A stretch of 49,762 nucleotides of DNA, taken from positions 1 to 49,762 of the forward strand of contig JAICUF010000009.1 of assembly GCA_025935995.1 (NCBI GenBank), in the 5' to 3' direction. Below the pieces are notes generated by a model. That model made no database searches and was not told the DNA's origin. It saw only the letters and a program-made list of their open reading frames with translations. Position numbers and translations under genes: made by a program. This document shows, in pieces, positions 1 to 49,762 of the stretch. The stretch comes from Gemmatimonadales bacterium. Lineage in GTDB: Bacteria > Gemmatimonadota > Gemmatimonadetes > Gemmatimonadales > GWC2-71-9. The first letter of the stretch is position 1. Each line of letters starts with the position of its first letter.

Positions 1-875
1 CGGCCCCCGATGAGCCACTCGTGGAAGGCATCCTTCACCCAGGGTGACGCGTTCGGTCGTCCAAAGAGCCGCTCGGTGTTGGTTTCGTTCTCGGTGAAGA
101 GGAGCGCGGGAGGACCGTCCGGCCCCGGCTCGACCTCCAGCCGGTAGGCGCCGAGCGTCGGGTGGCGGCAGGCGATGGCGTCCGCGCCGTCGGCGGTGAG
201 CGTTCCGCGCCCCCGGTAGCCTTCACCCGTGCGACCCCACGACCAGATGTTCCGGAGCCAGAGGGTCGGCAGGAGGTGCAGCTCCGCGGGCTCCGCGGCT
301 CGGTTCGCCACGGTGATGCGGATCAGGATGTCCTCCGGCGACGCCTTTGCGTACTCGGCCATGACGTCGAAGTAGCGGTTGCGGTCGAAGATCCCGGTGT
401 CGGCGAGCTCGTACTCGGGACGGTCCGGGCCGCGGCGCGCGTTTTCCGCGCGCAGGTCGTCATAGGGAAAGGCGTCGTGGGGATACTTGTAGAGTCCGCG
501 GAGCCAGGAATGCGTCGGCGTCGCGTCGAGGAAGTAATAGCACTCCTTCACGTCCTCGCCGTGATTGCCCTCGGGATTGGTGAGCCCGAAGAGCCGCTCC
601 TTGAGGATGGGGTCCCGGCCGTTCCAGAGCGCGAGCGCAAAGCACAGGCGGCCCTGCCGGTCGGAGAGGCCGAGGATGCCGTCCTCACCCCAGCGGTAGG
701 CGCGGCTCCGCGCGTGATCGTGCGGAAACGAGGTCCACACGGCACCGTCTGCCGAGTAATCTTCGCGGACCGTGCCCCACTGGCGCTCCGAGAGGTATGG
801 TCCCCAGCGGCGCCAGTTGGCGTGCCGGCTCGCGTCCTGCCGCAGGCGCGCCCCTTCGCGATCGGCCACGTGCAT
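1..875 (-). CDS. MGH1-like glucosidase (GH63-type), N-terminal part, runs off the window
   Basis: This reading frame is missing from the ORF track because it has no stop inside the window. Translated from the ATG at 875 it begins [13 protein letters not shown] and contains [36 protein letters not shown] and [20 protein letters not shown]. These are hallmarks of the roughly 880-900 residue bacterial glucosidases related to mannosyl-oligosaccharide glucosidase (MGH1-like domain). About 291 codons are present, covering the N-terminal beta-sandwich region. The catalytic (alpha/alpha)6 barrel lies beyond the left edge, so activity cannot be judged. An AAGGA motif abuts the ATG, which is closer than usual, so the start is not certain. 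Members hydrolyse alpha-glucosides; the substrate is unknown. A GH133 debranching enzyme and TreZ lie 6-10 kb away. Confidence 0.85.
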
Positions 876-892
876 TCCTTCCGGAGGTTCGT

Positions 893-2287
893 CTGAACGT
901 ACCCGCCGACGTCTCCCGCGCAACGCCGTCCCGGGGCACGGCGCGCGAGCTGATGCACCTGGCGCTGCCGATCGTGGTGGTGCAGGTGGGACTCATGGCG
1001 ATGGGCGTGGTCGACTCGATCATGGTCGGACGCATCTCGGCCGCCGCGCTCGCCGGCGTGGCGCTCGGCAACGTCTACTTCTACGCGTGCGCGGTGTTCG
1101 GGATGGGCACGCTGCTCGCGCTCGACCCGATCGTGGCGCAGGCGGTGGGCGCGGGTGACGACGAGTCGGTGACGCGCGCCCTTCAGCGCGGACTCCTGCT
1201 CTCGCTCGCACTCAGCGTGCCGATCTCGCTGCTCCTCCTGGCCGCGCGGCCCGCGCTCGTGCTGCTGGGACAGCCGGCGGAGGTGGTGCCGATCGCCGCG
1301 GGGTACGTGCTCCGCGAGCTTCCGGGCGTGCTGCCCTTTCTCGCCTTTACGGTCCTGCGGCAGACGCTCCAGGCGCTGGGCCGCATGCGCGCCATCGTGG
1401 CGGCGATGGTGCTGGCCAATCTCCTCAACATCCTCCTCAACTGGGCGCTCATCTATGGCCACTGGGGGGCGCCGGCGCTCGGCGCCTTCGGCTCGGCGTG
1501 GTCCACGACCGTCAGCCGCTGGGCGATGACCGCGGGGCTCGCGCTCCTCGCCTGGCGGGCGCTGCATCCGCACTTGCGCACGCTGCATCCCGATACGCTG
1601 GCGCCCGTTCCGCTCGGGCGCATGGTGGCCCTCGGCGCGCCGATCGGCGCCCAGATGCAGCTCGAGTTCGGCGTGTTCGGCGCGATCGGCCTGCTCATGG
1701 GGCGCCTTGGCACGGTGCCGGTCGCGGCGCACCAGATCGCCCTCAACCTGGCGTCGCTCACTTTCATGGTGCCGCTCGGGGTATCGGCCGCGGGGGCGGT
1801 GCTGGTGGGACGCGCGGTGGGGCAGGGGGACGCGGCGGGGGCCCGGCGGGCAAGCCGTACGGCGCTCCTCTTCGGCGTGGGGTTCATGGGGATCACGGCG
1901 CTCGTCTTCCTGGGCGCGCCGGTGCCGCTGGCGCGGGTCTACTCGGACCAGCCGGCGGTGGTGCTGCTGGCGTCGGCGCTGCTGCCGATCGCGGGCGTCT
2001 TCCAGATCTTCGACGGGATACAGGTCGTCTCCATCGGCGCCCTGCGCGGCCTGGGCGACACCCGCGCTCCCTTCGCCATGAACCTGGTCGGGTTCTGGCT
2101 GGTGGGTCTGCCGGTGAGCCTGCTGCTGGGTTTCCGCACGCCGCTCGGCCCGCGGGGCCTCTGGTGGGGGCTGGTCGTCGGCCTGGTGGCGGTGGCCGGC
2201 GGGCTTCTCTTCCGGCTCAGAGGGCGGCTCCGGCGGGCGGTGGCGCGGGTGCGGATCGACGATGCGGCGGCAAGCCCCGTCAATTGA
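893..2287 (+). CDS. MATE family multidrug/Na+ antiporter
   Basis: This is a polytopic membrane protein with about 12 hydrophobic segments. It has the MATE signature near the N-terminus ([25 protein letters not shown] is the first helix and loop region) and the equivalent in the second half ([17 protein letters not shown], then [10 protein letters not shown]). It is a NorM/DinF-type exporter that uses Na+ or H+ gradients to extrude cationic drugs. The start is unclear. ATG 797 lies inside the divergent glucosidase gene, and ATG 953 leaves no residues before the first helix. CTG 893 sits 5 nt after a GGAGG (883-887) and gives a family-like N-terminus of about 20 residues. I chose CTG 893, with 953 as the conventional alternative. 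The gap to the divergent gene is only 17 nt. Length is about 464 aa, normal for the family. Confidence 0.9.
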
Positions 2288-2312
2288 CACCCCCGGGGCA
2301 CCGCGCTAGATT
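2284..2312 (+). promoter_or_regulatory. Sigma70-type promoter for the cold-shock gene
   Basis: TTGACA at 2284-2289 is followed by exactly 17 nt and then TAGATT at 2307-2312. The -35 box overlaps the MATE stop codon. The predicted transcript start near 2319 gives a leader of about 145 nt before csp. This is the clearest consensus promoter on this side of the window. The -10 matches the one proposed for leuS. Confidence 0.65.
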
Positions 2313-2335
2313 TGCAGGGCTGAAACCAGCGTGAC

Positions 2336-2364
2336 AAGGGACCTGGGGAGCAACCGGGTCCCTT
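2336..2364 (+). promoter_or_regulatory. Hairpin in the csp leader (or terminator of the MATE gene)
   Basis: Perfect 8-bp arms AAGGGACC (2336-2343) and GGTCCCTT (2357-2364) enclose a 13-nt loop. No clear U-run follows. Because it lies downstream of the promoter at 2284-2312, it would be transcribed as part of the csp 5' leader. A second small inverted repeat, CCCGGG-N5-CCCGGG, follows at 2381-2397. Long structured leaders are known to control cspA-type genes. Termination of MATE transcripts is the alternative. Confidence 0.45.
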
Positions 2365-2463
2365 CTTCGTTGGCGGGCCGCCCGGGACATGCCCGGGTGA
2401 ACAACTGTCAGGAGGTACGGCATTACCGGACTCCGGACACAACAACAAAAAGAGAGTACCGTG

Positions 2464-2676
2464 ATGCGTACCACCGGCAAGGTGAAGTGGTTCAATGATG
2501 CGAAGGGGTTCGGCTTCATCACCCCCGACAACGGCCAGAAGGACTGCTTCGTCCACCACTCGGCCATCCAGGGCCAGGGCTTCAAGTCCCTCGCCGAGGG
2601 CGAGGCCGTCGAGTTCGACATCGTCCAGGGCCAGAAGGGTCCGGCGGCGGAGAACGTCGTCAAGGTCCGCGGTTGA
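2464..2676 (+). CDS. Cold-shock protein (CspA family)
   Basis: A 70-residue single-domain OB-fold protein. It has RNP1-like KGFGFI and RNP2-like CFVHHSAI preceded by the diagnostic [11 protein letters not shown] start. It binds single-stranded nucleic acid and acts as an RNA chaperone in the cytoplasm. The ORF track begins at GTG 2461. ATG 2464 is preferred because it sits 7 nt after GAGAG and gives the usual N-terminus [10 protein letters not shown] stronger GGAGG (2411-2415) lies 6 nt before an in-frame ATT at 2422, so a 14-residue extended form is conceivable. It has its own promoter and a long leader, and rpsU and a desaturase follow on the same strand. Confidence 0.97.
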
Positions 2677-2682
2677 GCGGGC

Positions 2683-2710
2683 GGGGCCGTCCGGATCTCC
2701 GGGCGGCCCC
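2683..2710 (+). terminator. Hairpin between csp and rpsU
   Basis: Twelve-base arms GGGGCCGTCCGG and CCGGGCGGCCCC, with one G-U pair, enclose an ATCT loop directly after the csp stop codon. Only a weak T-containing tail (GTTGCCTTG) follows. It may be an intrinsic terminator, or a stem that sets csp mRNA above the downstream genes by partial termination or 3'-end protection. Confidence 0.55.
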
Positions 2711-2746
2711 GTTGCCTTGAATCTGCCACACAGAGAATCGGGACAC

Positions 2747-2947
2747 ATGATCGAGATCAAACTTTCGGACAGCGACAGCATCGAGTGGGCGCTCAAGGCG
2801 TTCAAGCGGAAGATGCAGCGGTCGGGCATCCTCAAGGAGCTGCGCCAGAAGCGCTACTACGTGAAGCCGAGCGAGGCGCGCCAGCTCAAGTCGGCCGCGG
2901 CTCAGCGGCGTCAGCGCAAGGACGCCCGCGGACGGGCGAGCCGCTGA
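2747..2947 (+). CDS. rpsU: Small ribosomal subunit protein bS21
   Basis: A 66-residue very basic protein, MIEIKLSDSDSIEWALKAFK followed by RSGILKELRQKRYYVKPSE and an Arg/Lys-rich tail. This is the typical bS21 pattern. It binds the 30S subunit near the 3' end of 16S rRNA and helps initiation. The ATG at 2747 has only a weak GGGA upstream. It lies 70 nt after csp, past a hairpin. Its TGA stop overlaps the proposed CTG start of the desaturase, which suggests translational coupling. Confidence 0.96.
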   Translation: MIEIKLSDSDSIEWALKAFKRKMQRSGILKELRQKRYYVKPSEARQLKSAAAQRRQRKDARGRASR

Positions 2948-4038
2948 CCGCCAGCGCCACTCCCCTCAAGGTCAGCTTCCCTGCCCGTGACTCGGCGCGG
3001 TTCGCCGAGGAGCTCAAGCGGCGCGTAGCATCGTACTTTCAGGACCGCGGGCTGTCGGACAAGGCCAACGGCGCCATGGTGGCCAAGACGGTCATCCTGC
3101 TCGCGCTCACGTTCGTTCCCTACGCCATCATTCTCACCGGCACCCTCTCGCCGCTCGCGATGCTCGGCCTCGCGGTGGTCATGGGCGTCGGGCTCGCCGG
3201 CATCGGGTTTTCCGTCTCCCACGACGCGCTGCACGGCGCCTATTCGTCGCGGCCCTGGGTCAACCGGATCATCGGGCTCAGCTTCGATCTCTGCGGCGCC
3301 AACGGGTACATGTGGAAGATCACGCACAACGTGATCCATCACACCTACACCAACATCGAGGGGATCGACGAGGACCTCACGGTCTCGCCGCTGCTCCGCC
3401 TCTCGCCGTCGGCCGACCACCGCCGCTTCCACCGCTTCCAGCACCTGTACGCCTTCGGCGCCTACAGCCTCTCCACGCTGTTCTGGGTGTTCGTGAAGGA
3501 CTACAAGTATTTCATGCAGCGCGACCTCGGTCCCTATCGGAACCGGAAGCACCCGCGGTCGGAGATCGCGACGCTCGTGGTCACGAAGCTGATCTACTAC
3601 ACGTGGGCGATCGCCCTCCCGCTCTGGCTGCTGCCGATTCCGTGGTGGCAGGTGTTGATCGGGTTCGTCGTGGTGCACCTCACGGCCGGCCTCATCCTGG
3701 GCGTCATCTTCCAGCTCGCGCACGTGGTGGAGGGGACGGACTACCCGGCGCCCGACGCCGAAGGGCAGATGGAGCACGCCTGGATGGTGCACGAGATGGC
3801 CACCACCTCGAACTTCGGCCGCGGCAACCGGCTGCTCTGCTGGTACGTGGGCGGGCTCAACTTCCAGGTCGAGCACCACCTCTTCCCGCGCACGTGCAGC
3901 GTGCACTACCCGGCGCTGAGCCCGATCGTCGAGGAAGTGGCGCGGAAGTACGGGATGCCCTATCACGCGCAGCCCACGCTCAGAGCCGCGATCGCCTCGC
4001 ACTACCGGATGCTCAGAAAGCTGGGCCAGGCGGCCTGA
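2944..4038 (+). CDS. Membrane fatty acid desaturase
   Basis: An integral-membrane di-iron desaturase of about 364 aa. The three histidine boxes are visible: HDALHG, HNVIHHTYTN, and QVEHHLFP near the C-terminus. That Q-x-x-HH third box is typical of the acyl-lipid/front-end group. It introduces a double bond in membrane acyl chains, which raises fluidity. Homologous N-termini begin just before LKVSF. No ATG, GTG or TTG exists in frame between the rpsU stop and residue 45 (ATG 3076). The only upstream start, ATG 2785, would lie deep inside rpsU. The best candidate is CTG 2944, whose last two bases are the first two of the rpsU TGA (CTGA overlap). It is convergent with rho, with 3 nt between the stops. 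Confidence 0.93.
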   Translation: MTASATPLKVSFPARDSARFAEELKRRVASYFQDRGLSDKANGAMVAKTVILLALTFVPYAIILTGTLSPLAMLGLAVVMGVGLAGIGFSVSHDALHGAYSSRPWVNRIIGLSFDLCGANGYMWKITHNVIHHTYTNIEGIDEDLTVSPLLRLSPSADHRRFHRFQHLYAFGAYSLSTLFWVFVKDYKYFMQRDLGPYRNRKHPRSEIATLVVTKLIYYTWAIALPLWLLPIPWWQVLIGFVVVHLTAGLILGVIFQLAHVVEGTDYPAPDAEGQMEHAWMVHEMATTSNFGRGNRLLCWYVGGLNFQVEHHLFPRTCSVHYPALSPIVEEVARKYGMPYHAQPTLRAAIASHYRMLRKLGQAA

Positions 4039-4041
4039 GGC

Positions 4042-5181
4042 TCAGGTCGCCGCCGCGGCCACCAGCTCGGCATTCGTCTTCGTCCGCCGCAGATCCACCA
4101 GCAGATCGTTCATCGCATTGAGCGGCGACATCCCCGCGATGCGTCCGCGGATGGCGTGCGATGCCGCCAGCACGTCCGGCGGCAGCAGCAGCTCCTCGCG
4201 CCGGGTGGCACTCGCGATGAGGTCGATGGCCGGAAAGACCCGGCGCTCCGCCAGCTCCCGGCTCAGCACCAGCTCGCTGTTTCCCGTCCCCTTGAACTCC
4301 TCGAAGATCACCTGATCCATCTTGCTGCCCGTGTCCACCAGTGCCGTGGCCACGATGGTGAGCGAGCCGCCGCCCTTCGCCGGGTCGATCCGGCGCGCGC
4401 TGCCCAGGAAGCGCTTGGGGCGCTCGAGCGACTGCGCGTCGAGCCCGCCCGAGAGCGTGCGGCCGGTCCCGCGCTCGACGGTGTTGTAGGCGCGGGCGAG
4501 GCGGGTGAGCGAGTCCACGATCATCACGACGTCCTCGCCCAGCTCCACGCGACGGCGCGCCCGCTCGAGGGTCAGCTCCGCCACGGCGACATGGCGGTCG
4601 GCGGGGTGGTCGAAGGTGGAGGCGATCACCTCGCCGAATCCGGCGGCCTCCATCTCGAAGACCTCCTCGGGCCGTTCGTCCACCAGGAGGATGAGCAGTG
4701 CCGCCTGCGGGTGGTTGCGGCTCACGCCCTCGGCGATGGCCTGCAGCACCATCGTCTTGCCCGCCTTGGCCGGCGCCACGATGAGCGCGCGCGTGCCCTT
4801 GCCGAAGGGACAGAGCAGATCGATGACGCGGTCGGTGTAGTCGCGCTGGCCGAAGCGCGTGAGGCCGCACTCGAGCTGCAGCCGCTCGGTCGGATGGGTC
4901 GCGGTCAGCCGGCTGTACTCGGGGCGCTCGCCGAGGGATTCGGGCGGACGCCCGCCGACGGCGGTCACCCGCTCGAGACTCGGCCCGCGTCCCTTGCCGC
5001 CGCGGCCCGCGACGCCCGAGATCTCGTCGCCGGGACGCAGATGGTACTGCCGGATCAGCCGTTCGCTGACGTGGATGTCGCCGCTGGAGGGGAGGTAGCT
5101 GGCCTCGCGGCGCCGGAGGAAACCGGCGCCGCGGTGCGCGATGTCGAGAATGCCGAGCGGCTCAGTGGACGGGTCCGGAAT
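4042..5181 (-). CDS. rho: Short Rho-type transcription termination factor
   Basis: A hexameric RNA helicase-type ATPase. Walker A is APAKAGKT, Walker B is VVMIVDSLTRLARAYN, and the C-terminal TGSKMDQVIFEEFKGTGN block is well kept. The ORF track starts at GTG 4968, which would delete the primary RNA-binding domain. The same frame is open further upstream and encodes GILDIAHRGAGFLRR, ASYLPSSGDIHVS and YHLRPGDEISG, which match the Rho cold-shock-like domain. No ATG/GTG/TTG precedes this. An ATT at 5181 lies after GGAGGA (5190-5185), 18 nt past the upstream stop. From there it is 379 aa. It lacks the N-terminal helical Rho_N domain (about 45 residues), so it may be a second, specialised Rho. A full-length rho may exist elsewhere. 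Confidence 0.9.
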   Translation of the reverse strand: MPDPSTEPLGILDIAHRGAGFLRRREASYLPSSGDIHVSERLIRQYHLRPGDEISGVAGRGGKGRGPSLERVTAVGGRPPESLGERPEYSRLTATHPTERLQLECGLTRFGQRDYTDRVIDLLCPFGKGTRALIVAPAKAGKTMVLQAIAEGVSRNHPQAALLILLVDERPEEVFEMEAAGFGEVIASTFDHPADRHVAVAELTLERARRRVELGEDVVMIVDSLTRLARAYNTVERGTGRTLSGGLDAQSLERPKRFLGSARRIDPAKGGGSLTIVATALVDTGSKMDQVIFEEFKGTGNSELVLSRELAERRVFPAIDLIASATRREELLLPPDVLAASHAIRGRIAGMSPLNAMNDLLVDLRRTKTNAELVAAAAT

Positions 5182-5199
5182 GAATCCTCCGTGAATGCG

Positions 5200-6171
5200 T
5201 CAGGGTCTGGGCAGGTCGATCCGCCCGATGCGGCCGGTACCGCTCAGCGCGAGCCACAGCCGCCCGCGCGCGTCATCGCTCACCATGTGGCGGACCACCG
5301 CCGTGGCGGTCGGGATGGGGACCCGCTCCATCGCACCGGTCTTCGGGTCGAAGGCGACGATGGTGTTGGTGCCGGCTTCGTCGTACCAGATCCGGCCGTC
5401 ACGCGCGATCGCGATCCCGTACGGCTGTGAGCCCCTTCCCCCGGGCGACGGCCATTCGCGGACGCGGCCGGTGGCGGGTGTGAGAGCGCCAAGATAGCCG
5501 CGGGCATTGTCGGTATACCAGACCGTGCCGTCGCTTCCGACCGCGAGCCGGCGGGGCCGCGCGCCCGGATCGGGCAGCTCGAACTCCTTCATGACGCCGC
5601 TGAGGGGATCGACGTGCCCCAGCCGGTTGGTCCCCAGCTGCGCGATCCAGACCGAGCCGTCCGCGGCGGCGCGAATGCCGTATGGAATCGAATTGGGTAC
5701 CGGCGCGGTGAAGACGCTGACGCGCCCGCTCGCCGGATCGAGCCAGCCGTAGGTGTTGCTGTTGGCGTCGGTGAACCATATCCGGTCGCCGACCACGATC
5801 GGAGTGTGGGGGTAGCGGGCGTTGTCGGGAAGGTCGTACTCGGTGATCCGCCCGCTCCGCGGGTCGAGCCGGCCGAGCTTGCCCACGCGCTGCGCCGTGT
5901 ACCACACGCCGCCGTCGGGTGCGACCACGACGCCGTGCGGTCCCGACGACGGCGTCGGCGTCGGAAAATCCGTGATCCCGCCGGTCGCCGGGTCGAGCCG
6001 CCCGATGTAGCTGTTGGTCTGGTCGGTGTACCAGACGATCCCGTCGGCGCCCACGGCCGGGTCGTGGGGAAAGCTGCCGGGTCTCGGACTCGGGTATTCC
6101 ACGATCGTGGGCACGGCGCCCATCGGCACGACGGCGAGCGCGACGGCGGCGACGACGGTTCGGCTCAACAT
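5200..6171 (-). CDS. Virginiamycin B lyase-like beta-propeller protein, exported
   Basis: 323 aa with a signal peptide (MLSRTVVAAVALAVVPMGAVP). At least six repeats of about 42 residues follow, of the form DGxVWYTDxxxxxIGRLDPxTGxxxxF. This is the streptogramin-lyase/NHL-like propeller pattern. True Vgb enzymes linearise streptogramin B and are usually cytoplasmic. This one is exported and probably has another, unknown role. GGAG lies 6 nt before the ATG. It starts 27 nt after sufE and is followed by rho in the same frame, so the three genes look like one transcript. Confidence 0.85.
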   Translation of the reverse strand: MLSRTVVAAVALAVVPMGAVPTIVEYPSPRPGSFPHDPAVGADGIVWYTDQTNSYIGRLDPATGGITDFPTPTPSSGPHGVVVAPDGGVWYTAQRVGKLGRLDPRSGRITEYDLPDNARYPHTPIVVGDRIWFTDANSNTYGWLDPASGRVSVFTAPVPNSIPYGIRAAADGSVWIAQLGTNRLGHVDPLSGVMKEFELPDPGARPRRLAVGSDGTVWYTDNARGYLGALTPATGRVREWPSPGGRGSQPYGIAIARDGRIWYDEAGTNTIVAFDPKTGAMERVPIPTATAVVRHMVSDDARGRLWLALSGTGRIGRIDLPRP

Positions 6172-6198
6172 GGAGTCTCCGGGCGGGGGACGCGCTCC

Positions 6199-6624
6199 CT
6201 ACGGCCGGCCCGCGCCGAAGGTTGCGGCGCGCTTGATCCGAGCGAGGATGGCGGAGAGCCCCTGCGTCCGGGTCATGCCGAGCGTCTCGGTGAGGCCGAG
6301 CTGGTCGAGCAGGTCGTCGGGCACCCGGGCCACCTCGTCGGGCGAGCGGCCTTCCAGCGTCCGGATCAGCAGCGAGATGAAGCCGCGGACGGTCGGCGAT
6401 TCCGGCGGCACGTCGGCGAAGATGTGCACCTGTCCGTCGGCGACCTCGGTCCAGAGAAAGACCGGCGTCTGACACTCGTGCACCAGGTTGTGACCCAGCG
6501 CCTTCTCCGCCGCGAGCCGCTCGGGGAGCGGCGGAAGTCGGCGGGCGTAGTCGAGCAGCGTCTCGAGCCGGGTGGTGCGATCCGCGTTCCGGAAGCGCGG
6601 GATGATCGTGTCGAGGCTGGGCAT
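6199..6624 (-). CDS. sufE: SufE-like sulfur acceptor protein
   Basis: 141 aa with the SufE fold signature. HECQTPVFLW holds the sulfur-accepting cysteine, and GFISLLIRTLEG and PDDLLDQLGLTETLGMTRTQGL follow. SufE takes persulfide sulfur from the cysteine desulfurase SufS and passes it to the Fe-S scaffold. No other suf genes are in view. The ORF track start at 6768 runs through a non-conserved stretch. ATG 6624 gives the family N-terminus MPSLDTIIPRFRNAD. It lacks a Shine-Dalgarno sequence but has TATCGT 5 nt upstream, which suggests a leaderless message. Confidence 0.9.
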   Translation of the reverse strand: MPSLDTIIPRFRNADRTTRLETLLDYARRLPPLPERLAAEKALGHNLVHECQTPVFLWTEVADGQVHIFADVPPESPTVRGFISLLIRTLEGRSPDEVARVPDDLLDQLGLTETLGMTRTQGLSAILARIKRAATFGAGRP

Positions 6625-6712
6625 GCCGGACGATAACCGCCGGTGACGCCCCGCACCAACCGGACGCCGCGACGGCCCTAGGTTGGGCTCGGCGCACCGA
6701 CCAGGAGGCTGC

Positions 6713-6904
6713 ATGCGGGAAAACGAGCGAGACATCATCGGCGGCGGGATGGGCGGCAGCAGCGGCAACGCCGGAGAAATCGGGCGGGAGGAACGGGTTC
6801 TGCCCGAAGATGCCGCCGGCGATGTGCCGATCGAGCGGCGACACCACCACGGGAACTACCCCGGGCCCGAGCGCCGGCGCGGCGCGGCTAGCCGGCCGTC
6901 CTGA
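6713..6904 (+). CDS. Small hydrophilic protein of unknown function
   Basis: A 63-residue Gly/Glu/Arg-rich, low-complexity protein with no hydrophobic segment or recognisable domain. It includes a GGGMGGSSGN stretch and a RRHHHGNYPG motif. It is supported by AGGAGG at 6703-6708, 4 nt before the ATG at 6713, and by its position between oppositely directed genes. Its last 17 nt overlap the end of the GH133 gene tail to tail. It is probably disordered. Function not recognised. Confidence 0.55.
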   Translation: MRENERDIIGGGMGGSSGNAGEIGREERVLPEDAAGDVPIERRHHHGNYPGPERRRGAASRPS

Positions 6905-8957
6905 CCCAGCAGCGGAGCGCCTCCGCCACGCTCCACGCCTGGGCGATGCAGCCGCGCGACGTGTAGGGGGATTCCGCGTCGAACACCTCCGCGATGGAGC
7001 CGACGCCGAATTCGCCGAGGTCCGCCGCGAGCCCCTCGACGAGCCCACGGGCCACCGAGCGGTCATCGGGGTGCGCCTTGAGCCAGGCGTCGATCCAGGG
7101 TCCCATCAGCCAGCCCCACACCGTGCCCTGGTGATACGCCGCGTCGCGCGCGCGGAGATCGCCGTAGTAGCGGGGCTTGTACTCGGGGTGACCGGGCGCG
7201 AGGGAGCGGAGCCCGAACGGCGTCAGCAGCCGGTCGCGTACAACGTTGAGGACCGGATCCCACCGCTCGCGGTCGAGCACGGGGTTCGGCAGTGAGATCG
7301 CGAACACCTGGTTTGGCCGGCAGGATGGGTCGTCGCCGTGCTCGCCATCGACGACATCGTAGAGGCAGCCGGTCGCCGGATTCCAGAAGCGGCGGTTGAA
7401 CGATTCGCGGACCCGCTCCCGCTCCCTGGAGACCGGCGCCGCCGCGGCGGCGTCCCGCTCCTCGGAGAGCCACCGCTCCAGGAGGCAGAGCGCGTTGTAC
7501 CAGAGCGCGTTGATCTCCACCGCCTTGCCCCGCCGCGGCGTCACGACCCAGTCGCCCACCTTGGCATCCATCCACGTGAGCTGGTAGCCGGCTGCGCCCT
7601 GACGCAGGAGCCCGTCGGCAGGGTCCACCCCGATGCCGAAATCCGTGCCTTCGATGTGCCGGCGCACGATGTCGAAGAGCGTGGGCAGCAGGAGCCGGAG
7701 CGTCCAGCGATCGGCGGTGGCGTCCACGTAGCGGTCGATCGCGTGGAAGAACCAGAGCGTCGCATCGGCGGTATGATAGAGTCCCTCGCGCTCACCCTCG
7801 GGGAACATGTTGGGGATGAGGCCGTCGCGGACGTAATGCGCGAATGTCCGCAGGATGAAGCCCGCCTCGGCGTGGCGGCCGGTCGTCAGCGTCAGCCCCT
7901 CCAGGCTGATCATCGTGTCGCGGCCCCAGTCGGTGAACCAGTGATACCCGGCGATCACCGTGCGCACCTCGTCGCCGCTCGCGTGCGCGCGCGCCATCTC
8001 CGCGGTCCGGCCCACGGGGACGATGACGAACTGATCGGCCGCGAGGACCAGCTCGGCGCCGATTCCCGAGCGGGCCGCCGGCGGCGCGGCGGTGAGGAGT
8101 CGCCTGCGGCGCTCGAGCTCCGAGCGGTGGGCGCCGTCGGCGTCGAGTGCCAGCATCACGTCGACGCTCTCGGTGGATGCGGCGAGCGTAGCGGGAGCAT
8201 CGGACGCAAGGTCGACAATGAACGCGCCAGGTGCCCAGAGGCCGCCGGTCGAGTCGTAGCCGCGATGGGCCTCGACGCGGTAGAGCAGCTCGGGCAGCCG
8301 CTCGGGATTGGCGGTGAAGCCGGGATTCCGGCCTGCGAGGCGGAGTCGCAGATCGGGCCGCTCGTCGCTCGCATGGATGACATAGTGTCCGTCCACCGCG
8401 CTGATGGCGTAGGAATCGTGCAGCGGCAGATTGACCGGCGCGTCGTGCGAGCGGAAATGCACGCCCGGCCGGAGCTCGAGCTGCACCGCGTCGCCCTCCA
8501 GCAGGCGGTAGGAGAGGTAGACCGTGTTCTGCCGGGCGGGGAGCACTACGCGCTTCTCGAGGAGGCGCCCCTCGATCAGGTACTCCCACACCGGCAGGCC
8601 GGCCTCGAGCCGGAAGCTCCGGAGATGCTCGAGCGGCGGGAGCTCCAGGCCGCCTTCCACCCGCTCCTGACCACCCAGCGCCGCCGAGGAGCCGTCGGGC
8701 AGGATCATCCGCTCGGCCACCCGGTTGAGCATGAGCGTGCGGCCGAGCGGGTTGGGGAGTGCCGCGATCAGGAGCCCGTGATAGCGGCGCGTGGCCACGC
8801 CGGCGATCGTGCCCGAGGCGTAGCCGCCAAGCCCGTTGGTGACGAGCCACTCGCGTCCCACCACGGCATCGGGGTGGCTCGCCGCCGTGCCGGGGCCGAT
8901 GATCCGGCGCACCACGCCGTCGGTGGCTCGAAGCGAGGACGGGGCGGAGGCGCTCAC
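6888..8957 (-). CDS. Amylo-alpha-1,6-glucosidase, GH133 glycogen debranching type
   Basis: 689 aa. An N-terminal domain (REWLVTNGLGGYASGTIAGVATRRYHGLL, typical of bacterial GDE_N) is followed by an (alpha/alpha)6 catalytic barrel with WFTDWGRDTMISLEGL, EINALWYNALCLLERW and YHQGTVWGWLMGPW. It hydrolyses alpha-1,6 branches in glycogen-like glucans. The GTG start at 8957 overlaps the treZ stop by 4 nt (GTGA), so the two are translationally coupled. Linear glucan from debranching would feed the trehalose route served by TreZ. Confidence 0.93.
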   Translation of the reverse strand: MSASAPSSLRATDGVVRRIIGPGTAASHPDAVVGREWLVTNGLGGYASGTIAGVATRRYHGLLIAALPNPLGRTLMLNRVAERMILPDGSSAALGGQERVEGGLELPPLEHLRSFRLEAGLPVWEYLIEGRLLEKRVVLPARQNTVYLSYRLLEGDAVQLELRPGVHFRSHDAPVNLPLHDSYAISAVDGHYVIHASDERPDLRLRLAGRNPGFTANPERLPELLYRVEAHRGYDSTGGLWAPGAFIVDLASDAPATLAASTESVDVMLALDADGAHRSELERRRRLLTAAPPAARSGIGAELVLAADQFVIVPVGRTAEMARAHASGDEVRTVIAGYHWFTDWGRDTMISLEGLTLTTGRHAEAGFILRTFAHYVRDGLIPNMFPEGEREGLYHTADATLWFFHAIDRYVDATADRWTLRLLLPTLFDIVRRHIEGTDFGIGVDPADGLLRQGAAGYQLTWMDAKVGDWVVTPRRGKAVEINALWYNALCLLERWLSEERDAAAAAPVSRERERVRESFNRRFWNPATGCLYDVVDGEHGDDPSCRPNQVFAISLPNPVLDRERWDPVLNVVRDRLLTPFGLRSLAPGHPEYKPRYYGDLRARDAAYHQGTVWGWLMGPWIDAWLKAHPDDRSVARGLVEGLAADLGEFGVGSIAEVFDAESPYTSRGCIAQAWSVAEALRCWVRTAG

Positions 8958-10810
8958 GGGGCCGGCTCCAGCACCACGGCGGCCTCCGCCGGAACCCGCC
9001 AGCCCTCATCGGTCAGGACGTCCGGAGTGCCGGCGCCGCCGTAGCGCGGATCCTCGGACGACCATCGAATGCGCCATCCCGCGCGGGTCGGTGCCGCGAG
9101 GAGCGGCTCCGGCGTCGGCTCGAGGTGCAGGGTGTGGCCCAGGTTCACCAGCACCAGTCGGTCGCCGGCGTCGGATGCGAAGAACCGGAGCGCGAAGGCG
9201 TTCTTTCCGAGCACGGCGCCGTCCACCGCGCGCGGCCGCTGCGAGTGGAAGGCGGCGTCGCTGCGGCGGAGCGCGATGAGATCGCGATGGAGTGCCACGG
9301 CCGCCGGATGTGCGGCGCGCTCGCTGAAGTCGAGCCGGGCGGACTCGAATGTCTCCGGCGCCGCGGGATCCGGCACCTGCGCCCGCATCTCCGGGAGAGC
9401 GAGACTCGGAAACTGCGAGAGGAAGCCGAGGCGTCCTTCCCGCACCTGAGCGGCGAGCTCGCCGGTGTGGTCGGCGAAGTAGGGGAACGGACTCGTCGCG
9501 CTGAATTCCTGACCCATGAAGAGCATCGGCGTGCCGGGCCCCAGGAGGAGCAGGGCCGTCATCGCGCGCCAGCGGCCCGGCGATGCCAGCTGATGGAGCC
9601 GCTCCCCGCGCGCGGAATTCGCCACCTGGTCGTGATTCTGGGTGAAGGTGACGAACTGTGCCGGTCTGAGGTCGAGTCCGGCGTGGCCCCGCGGCGCGGA
9701 CTGCCAGGCTGATCGCTGCCCCTGGTAGAGAAAGCCCCATTTGGCCGCGGAGATGAATTCCTGCGCGCTCCCGCGATAATCGCTGTAGTACGCCTCGTCC
9801 CGGCCGAGGAGGGCGACGGCTGCCGCGTGGTGGAAGTCGTCGTTCCAGATGGCGTCGAGGCCCAGCCCGCCGTGTTCGGCCGGCCGCGCGAGGCGCGTGT
9901 CCTGCGGCTCGTTCTCGGCGATGAGGAGGACGTGGCGGCCGCCGCCCGCCTCCCGGGCCGTCCGGCCGATCGCCGCGATGATGTGGTCGTCACTCCGGTC
10001 GTGCATGGCCTGGGTCGCGTCGAGGCGAAGCCCGTCCAGGTGATACTCCTCGATCCAGTGCCGGGCATTCGCCTGAAAGAATTCCCGCACCGGGCCGCTG
10101 TCCGCGCCGTCGAAGTTGAGCGGTTCGCCCCACTCGTTCTCATGATGCGGACTGAAGAACTCGTCCGCGAACTCGCGGATGTAGTTCCCGTCCGGTCCGA
10201 AGTGATTGTAGACCACGTCGAGGATCACGCCCAGGCCGGCGGCGTGCGCCGCATTGACGAAGGCGCGGAAGTCGTCGGGGCGCCCGTAGAGGCGCGTCGG
10301 AGCGAACAGGTTCACGCCGTCGTAGCCCCAGCCGAAGCGCCCGGGGAAATCGGCCACCGGCATCACCTCGACGGCGGTGATGCCCGCGGCGGCGAGCTGG
10401 GGCAGCTCGCGGGCCGCGGCGGTCCAGGTGCCCTCGCGGCTGAACGCGCCGATGTGCAGCTCGTAGAGGATCTGTCCCTCGAGCTCGAGGCCGCGCCAGC
10501 CGGTGTCGGTCCACGCAAAGGCGTGAGGATCGACGACCTCCGACGGTCCGTGCGGCCCCCCGGGCTGGAAGCGCGATGCGGGATCGGGGAAGGCGCCCGT
10601 CCCGTCGAGCCGGAAGCGATACCGGAAACCGGCCCCCGCGCCTCCGACGAGCCCCGCGAACCAGCCGCCGTCCTCCGGCGCGAGGGCGGTGGGCCGGCCG
10701 CCATCCTCCTCGAGCACCTCGACCCTTTTCCGTCGCGGCGCCCACACCCGGAAGTGGGCGCCGTCGGCGGTGATCTCGGCACCGAAGGGCAATCGTCGCG
10801 TGCAGGTCAT
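8954..10810 (-). CDS. treZ: Malto-oligosyltrehalose trehalohydrolase
   Basis: 618 aa GH13 enzyme with an N-terminal CBM48-like domain (FGAEITADGAHFRVWAP). The catalytic barrel shows VVYNHFGPDGNY, DGLRLDATQAM (nucleophile Asp, about residue 263), LLIAENE (acid Glu, about 297) and TQNHDQ (transition-state Asp, about 392). It releases trehalose from maltooligosyl-trehalose. The partner TreY, which makes that substrate, is not in this window. Upstream of the ATG is TAAGAT followed by CGAGC and the start codon, with no Shine-Dalgarno sequence. It may be leaderless. First gene of a two-gene operon with GH133. Confidence 0.93.
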   Translation of the reverse strand: MTCTRRLPFGAEITADGAHFRVWAPRRKRVEVLEEDGGRPTALAPEDGGWFAGLVGGAGAGFRYRFRLDGTGAFPDPASRFQPGGPHGPSEVVDPHAFAWTDTGWRGLELEGQILYELHIGAFSREGTWTAAARELPQLAAAGITAVEVMPVADFPGRFGWGYDGVNLFAPTRLYGRPDDFRAFVNAAHAAGLGVILDVVYNHFGPDGNYIREFADEFFSPHHENEWGEPLNFDGADSGPVREFFQANARHWIEEYHLDGLRLDATQAMHDRSDDHIIAAIGRTAREAGGGRHVLLIAENEPQDTRLARPAEHGGLGLDAIWNDDFHHAAAVALLGRDEAYYSDYRGSAQEFISAAKWGFLYQGQRSAWQSAPRGHAGLDLRPAQFVTFTQNHDQVANSARGERLHQLASPGRWRAMTALLLLGPGTPMLFMGQEFSATSPFPYFADHTGELAAQVREGRLGFLSQFPSLALPEMRAQVPDPAAPETFESARLDFSERAAHPAAVALHRDLIALRRSDAAFHSQRPRAVDGAVLGKNAFALRFFASDAGDRLVLVNLGHTLHLEPTPEPLLAAPTRAGWRIRWSSEDPRYGGAGTPDVLTDEGWRVPAEAAVVLEPAP

Positions 10811-10836
10811 GCTCGATCTTAACAGCGCACTTCGGT

Positions 10837-10866
10837 TTGCGGCGGAGCCTGCCTCACGATTAGGAT
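10837..10866 (+). promoter_or_regulatory. Promoter for the DUF1015-serA-serC operon
   Basis: TTGCGG (10837-10842), an 18-nt spacer and TAGGAT (10861-10866) lie directly before the first gene. A transcript start 7-10 nt after the -10 box would fall at or next to ATG 10876, which predicts a leaderless mRNA. Confidence 0.45.
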
Positions 10867-12117
10867 GTGAGCGACATGCGGCTCAATCCGTTCAAGGCGC
10901 TCCGCCCCGATCCCGCCCTCGCCAGCCAGGTTGCCGCCGTTCCCTATGACGTCGTGACCCGTGACGAGGCGGCACGGCTTGCGGAGGGGAATCCGCATTC
11001 GTTTCTGCACGTCGGCCGCAGCGACATCGACCTCCCGCCCGATACCGACCCGCACGACGATCGCGTCTACGCCACCGCGCGCGCGGCGCTCGACCGGTTC
11101 GTGGCCGAGGGCGTGCTCCACCGGGACGCGGAACCCTCGCTCTACGTGTATCGGCAGGAGATGGGCGGGCGGGTGCAGACCGGCGTCGTCGGCTGTGTGC
11201 ACATCGACGACTACGAGCGCAACGTGATCCGCAAGCACGAGAAGACGCGGAAGGACAAGGAGGACGACCGCACGCGCCACGTCCTCACGCTCGACGCGAA
11301 CGCTGAGCCGGTGTTCCTGACCTACTGCGGCAACGCGGACGTGGATCGGCTGGTCGAGCGCGCCTCGAAGAGCGAGCCGCTCTACGACTTCACCGCCGAG
11401 GACGGGGTGCGCCACACCGTGTGGCGGGTGGCCGATACGCGCCCGCTGTCCGAGGCGTTCGGTCTGGTGCCGGTCGCGTACGTCGCCGACGGGCATCACC
11501 GCTCGGCGAGCGCCTGGCGCGCGGGGCGCGAGAAGCGCGCCGCCAACCCGAACCACTTCGGGAACGAGGAATACAACTGGTTCCTCGCGGCGCTCTTCCC
11601 CGCCGATCAGCTGGCGATCCTGCCCTACAATCGCGTCGTGAAGGATCTCGGCGGCCGGACGGCCGATCAGGTGCTCGAGCGCCTCCGCGCCCTCGGCCAG
11701 GTGCGCCGCACCGACGACCCGGTGCCGCCGCGGGCGGGCGCGTTCTGTCTCTACGTCGATCACCAGTGGTATCTCGTCGAGCTCGATGCCGGCGGGATTC
11801 CCGCGGATGACCCGATCGGCTCCCTCGACGTGAGCCTCCTCCAGGATCGCATCCTCGGCCCGATTCTCGGGATCGGGGATCCGCGGACCGACCAGCGCGT
11901 GGACTTCGTCGGCGGCATCCGGGGCACGCGGGAGCTGGAGCGGCGCGTCGACTCGGGGGAGATGGCGCTCGCGGTGTCGATGTACCCGACGACGCTCGGG
12001 CAGCTCATGCGGGTCGCCGACGCGGGCGAGGTGATGCCGCCCAAGAGCACCTGGTTCGAGCCCAAGCTCCGGAGCGGGCTCCTCGTCCACACGCTGGATT
12101 CGCCGGAGACCGCATGA
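10867..12117 (+). CDS. DUF1015 family protein, linked to serine biosynthesis
   Basis: 416 aa from GTG 10867, or 413 from ATG 10876. The ATG fits better with the adjacent -10 box. It matches the DUF1015 family: MRLNPFKALRPDP at the start, VPYDVVTRDEA, RKHEKTRKDKEDDRTRH, and a conserved VADGHHRSASAWRAG. The DGHHR motif resembles that of ParB/sulfiredoxin-fold kinases, which include free-serine kinases. Its stop overlaps the serA start (ATGA). With serA and serC following, a role in serine metabolism is likely. The activity itself is not established here. Confidence 0.85.
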   Translation: MSDMRLNPFKALRPDPALASQVAAVPYDVVTRDEAARLAEGNPHSFLHVGRSDIDLPPDTDPHDDRVYATARAALDRFVAEGVLHRDAEPSLYVYRQEMGGRVQTGVVGCVHIDDYERNVIRKHEKTRKDKEDDRTRHVLTLDANAEPVFLTYCGNADVDRLVERASKSEPLYDFTAEDGVRHTVWRVADTRPLSEAFGLVPVAYVADGHHRSASAWRAGREKRAANPNHFGNEEYNWFLAALFPADQLAILPYNRVVKDLGGRTADQVLERLRALGQVRRTDDPVPPRAGAFCLYVDHQWYLVELDAGGIPADDPIGSLDVSLLQDRILGPILGIGDPRTDQRVDFVGGIRGTRELERRVDSGEMALAVSMYPTTLGQLMRVADAGEVMPPKSTWFEPKLRSGLLVHTLDSPETA

Positions 12118-13334
12118 AGGTCCTGATCGCCGACAAGTTCGAGAAGGTGGGCGTGGACGGCCTCAAGGAGCTCGGCTGCGAGGTCACGCTGCAGCCGGAT
12201 CTCACGGCCGAGCAGCTGCCGGACGCGGTGCGCGCGGCGGACCCGGCGGTCCTCATCGTGCGCGGCACGAAGGTGAGCGCGGCCGCGCTCGAGGCGGGCG
12301 CGAGCCTCGGCCTCGTGATCCGCGCCGGGGCGGGGATCGACACCATCGACGTCGCGGCCGCGTCGGCCCGCGGCATCTTCGTCTCCAACTGTCCGGGGCG
12401 AAACTCGGTCGCCGTCGCCGAGCTCGCCCTCGGGCTCCTCCTCGCCTGCGACCGCCGCATCCCCGACCAGGTCGCCGACCTGCGGGCCGGCCGCTGGCGG
12501 AAGGGGGAATATTCGAAGGCGCGCGGGCTCTACGGCCGCACCATGGGGATCGTCGGGCTGGGCCAGATCGGCCGGGAGATCGCCGTGCGGGCCAGGGCGT
12601 TCGGGATGCGGGTGGCCGCGTGGTCGCGCAACTTCACCGTCGAAGAGGCCGCCCGCATCGGGGTGGAGTACTGCCAGACCCCGCTCGAGGTGGCGCGCGT
12701 GAGCGATGCGGTCTCGATCAACGTCGCGTCGACGCCCGAGACGAAGCATCTGGTGAACGACGAGTTCCTGGCGGCGATGCGGCCCGGGGCCTACCTCATC
12801 AACACGTCGCGCGGGTCGGTCGTCGACCAGGCGGCGCTCACGCGCGCCATCCACGAGAAGGGGATCCGCGCGGGCCTCGATGTCTTCCAGCAGGAGCCCG
12901 CCGGCGCGAGTGCCGACTTCGCCGACCCGATCGTGCAGGAGCCGGGGGTATACGGCACGCATCACGTCGGCGCGTCGACCGAGCAGGCCCAGGTGGCGAT
13001 CGCGCACGAGGTGCTCCGCATCGTCGGCGCGTTCAAGGAGACGGGCGCCGTCCCCAACTGCGTGAACCGGCTGGCCAAGAGCTCCGCACGGTACGTCCTG
13101 TCGGTGCGGCACCGGAACCGGCCGGGTGTGCTGGCCCACGTCTTCCGCGTGCTCGCCGACCGGCGCGTGAACGTGGAGGAGGTCGAGAACATCATCTATC
13201 ACGGCGCGCAGGCCACGCTGGCCCGCGTCCACCTCGACAGTCTGCCGGACGCCGCGGCCGTCGAGGCGATCCGCGGCGGGAACGAGCACATCATCAGCGT
13301 GGACCTCACCGCGCTCGACGGAAGGAACGGGTGA
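12114..13334 (+). CDS. serA: D-3-phosphoglycerate dehydrogenase
   Basis: 406 aa. It oxidises 3-phosphoglycerate to 3-phosphohydroxypyruvate with NAD+, the first step of serine synthesis. The Rossmann motif GLGQIG is at 148-153. Catalytic Arg (INTSRG), Glu (FQQEPAG) and His (THHVGAS) are in place. A C-terminal ACT-like domain ([21 protein letters not shown]) can bind a regulator, usually serine. It is the short SerA type without the intervening domain. Its ATG overlaps the DUF1015 stop. Confidence 0.95.
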
Positions 13335-13338
13335 CCTC

Positions 13339-14442
13339 ATGAGCGACCGCATCTTCAACCTCGGCGCCGGTCCCGGCGTGCTGCCCGAGCCGGTGCTCCG
13401 CCAGGCGCAGCAGGATCTCTGGAACGTGGCGGGAAGCGGCATGGGCGTGATGGAGCTCAGCCACCGCGGCAAGGTCTTCGACCGCATCATCGTCGAGGCG
13501 GAAGCGGCGTGCCGCGAGCTGGCGGGGATCCCCGACAACTATCGCGTCCTCTTTCTGCAGGGCGGCGCCTCGCTCCAGTTCTCCATGGTACCGATGAATC
13601 TCCTGCCGAAGGGCGGGACGGCGGACTACCTGGTCACCGGCGTCTGGTCGGAGAAGGCGGTGAAGGAAGCGAAGCGGTTGGGGACCGTGCACGAGGCGGC
13701 GAGCAGCGCCGACCGGAATCACAGCTACATCCCGCCGGCGAGCGCCATCCGCTACTCGGCGTCCCCGGCGTACGTCCATTTCACGACCAACAACACGATC
13801 TACGGCACGCAGTGGCGGACCGAGCCGGCGCCGCCGGCCGGCGTTCCGCTGATCGCCGATACCTCGAGCGACATGTACAGCCGCCCGATCGACGTGACGC
13901 GCTACGGCCTCATCTACGCCGGGGCGCAGAAGAATCTCGGGCCGTCGGGCGTGGTGCTCGTCATCGTGCGCGACGACCTGGTCGAGGCGGGAGCCACGGA
14001 TCTGCCGACGATGCTGCAGTACCGCACCCACGCGAAGGACCGCTCGCTCTACAACACGCCGCCGACCTTCGGGATCTACATGATGGGGCTCGTGTTCAGG
14101 TGGATCCGGTCGGAGGGCGGCCTCGCGGGGATGGCGGAGCGGAACGCGGAGAAGGCGACGGTGCTCTACGACTACCTCGACCAGAGCGACTTCTTCCGCG
14201 GGTCGGCGGAGCCGGAGAGCCGTTCGCTGATGAACGTGTGCTTCCGCGCGCCCACCGAGGAGCTGGAGGCGAAGTTCATCGCCGAGGCCTCGAAGCGCGG
14301 CTTCGAGGGACTCAAGGGCCATCGCTCCACCGGCGGGATGCGCGCGAGCATCTATAACGCCTTCCCCAGGGCGGGCTGCGAGGCGCTCGTGCAGTTCATG
14401 CAGGAGTTCGAGCGGGCCAACCGCGCCGCCGCCGTCTCCTGA
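13339..14442 (+). CDS. serC: Phosphoserine aminotransferase
   Basis: 367 aa class-V PLP aminotransferase. [15 protein letters not shown] is the diagnostic N-terminus, [10 protein letters not shown] follows, and the PLP-binding Lys is in [12 protein letters not shown]. The C-terminal [18 protein letters not shown] block matches SerC. It converts phosphohydroxypyruvate and glutamate to phosphoserine. It begins 4 nt after serA. No serB is seen, so phosphoserine dephosphorylation must be encoded elsewhere or replaced. Confidence 0.96.
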
Positions 14443-14446
14443 TGCG

Positions 14447-15310
14447 GTGAACCCGCTCGTCTCCACCGCATGGCTCGCCGACCGCCTGCACGACTCCCAC
14501 GTGCGGGCGGTCGATGCTTCGTGGTATCTCCCCGCGGCCGGGCGCGACCCCGCGGCGGAATTCCGCGAGGGACACATTCCCGGCGCCGTGCGCTTCGATC
14601 TCGATGAGGCCAGCGAGCCGGGCTCGCCGCTGCCGCACATGCTTCCGTCGGCCGAGCAGTTCGCCGCGCTCATGAGCGAGCTGGGCCTGGGTGACGACGA
14701 CATGATCGTGGTCTACGACGCGTCGGGGATCAATCTGAGCGCCCCGCGCGCCTGGTGGATGTGCCGCGTCTTCGGGCATGAGCGCGTGGCGGTACTGGAC
14801 GGAGGACTCGGCGCCTGGCGGCGGGAGGGAAGGACGCTGGAGACGGGAGACGCGGCGCCGCGGCCGGCCGGTCGCTTCACCGCACGCTACGACCCGACGC
14901 TCGTCCGGGATGTGCCGGAGATGCTCGAGATCCTCCGGTCCGGCGGGGCGCAGCTGGTGGACGCACGCTCGGCCGGCCGGTTCGCGGGGAGCGAGCCGGA
15001 GCCACGGCCCGGCCTCCGCGGCGGGCACATACCCGGGAGCCGCAGCATCCCGTTCCAGTCGCTGGTGGACGAGAGCGGGCGGATGCTCGGCGCCGACCAG
15101 CTGCGGGGAATCCTGCGAGCCGCGGGCGTCGGTCCGGCGCATCCGGTCGTCACCTCCTGCGGCTCCGGCGTCACCGCCTGCGCCGTCGCGCTCGCGCTCG
15201 AAGTGGCGGGGCTGCCGCCCGCCGCCGTCTACGACGGCTCGTGGACCGAGTGGGGCGGGCGCGCCGATCTGCCTGTGGAGACCGGGCCGCCACGGCCGCT
15301 GGAGCCGTAG
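14447..15310 (+). CDS. sseA: Thiosulfate/3-mercaptopyruvate sulfurtransferase
   Basis: 287 aa with two rhodanese domains. The first (LVSTAWLADRL, REGHIPGAVRFDLD) is non-catalytic. The second ends in the active-site loop TSCGSGVTACAVAL, and CGSGVTA is the form typical of 3-mercaptopyruvate sulfurtransferases. It transfers sulfane sulfur to thiol or cyanide acceptors. GTG start 4 nt after serC. Its place in a serine operon ties it to serine/cysteine sulfur metabolism. Confidence 0.92.
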   Translation: MNPLVSTAWLADRLHDSHVRAVDASWYLPAAGRDPAAEFREGHIPGAVRFDLDEASEPGSPLPHMLPSAEQFAALMSELGLGDDDMIVVYDASGINLSAPRAWWMCRVFGHERVAVLDGGLGAWRREGRTLETGDAAPRPAGRFTARYDPTLVRDVPEMLEILRSGGAQLVDARSAGRFAGSEPEPRPGLRGGHIPGSRSIPFQSLVDESGRMLGADQLRGILRAAGVGPAHPVVTSCGSGVTACAVALALEVAGLPPAAVYDGSWTEWGGRADLPVETGPPRPLEP

Positions 15311-15313
15311 CGC

Positions 15314-17968
15314 TCAGTCGGATCGGAGCGTCGTCGCCGGATCCACCCGGCTCGCGTGCGCGGCCGGCACCCATGCCGCGGCAAGGCCTGCTGCGGCAAG
15401 GATGAGCGGCACCGCGACGAAGGTCGCCGGGTCGGCCGGCGGAATCTGATAGAGCAGCGCGGCGAGCGAGCGCGTCGCCGCGGCAGCCACCAGGACGCCT
15501 GCCGCGAGCCCGATGCCGACCAGCGCCAGGCCGTGGCGCACCACGAGCCAGCGGACCGCGGACGGCTCGGCGCCGAGGGCCAGCCGGATGCCCATCTCGT
15601 GCGAGCGGCGCTGCGCGAGCTGCGCCATCACCCCGTAGACGCCTACCACCGCCAGGACCACGCCAACGACCGCGAAGAGCAGCATCAGTGTGGTGAGGAA
15701 CCGGTCGCGCGCCGACGCGACCGTCCGCACTTCCCGCATGGTGCGGAGCGACGCGATCGCGAGCGAGGGATCGAGTCCCGCGACCACGCGCCGGATCGAC
15801 GGGCCGAGCACCGCGGGATCGCCCGCGGTGCGAGCCACGAGGATGCGGTAGTTGCCCGGGTTCTGCGCGACGGGGAAGTACGCCTCGATGCGCGGCTCGG
15901 CCGCGAGCTCGCGCTGCCGCTCGCTCCCGACGACGCCCACGATCGTGTACCACTTGGACGTGGAGTCCGGGACGCGATCGAACGTGATGCGCTGACCGAC
16001 CGGGCTGGTTCCCCGGAAGTACTGGCGGGCCAGCTGGTCGTTGATCAGCGTGACGGGCGGCGCGCCCGCGCGGTCCTCCGCCGTGAAGCGGCGGCCGCTC
16101 AGGAGCGGCACGCGCATCACGTCGAAGTAGTCGGGCGACACCATGCGGTGCATCACCTCGCTCCCGAACTCGCTCGCGGGGCGGCCGGCGATCACGAAAT
16201 CGCTGGTCCAGGTCGCGCCGGTGAGGGGAATCGCCGACGCAAGGGCCGCGTTGGTCACGCCCGGCACGCCCCGCACCTGCTCGACGAGCTGGTCGAAGAA
16301 GACGGGTCCGCGGACGCTGTCGTACGTCGCCTCGGGCAGGGCGATGGCGGCGGTCAGTACGCCCTCGGCCTCGAAGCCGGCGTTCACCTGCTGCAGCCGG
16401 AGAAAGCTCCGGACGAGCAGTCCGGCACCGAGGGTGAGCAGCACGGCGAGCCCCACCTCGGCGACCACGAGCCGCTCGGCCCAGCGCCGGCCGGTTCCGC
16501 CGGCGTCACCGCCGCGCCCGCCCTCCTTGATCGCATCGCCCGGGGCGCGGCGCCCGCTCCAGAGGGCCGGCGCGATCCCGAACGCGATGCCGCTCACGAA
16601 GGTCACGAGAAGGACGTACATCAGCACCCGCGCATCGAAGCCGATGTGCGCGACGCGCAGCATGCCCTCCGGCTGCAACGCGGCGAGGAGGCGCGTTCCC
16701 CCCATCCCCAACCCGATACCGACCGCGCCGCCGATGGCGGACAGGACGAGACTCTCGGCCAGTGCCTGGCGGATGATGCGCGAGCGGCCGGCGCCGAGCG
16801 CCAGGCGAAGCGCCGTCTCGCGCTCACGTCCGGCGGCCTGGACGAGGAGCAGGTTTCCCACGTTGGCGCAGGCGATGGCCAGCAGCAGCGACACCGCGGC
16901 AAGCAGGACGAGCAGCGGACGCCGCGCATCACCGACCAGGAAGCGATGCAGCGGCGTGAACCCGGCGCCCATCACGCTGTTGGTCTCGGGATACTCGTGC
17001 TGCAGCTGCCGCACGACGACCTGAAGCTCGGCGTTGGCCTGCTCGAGCGTGACGCCCGGCCGCAACCGCGCGACGGCCCGCGGCCAGTGGGCGCGCCGGA
17101 ACCAGATCTGGGACCGGTCCGACTGCTTCCACTCAAACGGCCCCCACAGGTCCACGTCGGGCAGCGGCGCCTCGAAGCGCTCGGGCATCACGCCGACGAT
17201 CTGCACCGGCTCGCCTTCCAGCTGGACGGTGCGGCCGACCACGGCGGTGTCGCCGCCGAAGTGCTCGAGCCACGCGTGGTGGCTCAACACGGCCACGTGC
17301 GTTCCACTGCCCCAGGTCTCGTCCGGCCGCAGGGTGCGGCCGAGCTCCGCGGCGACGCCCAGCACCGAGAAGAAGTTGCCGGTCACGCGGTCGCGCCGGA
17401 GGAGCCGCGGCGGCCCCTCGCCGGTCAGCGTCGCGTTCCCGATCCCCGTGTTGTAGAGGGCCACGTCGGCAAAGGCCGCCACACGGTCCTTCCAGTCGAG
17501 CGCGTTGGCGGGCGCCACGAGCTGCTCGTGCCAGTCCTTCTCCGGGTTCTCCTCCCACAGCATCACGAGCCGCCCCGGATCGGCGTACGGCAGGGGGCGC
17601 AGCACGACCGCTTCGACCGCGGAGAAGATCGTCGTGTTGGCGCCGATGCCGAGGGCCAGCGTGGCGATCGCCGTCAGGGCGAAGACGGGACGCCGTCGGA
17701 GATTCCTGAGCGCATGACGCGTGTCGGCCGCGAGATCCGCGAGCCAGCGCGTGCCCCGGCCGTCACGGTGCGCCTCCTTCGTCGCCTCGACGCCGCCGAA
17801 CGCGGCGAGTGCCCGCCGGCGCGCCTCGGCGGGCGCCATGCCGAGGGCGACGTTGCGCTCGGTCTCAAGATCGAGGTGAAGGCGGATCTCCTCGTCCAGC
17901 TCGGCTTCGATCGCGCCGCGGCGGAGGGCGGAACGGAGGCGCTGGCTCAGGCCGGTCAGTCGATGCAT
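15314..17968 (-). CDS. ADOP-family ABC transporter permease (FtsX/MacB-like, duplicated)
   Basis: 884 aa. The N-terminal ADOP leader domain (AELDEEIRLHLDLETERNVALGMAPAEARRRALAAFGG) precedes two FtsX-type halves. Each half contains a MacB-like periplasmic core and a permease block (LLLAIACANVGNLLLVQAAGRERETALRLALGA; GVYGVMAQLAQRRSHEMGIRLALGA). Such proteins are abundant in Acidobacteria and Gemmatimonadota. They probably act in efflux or envelope mechanotransmission with a separate ATPase, and none is adjacent. It follows padR by 24 nt and is probably repressed by it. Confidence 0.92.
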   Translation of the reverse strand: MHRLTGLSQRLRSALRRGAIEAELDEEIRLHLDLETERNVALGMAPAEARRRALAAFGGVEATKEAHRDGRGTRWLADLAADTRHALRNLRRRPVFALTAIATLALGIGANTTIFSAVEAVVLRPLPYADPGRLVMLWEENPEKDWHEQLVAPANALDWKDRVAAFADVALYNTGIGNATLTGEGPPRLLRRDRVTGNFFSVLGVAAELGRTLRPDETWGSGTHVAVLSHHAWLEHFGGDTAVVGRTVQLEGEPVQIVGVMPERFEAPLPDVDLWGPFEWKQSDRSQIWFRRAHWPRAVARLRPGVTLEQANAELQVVVRQLQHEYPETNSVMGAGFTPLHRFLVGDARRPLLVLLAAVSLLLAIACANVGNLLLVQAAGRERETALRLALGAGRSRIIRQALAESLVLSAIGGAVGIGLGMGGTRLLAALQPEGMLRVAHIGFDARVLMYVLLVTFVSGIAFGIAPALWSGRRAPGDAIKEGGRGGDAGGTGRRWAERLVVAEVGLAVLLTLGAGLLVRSFLRLQQVNAGFEAEGVLTAAIALPEATYDSVRGPVFFDQLVEQVRGVPGVTNAALASAIPLTGATWTSDFVIAGRPASEFGSEVMHRMVSPDYFDVMRVPLLSGRRFTAEDRAGAPPVTLINDQLARQYFRGTSPVGQRITFDRVPDSTSKWYTIVGVVGSERQRELAAEPRIEAYFPVAQNPGNYRILVARTAGDPAVLGPSIRRVVAGLDPSLAIASLRTMREVRTVASARDRFLTTLMLLFAVVGVVLAVVGVYGVMAQLAQRRSHEMGIRLALGAEPSAVRWLVVRHGLALVGIGLAAGVLVAAAATRSLAALLYQIPPADPATFVAVPLILAAAGLAAAWVPAAHASRVDPATTLRSD

Positions 17969-17992
17969 GGTGACGGTCTCCCCTATGACGGA

Positions 17993-18328
17993 TCAGCTGG
18001 TCGCGAGAATCCATTCGACGGCGCTTACGTATCGTCTCCAGCTCGCGGTCTCTTCGTGCAGCGCCTCGCGGCCGCGCGGCGTGAGCGCGTAGTAGCGGGC
18101 GCGGCGATTGTGCTCCGTCACCTGCCATTCGCTCGTGATCAATCCCCGGTGCCCCAGCCGCTGGAGCGCCGGGTAGAGGGAGCCCTGGTTCACGTCGAGC
18201 ACGCCGCGCGAGAACTGCTGGATGCGCTGGCTGATGCCCCAGCCGTGCATGGGCGCGAGCGTCAGGGTCTTGAGGATGAGGAGGTCGAGGGTGCCCCGAA
18301 GGACGTCGGCGGGGGTCGGGTTCGCCAT
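17993..18328 (-). CDS. PadR-family transcriptional regulator
   Basis: 111 aa winged-helix repressor: LRGTLDLLILKTLTLAPMHGWGISQRIQ, NQGSLYPALQRLGHRGLI and RRARYYALTPRG are the PadR signature. This short class is regularly paired with ADOP permeases. A perfect 10-bp-arm palindrome 21 nt upstream of the ATG (18350-18372) is its likely operator, so autoregulation is expected. Head-to-head with blaI across 158 nt. Confidence 0.93.
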   Translation of the reverse strand: MANPTPADVLRGTLDLLILKTLTLAPMHGWGISQRIQQFSRGVLDVNQGSLYPALQRLGHRGLITSEWQVTEHNRRARYYALTPRGREALHEETASWRRYVSAVEWILATS

Positions 18329-18349
18329 GAGTGCCGGGGTTGAGGGTTG

Positions 18350-18372
18350 TATCTGTCGGCTTCCGACAGATA
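18350..18372. promoter_or_regulatory. Perfect palindrome, probable PadR operator
   Basis: Arms TATCTGTCGG and CCGACAGATA are exact reverse complements with a 3-nt CTT spacer. On the minus strand a TTGACT -35 box (18398-18393) lies upstream, and the region about 17-20 nt downstream runs into this palindrome. A bound repressor would therefore cover the -10 region of padR. Confidence 0.6.
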
Positions 18373-18416
18373 GTTCTGCCCGTTCTGTTGGAAGTCAAGG
18401 GGAGCGATCCGGGGTC

Positions 18417-18445
18417 TTGACAGAAATCTACAGGTGTAATATTAC
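18417..18445 (+). promoter_or_regulatory. Consensus promoter of the blaI-M56-HEAT operon
   Basis: TTGACA (18417-18422), a 17-nt spacer and TATTAC (18440-18445). The -10 box sits in the centre of a BlaI-type dyad (18428-18453). Confidence 0.7.
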
Positions 18446-18453
18446 ATGTGTAG
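18428..18453. promoter_or_regulatory. BlaI/MecI-type operator dyad
   Basis: A 26-bp near-palindrome with outer arms CTACA/TGTAG and inner core TGTAATATTACA. Only two base pairs per half are unmatched. TACA/TGTA half-sites are the known recognition elements of BlaI and MecI. It covers the spacer and -10 box of the promoter for the adjacent blaI gene, the right place for autorepression. Confidence 0.7.
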
Positions 18454-18486
18454 TCGTTTGCTCCCGGATCCCGCTCAGGAGTCGCC

Positions 18487-18888
18487 ATGCCAGAGTCTCA
18501 CCAGCTCACCGAGCTTCAACTCGCTCTCCTGCGCGTGCTGTGGCAGCGCGGCGAAGCGACCGTCGCCGACATCTCGGAGGCGCTCCGCCCCGACCGTTCG
18601 CTCGCTCCAACCACCGTGGCCACGCTGCTCTCCCGGCTCGAGCGTCGGGGCGTGGTGACCCACCGGGTCGAATCGCGCCAGTTCGTCTACAGCGCCACGG
18701 TCTCCGAGGACGCCGTGCGGCATTCGATGCTGAGCGAGCTCACCGAGCAGCTCTTCGATGGTGACGTGGCCGAGCTGGTGAGCCATCTGCTGAGCGCCCG
18801 CGAGATCAGCTCCGGGGACCTCGACAAGGTGAAGGACCTGATTGCGCACCACGAATCCCGCATGGAGGTCTCCGATGAGTCGCGCTGA
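18487..18888 (+). CDS. BlaI/MecI-family transcriptional repressor
   Basis: 133 aa. A winged-helix domain (LTELQLALLRVLWQRGEATVADISEAL, LAPTTVATLLSRLERRGVVTH, RQFVYSATVS) and a C-terminal dimerisation helix region (MLSELTEQLFDGDVAELVSHLL) match BlaI. In the classic system it blocks its operon until the partner M56 protease senses a signal and the repressor is inactivated. The start follows a promoter and operator that fit autoregulation. Its stop overlaps the next gene by 14 nt. The regulated functions here are not obviously beta-lactamases. Confidence 0.93.
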   Translation: MPESHQLTELQLALLRVLWQRGEATVADISEALRPDRSLAPTTVATLLSRLERRGVVTHRVESRQFVYSATVSEDAVRHSMLSELTEQLFDGDVAELVSHLLSAREISSGDLDKVKDLIAHHESRMEVSDESR

Positions 18889-20881
18889 TCTGCCGGCCTG
18901 GCTGCTCACCTACGCGATCCACAGCACGCTGCTCATCGGGGCGGTCTGGCTGCTGGTGCGGCGCGGCGTCATCCGGTCGCATCATCTCCAGGACACCTTC
19001 TGGAAGGCGGCGCTCCTGGGCGGCCTCCTCACCGCGACCGCCCAGACTGCGCTGGGCATCCGGCCGCAGGGAAGCGTGGCGATCCGCGCGGCCGATCAGC
19101 CGTCGCTCGTTCCGACCACGCTGATCCGCCGCCAGACGGGCCCCGGCGCGCCGGCGGACCGGACCCCGGAGCGTCCCGTCGACGCCCGGCGTGCGGCCAC
19201 CGAGGCGGCACCGGTCCCGAGCGCGGCCGCGGCGACCCCGAGCTCGCTGCACCAGGCTTCGGCCGAAGAGATCGCCGCGACGACGTCGAGCTGGCCGCGC
19301 ATCGCCGACCTGTTTCCGATGGTCTGGATCGCGCTCGCGGCGCTCCTGCTGCTGCAGCTCGCGATCGCGCGGTTCCGGCTGTCGTGGCGTATCGGCCCGC
19401 GCGAGCCGATGGCCGGCTCGCCGCTCGACGCGCACGTGGCGGCGCTCTGCCGCGCGGCCGGGGTGCGGCGCCCGATCCGCCTTACGGCGGCCGAGGGGCT
19501 GGCGAGCCCCGTCGCGCTGGGGCGCTCCGAGATCTGCATCCCGCGCGCCGTCCTCACCGACCTCGAGCCGGCGCAGCAGCGAAGCGTGCTGGCGCATGAG
19601 CTCGCGCACCTCACCCGCTCCGATCCCATCTGGCTCATGGCCGCCTGCGTGATCGAGCGCGCGTTCTTCTTCCAGCCGCTCAACCGGCTCGCGCGGCGGC
19701 GCATGCAGGAGACGGCGGAGTACTTGTGCGACGACTGGGCCGTGGGCCGGACCGGCTCCGGTCTCACGATGGCGAAGAGCCTGGTGAAGGTCGCGGAATG
19801 GATGCACACGCCGGCGCTGCCCCTGCCGCTGTCGGGAATGGCGGAGACGCCGTCGCAGCTGGTGGCGAGGGTCAGGCGGCTGGTGGACGACCGGGAGCCC
19901 AGGCAGGTCCGGCGGCGCTGGCACGTGCCGGCGGCGTTCGCGGTCGTGGGCGGGATGGCGCTGATGGTGCCGGGCGTGATGCCCGCGGCCGAGCGCGCGG
20001 CGGCAACGCCGGCGCAGACGGTGCAGGACACCACGCCCCGCCGCGTCCGGCGCACGCCGGCGCCCGACTTCCCGGTCGTGGTGGACATCCCGCGGATGCG
20101 GATCTCTCCGACGCCCCTGCCCACCCCGGTGGTGAACGGCATCGCCCGCGCGGCGATCGCCTCCGCCATGCGCAATGTGGCGCCGATGCTCGCCGGCGTC
20201 CGTTCGCACGAGCCGCAGGACACCGCCCGGAACTCGGCCCGCGTGGCCGCGCTGGTCGCGGCGCTCAAGGACAGCGACGCCGAAGTGCGGCGCGCCGCCG
20301 CCAATTCATTGGGCCAGCTCGAGGACAAGCGCGCCGTCACCGCGCTGATGGCCGCGCTCCGCGACAGCGACGCCGACGTGCGGGCACAGTCTGCCTGGGC
20401 GCTCGGGCAGCTCGAGGACAAGCGCGCCGTCGCGTCCCTCACCGGCGCGCTCAAGGACGAGAACGTCGAGGTCCGGCGCAAGGCGGCCTGGGCGCTGGGC
20501 CAGCTCGAGGACGACAGTGCGGCGGCAGGACTGGCCGCGGCGCTCCGCGATGCCGATGCCGACGTGCGGAAGACGGCGGCCTGGAGCCTCGGTCAACTCG
20601 AGCTGCAGACGGCGCCGCCGGCGCTGCTCGAGGCGCTCCACGACCAGAACGCCGACGTGCGCCGCACCGCGGCGTGGGCGGTGAGCGAGATGGGCGATGC
20701 CCGCGCGGTGCCTGCGCTCCGCGAAATGCTGAACGATGCCGACGCCGACGCCCGCAAGAATGCGATCCACGCGCTCGGCCAGATCCGCGATTCGACGGCC
20801 CTGCAGGCCATCATCGGCGCGATGCAGTCGAAGGACGCCGAGATCCGCCGCGCCGCCGCCCAGGCGCTCGGCGACCGTTGA
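18875..20881 (+). CDS. BlaR1-like M56 peptidase fused to HEAT repeats
   Basis: 668 aa from ATG 18875, 6 nt after GGAGG and overlapping blaI. TM helices are near 8-28, 44-62 and 147-167. The zinc peptidase domain follows with HELAH at 241-245 and ETAEYLCDDWAV as the downstream ligand region. A fourth hydrophobic segment is near 352-371. This is the BlaR1/MecR1 layout. BlaR1 then carries a penicillin-binding sensor domain. Here a Pro-rich linker leads to seven 31-residue HEAT/PBS-lyase-type repeats (457-668; ALxDxDADVRxxAAWALGQLED). By BlaR1 topology the repeats would be outside the cytoplasm. Probably a signal-activated protease acting on BlaI; the signal is unknown. Confidence 0.9.
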   Translation: MSRADLPAWLLTYAIHSTLLIGAVWLLVRRGVIRSHHLQDTFWKAALLGGLLTATAQTALGIRPQGSVAIRAADQPSLVPTTLIRRQTGPGAPADRTPERPVDARRAATEAAPVPSAAAATPSSLHQASAEEIAATTSSWPRIADLFPMVWIALAALLLLQLAIARFRLSWRIGPREPMAGSPLDAHVAALCRAAGVRRPIRLTAAEGLASPVALGRSEICIPRAVLTDLEPAQQRSVLAHELAHLTRSDPIWLMAACVIERAFFFQPLNRLARRRMQETAEYLCDDWAVGRTGSGLTMAKSLVKVAEWMHTPALPLPLSGMAETPSQLVARVRRLVDDREPRQVRRRWHVPAAFAVVGGMALMVPGVMPAAERAAATPAQTVQDTTPRRVRRTPAPDFPVVVDIPRMRISPTPLPTPVVNGIARAAIASAMRNVAPMLAGVRSHEPQDTARNSARVAALVAALKDSDAEVRRAAANSLGQLEDKRAVTALMAALRDSDADVRAQSAWALGQLEDKRAVASLTGALKDENVEVRRKAAWALGQLEDDSAAAGLAAALRDADADVRKTAAWSLGQLELQTAPPALLEALHDQNADVRRTAAWAVSEMGDARAVPALREMLNDADADARKNAIHALGQIRDSTALQAIIGAMQSKDAEIRRAAAQALGDR

Positions 20882-20892
20882 GAGGAGAGGAC

Positions 20893-22551
20893 ATGCGACC
20901 GATGACACGATTTACGGCAGGGGTGACCGCGCTCGCGGTGGCGGGTGCGGCGGCAGCCGCGGCCCAGGCGATCCACATCCGCGTGCCGAAGGTGCACGTG
21001 GTGGTGCCTCACATCCACGTGACGGCCGCCATGCGGGCCGGCAATCGGCCGGGCCCCGACTCCGCCATGGTGAGCGGATTCCTCGCTTCCCTCGGCCGCG
21101 CCGACGCGGTGGTCTGCGAGATGGCGGTGAACCAGCTCGGCAACTCGTGGGGCCGGTGGGGTGGCGGCGCCAGGAACGGTCTCCGCGATCGCACCGAGCC
21201 CCAGCGCCTGGAGCAGGACCGCCTCGGCGGCTCGGTGGGCGACGCCCGGGCGGTTCCGCTGCTCGCCGCGTCACTGGGCGACCAGAACCCCTGCGTCCGA
21301 CGCGCCGCCGCGCGTTTGCTGGCTTCGAGCACCGTGCCCGAAGCCGTGGCGCGTCTCCGCTCGGCGGCGCAGGCGAGCGACGGCCGCACCCGCGAAGCCG
21401 CGCTCCTTGGCCTGGGCGAGGCCGATGACGCGGCCTCATTCGACGTGATGCTGCGCGGTCTCCACGACAGCGACCCCTATGTCGCCCGGATGGGCGCGTG
21501 GGGGCTCGGGCAGCTCCAGGACCAGCGGTCGGTCACGCCGCTCATCGAGGCGCTCCGCTCGAGCGATGCCGGTGTCCGCGAGACGAGCGCCTGGGCGCTG
21601 GGCAACATTCAGGACCGGCGCGCGGTCGAGCCGCTCCTTCCGCTCCTCAAGGATGGCAGCGCCGACGTGCGCGGCACCACCGCGCACGCGCTGGGCGAGA
21701 TCCAGGATGCGCGGGCCACCAGCGGGCTGGTCGGCGTGCTGAGCGACGCCGACGTCCAGGTGCGCCTCGAGGCGGCTCACGCCCTCGGGGAGATCCAGGA
21801 TCACGCGGCGGTCGACGGGCTCGTGCGCGCTCTCCGGGACGCCGACGCCGATGTCCGCCAGGCGGCAGCACATTCACTCGGCGAGATTCAGGATCCCCGC
21901 GCGGCCGAGCCGCTGGCGGCGCTGCTCACGAGCGGCGATGCCAGCGCCGACGTGCGGCAGGCGGCCGCGCACTCGCTCGGCGAGCTGGATCTCAAGCACG
22001 CGCCGGCCGGCATGATCGCGGCGCTCAGGGACAGGGACGCCGACGTACGCCAGGCCGTGGCCCATTCTCTCGGCGAGATTCAGGACCACGGCGCGGTGGA
22101 CGGACTGATCGGCGCGCTTCGCGATCCCGATGCTGACGTGCGCCAGGCCGCCGCCCACTCGCTGGGCGAGATTCAGGACGCGCGCGCGGGCGACCCGCTG
22201 GCGGCGCTGATGACCGACGGAAATGCCGACGTGAGGCAGGCTGCCGCGCATTCGCTGGGCGAGCTCGAGCTCAAGAGCGCGCCCGCCGGCCTCGCTGCCG
22301 CGCTGCACGACGGCGACCCGGACGTACGCGAGGCCGCGGCACACGCTCTGGGAGAGATCGCCGACCCCGCCTCCGTGCCGGCGCTCTCGGCGGCATTCAA
22401 GGACACCGACACCGACGTGCGCCGCGCCGTGATCCACGCGTTGAGTGAAATCGAGGGCGGGGCTTCCACTGACGCCCTCGTGGCAGCCATGAAGGACGCA
22501 GATCCCGAGATCCGCCGGGCGGCGGCGCACGCCCTGGGTCAGAAGGACTGA
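20893..22551 (+). CDS. Exported HEAT-repeat protein
   Basis: 552 aa from ATG 20893, with a strong GAGGAGAGG just upstream and 11 nt after the M56-HEAT gene. A signal peptide (ending near AAAAAAQA) and a His/Val-rich segment (IRVPKVHVVVPHIHV) precede about 14 tandem HEAT repeats of roughly 31 residues running to the C-terminus. The consensus is DADVRQAAAHSLGEIQD. Repeats 7-9 and 10-12 are copies of one three-repeat block. The repeats resemble those of the upstream peptidase but have a distinct consensus (AHSLGEIQD versus AWALGQLED). Likely an extracytoplasmic scaffold or binding partner. Function not established. Confidence 0.9.
   Translation: MRPMTRFTAGVTALAVAGAAAAAAQAIHIRVPKVHVVVPHIHVTAAMRAGNRPGPDSAMVSGFLASLGRADAVVCEMAVNQLGNSWGRWGGGARNGLRDRTEPQRLEQDRLGGSVGDARAVPLLAASLGDQNPCVRRAAARLLASSTVPEAVARLRSAAQASDGRTREAALLGLGEADDAASFDVMLRGLHDSDPYVARMGAWGLGQLQDQRSVTPLIEALRSSDAGVRETSAWALGNIQDRRAVEPLLPLLKDGSADVRGTTAHALGEIQDARATSGLVGVLSDADVQVRLEAAHALGEIQDHAAVDGLVRALRDADADVRQAAAHSLGEIQDPRAAEPLAALLTSGDASADVRQAAAHSLGELDLKHAPAGMIAALRDRDADVRQAVAHSLGEIQDHGAVDGLIGALRDPDADVRQAAAHSLGEIQDARAGDPLAALMTDGNADVRQAAAHSLGELELKSAPAGLAAALHDGDPDVREAAAHALGEIADPASVPALSAAFKDTDTDVRRAVIHALSEIEGGASTDALVAAMKDADPEIRRAAAHALGQKD
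21811..22374 (+). repeat. Duplicated three-HEAT module
   Basis: Two adjacent copies, 21811-22095 (285 bp) and 22096-22374 (279 bp), each encode three HEAT repeats in the same order. The repeats begin with VDGL, then PLAAL, then APAG. The copies differ by one 2-codon indel and scattered substitutions. This points to a segmental duplication of a three-repeat unit on top of the basic 93-bp periodicity. Confidence 0.75.
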
Positions 22552-22568
22552 CCGGCGGGCACAACGCG

Positions 22569-22605
22569 GCCGGCGGTGACGGGCGTCATGGCCGTCACCG
22601 CCGGC
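22569..22605. terminator. Strong hairpin after the HEAT operon
   Basis: Perfect 14-bp arms GCCGGCGGTGACGG and CCGTCACCGCCGGC enclose a 9-nt loop, 17 nt after the HEAT gene stop. There is no U-tract. It probably ends or protects the operon transcript. Confidence 0.6.
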
Positions 22606-22644
22606 TTCGTGCATCATGCCGCGAGACTTCACGCGGAGCGGCCG

Positions 22645-23139
22645 ATGCGAGATGATCCGGCGAAGGAGATGCGGGGGAAGGTCCTGACCGGCCGGGAGAG
22701 CGGCAGCCGCGGCGAGGGCGTGCCGCACGACAGCGCGGCCGACACCTACGGTCAGGCCGACGCGGGGCAGGGAAACTGGAGCGAGCGCGGACCGGCGAAC
22801 CCGGCCCCGCCCTCGAGCGCCGTGGAGGCAGCGGAGCGGCCCCTCGGCCAGGGGATCGAGCCCAGGGGCGGCGCGGGCGGGCCGGGGGATCGCGACGTCA
22901 GGCGAGCGCCGCCCGGCGCCTCCGCCACATCCACATCGCGGCCGGCGCCGGCCGCCGAGCCGATGATCTCATCCGGCCTCAGCAACTACAGCAGCAGCCA
23001 GTACGCCAACCAGACGCGGTACGGCACGCCCGCGCAGTACAACGCCGAACGGATCGAGGGCGGCGATCTCCAGAACGGCGACCATCCGGAGGATCGCCCC
23101 ACCCCCGGCGACAGCGGGCCGGCGCATCCCAACGGGTAG
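22645..23139 (+). CDS. Hypothetical disordered hydrophilic protein
   Basis: 164 aa, rich in Gly, Pro, Ala, Ser and charged residues, with no hydrophobic stretch. The C-terminal part has a Tyr/Asn/Gln-rich patch (SNYSSSQYANQTRYGTPAQYN). The ORF track start at 22576 lies within the upstream hairpin. ATG 22645 has GGAG 6 nt before it and starts MRDDPAKEMRGK. No known domain. Tail-to-tail with the O-antigen ligase gene. Confidence 0.6.
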   Translation: MRDDPAKEMRGKVLTGRESGSRGEGVPHDSAADTYGQADAGQGNWSERGPANPAPPSSAVEAAERPLGQGIEPRGGAGGPGDRDVRRAPPGASATSTSRPAPAAEPMISSGLSNYSSSQYANQTRYGTPAQYNAERIEGGDLQNGDHPEDRPTPGDSGPAHPNG

Positions 23140-23148
23140 CCGCCGCGG

Positions 23149-24744
23149 CTAGCGCCGGCGGGTCGAGGCGCGAACGCCGCAGGAACGGAGCACGCGTACC
23201 GGCGCCTCGTGGTGGGGAAACAGCCGGTGGGCGGCGGCGCCGTGCACGCGCACGCGACCGCACGGGCCCCGCGCCCCGGGCACGCCTGCCAGCATCATCT
23301 GCAGCCGATAGCTGGACGGATCGATCCGCGCGGCCCACTCCACCCATCGCACACTGCGGCCCGAGCCGGCCATCAGCATGGCGGTTGCCTGCGCCGCGCT
23401 CCGCGCCGCGAAGAGCACCGCCGCCGTCGCCGTGATCACCGCGAGCGCGCGCCGCCGGCCGGCGGGCAGCGCAACCACCGCCAGCTCGCGCTGCGGCGGC
23501 AGCAGGGCGCCCAGCAGTCCCCATACGAAGAGACTGGGAATGGCGAGGAGCAGGACCGCATCGAAGCTCCCGACCACCACCACGGCGAGCACGGTGCACA
23601 CGAGCGCGAGTCCGTGCAGTCGCTCCTCGGCCGGTCCGCGCCCGCGCAGTCTCCGCCATCCCACGAACAGCATCACCGCCGCGACCGACCAGAGCGCGAG
23701 GAGCGCCGGCAGCCCGCGTTCCGACGAGATGGCGACCCAGTCGCTGCTGGGCCAGGGGTTGGTCGGCATGATGTCGCCCGTGTCGTAGGCGGGATCGCGC
23801 GGGGTCGTATAGAGGGGATAAGTCACCGGCCAGTTGCCGGGGCCGACGCCGAGAAGCGGGTGGTCGCCGGCCATCCGGAGGGTGTTGCGGTACTGGATCA
23901 GGCGGCCCCGCCCGCTTCCCTCGCGAAAGTTGGCGACGCCGACGAGCGATTCGAGGTACGGCGAGTCCGAGCGCCAGTCCAGCGTGTTGGGAAGCAGCAG
24001 CGCGAGGGCGATCCCGGCGGCCGCCGCGGCCCCGAGCAGGGTGAAGCGCGAGCGATGCCGCCGATCGGCCCACAGCTTCGCAGTCCAGAGTCCCTCCACG
24101 ACCAGAAAAGCCGCCGGCACTGCGGCACCGAGCCACGCAGCGCGCGAGCGCGAGAGCAGGAGCGCCGCAGCGGCAACCGCCGTTCCGACCGCCCCGGCGA
24201 TCGCGCGCCCCCGCGATCGCGTCTCGACCGCCAGAATGACCAGCGCCGGCAGCGCAATGGCGACGAGGTGCGCCATGAAGTTGCGATTGCCGAAGGTGCC
24301 GCCGGGCGCGCGGGTGGCGGTCATGAGCGGGAGGGGAACGCCATAGGCCTGCAGAAGGCCGGTGATGGCGCCGATCACGGCCGCGGCGGCGAGCGCCACG
24401 ACGAGCGGCCGTTCCAGTCGTGCCCTCGCGATCGCGCGCGCGGTCCAGAACACCGCCGCGCCGGAGAAGCTCACGCCGAGCGCGCGGAACGCCAGCCAGT
24501 GATTCTCCGCGAAGATCGCCGAGACGGACGAGAGGGCGAGGTATCCGAGCAGCAGGAAGTCGACCAGTGCGAGCGGCAGGCGCCGCGCCTCGCGGAGCGC
24601 CGCGAGGGCCGCGAGCCCCGCGGCCACGTGAAGCACGAGCTCCTTCGGAACCTGATGGCGGTCGAGATCGAAGAGAGGCGAGGGCAGGGAGGCGAGCACG
24701 CACGCCACGGCGCCGAGCTGGAGCACCCGTCGGGCGGCGCGCAT
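23149..24744 (-). CDS. O-antigen ligase family membrane protein
   Basis: 531 aa with about 10-12 hydrophobic helices. A Wzy_C-type periplasmic loop holds GRGRLIQYRNTLRMAGDHPLLGVGPGNW, followed by SSDWVAISSERGLPAL, the pattern of WaaL/Wzy-type ligases and polymerases. It would join or polymerise lipid-linked glycans on the periplasmic face. The C-terminal 60 residues after the last helix are Arg-rich and not conserved-looking. No glycosyltransferase cluster surrounds it, so the substrate is unknown. Confidence 0.85.
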   Translation of the reverse strand: MRAARRVLQLGAVACVLASLPSPLFDLDRHQVPKELVLHVAAGLAALAALREARRLPLALVDFLLLGYLALSSVSAIFAENHWLAFRALGVSFSGAAVFWTARAIARARLERPLVVALAAAAVIGAITGLLQAYGVPLPLMTATRAPGGTFGNRNFMAHLVAIALPALVILAVETRSRGRAIAGAVGTAVAAAALLLSRSRAAWLGAAVPAAFLVVEGLWTAKLWADRRHRSRFTLLGAAAAAGIALALLLPNTLDWRSDSPYLESLVGVANFREGSGRGRLIQYRNTLRMAGDHPLLGVGPGNWPVTYPLYTTPRDPAYDTGDIMPTNPWPSSDWVAISSERGLPALLALWSVAAVMLFVGWRRLRGRGPAEERLHGLALVCTVLAVVVVGSFDAVLLLAIPSLFVWGLLGALLPPQRELAVVALPAGRRRALAVITATAAVLFAARSAAQATAMLMAGSGRSVRWVEWAARIDPSSYRLQMMLAGVPGARGPCGRVRVHGAAAHRLFPHHEAPVRVLRSCGVRASTRRR

Positions 24745-24917
24745 CGGTCAGCGCGGACTCGGGGCGTGCGGCGGGCGGGGCATCGCGAAAAGATAGCCGC
24801 GTGCGCTGCGCGTCGCCCCCGGTGTGACTCGGCTTACGGCGGGCGGCGGGCGCGCGCTGCCATCTTCCATCCGTTCACACGCTCCGTCACGATTTTCCCG
24901 AGCTCCGGAAGCAGCCC

Positions 24918-26522
24918 ATGCGCCGACTTCTGTTCTCTCTCGTTGTCCTTGCCGCCGGCGGCTGTCACAAGTTCGACAGCGACGAGATGACCGCCACGCT
25001 CGAGCGGACGGTGACGGCGAAGGCCGCGCCGCGCTACGCCGCGACCCGGTGGAAGATGATGCAGGGCATCTACCACGAGCGCGGGTATGCCCCGATCTGG
25101 CTCGACCGGGAGAAGCCGCGGCAGCAGGCCCGGGATCTGATCGACGCGCTCACCAGCGCGGAGAACCAGGGCCTGCGGATGCACGACTACGACCTCAAGG
25201 GGCTCCGAGCGACGCTCGACCAGGCCTACCACGAGGGCAAGACGACCACGCAGGACCTCGCCAACCTCGACCTGCGGCTCACGTCGCTCTTTCTGGACTA
25301 CGGGCAGGACCTGCTGGTCGGCCGCCTGGATCCGTCGGCGGTGGACAGCGGCTGGTACATCAAGTCGCGACGGAGCGCGGTGGACAGCACGCTGCGCGCC
25401 GCCATCCGCCAGCCCGACTTCCGGTCGATGGTGCAACCACTCATGCCGCAGCAGAAGGAGTACGGCGAGCTGGTGGCGTGGCTGGAGAAGTACCGGGCGC
25501 TCGGCGACCGGGGCGGATGGGCGGCGGTGACGCCGCGGGACACCGCGTCGCTCCGTGCGCGCCTCGCCGCGACCGGGGACATCGACGGCGCCGCCGCGCT
25601 GGCCGACGGCATTCGCCATTTCCAGGCCCGGCACGGGCTCGAGACGACCGGCAAGGTGGACAGTGCGACCCTGGCGGAGCTCAACGTGCCGATCGGGCGC
25701 CGTATCCGGCAGCTCGAGCTCAACCTGGAGCGCCTCCGCTGGCTTCCAGCCGACTTCGGCGACCGGTACGTCCTCGTCAACATCCCCGACTACACCCTGC
25801 ACGCCTACGACAACGGCCGCGAGGCGCTGTCGATGAAAGTCGTGGTGGGCGACGAATACGGTCACGCCACGCCGATCTTCGCCGACACGATGAGCCAGGT
25901 CGTCTTCCAGCCCTACTGGAACGTGCCGCCCAGCATCGTGAAGGCCGAGATCCTGGGGCATGTCCAGAAGGACCCCGGCTACCTGGCGGCGCACCATTAT
26001 CAGGTCGTGCGGGGCAACGGTGACGAGGTGGTGAGCCCGACGTCGGTGGACTGGAACGACATCGATACGACGAAGATGGACTTTCGCGTGCGGCAGGAGC
26101 CGGGCGACGACAACGCCCTGGGGCACGTGAAATTCGTCTTCCCCAACCGCTTCAACATCTACATGCACGATACGCCGGCGCGATCGCTCTTCTCGAAGAA
26201 CGAGCGGTCCGGCAGCCACGGCTGCATCCGGCTCGAGCATCCTGAAGAGTTCGCGGAGTTCGTGCTGGCAGGCGACCCTGCATGGACACCGGACCGCATC
26301 CGGGAGGCGATGGCCTCCGATTCCAACCGCTCAGTCACGGTCAAGCGGCGGCTGCCGGTGTACATCATCTACCTGACCGCCTTCGTCCGCGACGGCCAGC
26401 TTCAGTTCCGGGACGACGTCTACGGCACCGATGCGCGCGCCGCCGCCCGCCTCGGCACGCCGGCGGCGGACAGCGGACTCGACTCGGCCAAGCGCGTGCT
26501 CAAGGGGTCCCTCAAGAGCTGA
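24918..26522 (+). CDS. L,D-transpeptidase (YcbB/LdtD type) lipoprotein
   Basis: 534 aa. The N-terminus is a lipoprotein signal with lipobox LAAGGC. A scaffold region follows (YAPIWLDREKP, LRMHDYDLKGL), then a peptidoglycan-binding domain around residues 215-260 (IRHFQARHGLETTGKVDSATLAELN). The YkuD catalytic domain ends in MHDTP and SGSHGCIRL, with the nucleophile Cys at about 436. It forms 3-3 crosslinks in murein or attaches proteins to it, in the periplasm. Divergent from the O-antigen ligase gene, with 173 nt between them. I see no clear promoter match there. Confidence 0.94.
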   Translation: MRRLLFSLVVLAAGGCHKFDSDEMTATLERTVTAKAAPRYAATRWKMMQGIYHERGYAPIWLDREKPRQQARDLIDALTSAENQGLRMHDYDLKGLRATLDQAYHEGKTTTQDLANLDLRLTSLFLDYGQDLLVGRLDPSAVDSGWYIKSRRSAVDSTLRAAIRQPDFRSMVQPLMPQQKEYGELVAWLEKYRALGDRGGWAAVTPRDTASLRARLAATGDIDGAAALADGIRHFQARHGLETTGKVDSATLAELNVPIGRRIRQLELNLERLRWLPADFGDRYVLVNIPDYTLHAYDNGREALSMKVVVGDEYGHATPIFADTMSQVVFQPYWNVPPSIVKAEILGHVQKDPGYLAAHHYQVVRGNGDEVVSPTSVDWNDIDTTKMDFRVRQEPGDDNALGHVKFVFPNRFNIYMHDTPARSLFSKNERSGSHGCIRLEHPEEFAEFVLAGDPAWTPDRIREAMASDSNRSVTVKRRLPVYIIYLTAFVRDGQLQFRDDVYGTDARAAARLGTPAADSGLDSAKRVLKGSLKS

Positions 26523-26531
26523 CGGGTCGGG

Positions 26532-26798
26532 CTAGCGGTGCCTGAGCGAGTCCCTGGTCGTGTCGCCCATGGTGCCGGCGGCGCCCGTGGGGCTCGTCGT
26601 CCCGGTCCCGCCGGCGCTCGAGCCGGTGGTCCCGGTGCCGCTCGTGGCGGCACCGGTCGTGCCGGTGCCGGTGCCCATCGTCCCCGTCTGGCTCGAGGTG
26701 GTCGCGGCCGAGTCGGCGGCACTGCGGGTGCCATCGGCCTTCGGCCCGCAGGCGGTAATAGCGAGCGCCGCGCCCGCTGCGAGCATGATCCGTATCAT
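26532..26798 (-). CDS. Small Thr/Gly-rich lipoprotein
   Basis: 88 aa. The lipobox LAITAC follows a short hydrophobic signal (MIRIMLAAGAALAITAC). The mature part is low-complexity Gly/Thr/Ser (TGTMGTGTGTTG). Function unknown. Its start overlaps the stop of the upstream Mur ligase gene by 4 nt, so it may be the last gene of the cyanophycin transcript. Convergent with the L,D-transpeptidase gene. Confidence 0.7.
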   Translation of the reverse strand: MIRIMLAAGAALAITACGPKADGTRSAADSAATTSSQTGTMGTGTGTTGAATSGTGTTGSSAGGTGTTSPTGAAGTMGDTTRDSLRHR

Positions 26799-28501
26799 GT
26801 CGATGTCCCTCCCTGCAGAGCGTCGAGCCGCGCCATCACGGCCGGCCGGTCTTCGTGCGTGAGCATGACGACGAGGTCGCCGGGTCGGGCCCAGTCGAGC
26901 GCGGACTCGAGCGCCTCCGGTTCGGTCGTGACCTCGTCCAGCTCTTCCGGCGGCAGTCCGAGGCGGCTGAATTCCGCGGCGAGGATGCGGCGGACCTCAC
27001 CCGGGACACGCCCGCGGTAGAGCGTCGGCAGCTCCTTCAGCACGACGCGCGTCGGCCTGAGGCCCCACGCCGCGCGCGCGAGCTCGCGTATGGCCTCGTC
27101 CCCGCGGTCGCCCGCCTGGCCCACCACGACCAGCCGCCGCTGGCCGCCCAGTGCCTCCACCATCCCCGCCAGCGCGATCAGGCCGTGCGGATTGTGCCCG
27201 TAGTCCACGAGCACCCGCACTCCTCCCACATCGTAGAGATTCCCGCGCCCCGGATTGGTGACCGGTGACCCGAACCCGGCGAGGGCGTCCGCGATCGTTT
27301 CCGGCGTGATGGTCCGGGCGGCGGGAAGGCCGCTCAGGACGGCGGCGGCGAGCAGGGCGGCGAGCGCGTTCGACACGTTGTACCCGGCGGCGCCGCCACA
27401 GGTCATCGGCACGGCGTCGAGGCGTGTCAGGCGGAGGGGCCGGCCGCCCTGCGCGAGCACGAGGCAGCCGTCATCCACGTAGGCCGCGTCGCCCCCGGCG
27501 GCGAGTCCGATGGCAAGGAGCGGGCTGGCGCGGTCCCGCGCGAACCAGCTCGCGGGCGAGACGCCGAGCGCATGGGCGGCGAGACCCGGGTCGTCGGCGT
27601 TGAGGACCACGCGGCCGCCGGGCCGCACCACCCGCGCCGCGACCAGCTTGACGGCGGCGAGAGTCGCCAGATCGTTGACGCCGAAATCGTCGAGGTGATC
27701 CGCGGCGACGTTGGTGAGAATCGTGACGTCCGCGTGATCGACGGCGAGGCCGCGCCGGAGGATCCCGCCGCGGGCCGTCTCGAGCACGCCGATCCGGGCG
27801 CGGGGATCACGGAGCGCCAGGCGCGCACCCATCGGCCCGGCGTAGTCCCCGGTGACGAGCTGATCGCGGCCGACGCTGACGCCGTCGGTCGAGGTGAGCG
27901 CCGGCGTGAGGCCGGCGCCGGCGGCGATCGCGGCGATGAGCCGGGCGGTCGTCGTCTTCCCGTTGGAGCCCGAGACGAGCACGATCGGAATGTCGTGCAC
28001 CGCGGCCCACTCCACCTCGGTCGCGCGGGGAAGTTCGTGCCGCGGCCAGACGCGTGCACCGGTTCCGGTCCCCACCGACACCAGCTCGTCGTCGGCGAGG
28101 AAGGTGAGGCCACGCGCATGGGCCGCGCGGTGGAGATCGGCGAGACGGAGGTCGCGCTCGCGGGCGATGACCTCGCGGAGCCGGGCGGCGGTGGCAGTGG
28201 GGTCGGCGGCCGGCGAGCCGTCGAGCGCCGCCGTGGCCGCCTCCCACGCCGCCTCGTTCACCTCGGTGGCGGCGTAGAGCGCGTCCACCGGCGCGGTGAT
28301 GACCAGACACGCGCCGCCCGCGAAGGTGCGGGCGGCGACGTCCTCGCCCTTCCAGCCGACCAGGTCGAGGAGGCGGCGGGCCTCGTGCCGCCAGAGGTCG
28401 GCGGCGTCGGTCACGTCGCCGGCCACGTCGAGCGCCGCGCCGGGCCGGTCGCCCATGAGGTGGGGTCCCGTGAGCCGGCGCGAGTCGAGCAGCCGGATCA
28501 A
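26795..28501 (-). CDS. Mur ligase-family protein, CphA companion
   Basis: 568 aa from TTG 28501, which overlaps the cphA stop (TTGA). A novel N-terminal region of about 180 residues precedes a Mur ligase core: VLVSGSNGKTTTARL (P-loop), LETARGGILRRGL, NADDPGLAAHALG, and a C-terminal domain with NPGRGNLYDVGGVRVLVDYGHNPHG. These motifs match the C-terminal half of cyanophycin synthetase, but the ATP-grasp domain is absent. It probably works with CphA on cyanophycin or a related peptide. The 1308-aa ORF in the track joins this gene to an out-of-frame shadow of cphA. Confidence 0.88.
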   Translation of the reverse strand: MIRLLDSRRLTGPHLMGDRPGAALDVAGDVTDAADLWRHEARRLLDLVGWKGEDVAARTFAGGACLVITAPVDALYAATEVNEAAWEAATAALDGSPAADPTATAARLREVIARERDLRLADLHRAAHARGLTFLADDELVSVGTGTGARVWPRHELPRATEVEWAAVHDIPIVLVSGSNGKTTTARLIAAIAAGAGLTPALTSTDGVSVGRDQLVTGDYAGPMGARLALRDPRARIGVLETARGGILRRGLAVDHADVTILTNVAADHLDDFGVNDLATLAAVKLVAARVVRPGGRVVLNADDPGLAAHALGVSPASWFARDRASPLLAIGLAAGGDAAYVDDGCLVLAQGGRPLRLTRLDAVPMTCGGAAGYNVSNALAALLAAAVLSGLPAARTITPETIADALAGFGSPVTNPGRGNLYDVGGVRVLVDYGHNPHGLIALAGMVEALGGQRRLVVVGQAGDRGDEAIRELARAAWGLRPTRVVLKELPTLYRGRVPGEVRRILAAEFSRLGLPPEELDEVTTEPEALESALDWARPGDLVVMLTHEDRPAVMARLDALQGGTST

Positions 28502-31281
28502 TCCTCTCCCTCGCTGTCGCGCGCGAAGCGGACGCCACGCACGTCCCGCACGTAGGAGAGGGGACGATCCTCCGGCGGGACGGGGCCGGGTGCCGGCCGG
28601 GTGCGCGGGCGGCGGGCGCCACGCCGCTCGGCCTCGAGTGGACGGAAGCTCACGATCTGCTCCCAGGATCGCGCCACGTTGTCGCCGAAGACCAGCACGA
28701 GATCGCCGGCATTGGCCGAGTGAAGCGCGAGCTCGGTGGCCTCGACCTCGTCGGGCACGACGTCGATGGCGTCGGGGCTCACGCCTTCGGCGAGCAGCGT
28801 ATCGCGGAGGAGCGTCGGAATTTCGTCCGGCCCGCGGCCTCGGAGCGCGTCGTCCCGCCGGCAGATGTAGTGGTCGAAGGAGCCCGCGGTGATGCGGGCG
28901 ATGGCGCGGATGTCCTCGTCGCGGCGGTCGCCCGGCGCGGCGAGGACCACGATGCGCCGTCCGCCGCTGTCGAGCCGCTCGACGAACTGGATCATGGCCT
29001 CGATGGCCGCGGCGTTGTGGCCGTAGTCGAGAATGACCTTGAAGGGGTGCTCGTCGAAGACGTTGCCGCGGCCCGGCGCCTGGAAGAACGTGGTGTCGAA
29101 GGTCTGCAGGCCGTGACGGATGTTCTCCAGCTTGAGTCCCATGCTGAACGCCATCGCCGCGGCGAACATCGCGTTCTGCACCTGGTGCATCGCCCGCGCC
29201 TCGAGCGTGGCCGGGATGAGATGGGCCGGGAGCAGCGGGATGTGCGCCCCATGGTCGTAGATCGTGATCATCTGGCCCGTCATCCCGCCCTCGAGCACCA
29301 CGCCGCGGCCGCCGGCCTGGATGTGCTCCCGCACGAGCGCGTGACTCGGGTCCATCGTCACGTAGCAGACGTGCTTCGCCTCGGTGTGGTCGGCCATGCG
29401 GAGGCAGAGCGGGTCGTCGGCATTGAGGACGGCGGTGTCGCGCGCGACCTCGACCACGATCCGCTTCACCTTGGCCAGCCCTTCGAGCGTATTGATGCCG
29501 CGGAGTCCCAGGTGGTCGGACTTCACGTTGAGCACGGCGCCCACGTCCACGTGCCGCACGCCCATGCCGGCCCGGAGCAGTCCGCCGCGGGCCACCTCGA
29601 GCACCGCCACGTCGACGAACGGATCGCTCAGCACCATGCGCGTCGACACGGGGCCCGTCATGTCGCCCGCAACGGTGCGCTGGCCGTCGATGTAGACGCC
29701 GTCGGTGGTGGTGAGGCCGACGTGATGCCCGGCGAGCTTGTGAATGTGCGCGAGCATCCGCGCCGTCGTCGTCTTCCCGTTGGTCCCCGTCACGGCCGCG
29801 ATCGGAATGCGGCTCGGCGCGCCGGCCGGGAAGAGCATGTCGATGAGCGGCCCGGCCACGTCGCGCGGCCGGCCGGCGCTCGGTGCCATGTGCATCCGGA
29901 AGCCGGGCGCGGCGTTCACCTCGCAGATCGCGCCGCCCACCTCCTTGTACGAGCGGCTGATGTCGGTGGTGAGGAAGTCGACGCCGCCGACGTCGAGCCC
30001 GATCGCGCTCACCGCGCGCACCGCCATCTCGGCGTTGTCGGGATGCACCACGTCCGTCATGTCGATGGCGGTGCCGCCGGTGGAGAGGTTGCCGGTGGAC
30101 CGGAGGAAGACGGTCTCGCCCGCGACCGGCACGCTGGACGGCGTGTAGCCGTGGCGGAGCATCATCTGCTCCGCCTGATGGTCGAACTCGAGCCGCGTGA
30201 GCACCTTCTCGTGGCCGATGCCGCGCCGCGGATCCGCGTTCACCTCCTCCACCAGTGCGGCGATGGTCCGCCGGCCGTCGCCCACCACGTGACCCGGGAT
30301 GCGCTGGGAAACGGCCACCAGCTCGCCGTTGATGACCAGCATCCGGTGGTCGAAGCCGCTGATGAACTTCTCGATGATCACGCTCCGGCTGTGCTCCGCC
30401 GCCACGTCGAAGGCGAGCGCCACCTGATCGCCGTCGGTGAGGCCGATCGAGATGCCGCGGCCGTGGTTGGCGTTCCAGGGCTTCACCACGACGGGGTAGC
30501 CGATCTTCTCCGCGGCGTCCACCGCCGCGGCGGCCGTCCGGACGAGTGCCTGCCGCGGCACCGGCAGGCCGAGCCGCGCCAGCACCTTGTTGGTTTCCTC
30601 CTTGTCGGAGGCGAGCTCCACCGCGATGTGCGAGGTGCGGCTCGTCACCGTCGCCTGCACCCGCTGCTGGTAGCGCCCGTGCCCCAGCTGGATCAGGCTG
30701 TTGGTGCCGAGCCGGATCCACGGGATGCGCCGCTCCTCGGCGGCGTGCACCAGCGCACCGGTGCTCGGTCCCAGCGCATGCCGCTGCGTATAGCGAATGA
30801 ATTCATCCCGGGCGGCGGCGAAGTCGAACCCCTCGGGCACCGAGTCCGCGGGACGCAGCTCCGGCGGCAGGAGGCTGTGCAGCAGCGTGAGGCCGAGGTC
30901 GCCGGCCTCGATGCCGACTTCGGCCTGCTCGTACTGGTAGATGACCATGTACTGCCCGTGCGGGCCGAGCGAGCGGGTCTTCCCGAAGGTGAGCGGATGG
31001 CCCGCGACGTTCTGCAGCTCGATCGCCACGTGCTCCAGGATGTGGCCGAGCCAGGTGCCCCGGTCCTCCGTGAGCCGGCGGACGAACCCGCCCGGCTCGC
31101 CGTAGGAGCAGCCGTGGGTGCGAAGGCCCGGCAGGGCCTCGAGCAGCCCGTCGACAAAGGCGGGGCCGAGTCGGACGGAGGGCCACTCCTCCAGCTCGCC
31201 CAGGTCCAGATCGAGGCGGATGACCGGGAAGTGGGCGTAGAGGCTCGGCCCGACGAAGACGGACCGCTCGAGGATCTTCAT
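28498..31281 (-). CDS. cphA: Cyanophycin synthetase
   Basis: 927 aa, the usual length for CphA. The N-terminal domain (SVRLGPAFVDGLLEALPGL, RLTEDRGTWLGHILEHVAIELQ) is followed by an ATP-grasp domain (YPVVVKPWNANHGRGISIGL, EKFISGFDHRMLVINGELVAVSQR). The Mur ligase domain has a P-loop GTNGKTTTARM near residue 498 and APGRGNVFDEHPFKVILDYGHN. It adds Asp and Arg in turn to build multi-L-arginyl-poly-L-aspartate, a nitrogen reserve. It starts 7 nt after cphB, with GAGGGG as ribosome-binding site. Confidence 0.95.
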   Translation of the reverse strand: MKILERSVFVGPSLYAHFPVIRLDLDLGELEEWPSVRLGPAFVDGLLEALPGLRTHGCSYGEPGGFVRRLTEDRGTWLGHILEHVAIELQNVAGHPLTFGKTRSLGPHGQYMVIYQYEQAEVGIEAGDLGLTLLHSLLPPELRPADSVPEGFDFAAARDEFIRYTQRHALGPSTGALVHAAEERRIPWIRLGTNSLIQLGHGRYQQRVQATVTSRTSHIAVELASDKEETNKVLARLGLPVPRQALVRTAAAAVDAAEKIGYPVVVKPWNANHGRGISIGLTDGDQVALAFDVAAEHSRSVIIEKFISGFDHRMLVINGELVAVSQRIPGHVVGDGRRTIAALVEEVNADPRRGIGHEKVLTRLEFDHQAEQMMLRHGYTPSSVPVAGETVFLRSTGNLSTGGTAIDMTDVVHPDNAEMAVRAVSAIGLDVGGVDFLTTDISRSYKEVGGAICEVNAAPGFRMHMAPSAGRPRDVAGPLIDMLFPAGAPSRIPIAAVTGTNGKTTTARMLAHIHKLAGHHVGLTTTDGVYIDGQRTVAGDMTGPVSTRMVLSDPFVDVAVLEVARGGLLRAGMGVRHVDVGAVLNVKSDHLGLRGINTLEGLAKVKRIVVEVARDTAVLNADDPLCLRMADHTEAKHVCYVTMDPSHALVREHIQAGGRGVVLEGGMTGQMITIYDHGAHIPLLPAHLIPATLEARAMHQVQNAMFAAAMAFSMGLKLENIRHGLQTFDTTFFQAPGRGNVFDEHPFKVILDYGHNAAAIEAMIQFVERLDSGGRRIVVLAAPGDRRDEDIRAIARITAGSFDHYICRRDDALRGRGPDEIPTLLRDTLLAEGVSPDAIDVVPDEVEATELALHSANAGDLVLVFGDNVARSWEQIVSFRPLEAERRGARRPRTRPAPGPVPPEDRPLSYVRDVRGVRFARDSEGED

Positions 31282-31288
31282 CGGCCCC

Positions 31289-32113
31289 TCACGACTTTAC
31301 GCGGACCGCGAGCGCCGGCGCGGCGGCGGCGACGCGAGTATGGAGGTTGAACGTGGAGCCGTGGTCCAGGATGTGGAGCCGGAGGCCGATGAGGCAGACC
31401 GGATCGTTCTTCCGGACCCGCGCCATCGAGGAGAACTCGAGCTCCGAGGGATCTACGATGGTGAGCGCGCCGCCGCCGACCACCTCCAGCGTCTCGTCGG
31501 GTGCAATGAACCCGGCGGTGTTTTCATCCAGCCCGATCCCGATCGCGAACGGATTGAAGGCCAGCGCCGTGAGCAGACGGCCCAGCCGATCGCGCTGGCG
31601 AAAATGCTGGTCGATGATGATCCGGTTGGTGAGGCCGAGGCCCGCGGCCATCGTGACGATCCGCGCCCTGGGGGACGCACCCTCCCGACCGAAGGCGATC
31701 ATGTGCTCCGAGAGGAAGGCGGCGCCGGCCGAGGTGCCGGCCACGTGAACCCCCGCCGCGTTCCGGAGGCGGATCGCCTTCCCGACCTCGGAGCCGCCGA
31801 TCGTGGTGGAGAGCCGGAGCTGGTTCCCGCCCGTGAGGAAGATGCCGTCGACGTCGTCGAGCGCGCGCACATGTCCCGGATCCTGCGCGTCGGCGCGGGC
31901 GCGAATCGGCAGCGAGATCGCCGAGCGGACGCCGAGGCCGGTGAAGAGGGTCACGTAGCGCTCGCCGGTGTCGGCCAGCTCGCTCGCGGTCGGAATGATC
32001 GCGATGCGGGCCTCGTCGGCGCCGCAGAGCGAGGCGAAGCGCCGCAGAATGGCCACGTCGCCGATCTTCTCCTCAGCGCCCCCCACGGGGATGATGTACC
32101 CGCGCTCGCTCAC
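31289..32113 (-). CDS. cphB: Cyanophycinase
   Basis: 274 aa from GTG 32113, with AAGG 9 nt upstream. The ORF track adds 69 unlikely N-terminal residues. It begins VSERGYIIPVGGAEEK and shows GIFLTGGNQLRL, the nucleophile Ser in AGTSAGAAFLSEHMI, and GIGLDENTAGFI. This matches the serine peptidase family S51 cyanophycinases. It cleaves cyanophycin to beta-Asp-Arg dipeptides. First of the cphB-cphA-Mur ligase operon, so breakdown and synthesis are co-transcribed. Confidence 0.94.
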   Translation of the reverse strand: MSERGYIIPVGGAEEKIGDVAILRRFASLCGADEARIAIIPTASELADTGERYVTLFTGLGVRSAISLPIRARADAQDPGHVRALDDVDGIFLTGGNQLRLSTTIGGSEVGKAIRLRNAAGVHVAGTSAGAAFLSEHMIAFGREGASPRARIVTMAAGLGLTNRIIIDQHFRQRDRLGRLLTALAFNPFAIGIGLDENTAGFIAPDETLEVVGGGALTIVDPSELEFSSMARVRKNDPVCLIGLRLHILDHGSTFNLHTRVAAAAPALAVRVKS

Positions 32114-32668
32114 CGGCGGGCCTTGTCGGACGGTTGATCCATCGAAGAGACATCCTCGCGCTTGGGGGCGACCGCCCTGATCGATCGCCGGTGACCGTGT
32201 CATCGTTGCCGGCCGGCGCCACGGTAACCCGCGCCGGCGGACGGGAGTGTAATCAGTCATCTGCCCCGCCGCGGCGCCAGCCGGAATGCGGCTGGAAGGG
32301 TGACGCCCGGCACCCGCCATCCCGTGATCGTATCTTGATCAGCGGGGGGAGAGCATGATCCATCGGATGGGGAAGACGAGCGTACGATCTTCCACGCCGA
32401 CACGATTCCCGACAGCGCCGAGCGGATCCGGCGGACGGCTGATTCGCTGAGCCGCCTGCCGGGGTATCCCGACGCGTTCCGGGTCTTACCGATTCGGTCA
32501 TCGTGCGGATCGCGCACGCGGTGCGGCAGGAGCGTCAGCGCGAGATCGTCGCCTGCAACGACGCGGGCAGCGCCGAGGAGCAGGCTCATTCGCGACAGGC
32601 CGGGACGCATCCGGGCGGGCGCGGCCGGCGATCGTTAGGTTTCGGCAGCCGTCCAGCCCGGAGAGCGC
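32114..32668. other. Intergenic region, 555 nt, with a possible gene remnant
   Basis: This is the longest stretch without an intact gene. It must hold the divergent promoters of the cph operon (minus) and the TolC operon (plus). I see no consensus promoter. On the plus strand, after GGGGAGAGC-ATG at 32355, one frame reads DERTIFHADTIPDSAERIRRTADSLSRLPGYPDAF. Another frame continues TDSVIVRIAHAVRQERQREIV. This could be a small gene broken by two frameshifts. Confidence 0.35.
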
Positions 32669-33862
32669 GTGAAGCACGCCGGTGTCGTCTGCCTGCTCCT
32701 CGTCAGCGCCTCCGCCGGCGCGCAACAGCCGTTGACCCGCGCGGACGCGGTGGCCGCCGCCGTGGCGCGCGGCGCCCGGGTCGCGCTGGCCCGTGCCGAT
32801 ACGGCCGCCTCCGCGGCCACCCTCGCGGCCGCACGGATGCTGCAGAACCCGACGGCCAGCGCCAGCTACAGCAAGTCGGCGCCGCAATATCACGCCTCGC
32901 TCGACCTTCCACTGGACTTCCTCTGGCTCAACGGGGTGCGGGCCGCCGCCGCGCGCGAGGCGCTCGCCGCCGCGCGGTTTCGCTTCGCGCTCGAGCGCGC
33001 GACGGCGCAGTACGAGGCCGACACCGCCTACACGGCGGCGCTCGCGGCACGGGCGCACGCCCGGCTCTCGCGGCGGAACGCGATCGACGCGGACTCGCTC
33101 CGGCGGATCGCCGCGATCCGGCGGGACGCCGGCGACGCGAGCGATCTCGACGTGGAGCTCGCCACGGTGAGCGCCGGCCAGGCGGCCAATGCCGCGACCG
33201 ACGATTCGCTCGCGGCCATCGCGGCGCTGCTCGATCTGCAGGCGGCGATCGGCCTGCCCGCCGATCGCGTGATGGTGACGCCGACCGACTCCCTGCTGCT
33301 GCCGGACGCGGTGTCGCCCGCCGATTCGGGCCGGCCCCTCGCCGTGGCCGCGGCGGAGGCCACGCTCCGGAGCGAGGAGCGGAGCATCTCGGTCGCGCGC
33401 CGGAGCGCGTGGGCCACGCCGAGCGTCACGATGGGCTTCGAGACGGGCGACCCGGCCGGGGACGAGCCCGGCATTCTGCCGCTCGTCGGGTTCTCGGTGC
33501 CGCTCCCGCTCTTCAACCGGAACGGCCCCGGCGTCGCGCTCGCGACCGCCGCGCGCGAGCGCGCGCGGACCGAGCTCGCAGTGGCGGAGCGTGAGGGCGC
33601 CGCCGGCCGTGCGCGGGCGTTGCGCGACCAGCAGACCGCCCGCGCCCGGGCGGCGCGCGATCAGGCCCTCCTCGCGAGCGCCGAGCGGGTGGCGTCGATG
33701 TCGCTCACGGCCTACGCCGAAGGCGCATCGCCGCTGGCCGGCGTGCTCGAGGCGCGGCGCGCGGCCCGCGATGCGCTGGGCCGCTACATCGACGACCTGG
33801 CCGCCGCGAACGACGCGGCGGCGGCGGTGCGGCTGTTCACCCTCACGGATGCGAGCCGATGA
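32669..33862 (+). CDS. TolC-family outer membrane efflux protein
   Basis: 397 aa from GTG 32669, with GGAGAG upstream. A signal peptide (VCLLLVSASAGAQQ) is followed by two OEP halves, mostly Ala-rich alpha-helical hairpin, with the typical FSVPLPLFNRNGPGV strand segment. It forms the outer membrane duct of a tripartite pump. It overlaps the next gene by 4 nt (ATGA). Confidence 0.92.
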   Translation: MKHAGVVCLLLVSASAGAQQPLTRADAVAAAVARGARVALARADTAASAATLAAARMLQNPTASASYSKSAPQYHASLDLPLDFLWLNGVRAAAAREALAAARFRFALERATAQYEADTAYTAALAARAHARLSRRNAIDADSLRRIAAIRRDAGDASDLDVELATVSAGQAANAATDDSLAAIAALLDLQAAIGLPADRVMVTPTDSLLLPDAVSPADSGRPLAVAAAEATLRSEERSISVARRSAWATPSVTMGFETGDPAGDEPGILPLVGFSVPLPLFNRNGPGVALATAARERARTELAVAEREGAAGRARALRDQQTARARAARDQALLASAERVASMSLTAYAEGASPLAGVLEARRAARDALGRYIDDLAAANDAAAAVRLFTLTDASR

Positions 33863-34902
33863 TCCGCCTGCCCCTCCTGTGTCTCCTGGCGCTTGCGGCG
33901 TGCGGCAAGGCGGGATCGGACGACGACAGCGATGCGGCGCCGCCCGCTGTCGTCAATGCGCGAACCGCCGTCGCCGAGCGGGGCGTATTCCGGGAAACCG
34001 TGGACGCGACCGGGGAGGTCGCGGCACGGCCGGGCAGTGTGGCCGAGCTCGCGGCGCCGGGGCCCACACGCGTCGCGCGGGTCATGGTCGCGGTCGGCCA
34101 GCGGGTGCGCGCGGGCCAGCCGCTGGTGACCTTCGATGAGACCACCTTCGCCGCGGAGGCCCGCACCGCGCAGGCGGCGCTCGCCAACGCCGAGCACGCG
34201 TACGAGCGGGCGCGTCGGCTGTCCGAGGCGGGGATCGTGCCGCGGAAGGAGGCGGAGCAGGCGGCGGCCGACCTCGCGGCGGCGCGGGGCAACGCGCAGG
34301 TGGCGCGGCACACCGAGGCCCTGGCGACGCTGCGGTCGCCGATCGCCGGCGTGCTGACCCGGATGGACGCCGTGCTCGGCGCGTCGGTGGACGCGGGGAC
34401 GCCGCTCGTCGAGGTCGCCGACCCCGCCGCGCTGGATGTGCAGTTCACCCTCTCCCCCGCGGAGGCGGCCCGCGTCCACCCCGGCGCGGAGGTGGAGCTG
34501 GTCGAGGGTCAGACGGCGGGCGGCTCGGCGCTCGGCAGCGGCACCGTCGCCGACATCGGGGTCGCGGTGGACTCGGTGTCGCATGGCGTGCCGGTTCGCG
34601 TCCGGATCACCGCGCCGGCGCGGCCGGTGCGGATCGGCGAGATGGTCACCGGCCACATCACGGCCGCGTCGCGGTCGGACGCGGTCATGGTCCCGGTCGC
34701 GGCACTCGTTCCCGCGGGCGACGACGTCACCGTCTTCGTGGTGGACAGCGCGGGCGTCGCGCACGCGCGGCAGGTGACGGTCGGCGGCCGTTCCCGCACG
34801 GTGGCCGAGATCCGCGACGGCCTCGCCGCCGGGGAGCGGGTGGTGACGGAGGGCGCGTACGGCATCGAGGACAGCGCCCACGTCCAGGCGCGCCCCCGGT
34901 GA
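33859..34902 (+). CDS. RND efflux periplasmic adaptor (membrane fusion protein)
   Basis: 347 aa. Lipobox LLALAAC directs lipidation. A lipoyl half-motif (VAELAAPGPTRVARVMVAVGQRVRAGQPLVTFD), an alpha-hairpin (AEARTAQAALANAEHAYERARRLSEAGIVPRKEAEQA), the second lipoyl half (LRSPIAGVLTRMDAVLGASVDAGTPLVEV) and beta-barrel domains follow in HlyD/MFP order. It links the inner membrane RND pump to the TolC duct. It overlaps both neighbours by 4 nt. Confidence 0.93.
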   Translation: MIRLPLLCLLALAACGKAGSDDDSDAAPPAVVNARTAVAERGVFRETVDATGEVAARPGSVAELAAPGPTRVARVMVAVGQRVRAGQPLVTFDETTFAAEARTAQAALANAEHAYERARRLSEAGIVPRKEAEQAAADLAAARGNAQVARHTEALATLRSPIAGVLTRMDAVLGASVDAGTPLVEVADPAALDVQFTLSPAEAARVHPGAEVELVEGQTAGGSALGSGTVADIGVAVDSVSHGVPVRVRITAPARPVRIGEMVTGHITAASRSDAVMVPVAALVPAGDDVTVFVVDSAGVAHARQVTVGGRSRTVAEIRDGLAAGERVVTEGAYGIEDSAHVQARPR

Positions 34903-37900
34903 AGCTGTTCGACCTGCTGGTCGGCCAGCGGCGGTTCGTCTATCTCGCGATCGGGCTCCTGAGCGCGGCCGGCATCTGGTCGGCGCTCCGGCTCCCGTCG
35001 GCGATCTATCCCGAGCTGGTCTTTCCCCGCGTCACCATCGTGGCCCAGGGCTCGGCGCTCGGCTCGCGGCAGCTCATGTTCAGCGTCGCGCGGCCGATCG
35101 AGGAAGCGGTCAGCATCGTGCCGGGCGTGCGCCGCGTGCGCACGAAGGCGATTCGCGGCGCCGTCGAAACGACGGTCGACTTCGCGCCCGACGCCGACAT
35201 GGTGACCGTGCTGCAGCTGGTGCAGGCGCGGGTGAACCAGGTGAGGCCGGAGCTCCCCGAGGGGCTCGACATCGAGGTCGAGCGGATGACCCCGTCCCTC
35301 TTCCCGGTCATCTCGTACAATCTCGAGGGCGGCGACCCCGCCGCCCTCTACGATCTGGCGCGCTACCAGATCAAGCCGGTCATCTCGCGCATTCCCGGTG
35401 TGGGCCGCGTCGACGTGCAGGGGCAGGACGTCCACGAGATCGAGGTGGTGGCGGATCCCTCGCGCCTCGTGACGGCGGGCCTCGACTACACCACGCTCGC
35501 CGACGCGATCCGCCACGCGACCACGGTGCAGGCCGTGGGACGCGTGGCCCAGGATTACCGGCAGTACCTCGTGGTCACCGACCAGGAAGCCCACACCGTC
35601 GACGACATCGGCGCCGTCGCGCTCCCTGGCGGCCTCCGCGTCCGCGACGTGGCGACGGTGTCCCTGGGTACCGAGGACCACGTGCGCGTCATCGCCGGCG
35701 ATCGCGGGCGGCCCGCCGCGCTCATCAACATCACCCGCCAGATCGGCGGCAACACCGTCGCGCTCGCGGACAGCGTGGCGCGGGTGATGGCGTCCTTCCG
35801 GCCGTCGCTGCCGGCCGGGGTGCGGCTCAAGCCGGTATACGACCAGGCGCTGCTGGTGCGGGACGCGGTGCGCTCGGTGCGCGACGCCATGCTCATCGGG
35901 GCGGCGCTCGCGACCCTGATCCTGCTCGTGTTCCTCCGGCACGGCCGCATCACCGCCATCAGCGCGGCGTCGATCCCCCTCACGCTCGCGGTCACCGTCT
36001 TCCTGATGCGGCTGTTCGGGCAGACCTTCAATCTCATGACGCTGGGCGCGATGGCGATCGCCATCGGGCTCGTGATCGACGATGCCGTCGTCGTGACCGA
36101 GAACATCGCGCGCCACCTCCGGCTCACGCCCGACCGGGAGATCGCGATCCGCGAGGCGGTGCAGGAGCTCATCTGGCCGGTCACGACCTCGACCATTACC
36201 ACCGTGGTGGTGTTCCTGCCGCTCGGGATGCTGCAGGGAGTCGTCGGACAGTTCTTCAAGGCGCTGTCGCTCACGCTCACGATCGCGGTGCTGGTGTCGC
36301 TCCTCATCGCGCTCACGCTCGTCCCTCTCCTGGGCGAGCAGTTCCTGAAGCATGACGAGGGAGCCGGTGAGTCGAGCGGTTTTCTCGCGCGCATCGGCCG
36401 CGGGATCGACGGGGTCGCCGCCCGCTACGAGCGCGCGCTCGGCGGGGCACTGCACCACGCGCGGGCGGTGATCGCCATCGGCATCGGGCTCGTCGCGGCG
36501 GGCGTCGTGGCGTACCGGTTCGCCGGCAGCGGGTTCCTTCCGGAGATGGACGAGGGCGCCTTCGTCCTCGACTACTTCACGCCCGGTGGAACCGCTCTCG
36601 CCGAAACCGACCGGGAGGTGAAGGTGGCGGAGGGCATCCTGGCGTCCACGCCGGAGATCGAGGGCACCTCCCGGCGGACCGGCGCGGAGCTCGGCCTCTT
36701 CGCCACCGAGCAGAACACCGGCGACATCGTGGCCCGCCTCCGGCCGCGGAGCCGCCGCTCGCGCAGCGTCTTCGAGGTGATCGACGACGTGCGCCCGCGG
36801 ATCGAGGCGGCGGTGCCCCGGCTGCACATCGAATTCGTCCAGATTCTCTCGGATGTGGTGAACGATCTGGCCGGAAACGCGAAGCCCGTCGAGATCAAGC
36901 TGTTCGGTGAACAGCTGGATGCGCTCGAGGCCTACGCGAAGCGGCTGGAGCCGGGGATGGAGAAGGTGGCGGGACTCGAGGACCTCTTCAACGGCGTGAG
37001 CGAGCCCAATGCCGAGCTGCTCCTCAGGGTCAGCGACGCCGACGCCGCCCGGGCCGGACTCACGCCGGAGCAGGTCGGCACCGCGGTGAGCGCGCCGCTC
37101 CTCGGCGTGCCGGCCGGCGAGGTGCGGCTCGACGATCGCACCGTCGGCGTGCGCGTCCGGGCGCCCGATGCCGTGCGGTACGATCCGCTCCGCCTCGGCG
37201 CCCTGCCGGTGATGACCGCGGGACGCGAGCCGACCCCGCTCTCGGCGCTCGCCACCTTCACGCCGGCGGAATCACGCGCGGAGCTGTTCCGGGAAAACCA
37301 GCAGCAGATGATCGCGATCACCGCCGACGTGAGCGGCCGTTCGCTCGGCGGCGTCATGACGGACGTCAAGGCCCTCCTGGCCCGGACGCCGCCGCCGGCC
37401 GGCATCCGCGTCGAGCTCGGCGGCCAGTACGCGAGCCAGCAGGAGGCCTTTCACGCGCTGCTGGTGGTGCTGGGACTCGCGGCGGTGAGCGTGGTGGCGG
37501 TCATGGTGGTGCAGTTCGAGTCGTTCACGGAGCCGCTCGTCATTCTGCTCGCGGCGCCGCTCTCGTTCGTGGGCGCACTGCTCCTGCTCCTCCTTACCGG
37601 CACGCCGCTCAACGTCTCGTCGTTCATGGGGCTCATTCTGCTCGTCGGGCTGATCGTGAAGAACGGCATCATCCTGCTCGACTTCACCCGGCACCGCATG
37701 CGGCAGGACGACCTCGCCCTCGAGCCCGCGATCCGCGAAGCCGCCGCGGTCCGTCTCCGCCCGATTCTCATGACGACCCTCTGCACCCTGTTCGGGCTCC
37801 TGCCGCTCGCGCTCGGCCTGGGCGCCGGCAGCGAGATGCAGCGGCCGCTGGCGCTCGCGGTGATCGGCGGGCTGAGTCTCTCCACGCCGATCACCCTCTT

Positions 37901-37970
37901 CGCCATTCCGACGCTGCTCGTGGCCATCCGCGGTCGCGACTACACGCTCCCCCGCGCCCGGCGCACGTAG
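34899..37970 (+). CDS. RND efflux pump, inner membrane permease
   Basis: 1023 aa from GTG 34899 (GTGA overlap). The architecture is AcrB/CusA-like: TM1, a large periplasmic loop, TM2-6, TM7, a second loop, TM8-12. The TM4 signature GLVIDDAVVVTENIARHL carries the Asp pair used in proton relay, as in HAE1-type pumps. The second half ends with GLIVKNGIILLDFTRHRM and PILMTTLCTLFGLLPLALG. Substrate not predictable; the Asp pair is less like the CzcA metal pumps. No regulator gene is adjacent. Confidence 0.95.
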   Translation: MKLFDLLVGQRRFVYLAIGLLSAAGIWSALRLPSAIYPELVFPRVTIVAQGSALGSRQLMFSVARPIEEAVSIVPGVRRVRTKAIRGAVETTVDFAPDADMVTVLQLVQARVNQVRPELPEGLDIEVERMTPSLFPVISYNLEGGDPAALYDLARYQIKPVISRIPGVGRVDVQGQDVHEIEVVADPSRLVTAGLDYTTLADAIRHATTVQAVGRVAQDYRQYLVVTDQEAHTVDDIGAVALPGGLRVRDVATVSLGTEDHVRVIAGDRGRPAALINITRQIGGNTVALADSVARVMASFRPSLPAGVRLKPVYDQALLVRDAVRSVRDAMLIGAALATLILLVFLRHGRITAISAASIPLTLAVTVFLMRLFGQTFNLMTLGAMAIAIGLVIDDAVVVTENIARHLRLTPDREIAIREAVQELIWPVTTSTITTVVVFLPLGMLQGVVGQFFKALSLTLTIAVLVSLLIALTLVPLLGEQFLKHDEGAGESSGFLARIGRGIDGVAARYERALGGALHHARAVIAIGIGLVAAGVVAYRFAGSGFLPEMDEGAFVLDYFTPGGTALAETDREVKVAEGILASTPEIEGTSRRTGAELGLFATEQNTGDIVARLRPRSRRSRSVFEVIDDVRPRIEAAVPRLHIEFVQILSDVVNDLAGNAKPVEIKLFGEQLDALEAYAKRLEPGMEKVAGLEDLFNGVSEPNAELLLRVSDADAARAGLTPEQVGTAVSAPLLGVPAGEVRLDDRTVGVRVRAPDAVRYDPLRLGALPVMTAGREPTPLSALATFTPAESRAELFRENQQQMIAITADVSGRSLGGVMTDVKALLARTPPPAGIRVELGGQYASQQEAFHALLVVLGLAAVSVVAVMVVQFESFTEPLVILLAAPLSFVGALLLLLLTGTPLNVSSFMGLILLVGLIVKNGIILLDFTRHRMRQDDLALEPAIREAAAVRLRPILMTTLCTLFGLLPLALGLGAGSEMQRPLALAVIGGLSLSTPITLFAIPTLLVAIRGRDYTLPRARRT

Positions 37971-38203
37971 CGGATCAGGTCGCTGGTCCGCTCCACGATC
38001 ACGATGTCGCCCAGCGCGAGCGCGCGCTCGCGCGGCTCCCCCCGCAGGTCGAGGTGCGGCCAGCGCGGGTTGCCGAGCTGCAGGGCCGCCGCCGGCGCGC
38101 CGACCCGGGTCCGGAACGCCTCCAGCTCGCCCACGTCGTTCGTGGTCGACACCACGTGGGACCAGCCCCGCGCCAGCAGATTCTCCCGATCCATCACGAT
38201 CAT
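37940..38203 (-). CDS. Small DUF4031-like protein
   Basis: 87 aa. ATG 38203 has GGAGG 6 nt upstream. GWSHVVSTTNDVGELEAFRTRVG and HLDLRGEPRERALALG resemble the DUF4031 pattern (a short WxH...ELxAF block, then HxDL...RAxAxxxG). Function unknown. It overlaps the end of the RND gene tail to tail by 31 nt. Confidence 0.6.
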   Translation of the reverse strand: MIVMDRENLLARGWSHVVSTTNDVGELEAFRTRVGAPAAALQLGNPRWPHLDLRGEPRERALALGDIVIVERTSDLIRYVRRARGSV

Positions 38204-38302
38204 GCGGCCCTCCGCCCCGAAGATAGTCCCGCATGGTGCCCCCGCTCACAGTGTGGGAGGCGCTGGTCCGCTAGGATGAATGGGCACCGTCGAGGAGGAT
38301 CC

Positions 38303-38680
38303 ATGAGGCAGCTGATCGTGATCGCGCTGGCCGCGATGCTGGCGGCACCGCTCGCCGCGCAGGTGGCCCCCACGCTGCCCCGCGATACCCTCGGTGGCCG
38401 GAAGCTGCCGCCCGAGGCGAACGTCCCGCGCGGCATCGTGGCCCCGACGCTCCCCCGCGACACGCTGGGCGGCGCGAAGCTGCCACCGAGCGCAAACGTG
38501 GTCCGAAGCTCGGTGCCCGAAACGCCGTCGGACACTCTCAACGCCCGGAGCCGCGACAGCGTCGCCACCGCGCGCGAGGGCGCCGACTCGGCGAAGGCCG
38601 ACTCGGCCAGGGCAGATTCGGCCAGGGCCGACTCGACACGCCGTCGTGCCGTACCCGCGCGCCGGCGCGTTCCCCGCTGA
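38303..38680 (+). CDS. Exported small protein with internal tandem repeat
   Basis: 125 aa from ATG 38303, preceded by GAGGAGG. The signal peptide is MRQLIVIALAAMLAAPLAAQ. The mature part carries two copies of a segment of about 22 residues beginning VAPTLPRDTLGG and ending KLPP-ANV. A repeat tract ADSARADSARADS and a basic tail (RRRAVPARRRVPR) follow. No known domain. A TAGGAT at 38274-38279 may be its -10 box. Confidence 0.65.
   Translation: MRQLIVIALAAMLAAPLAAQVAPTLPRDTLGGRKLPPEANVPRGIVAPTLPRDTLGGAKLPPSANVVRSSVPETPSDTLNARSRDSVATAREGADSAKADSARADSARADSTRRRAVPARRRVPR
38351..38498 (+). repeat. Imperfect tandem repeat within the exported small protein
   Basis: Two copies, about 70-75 bp apart, encode VAPTLPRDTLGG-x-KLPP-x-ANV. 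They differ mostly at third codon positions, so protein sequence is conserved while DNA has drifted. Confidence 0.55.
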
Positions 38681-38704
38681 TCATTCGACAACCTGGAGTG
38701 ACAT

Positions 38705-39073
38705 ATGCCTGACAACAGCTTCGTGGATCCGTCCAACCCGCTGCGCGACGATTGGGCCGCGGCCTGGGAGACGGAAGACAACTACTGGACCGAAAACTTC
38801 TCGAGCCGGCCCTACGCCATCGGGCCCGACTACTACGAGCGCTTCCGTCCCGCGTACCGCTACGGCTTCGAGTCGGCGCGGCACAATGCCGGACGGACCT
38901 GGGACGACGCCGAATCGGATCTCCGTACCGGCTGGGATCGCTACGAGCACCGGGGCGAGAACCGCTCCACCTGGGAAGAGATCAAGGATGCCGTGCGCGA
39001 CGCCTGGGACCGGGTGACCGGCCACGCCCGCGCCCCCGAGACGGCGACCCGACGCGGCGACGTCCGCCCGTAA
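38705..39073 (+). CDS. Hypothetical acidic, Trp/Tyr-rich protein
   Basis: 122 aa, no signal peptide. The N-terminal half is rich in aromatic and acidic residues (DDWAAAWETEDNYWTENF, YYERFRPAYRYGFESARH), followed by WDDAESDLRTGWDRYEHRG and an amphipathic helix (WEEIKDAVRDAWDRVTG). GGAG lies 7 nt before ATG 38705. The YxYGxxxA...W...E..LR..W pattern recurs in stress-associated small proteins of several phyla, as far as I recall. Function unknown. Confidence 0.65.
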   Translation: MPDNSFVDPSNPLRDDWAAAWETEDNYWTENFSSRPYAIGPDYYERFRPAYRYGFESARHNAGRTWDDAESDLRTGWDRYEHRGENRSTWEEIKDAVRDAWDRVTGHARAPETATRRGDVRP

Positions 39074-39164
39074 GGGCTCGACGCTGGAAGAACCCCGCGC
39101 GGCCCGGCCTCGACGCGAGTGCCGGGCCCGCGCATCTTCCGGTGCCCCGCACCGGACTCCATCC

Positions 39165-39614
39165 ATGACCGAAGCACAGCGGATCGCCGAGGACCTGCGC
39201 CGCGCCTGGGACGGAAGCCCCTGGCACGGTTCGTCGCTCTCCGCCATTCTTGCCGGCGTCACGGCCGCCGGCGCCGCATCCCGTCCGATCCCGTCCGCGC
39301 ACACCGTCTGGGAGCTCACCCTGCACATGGCCGCCTGGGCCGGCGAGGTCACCCGCCGCCTGGGTGGCGCGGAGCCCGCCGAGCCGGTGGAGGGTGACTG
39401 GCCTCCGATGCCGCCGGAGCCAACGGAGACTGAATGGGTCGGGGCCCGGCTCCGTCTGGCGGAAGCGCACGCCGAGGTGACCGGGACGGTGGCCGCGCGA
39501 GCGGGGCTGTCGGACCTGGAGGCTCACACCGTCAACGGCCTGCTGCAGCACGATGCCTACCACGCGGGGCAGGTGGCCCTGCTGAAGAAGCTGGTGGAAG
39601 GAGGCAGTGCATGA
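39165..39614 (+). CDS. DinB-family protein
   Basis: 149 aa four-helix-bundle protein. The DinB metal triad is visible as His in LTLHMAAW and the two His in QHDAYHAGQ. The family includes thiol-dependent transferases (BshB/YfiT-type) and many proteins of unknown activity. Its stop overlaps the next gene (ATGA), starting a chain of four overlapping small genes. Confidence 0.88.
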   Translation: MTEAQRIAEDLRRAWDGSPWHGSSLSAILAGVTAAGAASRPIPSAHTVWELTLHMAAWAGEVTRRLGGAEPAEPVEGDWPPMPPEPTETEWVGARLRLAEAHAEVTGTVAARAGLSDLEAHTVNGLLQHDAYHAGQVALLKKLVEGGSA

Positions 39615-40081
39615 GACACCGCAGCACCTGTTGTTCGATCGGCGCCTGCCTGATCTGGATGCTCACCGGATGCGCCGGCGCAGGCACGCCGCCCCCGCAG
39701 CCTTCCCGCGCGGGAACCGGTTCGGCCTCGGCGCCGCTGCAGCTCTCGGTCACGATGGGCCAGCAGTTCGAGCTGGCCATGGGACAGACGGCGAGCGTGG
39801 CGGGGGTATCGTCGACCGTGACCTTCCGCGCCGTGCCGAGCGACTCGCGCTGCCCGGCCGGCACCCAGTGCGTGCAGGCCGGCAACGCGGAGGTCGTGCT
39901 CGGCGTGGCCACCGGTGGCGGCGCACCGGCCGACGTCGTACTCAACACCACCTCGGGGCCGCGGGAGCAGACGCTGCGAAACGGCATCCTCCGACTCGTC
40001 TCGCTCTCGCCGACGCCGGTCGCGGGGACGGCGACCGACCCCTCGACCTACGTCGCCACGCTGTGCGTCTGCCGGCCGTGA
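39611..40081 (+). CDS. Hypothetical lipoprotein
   Basis: 156 aa. Lipobox MLTGC follows a hydrophobic signal. The mature part is beta-rich, with SRCPAGTQCVQAGNAEVVLGV, a two-Cys segment seen in many small envelope proteins of environmental bacteria, and a terminal ATLCVCRP. ATG 39611 overlaps the DinB stop, and its own stop overlaps the next GTG start. Function unknown. Confidence 0.75.
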   Translation: MRHRSTCCSIGACLIWMLTGCAGAGTPPPQPSRAGTGSASAPLQLSVTMGQQFELAMGQTASVAGVSSTVTFRAVPSDSRCPAGTQCVQAGNAEVVLGVATGGGAPADVVLNTTSGPREQTLRNGILRLVSLSPTPVAGTATDPSTYVATLCVCRP

Positions 40082-40623
40082 GCGGCGCGGCCGAGTCGGC
40101 GACGGGCGCCGCCTTTCTTCGCGAGAGCGTCGCGGGGTTCCGGGCCCTCCGCGAGCAGGCCGAACGTGCCCTCGCCCAGGCGGACGACGCCGCCTTCTTC
40201 GCGCGGCTCGACGACACTTCGAACAGCCTCGCGGTGCTCGTCGCGCACATGGCGGGGAATGCCCTGTCGCGCTGGACCGACTTTCTCGGCACCGACGGCG
40301 AAAAGCCGACTCGGGATCGGGACGGTGAATTCGATCTCGACCCATCGCTCGCGCGGCCCGAGCTCATGCGACGCTGGGAAGCCGGATGGGCCGCGGTCTT
40401 CGACGCCGTCGAGCCCCTCGTGCCCCACGATCTCGACCGCGTGATCACCATCCGGGGCGAGCCCCACAGCGTCATGCAGGCAATTCTCCGCCAGACGCGG
40501 CACTACGCCTATCACGTCGGCCAGATCGTCCAGCTCGCGAAGCATTACCGCGGTGAGGAATGGCAGACGCTCAGCATCCCCCGTGGAAAGTCTCGCGACT
40601 ATCGCGATGCCCTCAGGAGCTGA
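40078..40623 (+). CDS. DUF1572/DinB-superfamily protein
   Basis: 181 aa from GTG 40078. A His in VLVAHMAGN and two in RHYAYHVGQIVQLAK give the DinB triad. VAGFRALREQAERAL, SRWTDFLGTDGEKPTRDRDGEF and a C-terminal IPRGKS match DUF1572. Activity unknown, probably metal- and thiol-dependent. Second DinB-fold gene within 1 kb. Confidence 0.85.
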   Translation: MSGAAESATGAAFLRESVAGFRALREQAERALAQADDAAFFARLDDTSNSLAVLVAHMAGNALSRWTDFLGTDGEKPTRDRDGEFDLDPSLARPELMRRWEAGWAAVFDAVEPLVPHDLDRVITIRGEPHSVMQAILRQTRHYAYHVGQIVQLAKHYRGEEWQTLSIPRGKSRDYRDALRS

Positions 40624-41029
40624 GAGGCGCTGGACGCTGATCTACGACGGCGAGTGCGGCGTATGCGGAAGACTGGCTGGGATGGTGCGGCAGCGGGACC
40701 GGCGAGGCCTGCTCGAGGTGATACCCTCATCTGCACCGGGGCTGGGAGCCCGTTTTCCGTGGCTCACGCCGGCGGACTGTTCGGCGGCCCTGCAGCTCGT
40801 GGCACCCGACGAAACGACATGGAGCGGTGCGGCGGCCGTGGAGCAGCTGCTCCGCATCCTGCCCCGGGGCCGGCTCGTGGCCTGGCTGTTCCGGCTTCCC
40901 GGCGGACGCGCCGCCGCCGCGGTGGGGTACCGCTGGTTCGCCCGCAACCGGAGCCGGCTCGGCTGCGCCCTCCACGGCCACGCTACGGCTGGAGACCCTC
41001 CGGCACACCGCCCGGATACTTCTCCTTGA
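40607..41029 (+). CDS. DCC-family (DUF393) thiol-disulfide protein
   Basis: 140 aa from ATG 40607, overlapping the DUF1572 gene by 17 nt. The N-terminal TLIYDGECGVCGR is the defining D-G-x-C-x-x-C motif, and a hydrophobic central helix (LVAWLFRLPGG) is typical. Thioredoxin-like, presumed redox-active. Its last 47 nt overlap the M48 peptidase gene tail to tail. Confidence 0.85.
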   Translation: MPSGAERRWTLIYDGECGVCGRLAGMVRQRDRRGLLEVIPSSAPGLGARFPWLTPADCSAALQLVAPDETTWSGAAAVEQLLRILPRGRLVAWLFRLPGGRAAAAVGYRWFARNRSRLGCALHGHATAGDPPAHRPDTSP

Positions 41030-41792
41030 TCGCCTCCTGGATCCGCGTGATCCGGTTCTCCGGATTCGGGTGGGTGCTGAAGAACTCGGGCTGACGCGCG
41101 CCCCCGCCGCTCTCCTCCAGGATCTGCATCAGCTTCTCCATCGACCGCGGGTCGAACCCGGCATCGCTCATGAACCGGACGCCGAGCCGGTCGGCCTCCA
41201 GCTCGTCGTTGCGCCCGAACTTCATGTTGACCAGCTGCCCGATCATCATCGCGACGGCGGCGGAGTTCCGGCTGCCGGGATTGTTCGGATCGTAGGTGGC
41301 CAGGACGGCGGCGCCGGTCAGGCCCTGCGTGAGCTGCGACTTGGCGATCTGCTCCGCGCCGTGCCGCGCCACGACGTGTCCGATCTCGTGGCCCAGGACG
41401 CCCGCCAGCTCGCCCTCGGTCTCGAGCCGCTTGAGCAGCCCGTCGGTGACGAACACCTGTCCGCCCGGGAGGGCGAAGGCGTTGATGGTCTCGGGGTCGC
41501 TGAGGGCGTGGAACTGATACTGGTAGGGGGTGGTGCCGGCGGCGGTGTGGCTCACGATCCGGTTGCCCACGCTGTCCACCAGCGCCTGCACCCGCGGATC
41601 GGGGTCGAGCCCGCCGAACTCCTGCGCCATCTCGGGCGCCGCCTGGAGACCCATCGCGATCTCCTGGTCGGGCGTGACGCCCCCGACGTGCTGCTTTTCC
41701 TTCGTGACCGGATTGATGACGCTGTTGCCGAAGTAGCCGAGCAACGAGATCACCGCGACGACCAGCGCGATCAGCAAACGGCCACGACTCAC
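40983..41792 (-). CDS. M48-family metallopeptidase
   Basis: 269 aa with a single N-terminal TM/signal anchor (LLIALVVAVISLLGYFGNSV). The zinc site is HEIGH (VLGHEIGHVVARHG), and the third ligand is in NDELEADRLGVRFM. FSTHPNPENRI near the C-terminus is typical of the BepA/LoiP-like M48B/C group. It would degrade or refold envelope proteins in the periplasm. It lies 84 nt after the chemoreceptor gene on the same strand. Confidence 0.93.
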   Translation of the reverse strand: MSRGRLLIALVVAVISLLGYFGNSVINPVTKEKQHVGGVTPDQEIAMGLQAAPEMAQEFGGLDPDPRVQALVDSVGNRIVSHTAAGTTPYQYQFHALSDPETINAFALPGGQVFVTDGLLKRLETEGELAGVLGHEIGHVVARHGAEQIAKSQLTQGLTGAAVLATYDPNNPGSRNSAAVAMMIGQLVNMKFGRNDELEADRLGVRFMSDAGFDPRSMEKLMQILEESGGGARQPEFFSTHPNPENRITRIQEAIKEKYPGGVPEGLQP

Positions 41793-41850
41793 GGGTCCTC
41801 CGGGGGTGACGAGTGGATGGCGACCTACGCTATCCCCGATCCCGTGAGCC

Positions 41851-41876
41851 CGGCGGTGACCCCAGTCACGCCGCCG
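41851..41876 (-). terminator. Hairpin after the methyl-accepting protein gene
   Basis: An imperfect stem GGCGGTGAC / GTCAC-GCCGCC with a CCCA loop lies directly past the stop codon, before the M48 gene. There is no clear U-tract. Confidence 0.4.
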
Positions 41877-43166
41877 CTACAGCCGGAACCCCCCGACGGC
41901 GCCGGTGAGCTTGTCGGCCGCGTGCGCCAGATGCCCCGCCGATGACGAGATCTCGGTCGTCGAGGCGTTGAGCTGCTCCGCGGCGGCGGCGATCTCCTGG
42001 GCGGCCGCCGCGTAATCCTCGGTGCCGGCGGAGACCTCGCGCATCCGCCCCGCGATCCCCTCGATCAGCCCGCGCACCTCGTCGGCCGACGTCGAGATGC
42101 GGCGGGTCCACTGATCGTTCTGCTCGGCGTCCGTCGCCACGTGCTGCAGGCCTTCCGCCGCGGAGCGGGCCGCGGCCCGGGCCGCCATCCCGCCCTCGCC
42201 CAGACGGAGCAGGCGCTCGCGCGCCGTCTGCACCCGCGCAAGGACGCCCTGAACCGTCTGGCTGGTGCTGGTCGCCGCCACGGCCGCCTGGTTCGCGAGC
42301 TTCCGGACCTCCTCCGCCACCACGCTGAAGCCCTTGCCGTCCTCGCCGGCGCGCGCAGCCTCGATCGAGGCGTTGAGCGCGAGCATGTGGGTCTGCTTGG
42401 CGATCGCCTTCGTCTGGGTGACGAACTTCTCGATCTCGCTCGACGATGCCGCCAGCGCCTCCGCCTCCGCCGCGCCGCGCTCCACCTCGTCAGTGAGCCG
42501 CGCGAGCTCCGTGGTGCTCGCATCGAGCCGGTCCTTGTGGGACCGGGCCAGCCGCGCGAGCGCGCCGTTGCGCTCCGCCGCCTGCACCGCGCCGTTGGCC
42601 AGCTGCTCAGCGATGTCGAGAATGCGAGCGGCATCTTCCGCCGCGGCGCGGACGATGAGCGCCTGCTGGCTCGCCCGCTCGGTGAGCTCGCCGGTCGTCC
42701 CCGCCACTTCCTGGGTCGACGCCGTCATCTGCTGCGTCGAGGCGGCGATCTGCTGCGCCATGGCCGACGCGTCGGCCGCCGCGCCCTGCATGGCGGAGGT
42801 GAGCGTGCGAAGGGCGTGCACCATGGCGGTGACGGAGGTGACGAGCTGCCCGCCCCTCACGGTCGCGTCCGACTCCTCCGGCAGCGCCAGATCGCCGAGC
42901 GCCACGCGGGCGGCGACGGCTTCGGCGTTGAGAAGGGGCCGGAGCACCTGGCGGCCGAGCCAGGCCACCACCACCAGCTCCACGATCAGGCCGAGCGAAA
43001 GGAAGGCGCCGGTCGCGATGAGCACCGCGCGAAGCGGGGGCGTCCCCGCCGGAAGCCGCGTACTGGTGTACCAGACGATCCCCGCGACGATCGCGGCGAG
43101 GACCAGCACGACGCCGGCACCGGTCCGGTGCAGGGCGCGCGTCAGCTTCAGATGGTCAGCAGCCAT
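41877..43166 (-). CDS. Methyl-accepting chemotaxis-like protein without a sensor domain
   Basis: 429 aa from ATG 43166; the ORF track starts at GTG 43235. Two TM helices near the N-terminus are separated by only about 12 residues ([12 protein letters not shown]), so there is no periplasmic ligand domain. A HAMP-like region ([22 protein letters not shown]) and a long coiled-coil signalling domain follow, with the hairpin tip around [48 protein letters not shown]. No chemotaxis genes are nearby. It may sense internal or membrane cues. Confidence 0.9.
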
Positions 43167-43283
43167 GCGATCCGGGGCCAGGAGAGACGAGAGGCTTCGG
43201 CTCGCACCCTGCGGGACGGCGTTGCGACCTGCCACGCGGCCGATCCCGCCGGAGGCGAATCCGGCGATCCGGCCGCCTCAGGG

Positions 43284-44288
43284 TCAAGGAGCGTGCCGCG
43301 TGACGGGCCCCGGGCCGCCGGCGAGCAGCGAGTCGATGGCCTGGACCACGAGGGCCGGATCCTCGAGGTGGATGTTGTGCCCGGCACGGGCGGCGGTCAC
43401 CAGCCGGCTCCGGTCGGAGAGCCGGGTCAGGTCGAGCTGATTCGCATGGTGCTCGCCGGAGAGGGGATCGGCGGGATCCGGTGCCCGCTCGATGACGATG
43501 AGCGGCAGGGTACCGAGGGACCGCGGCGCCCGCCGACGCGCCTCGTGCATCCGCGCCAGCTCTTCGGGCGACCAGTCCATCTCGAGCGCCCGCGCCGCGG
43601 CGCCGAGGGGAAGATTCATCGCCCACCGCCAGAGGCGCTGTTCCGCCGGTCCCAGCCGCATGAGCGGCGCGTCGAGAAGGGTGTCGCGTCCCGGTGTCGC
43701 GTGAGCGCGCCGAAGCGAGTCGAGCAAGGCCTGGTCGAGCGCGATCGCCGGCGGCGGTGCGACGCGGCCCCGGGCCCAGCTCCGGATTGCCACCAGCCTG
43801 CCGTCGGACATGATGCGCTGATCCTCGTGCGCCGCGTCCACCAGGACCATCCCCGACACCTCGCGCGGATACGCCGCGGCGAACCCGCGCACCACGAGGC
43901 CGCCGTACGACTGGCCGACCAGGAGGTAGGGCCCCGGTACGCCGGCGCGCGCGAGTGCCGTGTGAAGCTCGAGCGCGAGCTGGCGATAGCTTCGCGGCCG
44001 GCGCCCCGGGTCGCTCCAGGCGTAGCCGGCCCGGTCATAGCTGCACGCCGTCGTTCGCCGCGCCACGTCCGGCTGCACCAGCGACCAGACGAACGAGAAG
44101 TCGCCGGCGCCCGACTCGAACAGCACGGCGGGCGCGCCGCTGCCGCGGCAGTTGAGATGCAGCCGCTGGCCCCCGCCGATGTCGAGGAGCCGGCCGGGCA
44201 CCGGCGGCGCCGGAACCACCTGTTGTTGTGCGGAGAGCGATGACAGCGCGAGGGGCAGGGCCGCGAGGTGCCGGAGGCGAAGAGTCAT
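43284..44288 (-). CDS. Exported alpha/beta hydrolase
   Basis: 334 aa from ATG 44288, with AGGA 7 nt upstream. The signal peptide is MTLRLRHLAALPLALSSLSA. The nucleophile elbow is GQSYGG, the oxyanion region CRGSGAPAVLFESGAG, and the likely catalytic His is in AGHNIHLEDP. VLVDAAHEDQ precedes an insertion that forms the cap domain. Substrate unknown; esterase or epoxide-hydrolase-like. Confidence 0.9.
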   Translation of the reverse strand: MTLRLRHLAALPLALSSLSAQQQVVPAPPVPGRLLDIGGGQRLHLNCRGSGAPAVLFESGAGDFSFVWSLVQPDVARRTTACSYDRAGYAWSDPGRRPRSYRQLALELHTALARAGVPGPYLLVGQSYGGLVVRGFAAAYPREVSGMVLVDAAHEDQRIMSDGRLVAIRSWARGRVAPPPAIALDQALLDSLRRAHATPGRDTLLDAPLMRLGPAEQRLWRWAMNLPLGAAARALEMDWSPEELARMHEARRRAPRSLGTLPLIVIERAPDPADPLSGEHHANQLDLTRLSDRSRLVTAARAGHNIHLEDPALVVQAIDSLLAGGPGPVTRHAP

Positions 44289-44358
44289 GCGCGTCCTACG
44301 GCGGCGGACGCGGGCGGTTTCCACGGCGGACAGGCGGAGTCGGCGGCAGGCCTTCGCC

Positions 44359-44388
44359 TTGGCGGCAACTCCCGCCCCCCTCTAGATT
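44359..44388 (+). promoter_or_regulatory. Promoter of leuS
   Basis: TTGGCG (44359-44364), 18-nt spacer, TAGATT (44383-44388), giving a leader of about 55 nt. The -10 box is the same as that of csp. Confidence 0.5.
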
Positions 44389-44448
44389 TGGCGACTCCTG
44401 TCAACCGATGACGCAGCGCCGCGCGCGCGGCCCAGAGGCAGTGATCAG

Positions 44449-46878
44449 ATGAGCGAACCCAACCGGGGCCCGGCGACCGCCGCGGCCGACGCCGACAGCT
44501 ATCGGCCCGAGGCAATCGAAGCGAAGTGGCAGGCGCGCTGGGCCGAGCGCGGCACCAACGGGCCCGATCTCGAGCGGGCCGAGCGCCCCTACTACAACCT
44601 CATGATGTTTCCCTATCCCTCCGCCGAGGGATTGCACGTGGGGAACATGTTCGCCTTCACCGGCAGCGATGTCTACGGCCGCTTCAAGCGGCTCCAGGGC
44701 TATCAGGTCTTCGAGCCGATGGGCTTCGACGCCTTCGGCATCCACAGCGAGAACTTCGCGATCAAGGTGGGGACCCACCCTGCGAAGCTCATCCCGGCGA
44801 ACATCGAGAACTTCCGGCGCCAGCTCACGCGCATCGGCCTCATGGTCGACTGGCGCCACGAGCTCTCCACCACCGATCCCGCCTACTACAAGTGGACCCA
44901 GTGGCTCTTTCTCCAGCTCTTCAAGGCGGGGAAGGCCTACAGGAAGTACGCGGCGGTCAACTGGTGCCCCGAGTGCAAGACGGTGCTTGCCAACGAGCAG
45001 GTGATCAACGGCTTCTGCGAGCGGCATCCCGGGACGCGGGTCGAGCAGCGCACGCTCGAGCAGTGGTTCGTCCGGATCAGCGAGTACGCCGACCGCCTGC
45101 TCGCCGATCTCGACGACCGGACGAAGATGGACTGGTCCGACACCACCGTCACCGCGCAGCGCAACTGGCTCGGCCGCTCGGAGGGGGCGGAGATCGAGTT
45201 CGCCCTCGAGCATGGTCAGGCGATTCGCGTCTTCACCACGCGGCCCGATACCATCTTCGGCGCGACGTTCATGGTGCTCGCGCCCGAGCACCCGCTGGTG
45301 GCCGATCTCACGAGCGCGGCGCAGCGCGACGCGGTGGACGCGTATCGCGCGGCCGCGAACGCGAAGGACCTCGTGAGCCGGAAGATCGCCGAGCGGGACA
45401 AGACCGGCGTGTTCACCGGCGCCTTTGCCCGGAACCCGGCCACCGGCCGGATGATCCCGGTCTGGATCGCCGACTACGTGCTCATGGAGTACGGCACCGG
45501 CGCCATCATGGCCGTGCCGGCCCACGACGAGCGCGACCTCGAATTCGCCACGAAGTACGGGCTCTCGGTCGTGCCCGTGCTGGATGACAACGGCCGCCTC
45601 ATGGACTCGGGCGAATTCACCGGCCTTCCGGCCGAGACGGCGAAGGGCGCCGTCATCCGCTGGCTCGAAACGAGCGGGGCAGGGAAGGGCGTGGTCCAGT
45701 ACCGGCTCCACGACTGGTGCATCTCGCGCCAGCGCTACTGGGGGCCGCCCATCCCGATGATCTACTGCGACGACCACGGCGCGGTGCCGGTGCCGGAGGC
45801 GGACCTCCCGGTGGTGCTCCCGCCGATCGAGGACTTCCGGCCCGACGACAGCGGCGTCTCGCCTCTCGCCCGCCATGGCGAATGGTACTACGTCCCGTGT
45901 CCGGTGTGCGGCCGCCGCGCCCGGCGGGAGACCGACGTCTCGGATACGTTCCTCGACTCGGCGTGGTACTACCTCCGCTACCCGAGCACCGGCTTCGACG
46001 ACCGGCCGTTCGATCAGGAGCTCACGCGGCGCTGGTGCCCCGTCGCGACCTACATCGGGGGAAACGAGCACGCCGTGCTCCACCTCCTCTACTCGCGGTT
46101 CATCGCGATGGTGCTGCACGACCTCGGCCTCGTGAACTTCGACGAGCCCTTCACCCGCTTCCGCGCGCACGGCCTCATCGTGAAGGACGGGGCCAAGATG
46201 TCCAAGTCGCGTGGCAACGTCGTGGTGCCGGACGAGTACATCACCCGCTGGGGCGCCGACACCTTCCGCACCTACCTCATGTTCCTCGGGCCGTTCCAGG
46301 AAGGCGGGGACTTCCGGGACGAGGGGATCGCCGGCCCCCGGCGCTTCCTCGACAAGGTCTGGGGCATCGTCGGCGAGTGCGTGCGGGAGGACATGTGCGG
46401 GGGCGAGGTGCGGCATGACGTCACGGTGAAGTGGCACCAGACGATCAGGAGCGCGACGGAGGCGATCGAGGGGCTGCACTACAACACGGCGATCGCGGAC
46501 TACATGAAGCTGGTCAACGCCCTCCGGGACACGAACTGCTGCGACCGTCAGGTGGTGCAGGACCTCGTGATCATGCTCGCGCCCTTCGCGCCGCACTTCG
46601 CCGAGGAGTGCTGGGAGCGGCTGGGCCACCGGACGTCGGTGTTCGACGAGCTCTGGCCGGAATGGGATCCGGCGCTCGCGGTGGAGGACGAGGTCGAGGT
46701 GGCGGTGCAGGTGAACGGCAGGACCCGCTCGCGGGTCACGGTGGCGCGCGACGCGGCCGAGGCCGACGTCGTGGCCGCGGCCCTCGCCGACGAGACGACC
46801 GCGCGGTTCGTCGGAGGGAAAGAGGTGCGGAAGCGGATCTACGTCGCCAACCGCCTCCTCAACCTGCTGGTGGGCTAG
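44449..46878 (+). CDS. leuS: Leucyl-tRNA synthetase
   Basis: 809 aa class-I synthetase that charges tRNA-Leu. The HIGH-type motif is HVGN (FPYPSAEGLHVGNMF, about residue 62) and KMSKS is intact (GAKMSKSRGN, about 582). The CP1 editing domain lies between them with TRPDTIFGATFMVLAPEHPL and the zinc-like CPEC and CPVCGRRARRETDVSDTFLDSAWYYLRY segment. The usual GWDAFGLPAENAA block is GFDAFGIHSENFA here, a lineage variant. The C-terminal anticodon-binding domain is complete. Confidence 0.97.
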   Translation: MSEPNRGPATAAADADSYRPEAIEAKWQARWAERGTNGPDLERAERPYYNLMMFPYPSAEGLHVGNMFAFTGSDVYGRFKRLQGYQVFEPMGFDAFGIHSENFAIKVGTHPAKLIPANIENFRRQLTRIGLMVDWRHELSTTDPAYYKWTQWLFLQLFKAGKAYRKYAAVNWCPECKTVLANEQVINGFCERHPGTRVEQRTLEQWFVRISEYADRLLADLDDRTKMDWSDTTVTAQRNWLGRSEGAEIEFALEHGQAIRVFTTRPDTIFGATFMVLAPEHPLVADLTSAAQRDAVDAYRAAANAKDLVSRKIAERDKTGVFTGAFARNPATGRMIPVWIADYVLMEYGTGAIMAVPAHDERDLEFATKYGLSVVPVLDDNGRLMDSGEFTGLPAETAKGAVIRWLETSGAGKGVVQYRLHDWCISRQRYWGPPIPMIYCDDHGAVPVPEADLPVVLPPIEDFRPDDSGVSPLARHGEWYYVPCPVCGRRARRETDVSDTFLDSAWYYLRYPSTGFDDRPFDQELTRRWCPVATYIGGNEHAVLHLLYSRFIAMVLHDLGLVNFDEPFTRFRAHGLIVKDGAKMSKSRGNVVVPDEYITRWGADTFRTYLMFLGPFQEGGDFRDEGIAGPRRFLDKVWGIVGECVREDMCGGEVRHDVTVKWHQTIRSATEAIEGLHYNTAIADYMKLVNALRDTNCCDRQVVQDLVIMLAPFAPHFAEECWERLGHRTSVFDELWPEWDPALAVEDEVEVAVQVNGRTRSRVTVARDAAEADVVAAALADETTARFVGGKEVRKRIYVANRLLNLLVG

Positions 46879-46885
46879 CGGGCCG

Positions 46886-48022
46886 TCAGAGGAGCCGGGT
46901 GAGCCAGTCGCCGACGAAGTAGCCGATCGCCGCGACGCCCAGGCCCACGACGAACATGTCCATCCCGCTCCGCACCACGCCGCGGCCCGTGAAGAAGCTC
47001 CGCGCGGCGCCGACCGCGAAGTGGGAGAGCATGGCGATCGCGAACGAGGTCCAGATTGCCCACGGGCCGTGGCTCACGAGGAACGGCGCCACCGGGATGA
47101 AGGCACCGAGCGCCGTCGCCGTGCCGGTGATCCACGCCTCCCGCATCGGCGTGCTGGTGGCTTCGCCGATCTTGAGCTCCTCGCGCACCTTCTCCTCCAG
47201 TGCCCGCTCGGGATCGGCCATCACCTGCGTCGCGAGCAGCTCCGCCTGCGCCTCGGGAATGCCCTTGGCCTGATAGATGAGGCTCAGCTCCTCGCGCTCG
47301 ATGTCCGGCATCACCCGGATCTCTTCCCGCTCCATCGCGATCTCGTGCTCGAACACCTCGCGCTCGCTCTTGGCGGCGAGGTAGCCCGAGGCGCCCATCG
47401 AGAGGGCGTCGGCCACCGCGCCGGCCAGGCCCGCCACGAGCAGCGCATGGTTCGTCCCGCCCAGGCGGCCCTGCGCGCCGATCATTCCCGCGACGAGGCC
47501 GAAGTTGGCGGTCAGGCCGTCATTGAACCCGTAGACCAGGTTCCGCAGGAATCCGCCCGCGCCGGTCCGGTGCCACGGCTCGCTCGAGCCGCCCCCCATG
47601 CTGGCCAGCGTCTCCGCGTGCTCCTTGGATTCCTTGGCGAGGGTCAGCGCCGTGGGCCCGCTGGCGGCATCGGGGCCCTCCCGGTACAGGTCCAGATACC
47701 CCTTCACCTCGCGCCCCTCTTCCTCCAGGAGCATCGGAAGCAGGATCCCGCTTCCCACCCGCCGCGCCAGCCAGGCGCGGGACCGGGCCCCGAAGGACGG
47801 CGCCGGCACCGGCGCCTCCCGGCCGTGCTCCAGCAGGAGCGTCCGCCACATCTCGACGTGCCGCTTCTCCACGTCCGAGAGCTGGGCATACAGCCGCGCC
47901 TTCTTTGGGTCCCGCTCCGCCCGCGACAGCTCCGCATACAGGTACGCCGCGTCCGCCTCGTCGGCGAGGTGGTGCAGCCAGACGTGGAAGTCGGGGGGGG
48001 AGGTCGGCGCCGGGGCGGGCAT
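46886..48022 (-). CDS. Ferritin-like/VIT1 iron transporter (MbfA type)
   Basis: 378 aa from ATG 48022; the ORF track extends it wrongly to 48676 through the sigma-factor gene. The N-terminal rubrerythrin-like domain (residues 10-130; LADEADAAYLYAELSRAE, DVEKRHVEMWRTLL) binds iron. The C-terminal VIT1/CCC1 membrane domain has about five helices (VYGFNDGLTANFGLVAGMIGA, EREEIRVMPDIEREELSLIYQAKGIP). Family members export or sequester Fe/Mn. TATATT lies 5 nt before the ATG with no Shine-Dalgarno sequence, so a leaderless message is likely. Confidence 0.93.
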   Translation of the reverse strand: MPAPAPTSPPDFHVWLHHLADEADAAYLYAELSRAERDPKKARLYAQLSDVEKRHVEMWRTLLLEHGREAPVPAPSFGARSRAWLARRVGSGILLPMLLEEEGREVKGYLDLYREGPDAASGPTALTLAKESKEHAETLASMGGGSSEPWHRTGAGGFLRNLVYGFNDGLTANFGLVAGMIGAQGRLGGTNHALLVAGLAGAVADALSMGASGYLAAKSEREVFEHEIAMEREEIRVMPDIEREELSLIYQAKGIPEAQAELLATQVMADPERALEEKVREELKIGEATSTPMREAWITGTATALGAFIPVAPFLVSHGPWAIWTSFAIAMLSHFAVGAARSFFTGRGVVRSGMDMFVVGLGVAAIGYFVGDWLTRLL

Positions 48023-48094
48023 GGCGGAATATAGGTCCGCCCCGTCCGCCTGTCCCTGCAACCCTCCGCCCCACCCCCGCATCTTTACCGTACC

Positions 48095-48655
48095 ATGACG
48101 CTTACCCGGACCCTGCCCATGGATCCCTACCTGGTCGCCAACGCGGACGCCGTGCTTGCCGGCGCCCGGCAGGGCGACGCGGCGGCGCTCGAAAAGCTGT
48201 TCCGGGCCTTCGAAAGCCCGGTCTACACCCTCGCCAGGCGGATCTGCCGCACCGCCGAGGACGCCGAGGACGTGCTCCAGGAAACCTTCTTCGAGGTCTG
48301 CCGCAGCATCGGGCGGTACCGGGGGGAGGGAAGTCTCTGGGGATGGGTCCGGAGCATCGCCGCCAGCAAGGCGCTGATGCGGCTCCGGCGGAACAGGTAC
48401 CGCGACACCGACGAGCTGGACGACGCGACCGCCCCCTCGCGCCGGGAGGACACCGCGCTCCGGATGGACCTGGAGGCGGCGCTCGAGCGGCTGAGCGAAA
48501 CCTCGCGGGCGGTGGTCTGGCTGCACGACGTCGAGGGATACACCCACGAAGAGATCGCTGCGATGATGGGTCGGACGGTGAGCTTCTCGAAGTCGCAACT
48601 CGCGCGGGCCCATGTACGCCTGCGCCGCTGGCTGGGAGAGGAGGTGGACGCATGA
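48095..48655 (+). CDS. ECF-type RNA polymerase sigma factor
   Basis: 186 aa with regions sigma2 (ALEKLFRAFESPVYTLARRICRTAEDAEDVLQETFFEVCRSI) and sigma4 (LERLSETSRAVVWLHDVEGYTHEEIAAMMGRTVSFSKSQLARAHVRLRRWL), and no region 1 or 3, as in ECF factors. It directs polymerase to stress or envelope genes. The next gene is its anti-sigma (ATGA overlap). Divergent from the VIT1 gene, with 72 nt between them. ATG 48119 is an alternative start. Confidence 0.94.
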   Translation: MTLTRTLPMDPYLVANADAVLAGARQGDAAALEKLFRAFESPVYTLARRICRTAEDAEDVLQETFFEVCRSIGRYRGEGSLWGWVRSIAASKALMRLRRNRYRDTDELDDATAPSRREDTALRMDLEAALERLSETSRAVVWLHDVEGYTHEEIAAMMGRTVSFSKSQLARAHVRLRRWLGEEVDA

Positions 48656-49269
48656 GCCACCTGAGCATGGAGGCACTGCTCGCGCTGCGGGAGCCTGGCG
48701 TCGAGCCGGGCGACGTCGCCGCCCGCGAGCACATGGAGAGTTGTGCCGCGTGCCGCGGCGAGCTGGAGCGGCTGCACCAGCGGGCCGCGCGCCTCCGGGC
48801 GCTGCCCGCGCTTCGCCCCTCTCGCGATCTCTGGCCCGCGGTGCGGCTCCGACAGCGGATCGAGAGCCGGCGCTGGCAGCAGCGGTGGACCGGCGTGGCG
48901 GGGTTCCTGGCCGCCGCCTCGGTCGCCCTCGCGCTCTTCTGGGGTGACGTCGCGCGTCCCGAGGCGGCCGATGCCTCGGCGGAGATCGCCGCGGCCAGGG
49001 AGCGCTCGCAGGTGCTCGAGTCGGCGCTGGAGGAGTACAACCCGGAGCTTCGCGTCATCGACGGCCGCACCGCGCGGGTCTCCCAGGCGCTGGAAGACCG
49101 CATCGCGGAGCTCGACCAGCAGCTCGAGGCGGCGCAGCTCCGGCAGGTGCAGCGGGTGGAGGAGGAACAGCAGGAGGCACGGATGCTCCAGCTGTGGCGC
49201 GAGCGGGTGGGCCTGCTCAACGCGCTGGTGGACGTGCACGTGACCCGTGCCAGCAACGTGGGACTCTGA
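48652..49269 (+). CDS. Anti-sigma factor with zinc-finger domain
   Basis: 205 aa. REHMESCAACRGEL carries the H-x3-C-x2-C ZAS motif that holds the cognate ECF factor. One TM helix (VAGFLAAASVALALFW) is near residues 83-98. The extracytoplasmic part is a long coiled coil (ALEDRIAELDQQLEAAQLRQVQRVEEEQQEARML). It overlaps the sigma gene by 4 nt. Probably membrane-anchored and released by proteolysis or redox. Confidence 0.88.
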   Translation: MSHLSMEALLALREPGVEPGDVAAREHMESCAACRGELERLHQRAARLRALPALRPSRDLWPAVRLRQRIESRRWQQRWTGVAGFLAAASVALALFWGDVARPEAADASAEIAAARERSQVLESALEEYNPELRVIDGRTARVSQALEDRIAELDQQLEAAQLRQVQRVEEEQQEARMLQLWRERVGLLNALVDVHVTRASNVGL

Positions 49270-49290
49270 GTCCCCACAAGGAGATCGACG

Positions 49291-49762
49291 ATGAACGCGC
49301 AGTCACTCTGCCCCGTCCTGCTCCTCCTCGCCGCGGCGCCGCTGGGCGCCCAGCAGGTCGAGCGTGCGCTCCCGCCCCGGACCCGGGTGCAGATCGAGCG
49401 GGAGGCCCAGCCCGAGCGGCTCATGAAGGTGCTGCTCGACCGCCGGCCGCGGCTCGGCGTCACGGTGAGCCTCAGGGCCGGCGACACCGACTCGATCGGC
49501 GCGCTGGTGCAGAGCGTCACCCCCGGCGGACCGGCCGCGAAGGCGGGGATCCGCACCGGCGACATCATCACCCGGCTGGACGGCACCACGCTGGTGGATC
49601 GGGACGCGAAGCGCGCCATGGCCGATGACGACCAGTCGGGCCCCGGCCTCCGGCTGGTGGAGCTCGCGGCCCGCCTTTCGCCCGACGACACGATTTCGGT
49701 CGATCTCCGCCGCGGGAAGGAGCGCCGCACCGTCCGCCTGGTGACCGAGGGCGAGTCCGGCA
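49291..49762 (+). CDS. Exported PDZ-domain protein, C-terminal end beyond the window
   Basis: At least 157 codons, missing from the ORF track in this frame because no stop is reached. ATG 49291 has AAGGAG 7 nt upstream. The signal peptide is MNAQSLCPVLLLLAAAPLGAQ. PDZ follows: RPRLGVTVSL, GALVQSVTPGGPAAKAGIRTGDIITRLDGTTL, DTISVDLRRGKERRTVRLV. No protease domain is seen in the visible part. Same direction as, and 21 nt after, the anti-sigma gene, so it may help sense the envelope signal. Confidence 0.85.
   Translation, partial: MNAQSLCPVLLLLAAAPLGAQQVERALPPRTRVQIEREAQPERLMKVLLDRRPRLGVTVSLRAGDTDSIGALVQSVTPGGPAAKAGIRTGDIITRLDGTTLVDRDAKRAMADDDQSGPGLRLVELAARLSPDDTISVDLRRGKERRTVRLVTEGESG

What the first reader, a model, noticed from the sequence alone, without database searches (positions are those of the whole stretch)
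26795..32113. Cyanophycin operon with a third, ATP-grasp-less Mur ligase gene
cphB, cphA and a Mur ligase-like gene are tightly coupled (7 nt gap, TTGA overlap). The third protein repeats CphA's Mur ligase half but has an unfamiliar 180-residue N-terminal region in place of ATP-grasp. It may form hetero-complexes, prime the polymer, or add a different residue, which would give a modified cyanophycin.
Basis: partly seen in the sequence, partly recalled or inferred. Interest (0 to 1): 0.62.

Follow-up and report, generated by a model that had tools for sequence, protein, structure and literature searches.

The report
ATP-grasp-less partner of cyanophycin synthetase
The third gene is a stripped-down relative of the enzyme that builds cyanophycin, a bacterial nitrogen store. 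It has lost one of that enzyme's two joining engines, and wherever I found it in four bacterial phyla it sits beside one particular clade of the full enzyme, so it may modify the polymer in a way nobody appears to have described.

Summary
cphB, cphA and a third gene (here T, 26795-28501, minus strand) are tightly coupled.

T's N-terminal region is not unfamiliar. It is a diverged CphA N domain, and T is CphA with the ATP-grasp core missing (N+M, no G). The AlphaFold model has pLDDT 93.5; Foldseek matches whole CphA1 with TMq up to 0.84, more than the M part alone (0.70) could give.

T is a real family. In 37 loci from Gemmatimonadota (the window's phylum), Acidobacteriota, Pseudomonadota and Myxococcota it lies directly downstream of cphA (median gap 8.5 nt), next to one CphA clade only. 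Unpartnered CphA classes have no T.

T is one old clade (100/99), not a copy of its neighbour (AU p = 0.0008). It keeps every ATP and catalytic residue tested (38 of 38). It loses several M-domain residues nearly universal in CphA, mostly around the amino-acid pocket, gains an invariant Arg beside the acceptor site, and lacks the primer-making HxxEH motif.

Best reading: an active side-chain amino-acid ligase working on cyanophycin in trans, probably with changed specificity. The substrate is untested. Priming is disfavoured. A close CphA relative makes cyanophycin alone in E. coli, so T is accessory. I found no published description in the library searched.

The parts
31289..32113 (-). cphB, cyanophycinase (peptidase family S51)
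   Evidence: TIGR02069 251 bits (cut-off 126.6), Pfam S51
28498..31281 (-). cphA, full-length cyanophycin synthetase 1 (N, G and M domains), member of the T-partnered CphA clade
   Evidence: TIGR02068 1109 bits; phmmer to T. morbirosei and A. baylyi CphA1 1027 and 1015 bits; tree
30802..31281 (-). CphA N domain (aa 1-160) with HxxEH primer-making motif (HILEH)
   Evidence: PF18921; motif in 39/39 partner CphAs
28642..29811 (-). CphA M (Mur-ligase) domain, aa 491-880
   Evidence: PF08245, PF02875
26795..28501 (-). third gene T: CphA-like N+M protein without ATP-grasp, 568 aa, TTG start overlapping the cphA stop
   Evidence: family alignment; AlphaFold model pLDDT 93.5; Foldseek to CphA1
27998..28501 (-). 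T N-terminal region (aa 1-168): diverged CphA N domain plus start of the G domain; no HxxEH
   Evidence: hhalign E 1.1e-5 over aa 97-149 against CphA 150-205; Foldseek TMq 0.84 over all of CphA1; HxxEH absent in 38/38
26852..27997 (-). T M (Mur-ligase) domain (aa 169-550)
   Evidence: PF08245 and PF02875; 37% identity to CphA M
27947..27970 (-). T P-loop GSNGKTTT (aa 178-185; K182 = SuCphA1 K499)
   Evidence: invariant lysine
27752..27754 (-). T R250, invariant in T and rare in CphA, beside the acceptor-site motif ARGGxLRRG
   Evidence: 38/38 T, 9 CphA rows
27008..27037 (-). T loop KELPTLYRGR (aa 489-498), equivalent of the MurE DNPR amino-acid specificity loop, one residue longer than in most CphA
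   Evidence: alignment
28503..28511 (-). AGGGAGAGG, possible ribosome-binding site of T inside the end of cphA
   Evidence: sequence

Best explanation
T is a CphA paralogue that kept the polymer-binding N domain and the Mur-ligase M domain but lost the ATP-grasp G domain. It is made with CphB and CphA from one operon. It most likely works in trans on cyanophycin or on nascent chains made by CphA: it phosphorylates a carboxylate of the polymer with ATP and joins an amino acid to it. Because several pocket residues differ from nearly all CphA enzymes while the catalytic ones do not, I think it attaches something other than, or as well as, CphA's arginine, or acts on a differently exposed aspartate. 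Shown here: architecture, family, retained catalytic residues, changed pocket residues, constant adjacency, co-inheritance. Inferred: that it is active, that cyanophycin is its substrate, and that the amino acid differs.
For: The N+M architecture comes from Pfam, the AlphaFold model (pLDDT 93.5, pTM 0.92) and Foldseek to CphA1 over all ~870-895 columns (TMq 0.80-0.84; MurE only ~0.55). The catalytic residues of Su/TeCphA1 (K499, D585, H586, R731, H748) are present in all 38 T. The polymer analogue lies between the N domain and the M core in CphA1 (PMC9427784), and both are kept. Pocket changes: CphA R778 (110 CphA rows) and D781 (110) are lost in T, the 801 loop is altered, and T R250, G225 and N416 are 38/38. 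T is immediately downstream of cphA on the same strand in 37/37 loci. In an unselected sample of 399 Pseudomonadota genomes, 5 of 5 CphAs of this clade have T and the other 24 CphA-bearing genomes have none. Distances of paired T and CphA correlate (Mantel r 0.73, 0 of 2000 permutations as high). 18 of 37 T loci also carry iadA, so the setting is cyanophycin metabolism.
Against: There is no biochemical evidence. Pocket changes could mean lost activity or an altered acceptor rather than a new amino acid; T also evolves about twice as fast as its partner's M domain (median distance 0.93 against 0.44). The loop position equivalent to CphA D801 still has Asp or Glu in 17 of 38 T, and some full CphAs also carry T-like loops (KENEAYRRGR), so the loop alone does not prove a new specificity. 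The window's CphB is an ordinary cyanophycinase, which argues against a radically different polymer.
Confidence: 0.5

Rival explanations
1. T is a second arginine (or lysine) ligase that fills aspartates CphA left bare, raising yield or completeness. It does the same chemistry as the CphA M domain and makes no new polymer.
For: All tested catalytic residues are kept, as are R777 and R805 (MurE substrate-binding equivalents). The window's CphB is of the normal type.
Against: R778 and D781, near-universal in CphA, are lost, and R250 and N416 are newly invariant. A relative expressed without T, TmCphA1, already makes cyanophycin in E. coli (PMC9262961).
Confidence: 0.2
2. T is a non-catalytic or weakly catalytic partner subunit that binds CphA (through M-core surfaces freed by loss of its own G domain) and regulates assembly or processivity.
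For: Translational coupling and co-inheritance. The CphA M core contacts several G cores in the tetramer (PMC9427784). T evolves fast.
Against: The P-loop, catalytic Asp-His pair and lid ATP residues are invariant across four phyla, which a purely structural role does not require. No interface was tested here.
Confidence: 0.13
3. T makes the primer for CphA, for example beta-Asp-Arg from free Asp and Arg.
For: An M-type reaction on free Asp would give beta-Asp-Arg. T has no G domain and so could not elongate.
Against: All 39 partner CphAs keep HxxEH, the primer-making endo-cyanophycinase motif, and no T has it. TmCphA1, of the same clade, cannot start from beta-Asp-Arg (PMC9262961).
Confidence: 0.08
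4. T acts on an unrelated substrate and is merely co-transcribed.
For: No product data; annotated only as 'Mur ligase family protein'.
Against: 37/37 adjacency to one CphA clade across four phyla, and no T found away from cphA except at contig ends.
Confidence: 0.06

Closest known systems
Cyanophycin synthetase 1 (CphA1; PDB 7LG5, 7WAE, 7LGN, 7LGM)
   Same: N domain fold, M domain fold and catalytic residues, operon with cphB; whole-length Foldseek match
   Different: T lacks the G (ATP-grasp) domain and the HxxEH motif, scores 322 against a cut-off of 850 for TIGR02068, and departs from CphA at R778, D781 and other M-domain positions
Cyanophycin synthetase 2 (CphA2) and the second CphA of tandem proteobacterial operons
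   Same: domain-reduced CphA paralogues found beside CphA1; CphA2 also lacks the N-domain motif (PMC9262961)
   Different: CphA2 works with one active site that polymerises beta-Asp-Arg dipeptides (PMC10206079); from general knowledge this is the G domain, with the M lid lost. T is the converse: no G, complete M. The tandem second genes seen here mostly keep N+G+M core
MurE, UDP-MurNAc-tripeptide synthetase
   Same: Mur ligase catalytic fold; GDRD at the substrate Arg position, as in many T
   Different: T scores 64 bits against a 257 cut-off, has a CphA N domain instead of the UDP-binding domain and no DNPR motif
Bacterial 'Mur ligase family protein' entries downstream of cphA (Ruegeria THAF33 WP_152460471.1, Roseateles XES5 WP_226922963.1)
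   Same: same family as T, same place in the operon
   Different: annotated only generically; no functional description found

Membership tests
CphA1 (window cphA, 28498-31281) | score above the TIGR02068 cut-off; N, G and M domains | tested here: met
   1109 bits against 850; PF18921, RimK/ATP-grasp, Mur M and C
CphA1 (window cphA, 28498-31281) | G- and M-site catalytic residues and N-domain HxxEH | tested here: met
   alignment to Su/Te/Tm/AbCphA1 keeps H267, R309, K499, D585, H586, R731, H748 equivalents; HILEH present, spacing Cx21 instead of Cx19
CphA1 (T) | ATP-grasp G domain | tested here: not met
   no ATP-grasp family by Pfam; T is about 300 residues shorter than CphA1 in a whole-length structural match
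CphA1 (T) | score above the TIGR02068 cut-off | tested here: not met
   322 bits against 850, profile 477-853 only
CphA1 (T) | M-domain catalytic residues | tested here: met
   K182, D268, H269, R419, H436 invariant in 38 T
CphA1 (T) | ligates Arg to polymer Asp side chains | not testable with these tools
   needs enzyme assay
CphA2 (T) | polymerises beta-Asp-Arg dipeptides with a single active site (G domain, from general knowledge) | tested here: not met
   T has no G domain and a complete M domain
MurE (T) | score above the murE model cut-off, DNPR motif | tested here: not met
   64 bits against 257.3; loop is KELPTLYRGR
Cyanophycinase (window cphB) | score above the TIGR02069 cut-off | tested here: met
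   251 bits against 126.6

The most novel reading that the evidence does not exclude
T attaches an amino acid other than arginine or lysine to a share of the aspartates (or caps chain ends), so that bacteria in at least four phyla make a chemically distinct, two-ligase cyanophycin whose composition is set by the CphA:T ratio.
Probability: 0.33. Interest if true: 0.78.

Novelty: new variant of a known kind. Interest (0 to 1): 0.52.

Why it matters
Cyanophycin is described as made by one enzyme, CphA1 (or CphA2). Here a second, G-less ligase accompanies one CphA clade across four phyla, the clade that also contains the structurally solved Acinetobacter and Tatumella enzymes. If it modifies the polymer, the known chemistry of cyanophycin is incomplete for these bacteria, and a ready-made trans-acting tailoring enzyme exists for a biopolymer of industrial interest. 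The operon is small enough to test directly in E. coli.

Tried and rejected
1) I suspected that the partner CphA's M domain had lost Arg binding (KE to RR at 799-800), so that T had to supply it. Rejected: TmCphA1 and AbCphA1, of the same clade (TmCphA1 shown active, PMC9262961), carry HR there. 2) I suspected that T had lost a universal acidic pair in the specificity loop. Weakened: full CphAs vary there too, and 17 of 38 T keep an acid. 3) T as a recent tandem duplicate of its neighbour: rejected by tree and AU test (p = 0.00076). 4) The first multiple alignment mis-read minus-strand loci; redone. 5) Global hhalign forced the N-terminal region onto the G domain; the local alignment and the structure give the N-domain match. 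6) No Rfam element or promoter in the region. 8) Paper searches found no description of T; the library holds open-licence papers only.

Full report
Observation. The window's minus strand carries cphB (31289-32113), cphA (28498-31281) and a third gene, T (26795-28501). The genome has no other CphA-like gene. The window lies in Gemmatimonadota: a genome of its phylum set (G262) gives the same hit at the same contig coordinates as the record titled 'Gemmatimonadetes bacterium isolate CSSed10_216R1'.

What T is. Pfam finds only the Mur ligase middle and C-terminal domains in T, which is why the N-terminal 168 residues look unfamiliar. With 30 aligned sequences AlphaFold gives a confident model (pLDDT 93.5, pTM 0.92). 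Foldseek aligns it to cyanophycin synthetases over their whole length (880-895 columns for targets of 868-877 residues; TMq 0.80-0.84 for the best), while MurE gives about 0.55. The M part is 0.70 of T's length, so a TMq of 0.84 requires that the N-terminal region superpose too, in the same relative position. Profile comparison supports this: T 97-149 aligns to CphA 150-205 (E 1.1e-5), and T 2-30 weakly but in register to CphA 1-29, sharing the GPN motif. T is therefore a CphA-like protein with the ATP-grasp core missing.

A family, and always with CphA. T homologues covering the N-terminal region occur in more than 50 of 395 sampled Gemmatimonadota genomes, 5 of 399 Pseudomonadota, about 7 of 247 Acidobacteriota and in Plesiocystis (Myxococcota), and on large plasmids of Ruegeria, Shinella and Roseateles. 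I read 37 T loci in full. In all 37 T follows cphA on the same strand (median gap 8.5 nt, 23 of 36 at 20 nt or less), and in all 34 where cphB lies in the stretch it is upstream on the same strand. Eighteen also carry iadA, beta-aspartyl dipeptidase. The partner CphAs are one class (over 1200 bits to the window's CphA); some 70 loci with other CphA classes have no T. One locus of the partner class, L112 (Arenimonas), could not be judged because its contig ends too soon. An independent search with CphA in the same 399 Pseudomonadota genomes gave five CphAs of this class, and all five have T. The cut at 1200 bits was chosen after seeing the data; the tree gives the same grouping apart from the solved Acinetobacter and Tatumella enzymes, whose genomes were not checked for T.

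History. In a careful tree of M domains T is one clade (100/99), and all T-partnered CphAs fall in one clade together with A. baylyi and T. morbirosei CphA1 (100/100) (larger tree). Forcing T together with its partner CphAs is rejected (AU p 0.00076), so T is not a recent tandem copy. Paired distances correlate (Mantel r 0.73, 0 of 2000 permutations), and T diverges about twice as fast. Shared organismal history contributes to that correlation. The root, and hence whether T split off before all CphA, is not settled, since MurE is a very long outgroup branch.

Function from residues. T keeps the residues shown by mutation or structure to matter for the CphA1 M site: K499, D585, H586, R731, H748 in Su/TeCphA1 numbering (PMC9262961, PMC9427784). 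Thirty-two columns are shared near-invariants. T departs where CphA is near-uniform at H508, Y526, M627, R778, D781, F793 and D801, and it is itself invariant at G225, R250 and N416. R778, D781, F793 and D801 lie in the lid around the MurE amino-acid pocket equivalents; R250 sits beside the ARGG motif, next to the MurE acceptor-binding residues (roles taken from general knowledge of MurE, not tested). This is what one expects of the same chemistry with changed substrates, but it does not name the substrate. The HxxEH primer-making motif is in 39/39 partner CphAs and 0/38 T.

Weighing the explanations. T is not needed for basic synthesis: TmCphA1, nested in the partner clade, makes cyanophycin in E. 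coli by itself (PMC9262961), and the window's CphA has all its own sites. Priming is unlikely because the partner has its own primer site and beta-Asp-Arg does not prime TmCphA1 (PMC9262961). A trans-acting side-chain ligase with changed specificity fits best; a second Arg ligase and a partner subunit remain open.

Comparison and novelty. T fails the membership tests for CphA1, CphA2 and MurE. It is the mirror image of CphA2: M without G. Databases call it only 'Mur ligase family protein', and I found no paper on it in the library available. I rate it a new variant of a known kind: a new domain-reduced member of the CphA superfamily and a new cph operon type, function unproven.

Noticed in passing
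L062:7132-8166, L054:4833-5873(-), L055:8417-9469, L056, L057, L060, L061, L063, L064, L067, L068: Gemmatimonadota operons with the other CphA class carry a different accessory protein of about 345 aa: a CphA N domain with intact HxxEH (11 of 11) followed by a remnant that fits the CphA M core but has no P-loop, then a cphB-like peptidase. It may be a stand-alone primer maker; an isolated SuCphA1 N domain is known to act in trans (PMC9262961). Model pLDDT 79.8, best matches CphA1.
   Followed up: partly
L039 (G330:C72) 5258-14339: One Gemmatimonadota locus holds both systems back to back: a cphB-cphA-T operon and, convergent with it, a cphA of the other class.
   Followed up: no
L107 and L198 (Acidobacteria): A CphA that is sister to the T-partnered clade but has no T in the stretch held; useful for dating when T joined the operon.
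   Followed up: no
window genome G000: No clear iadA in the 87%-complete assembly (best partial hit E 4.5e-6), although 18 of 37 T loci elsewhere carry it; the last step of cyanophycin breakdown may use another dipeptidase.
   Followed up: partly
L093, L110, L078-L081, L191, L193-L195: Tandem cphA pairs in Pseudomonadota (mostly Betaproteobacteria) whose second gene mostly covers N, G and M core only, the reverse reduction to T.
   Followed up: no
L003:1055-3676: In Ruegeria THAF33 a saccharopine-dehydrogenase-like gene and an aldehyde dehydrogenase lie just upstream of cphB-cphA-T; possibly a hint at the amino acid involved, but not seen as a recurrent neighbour.
   Followed up: no
G376:C149:11528-13222 and G044:C7:162718-163899: T-matching stretches with one internal stop codon each in the search output; decayed genes or assembly errors.
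   Followed up: no
window 23149-24744, 24918-26522, 32669-37970, 20736-22551: Neighbours: O-antigen-ligase-like protein, L,D-transpeptidase, a three-gene RND efflux system and a HEAT-repeat protein; none stood out as recurrent in T loci.
   Followed up: partly
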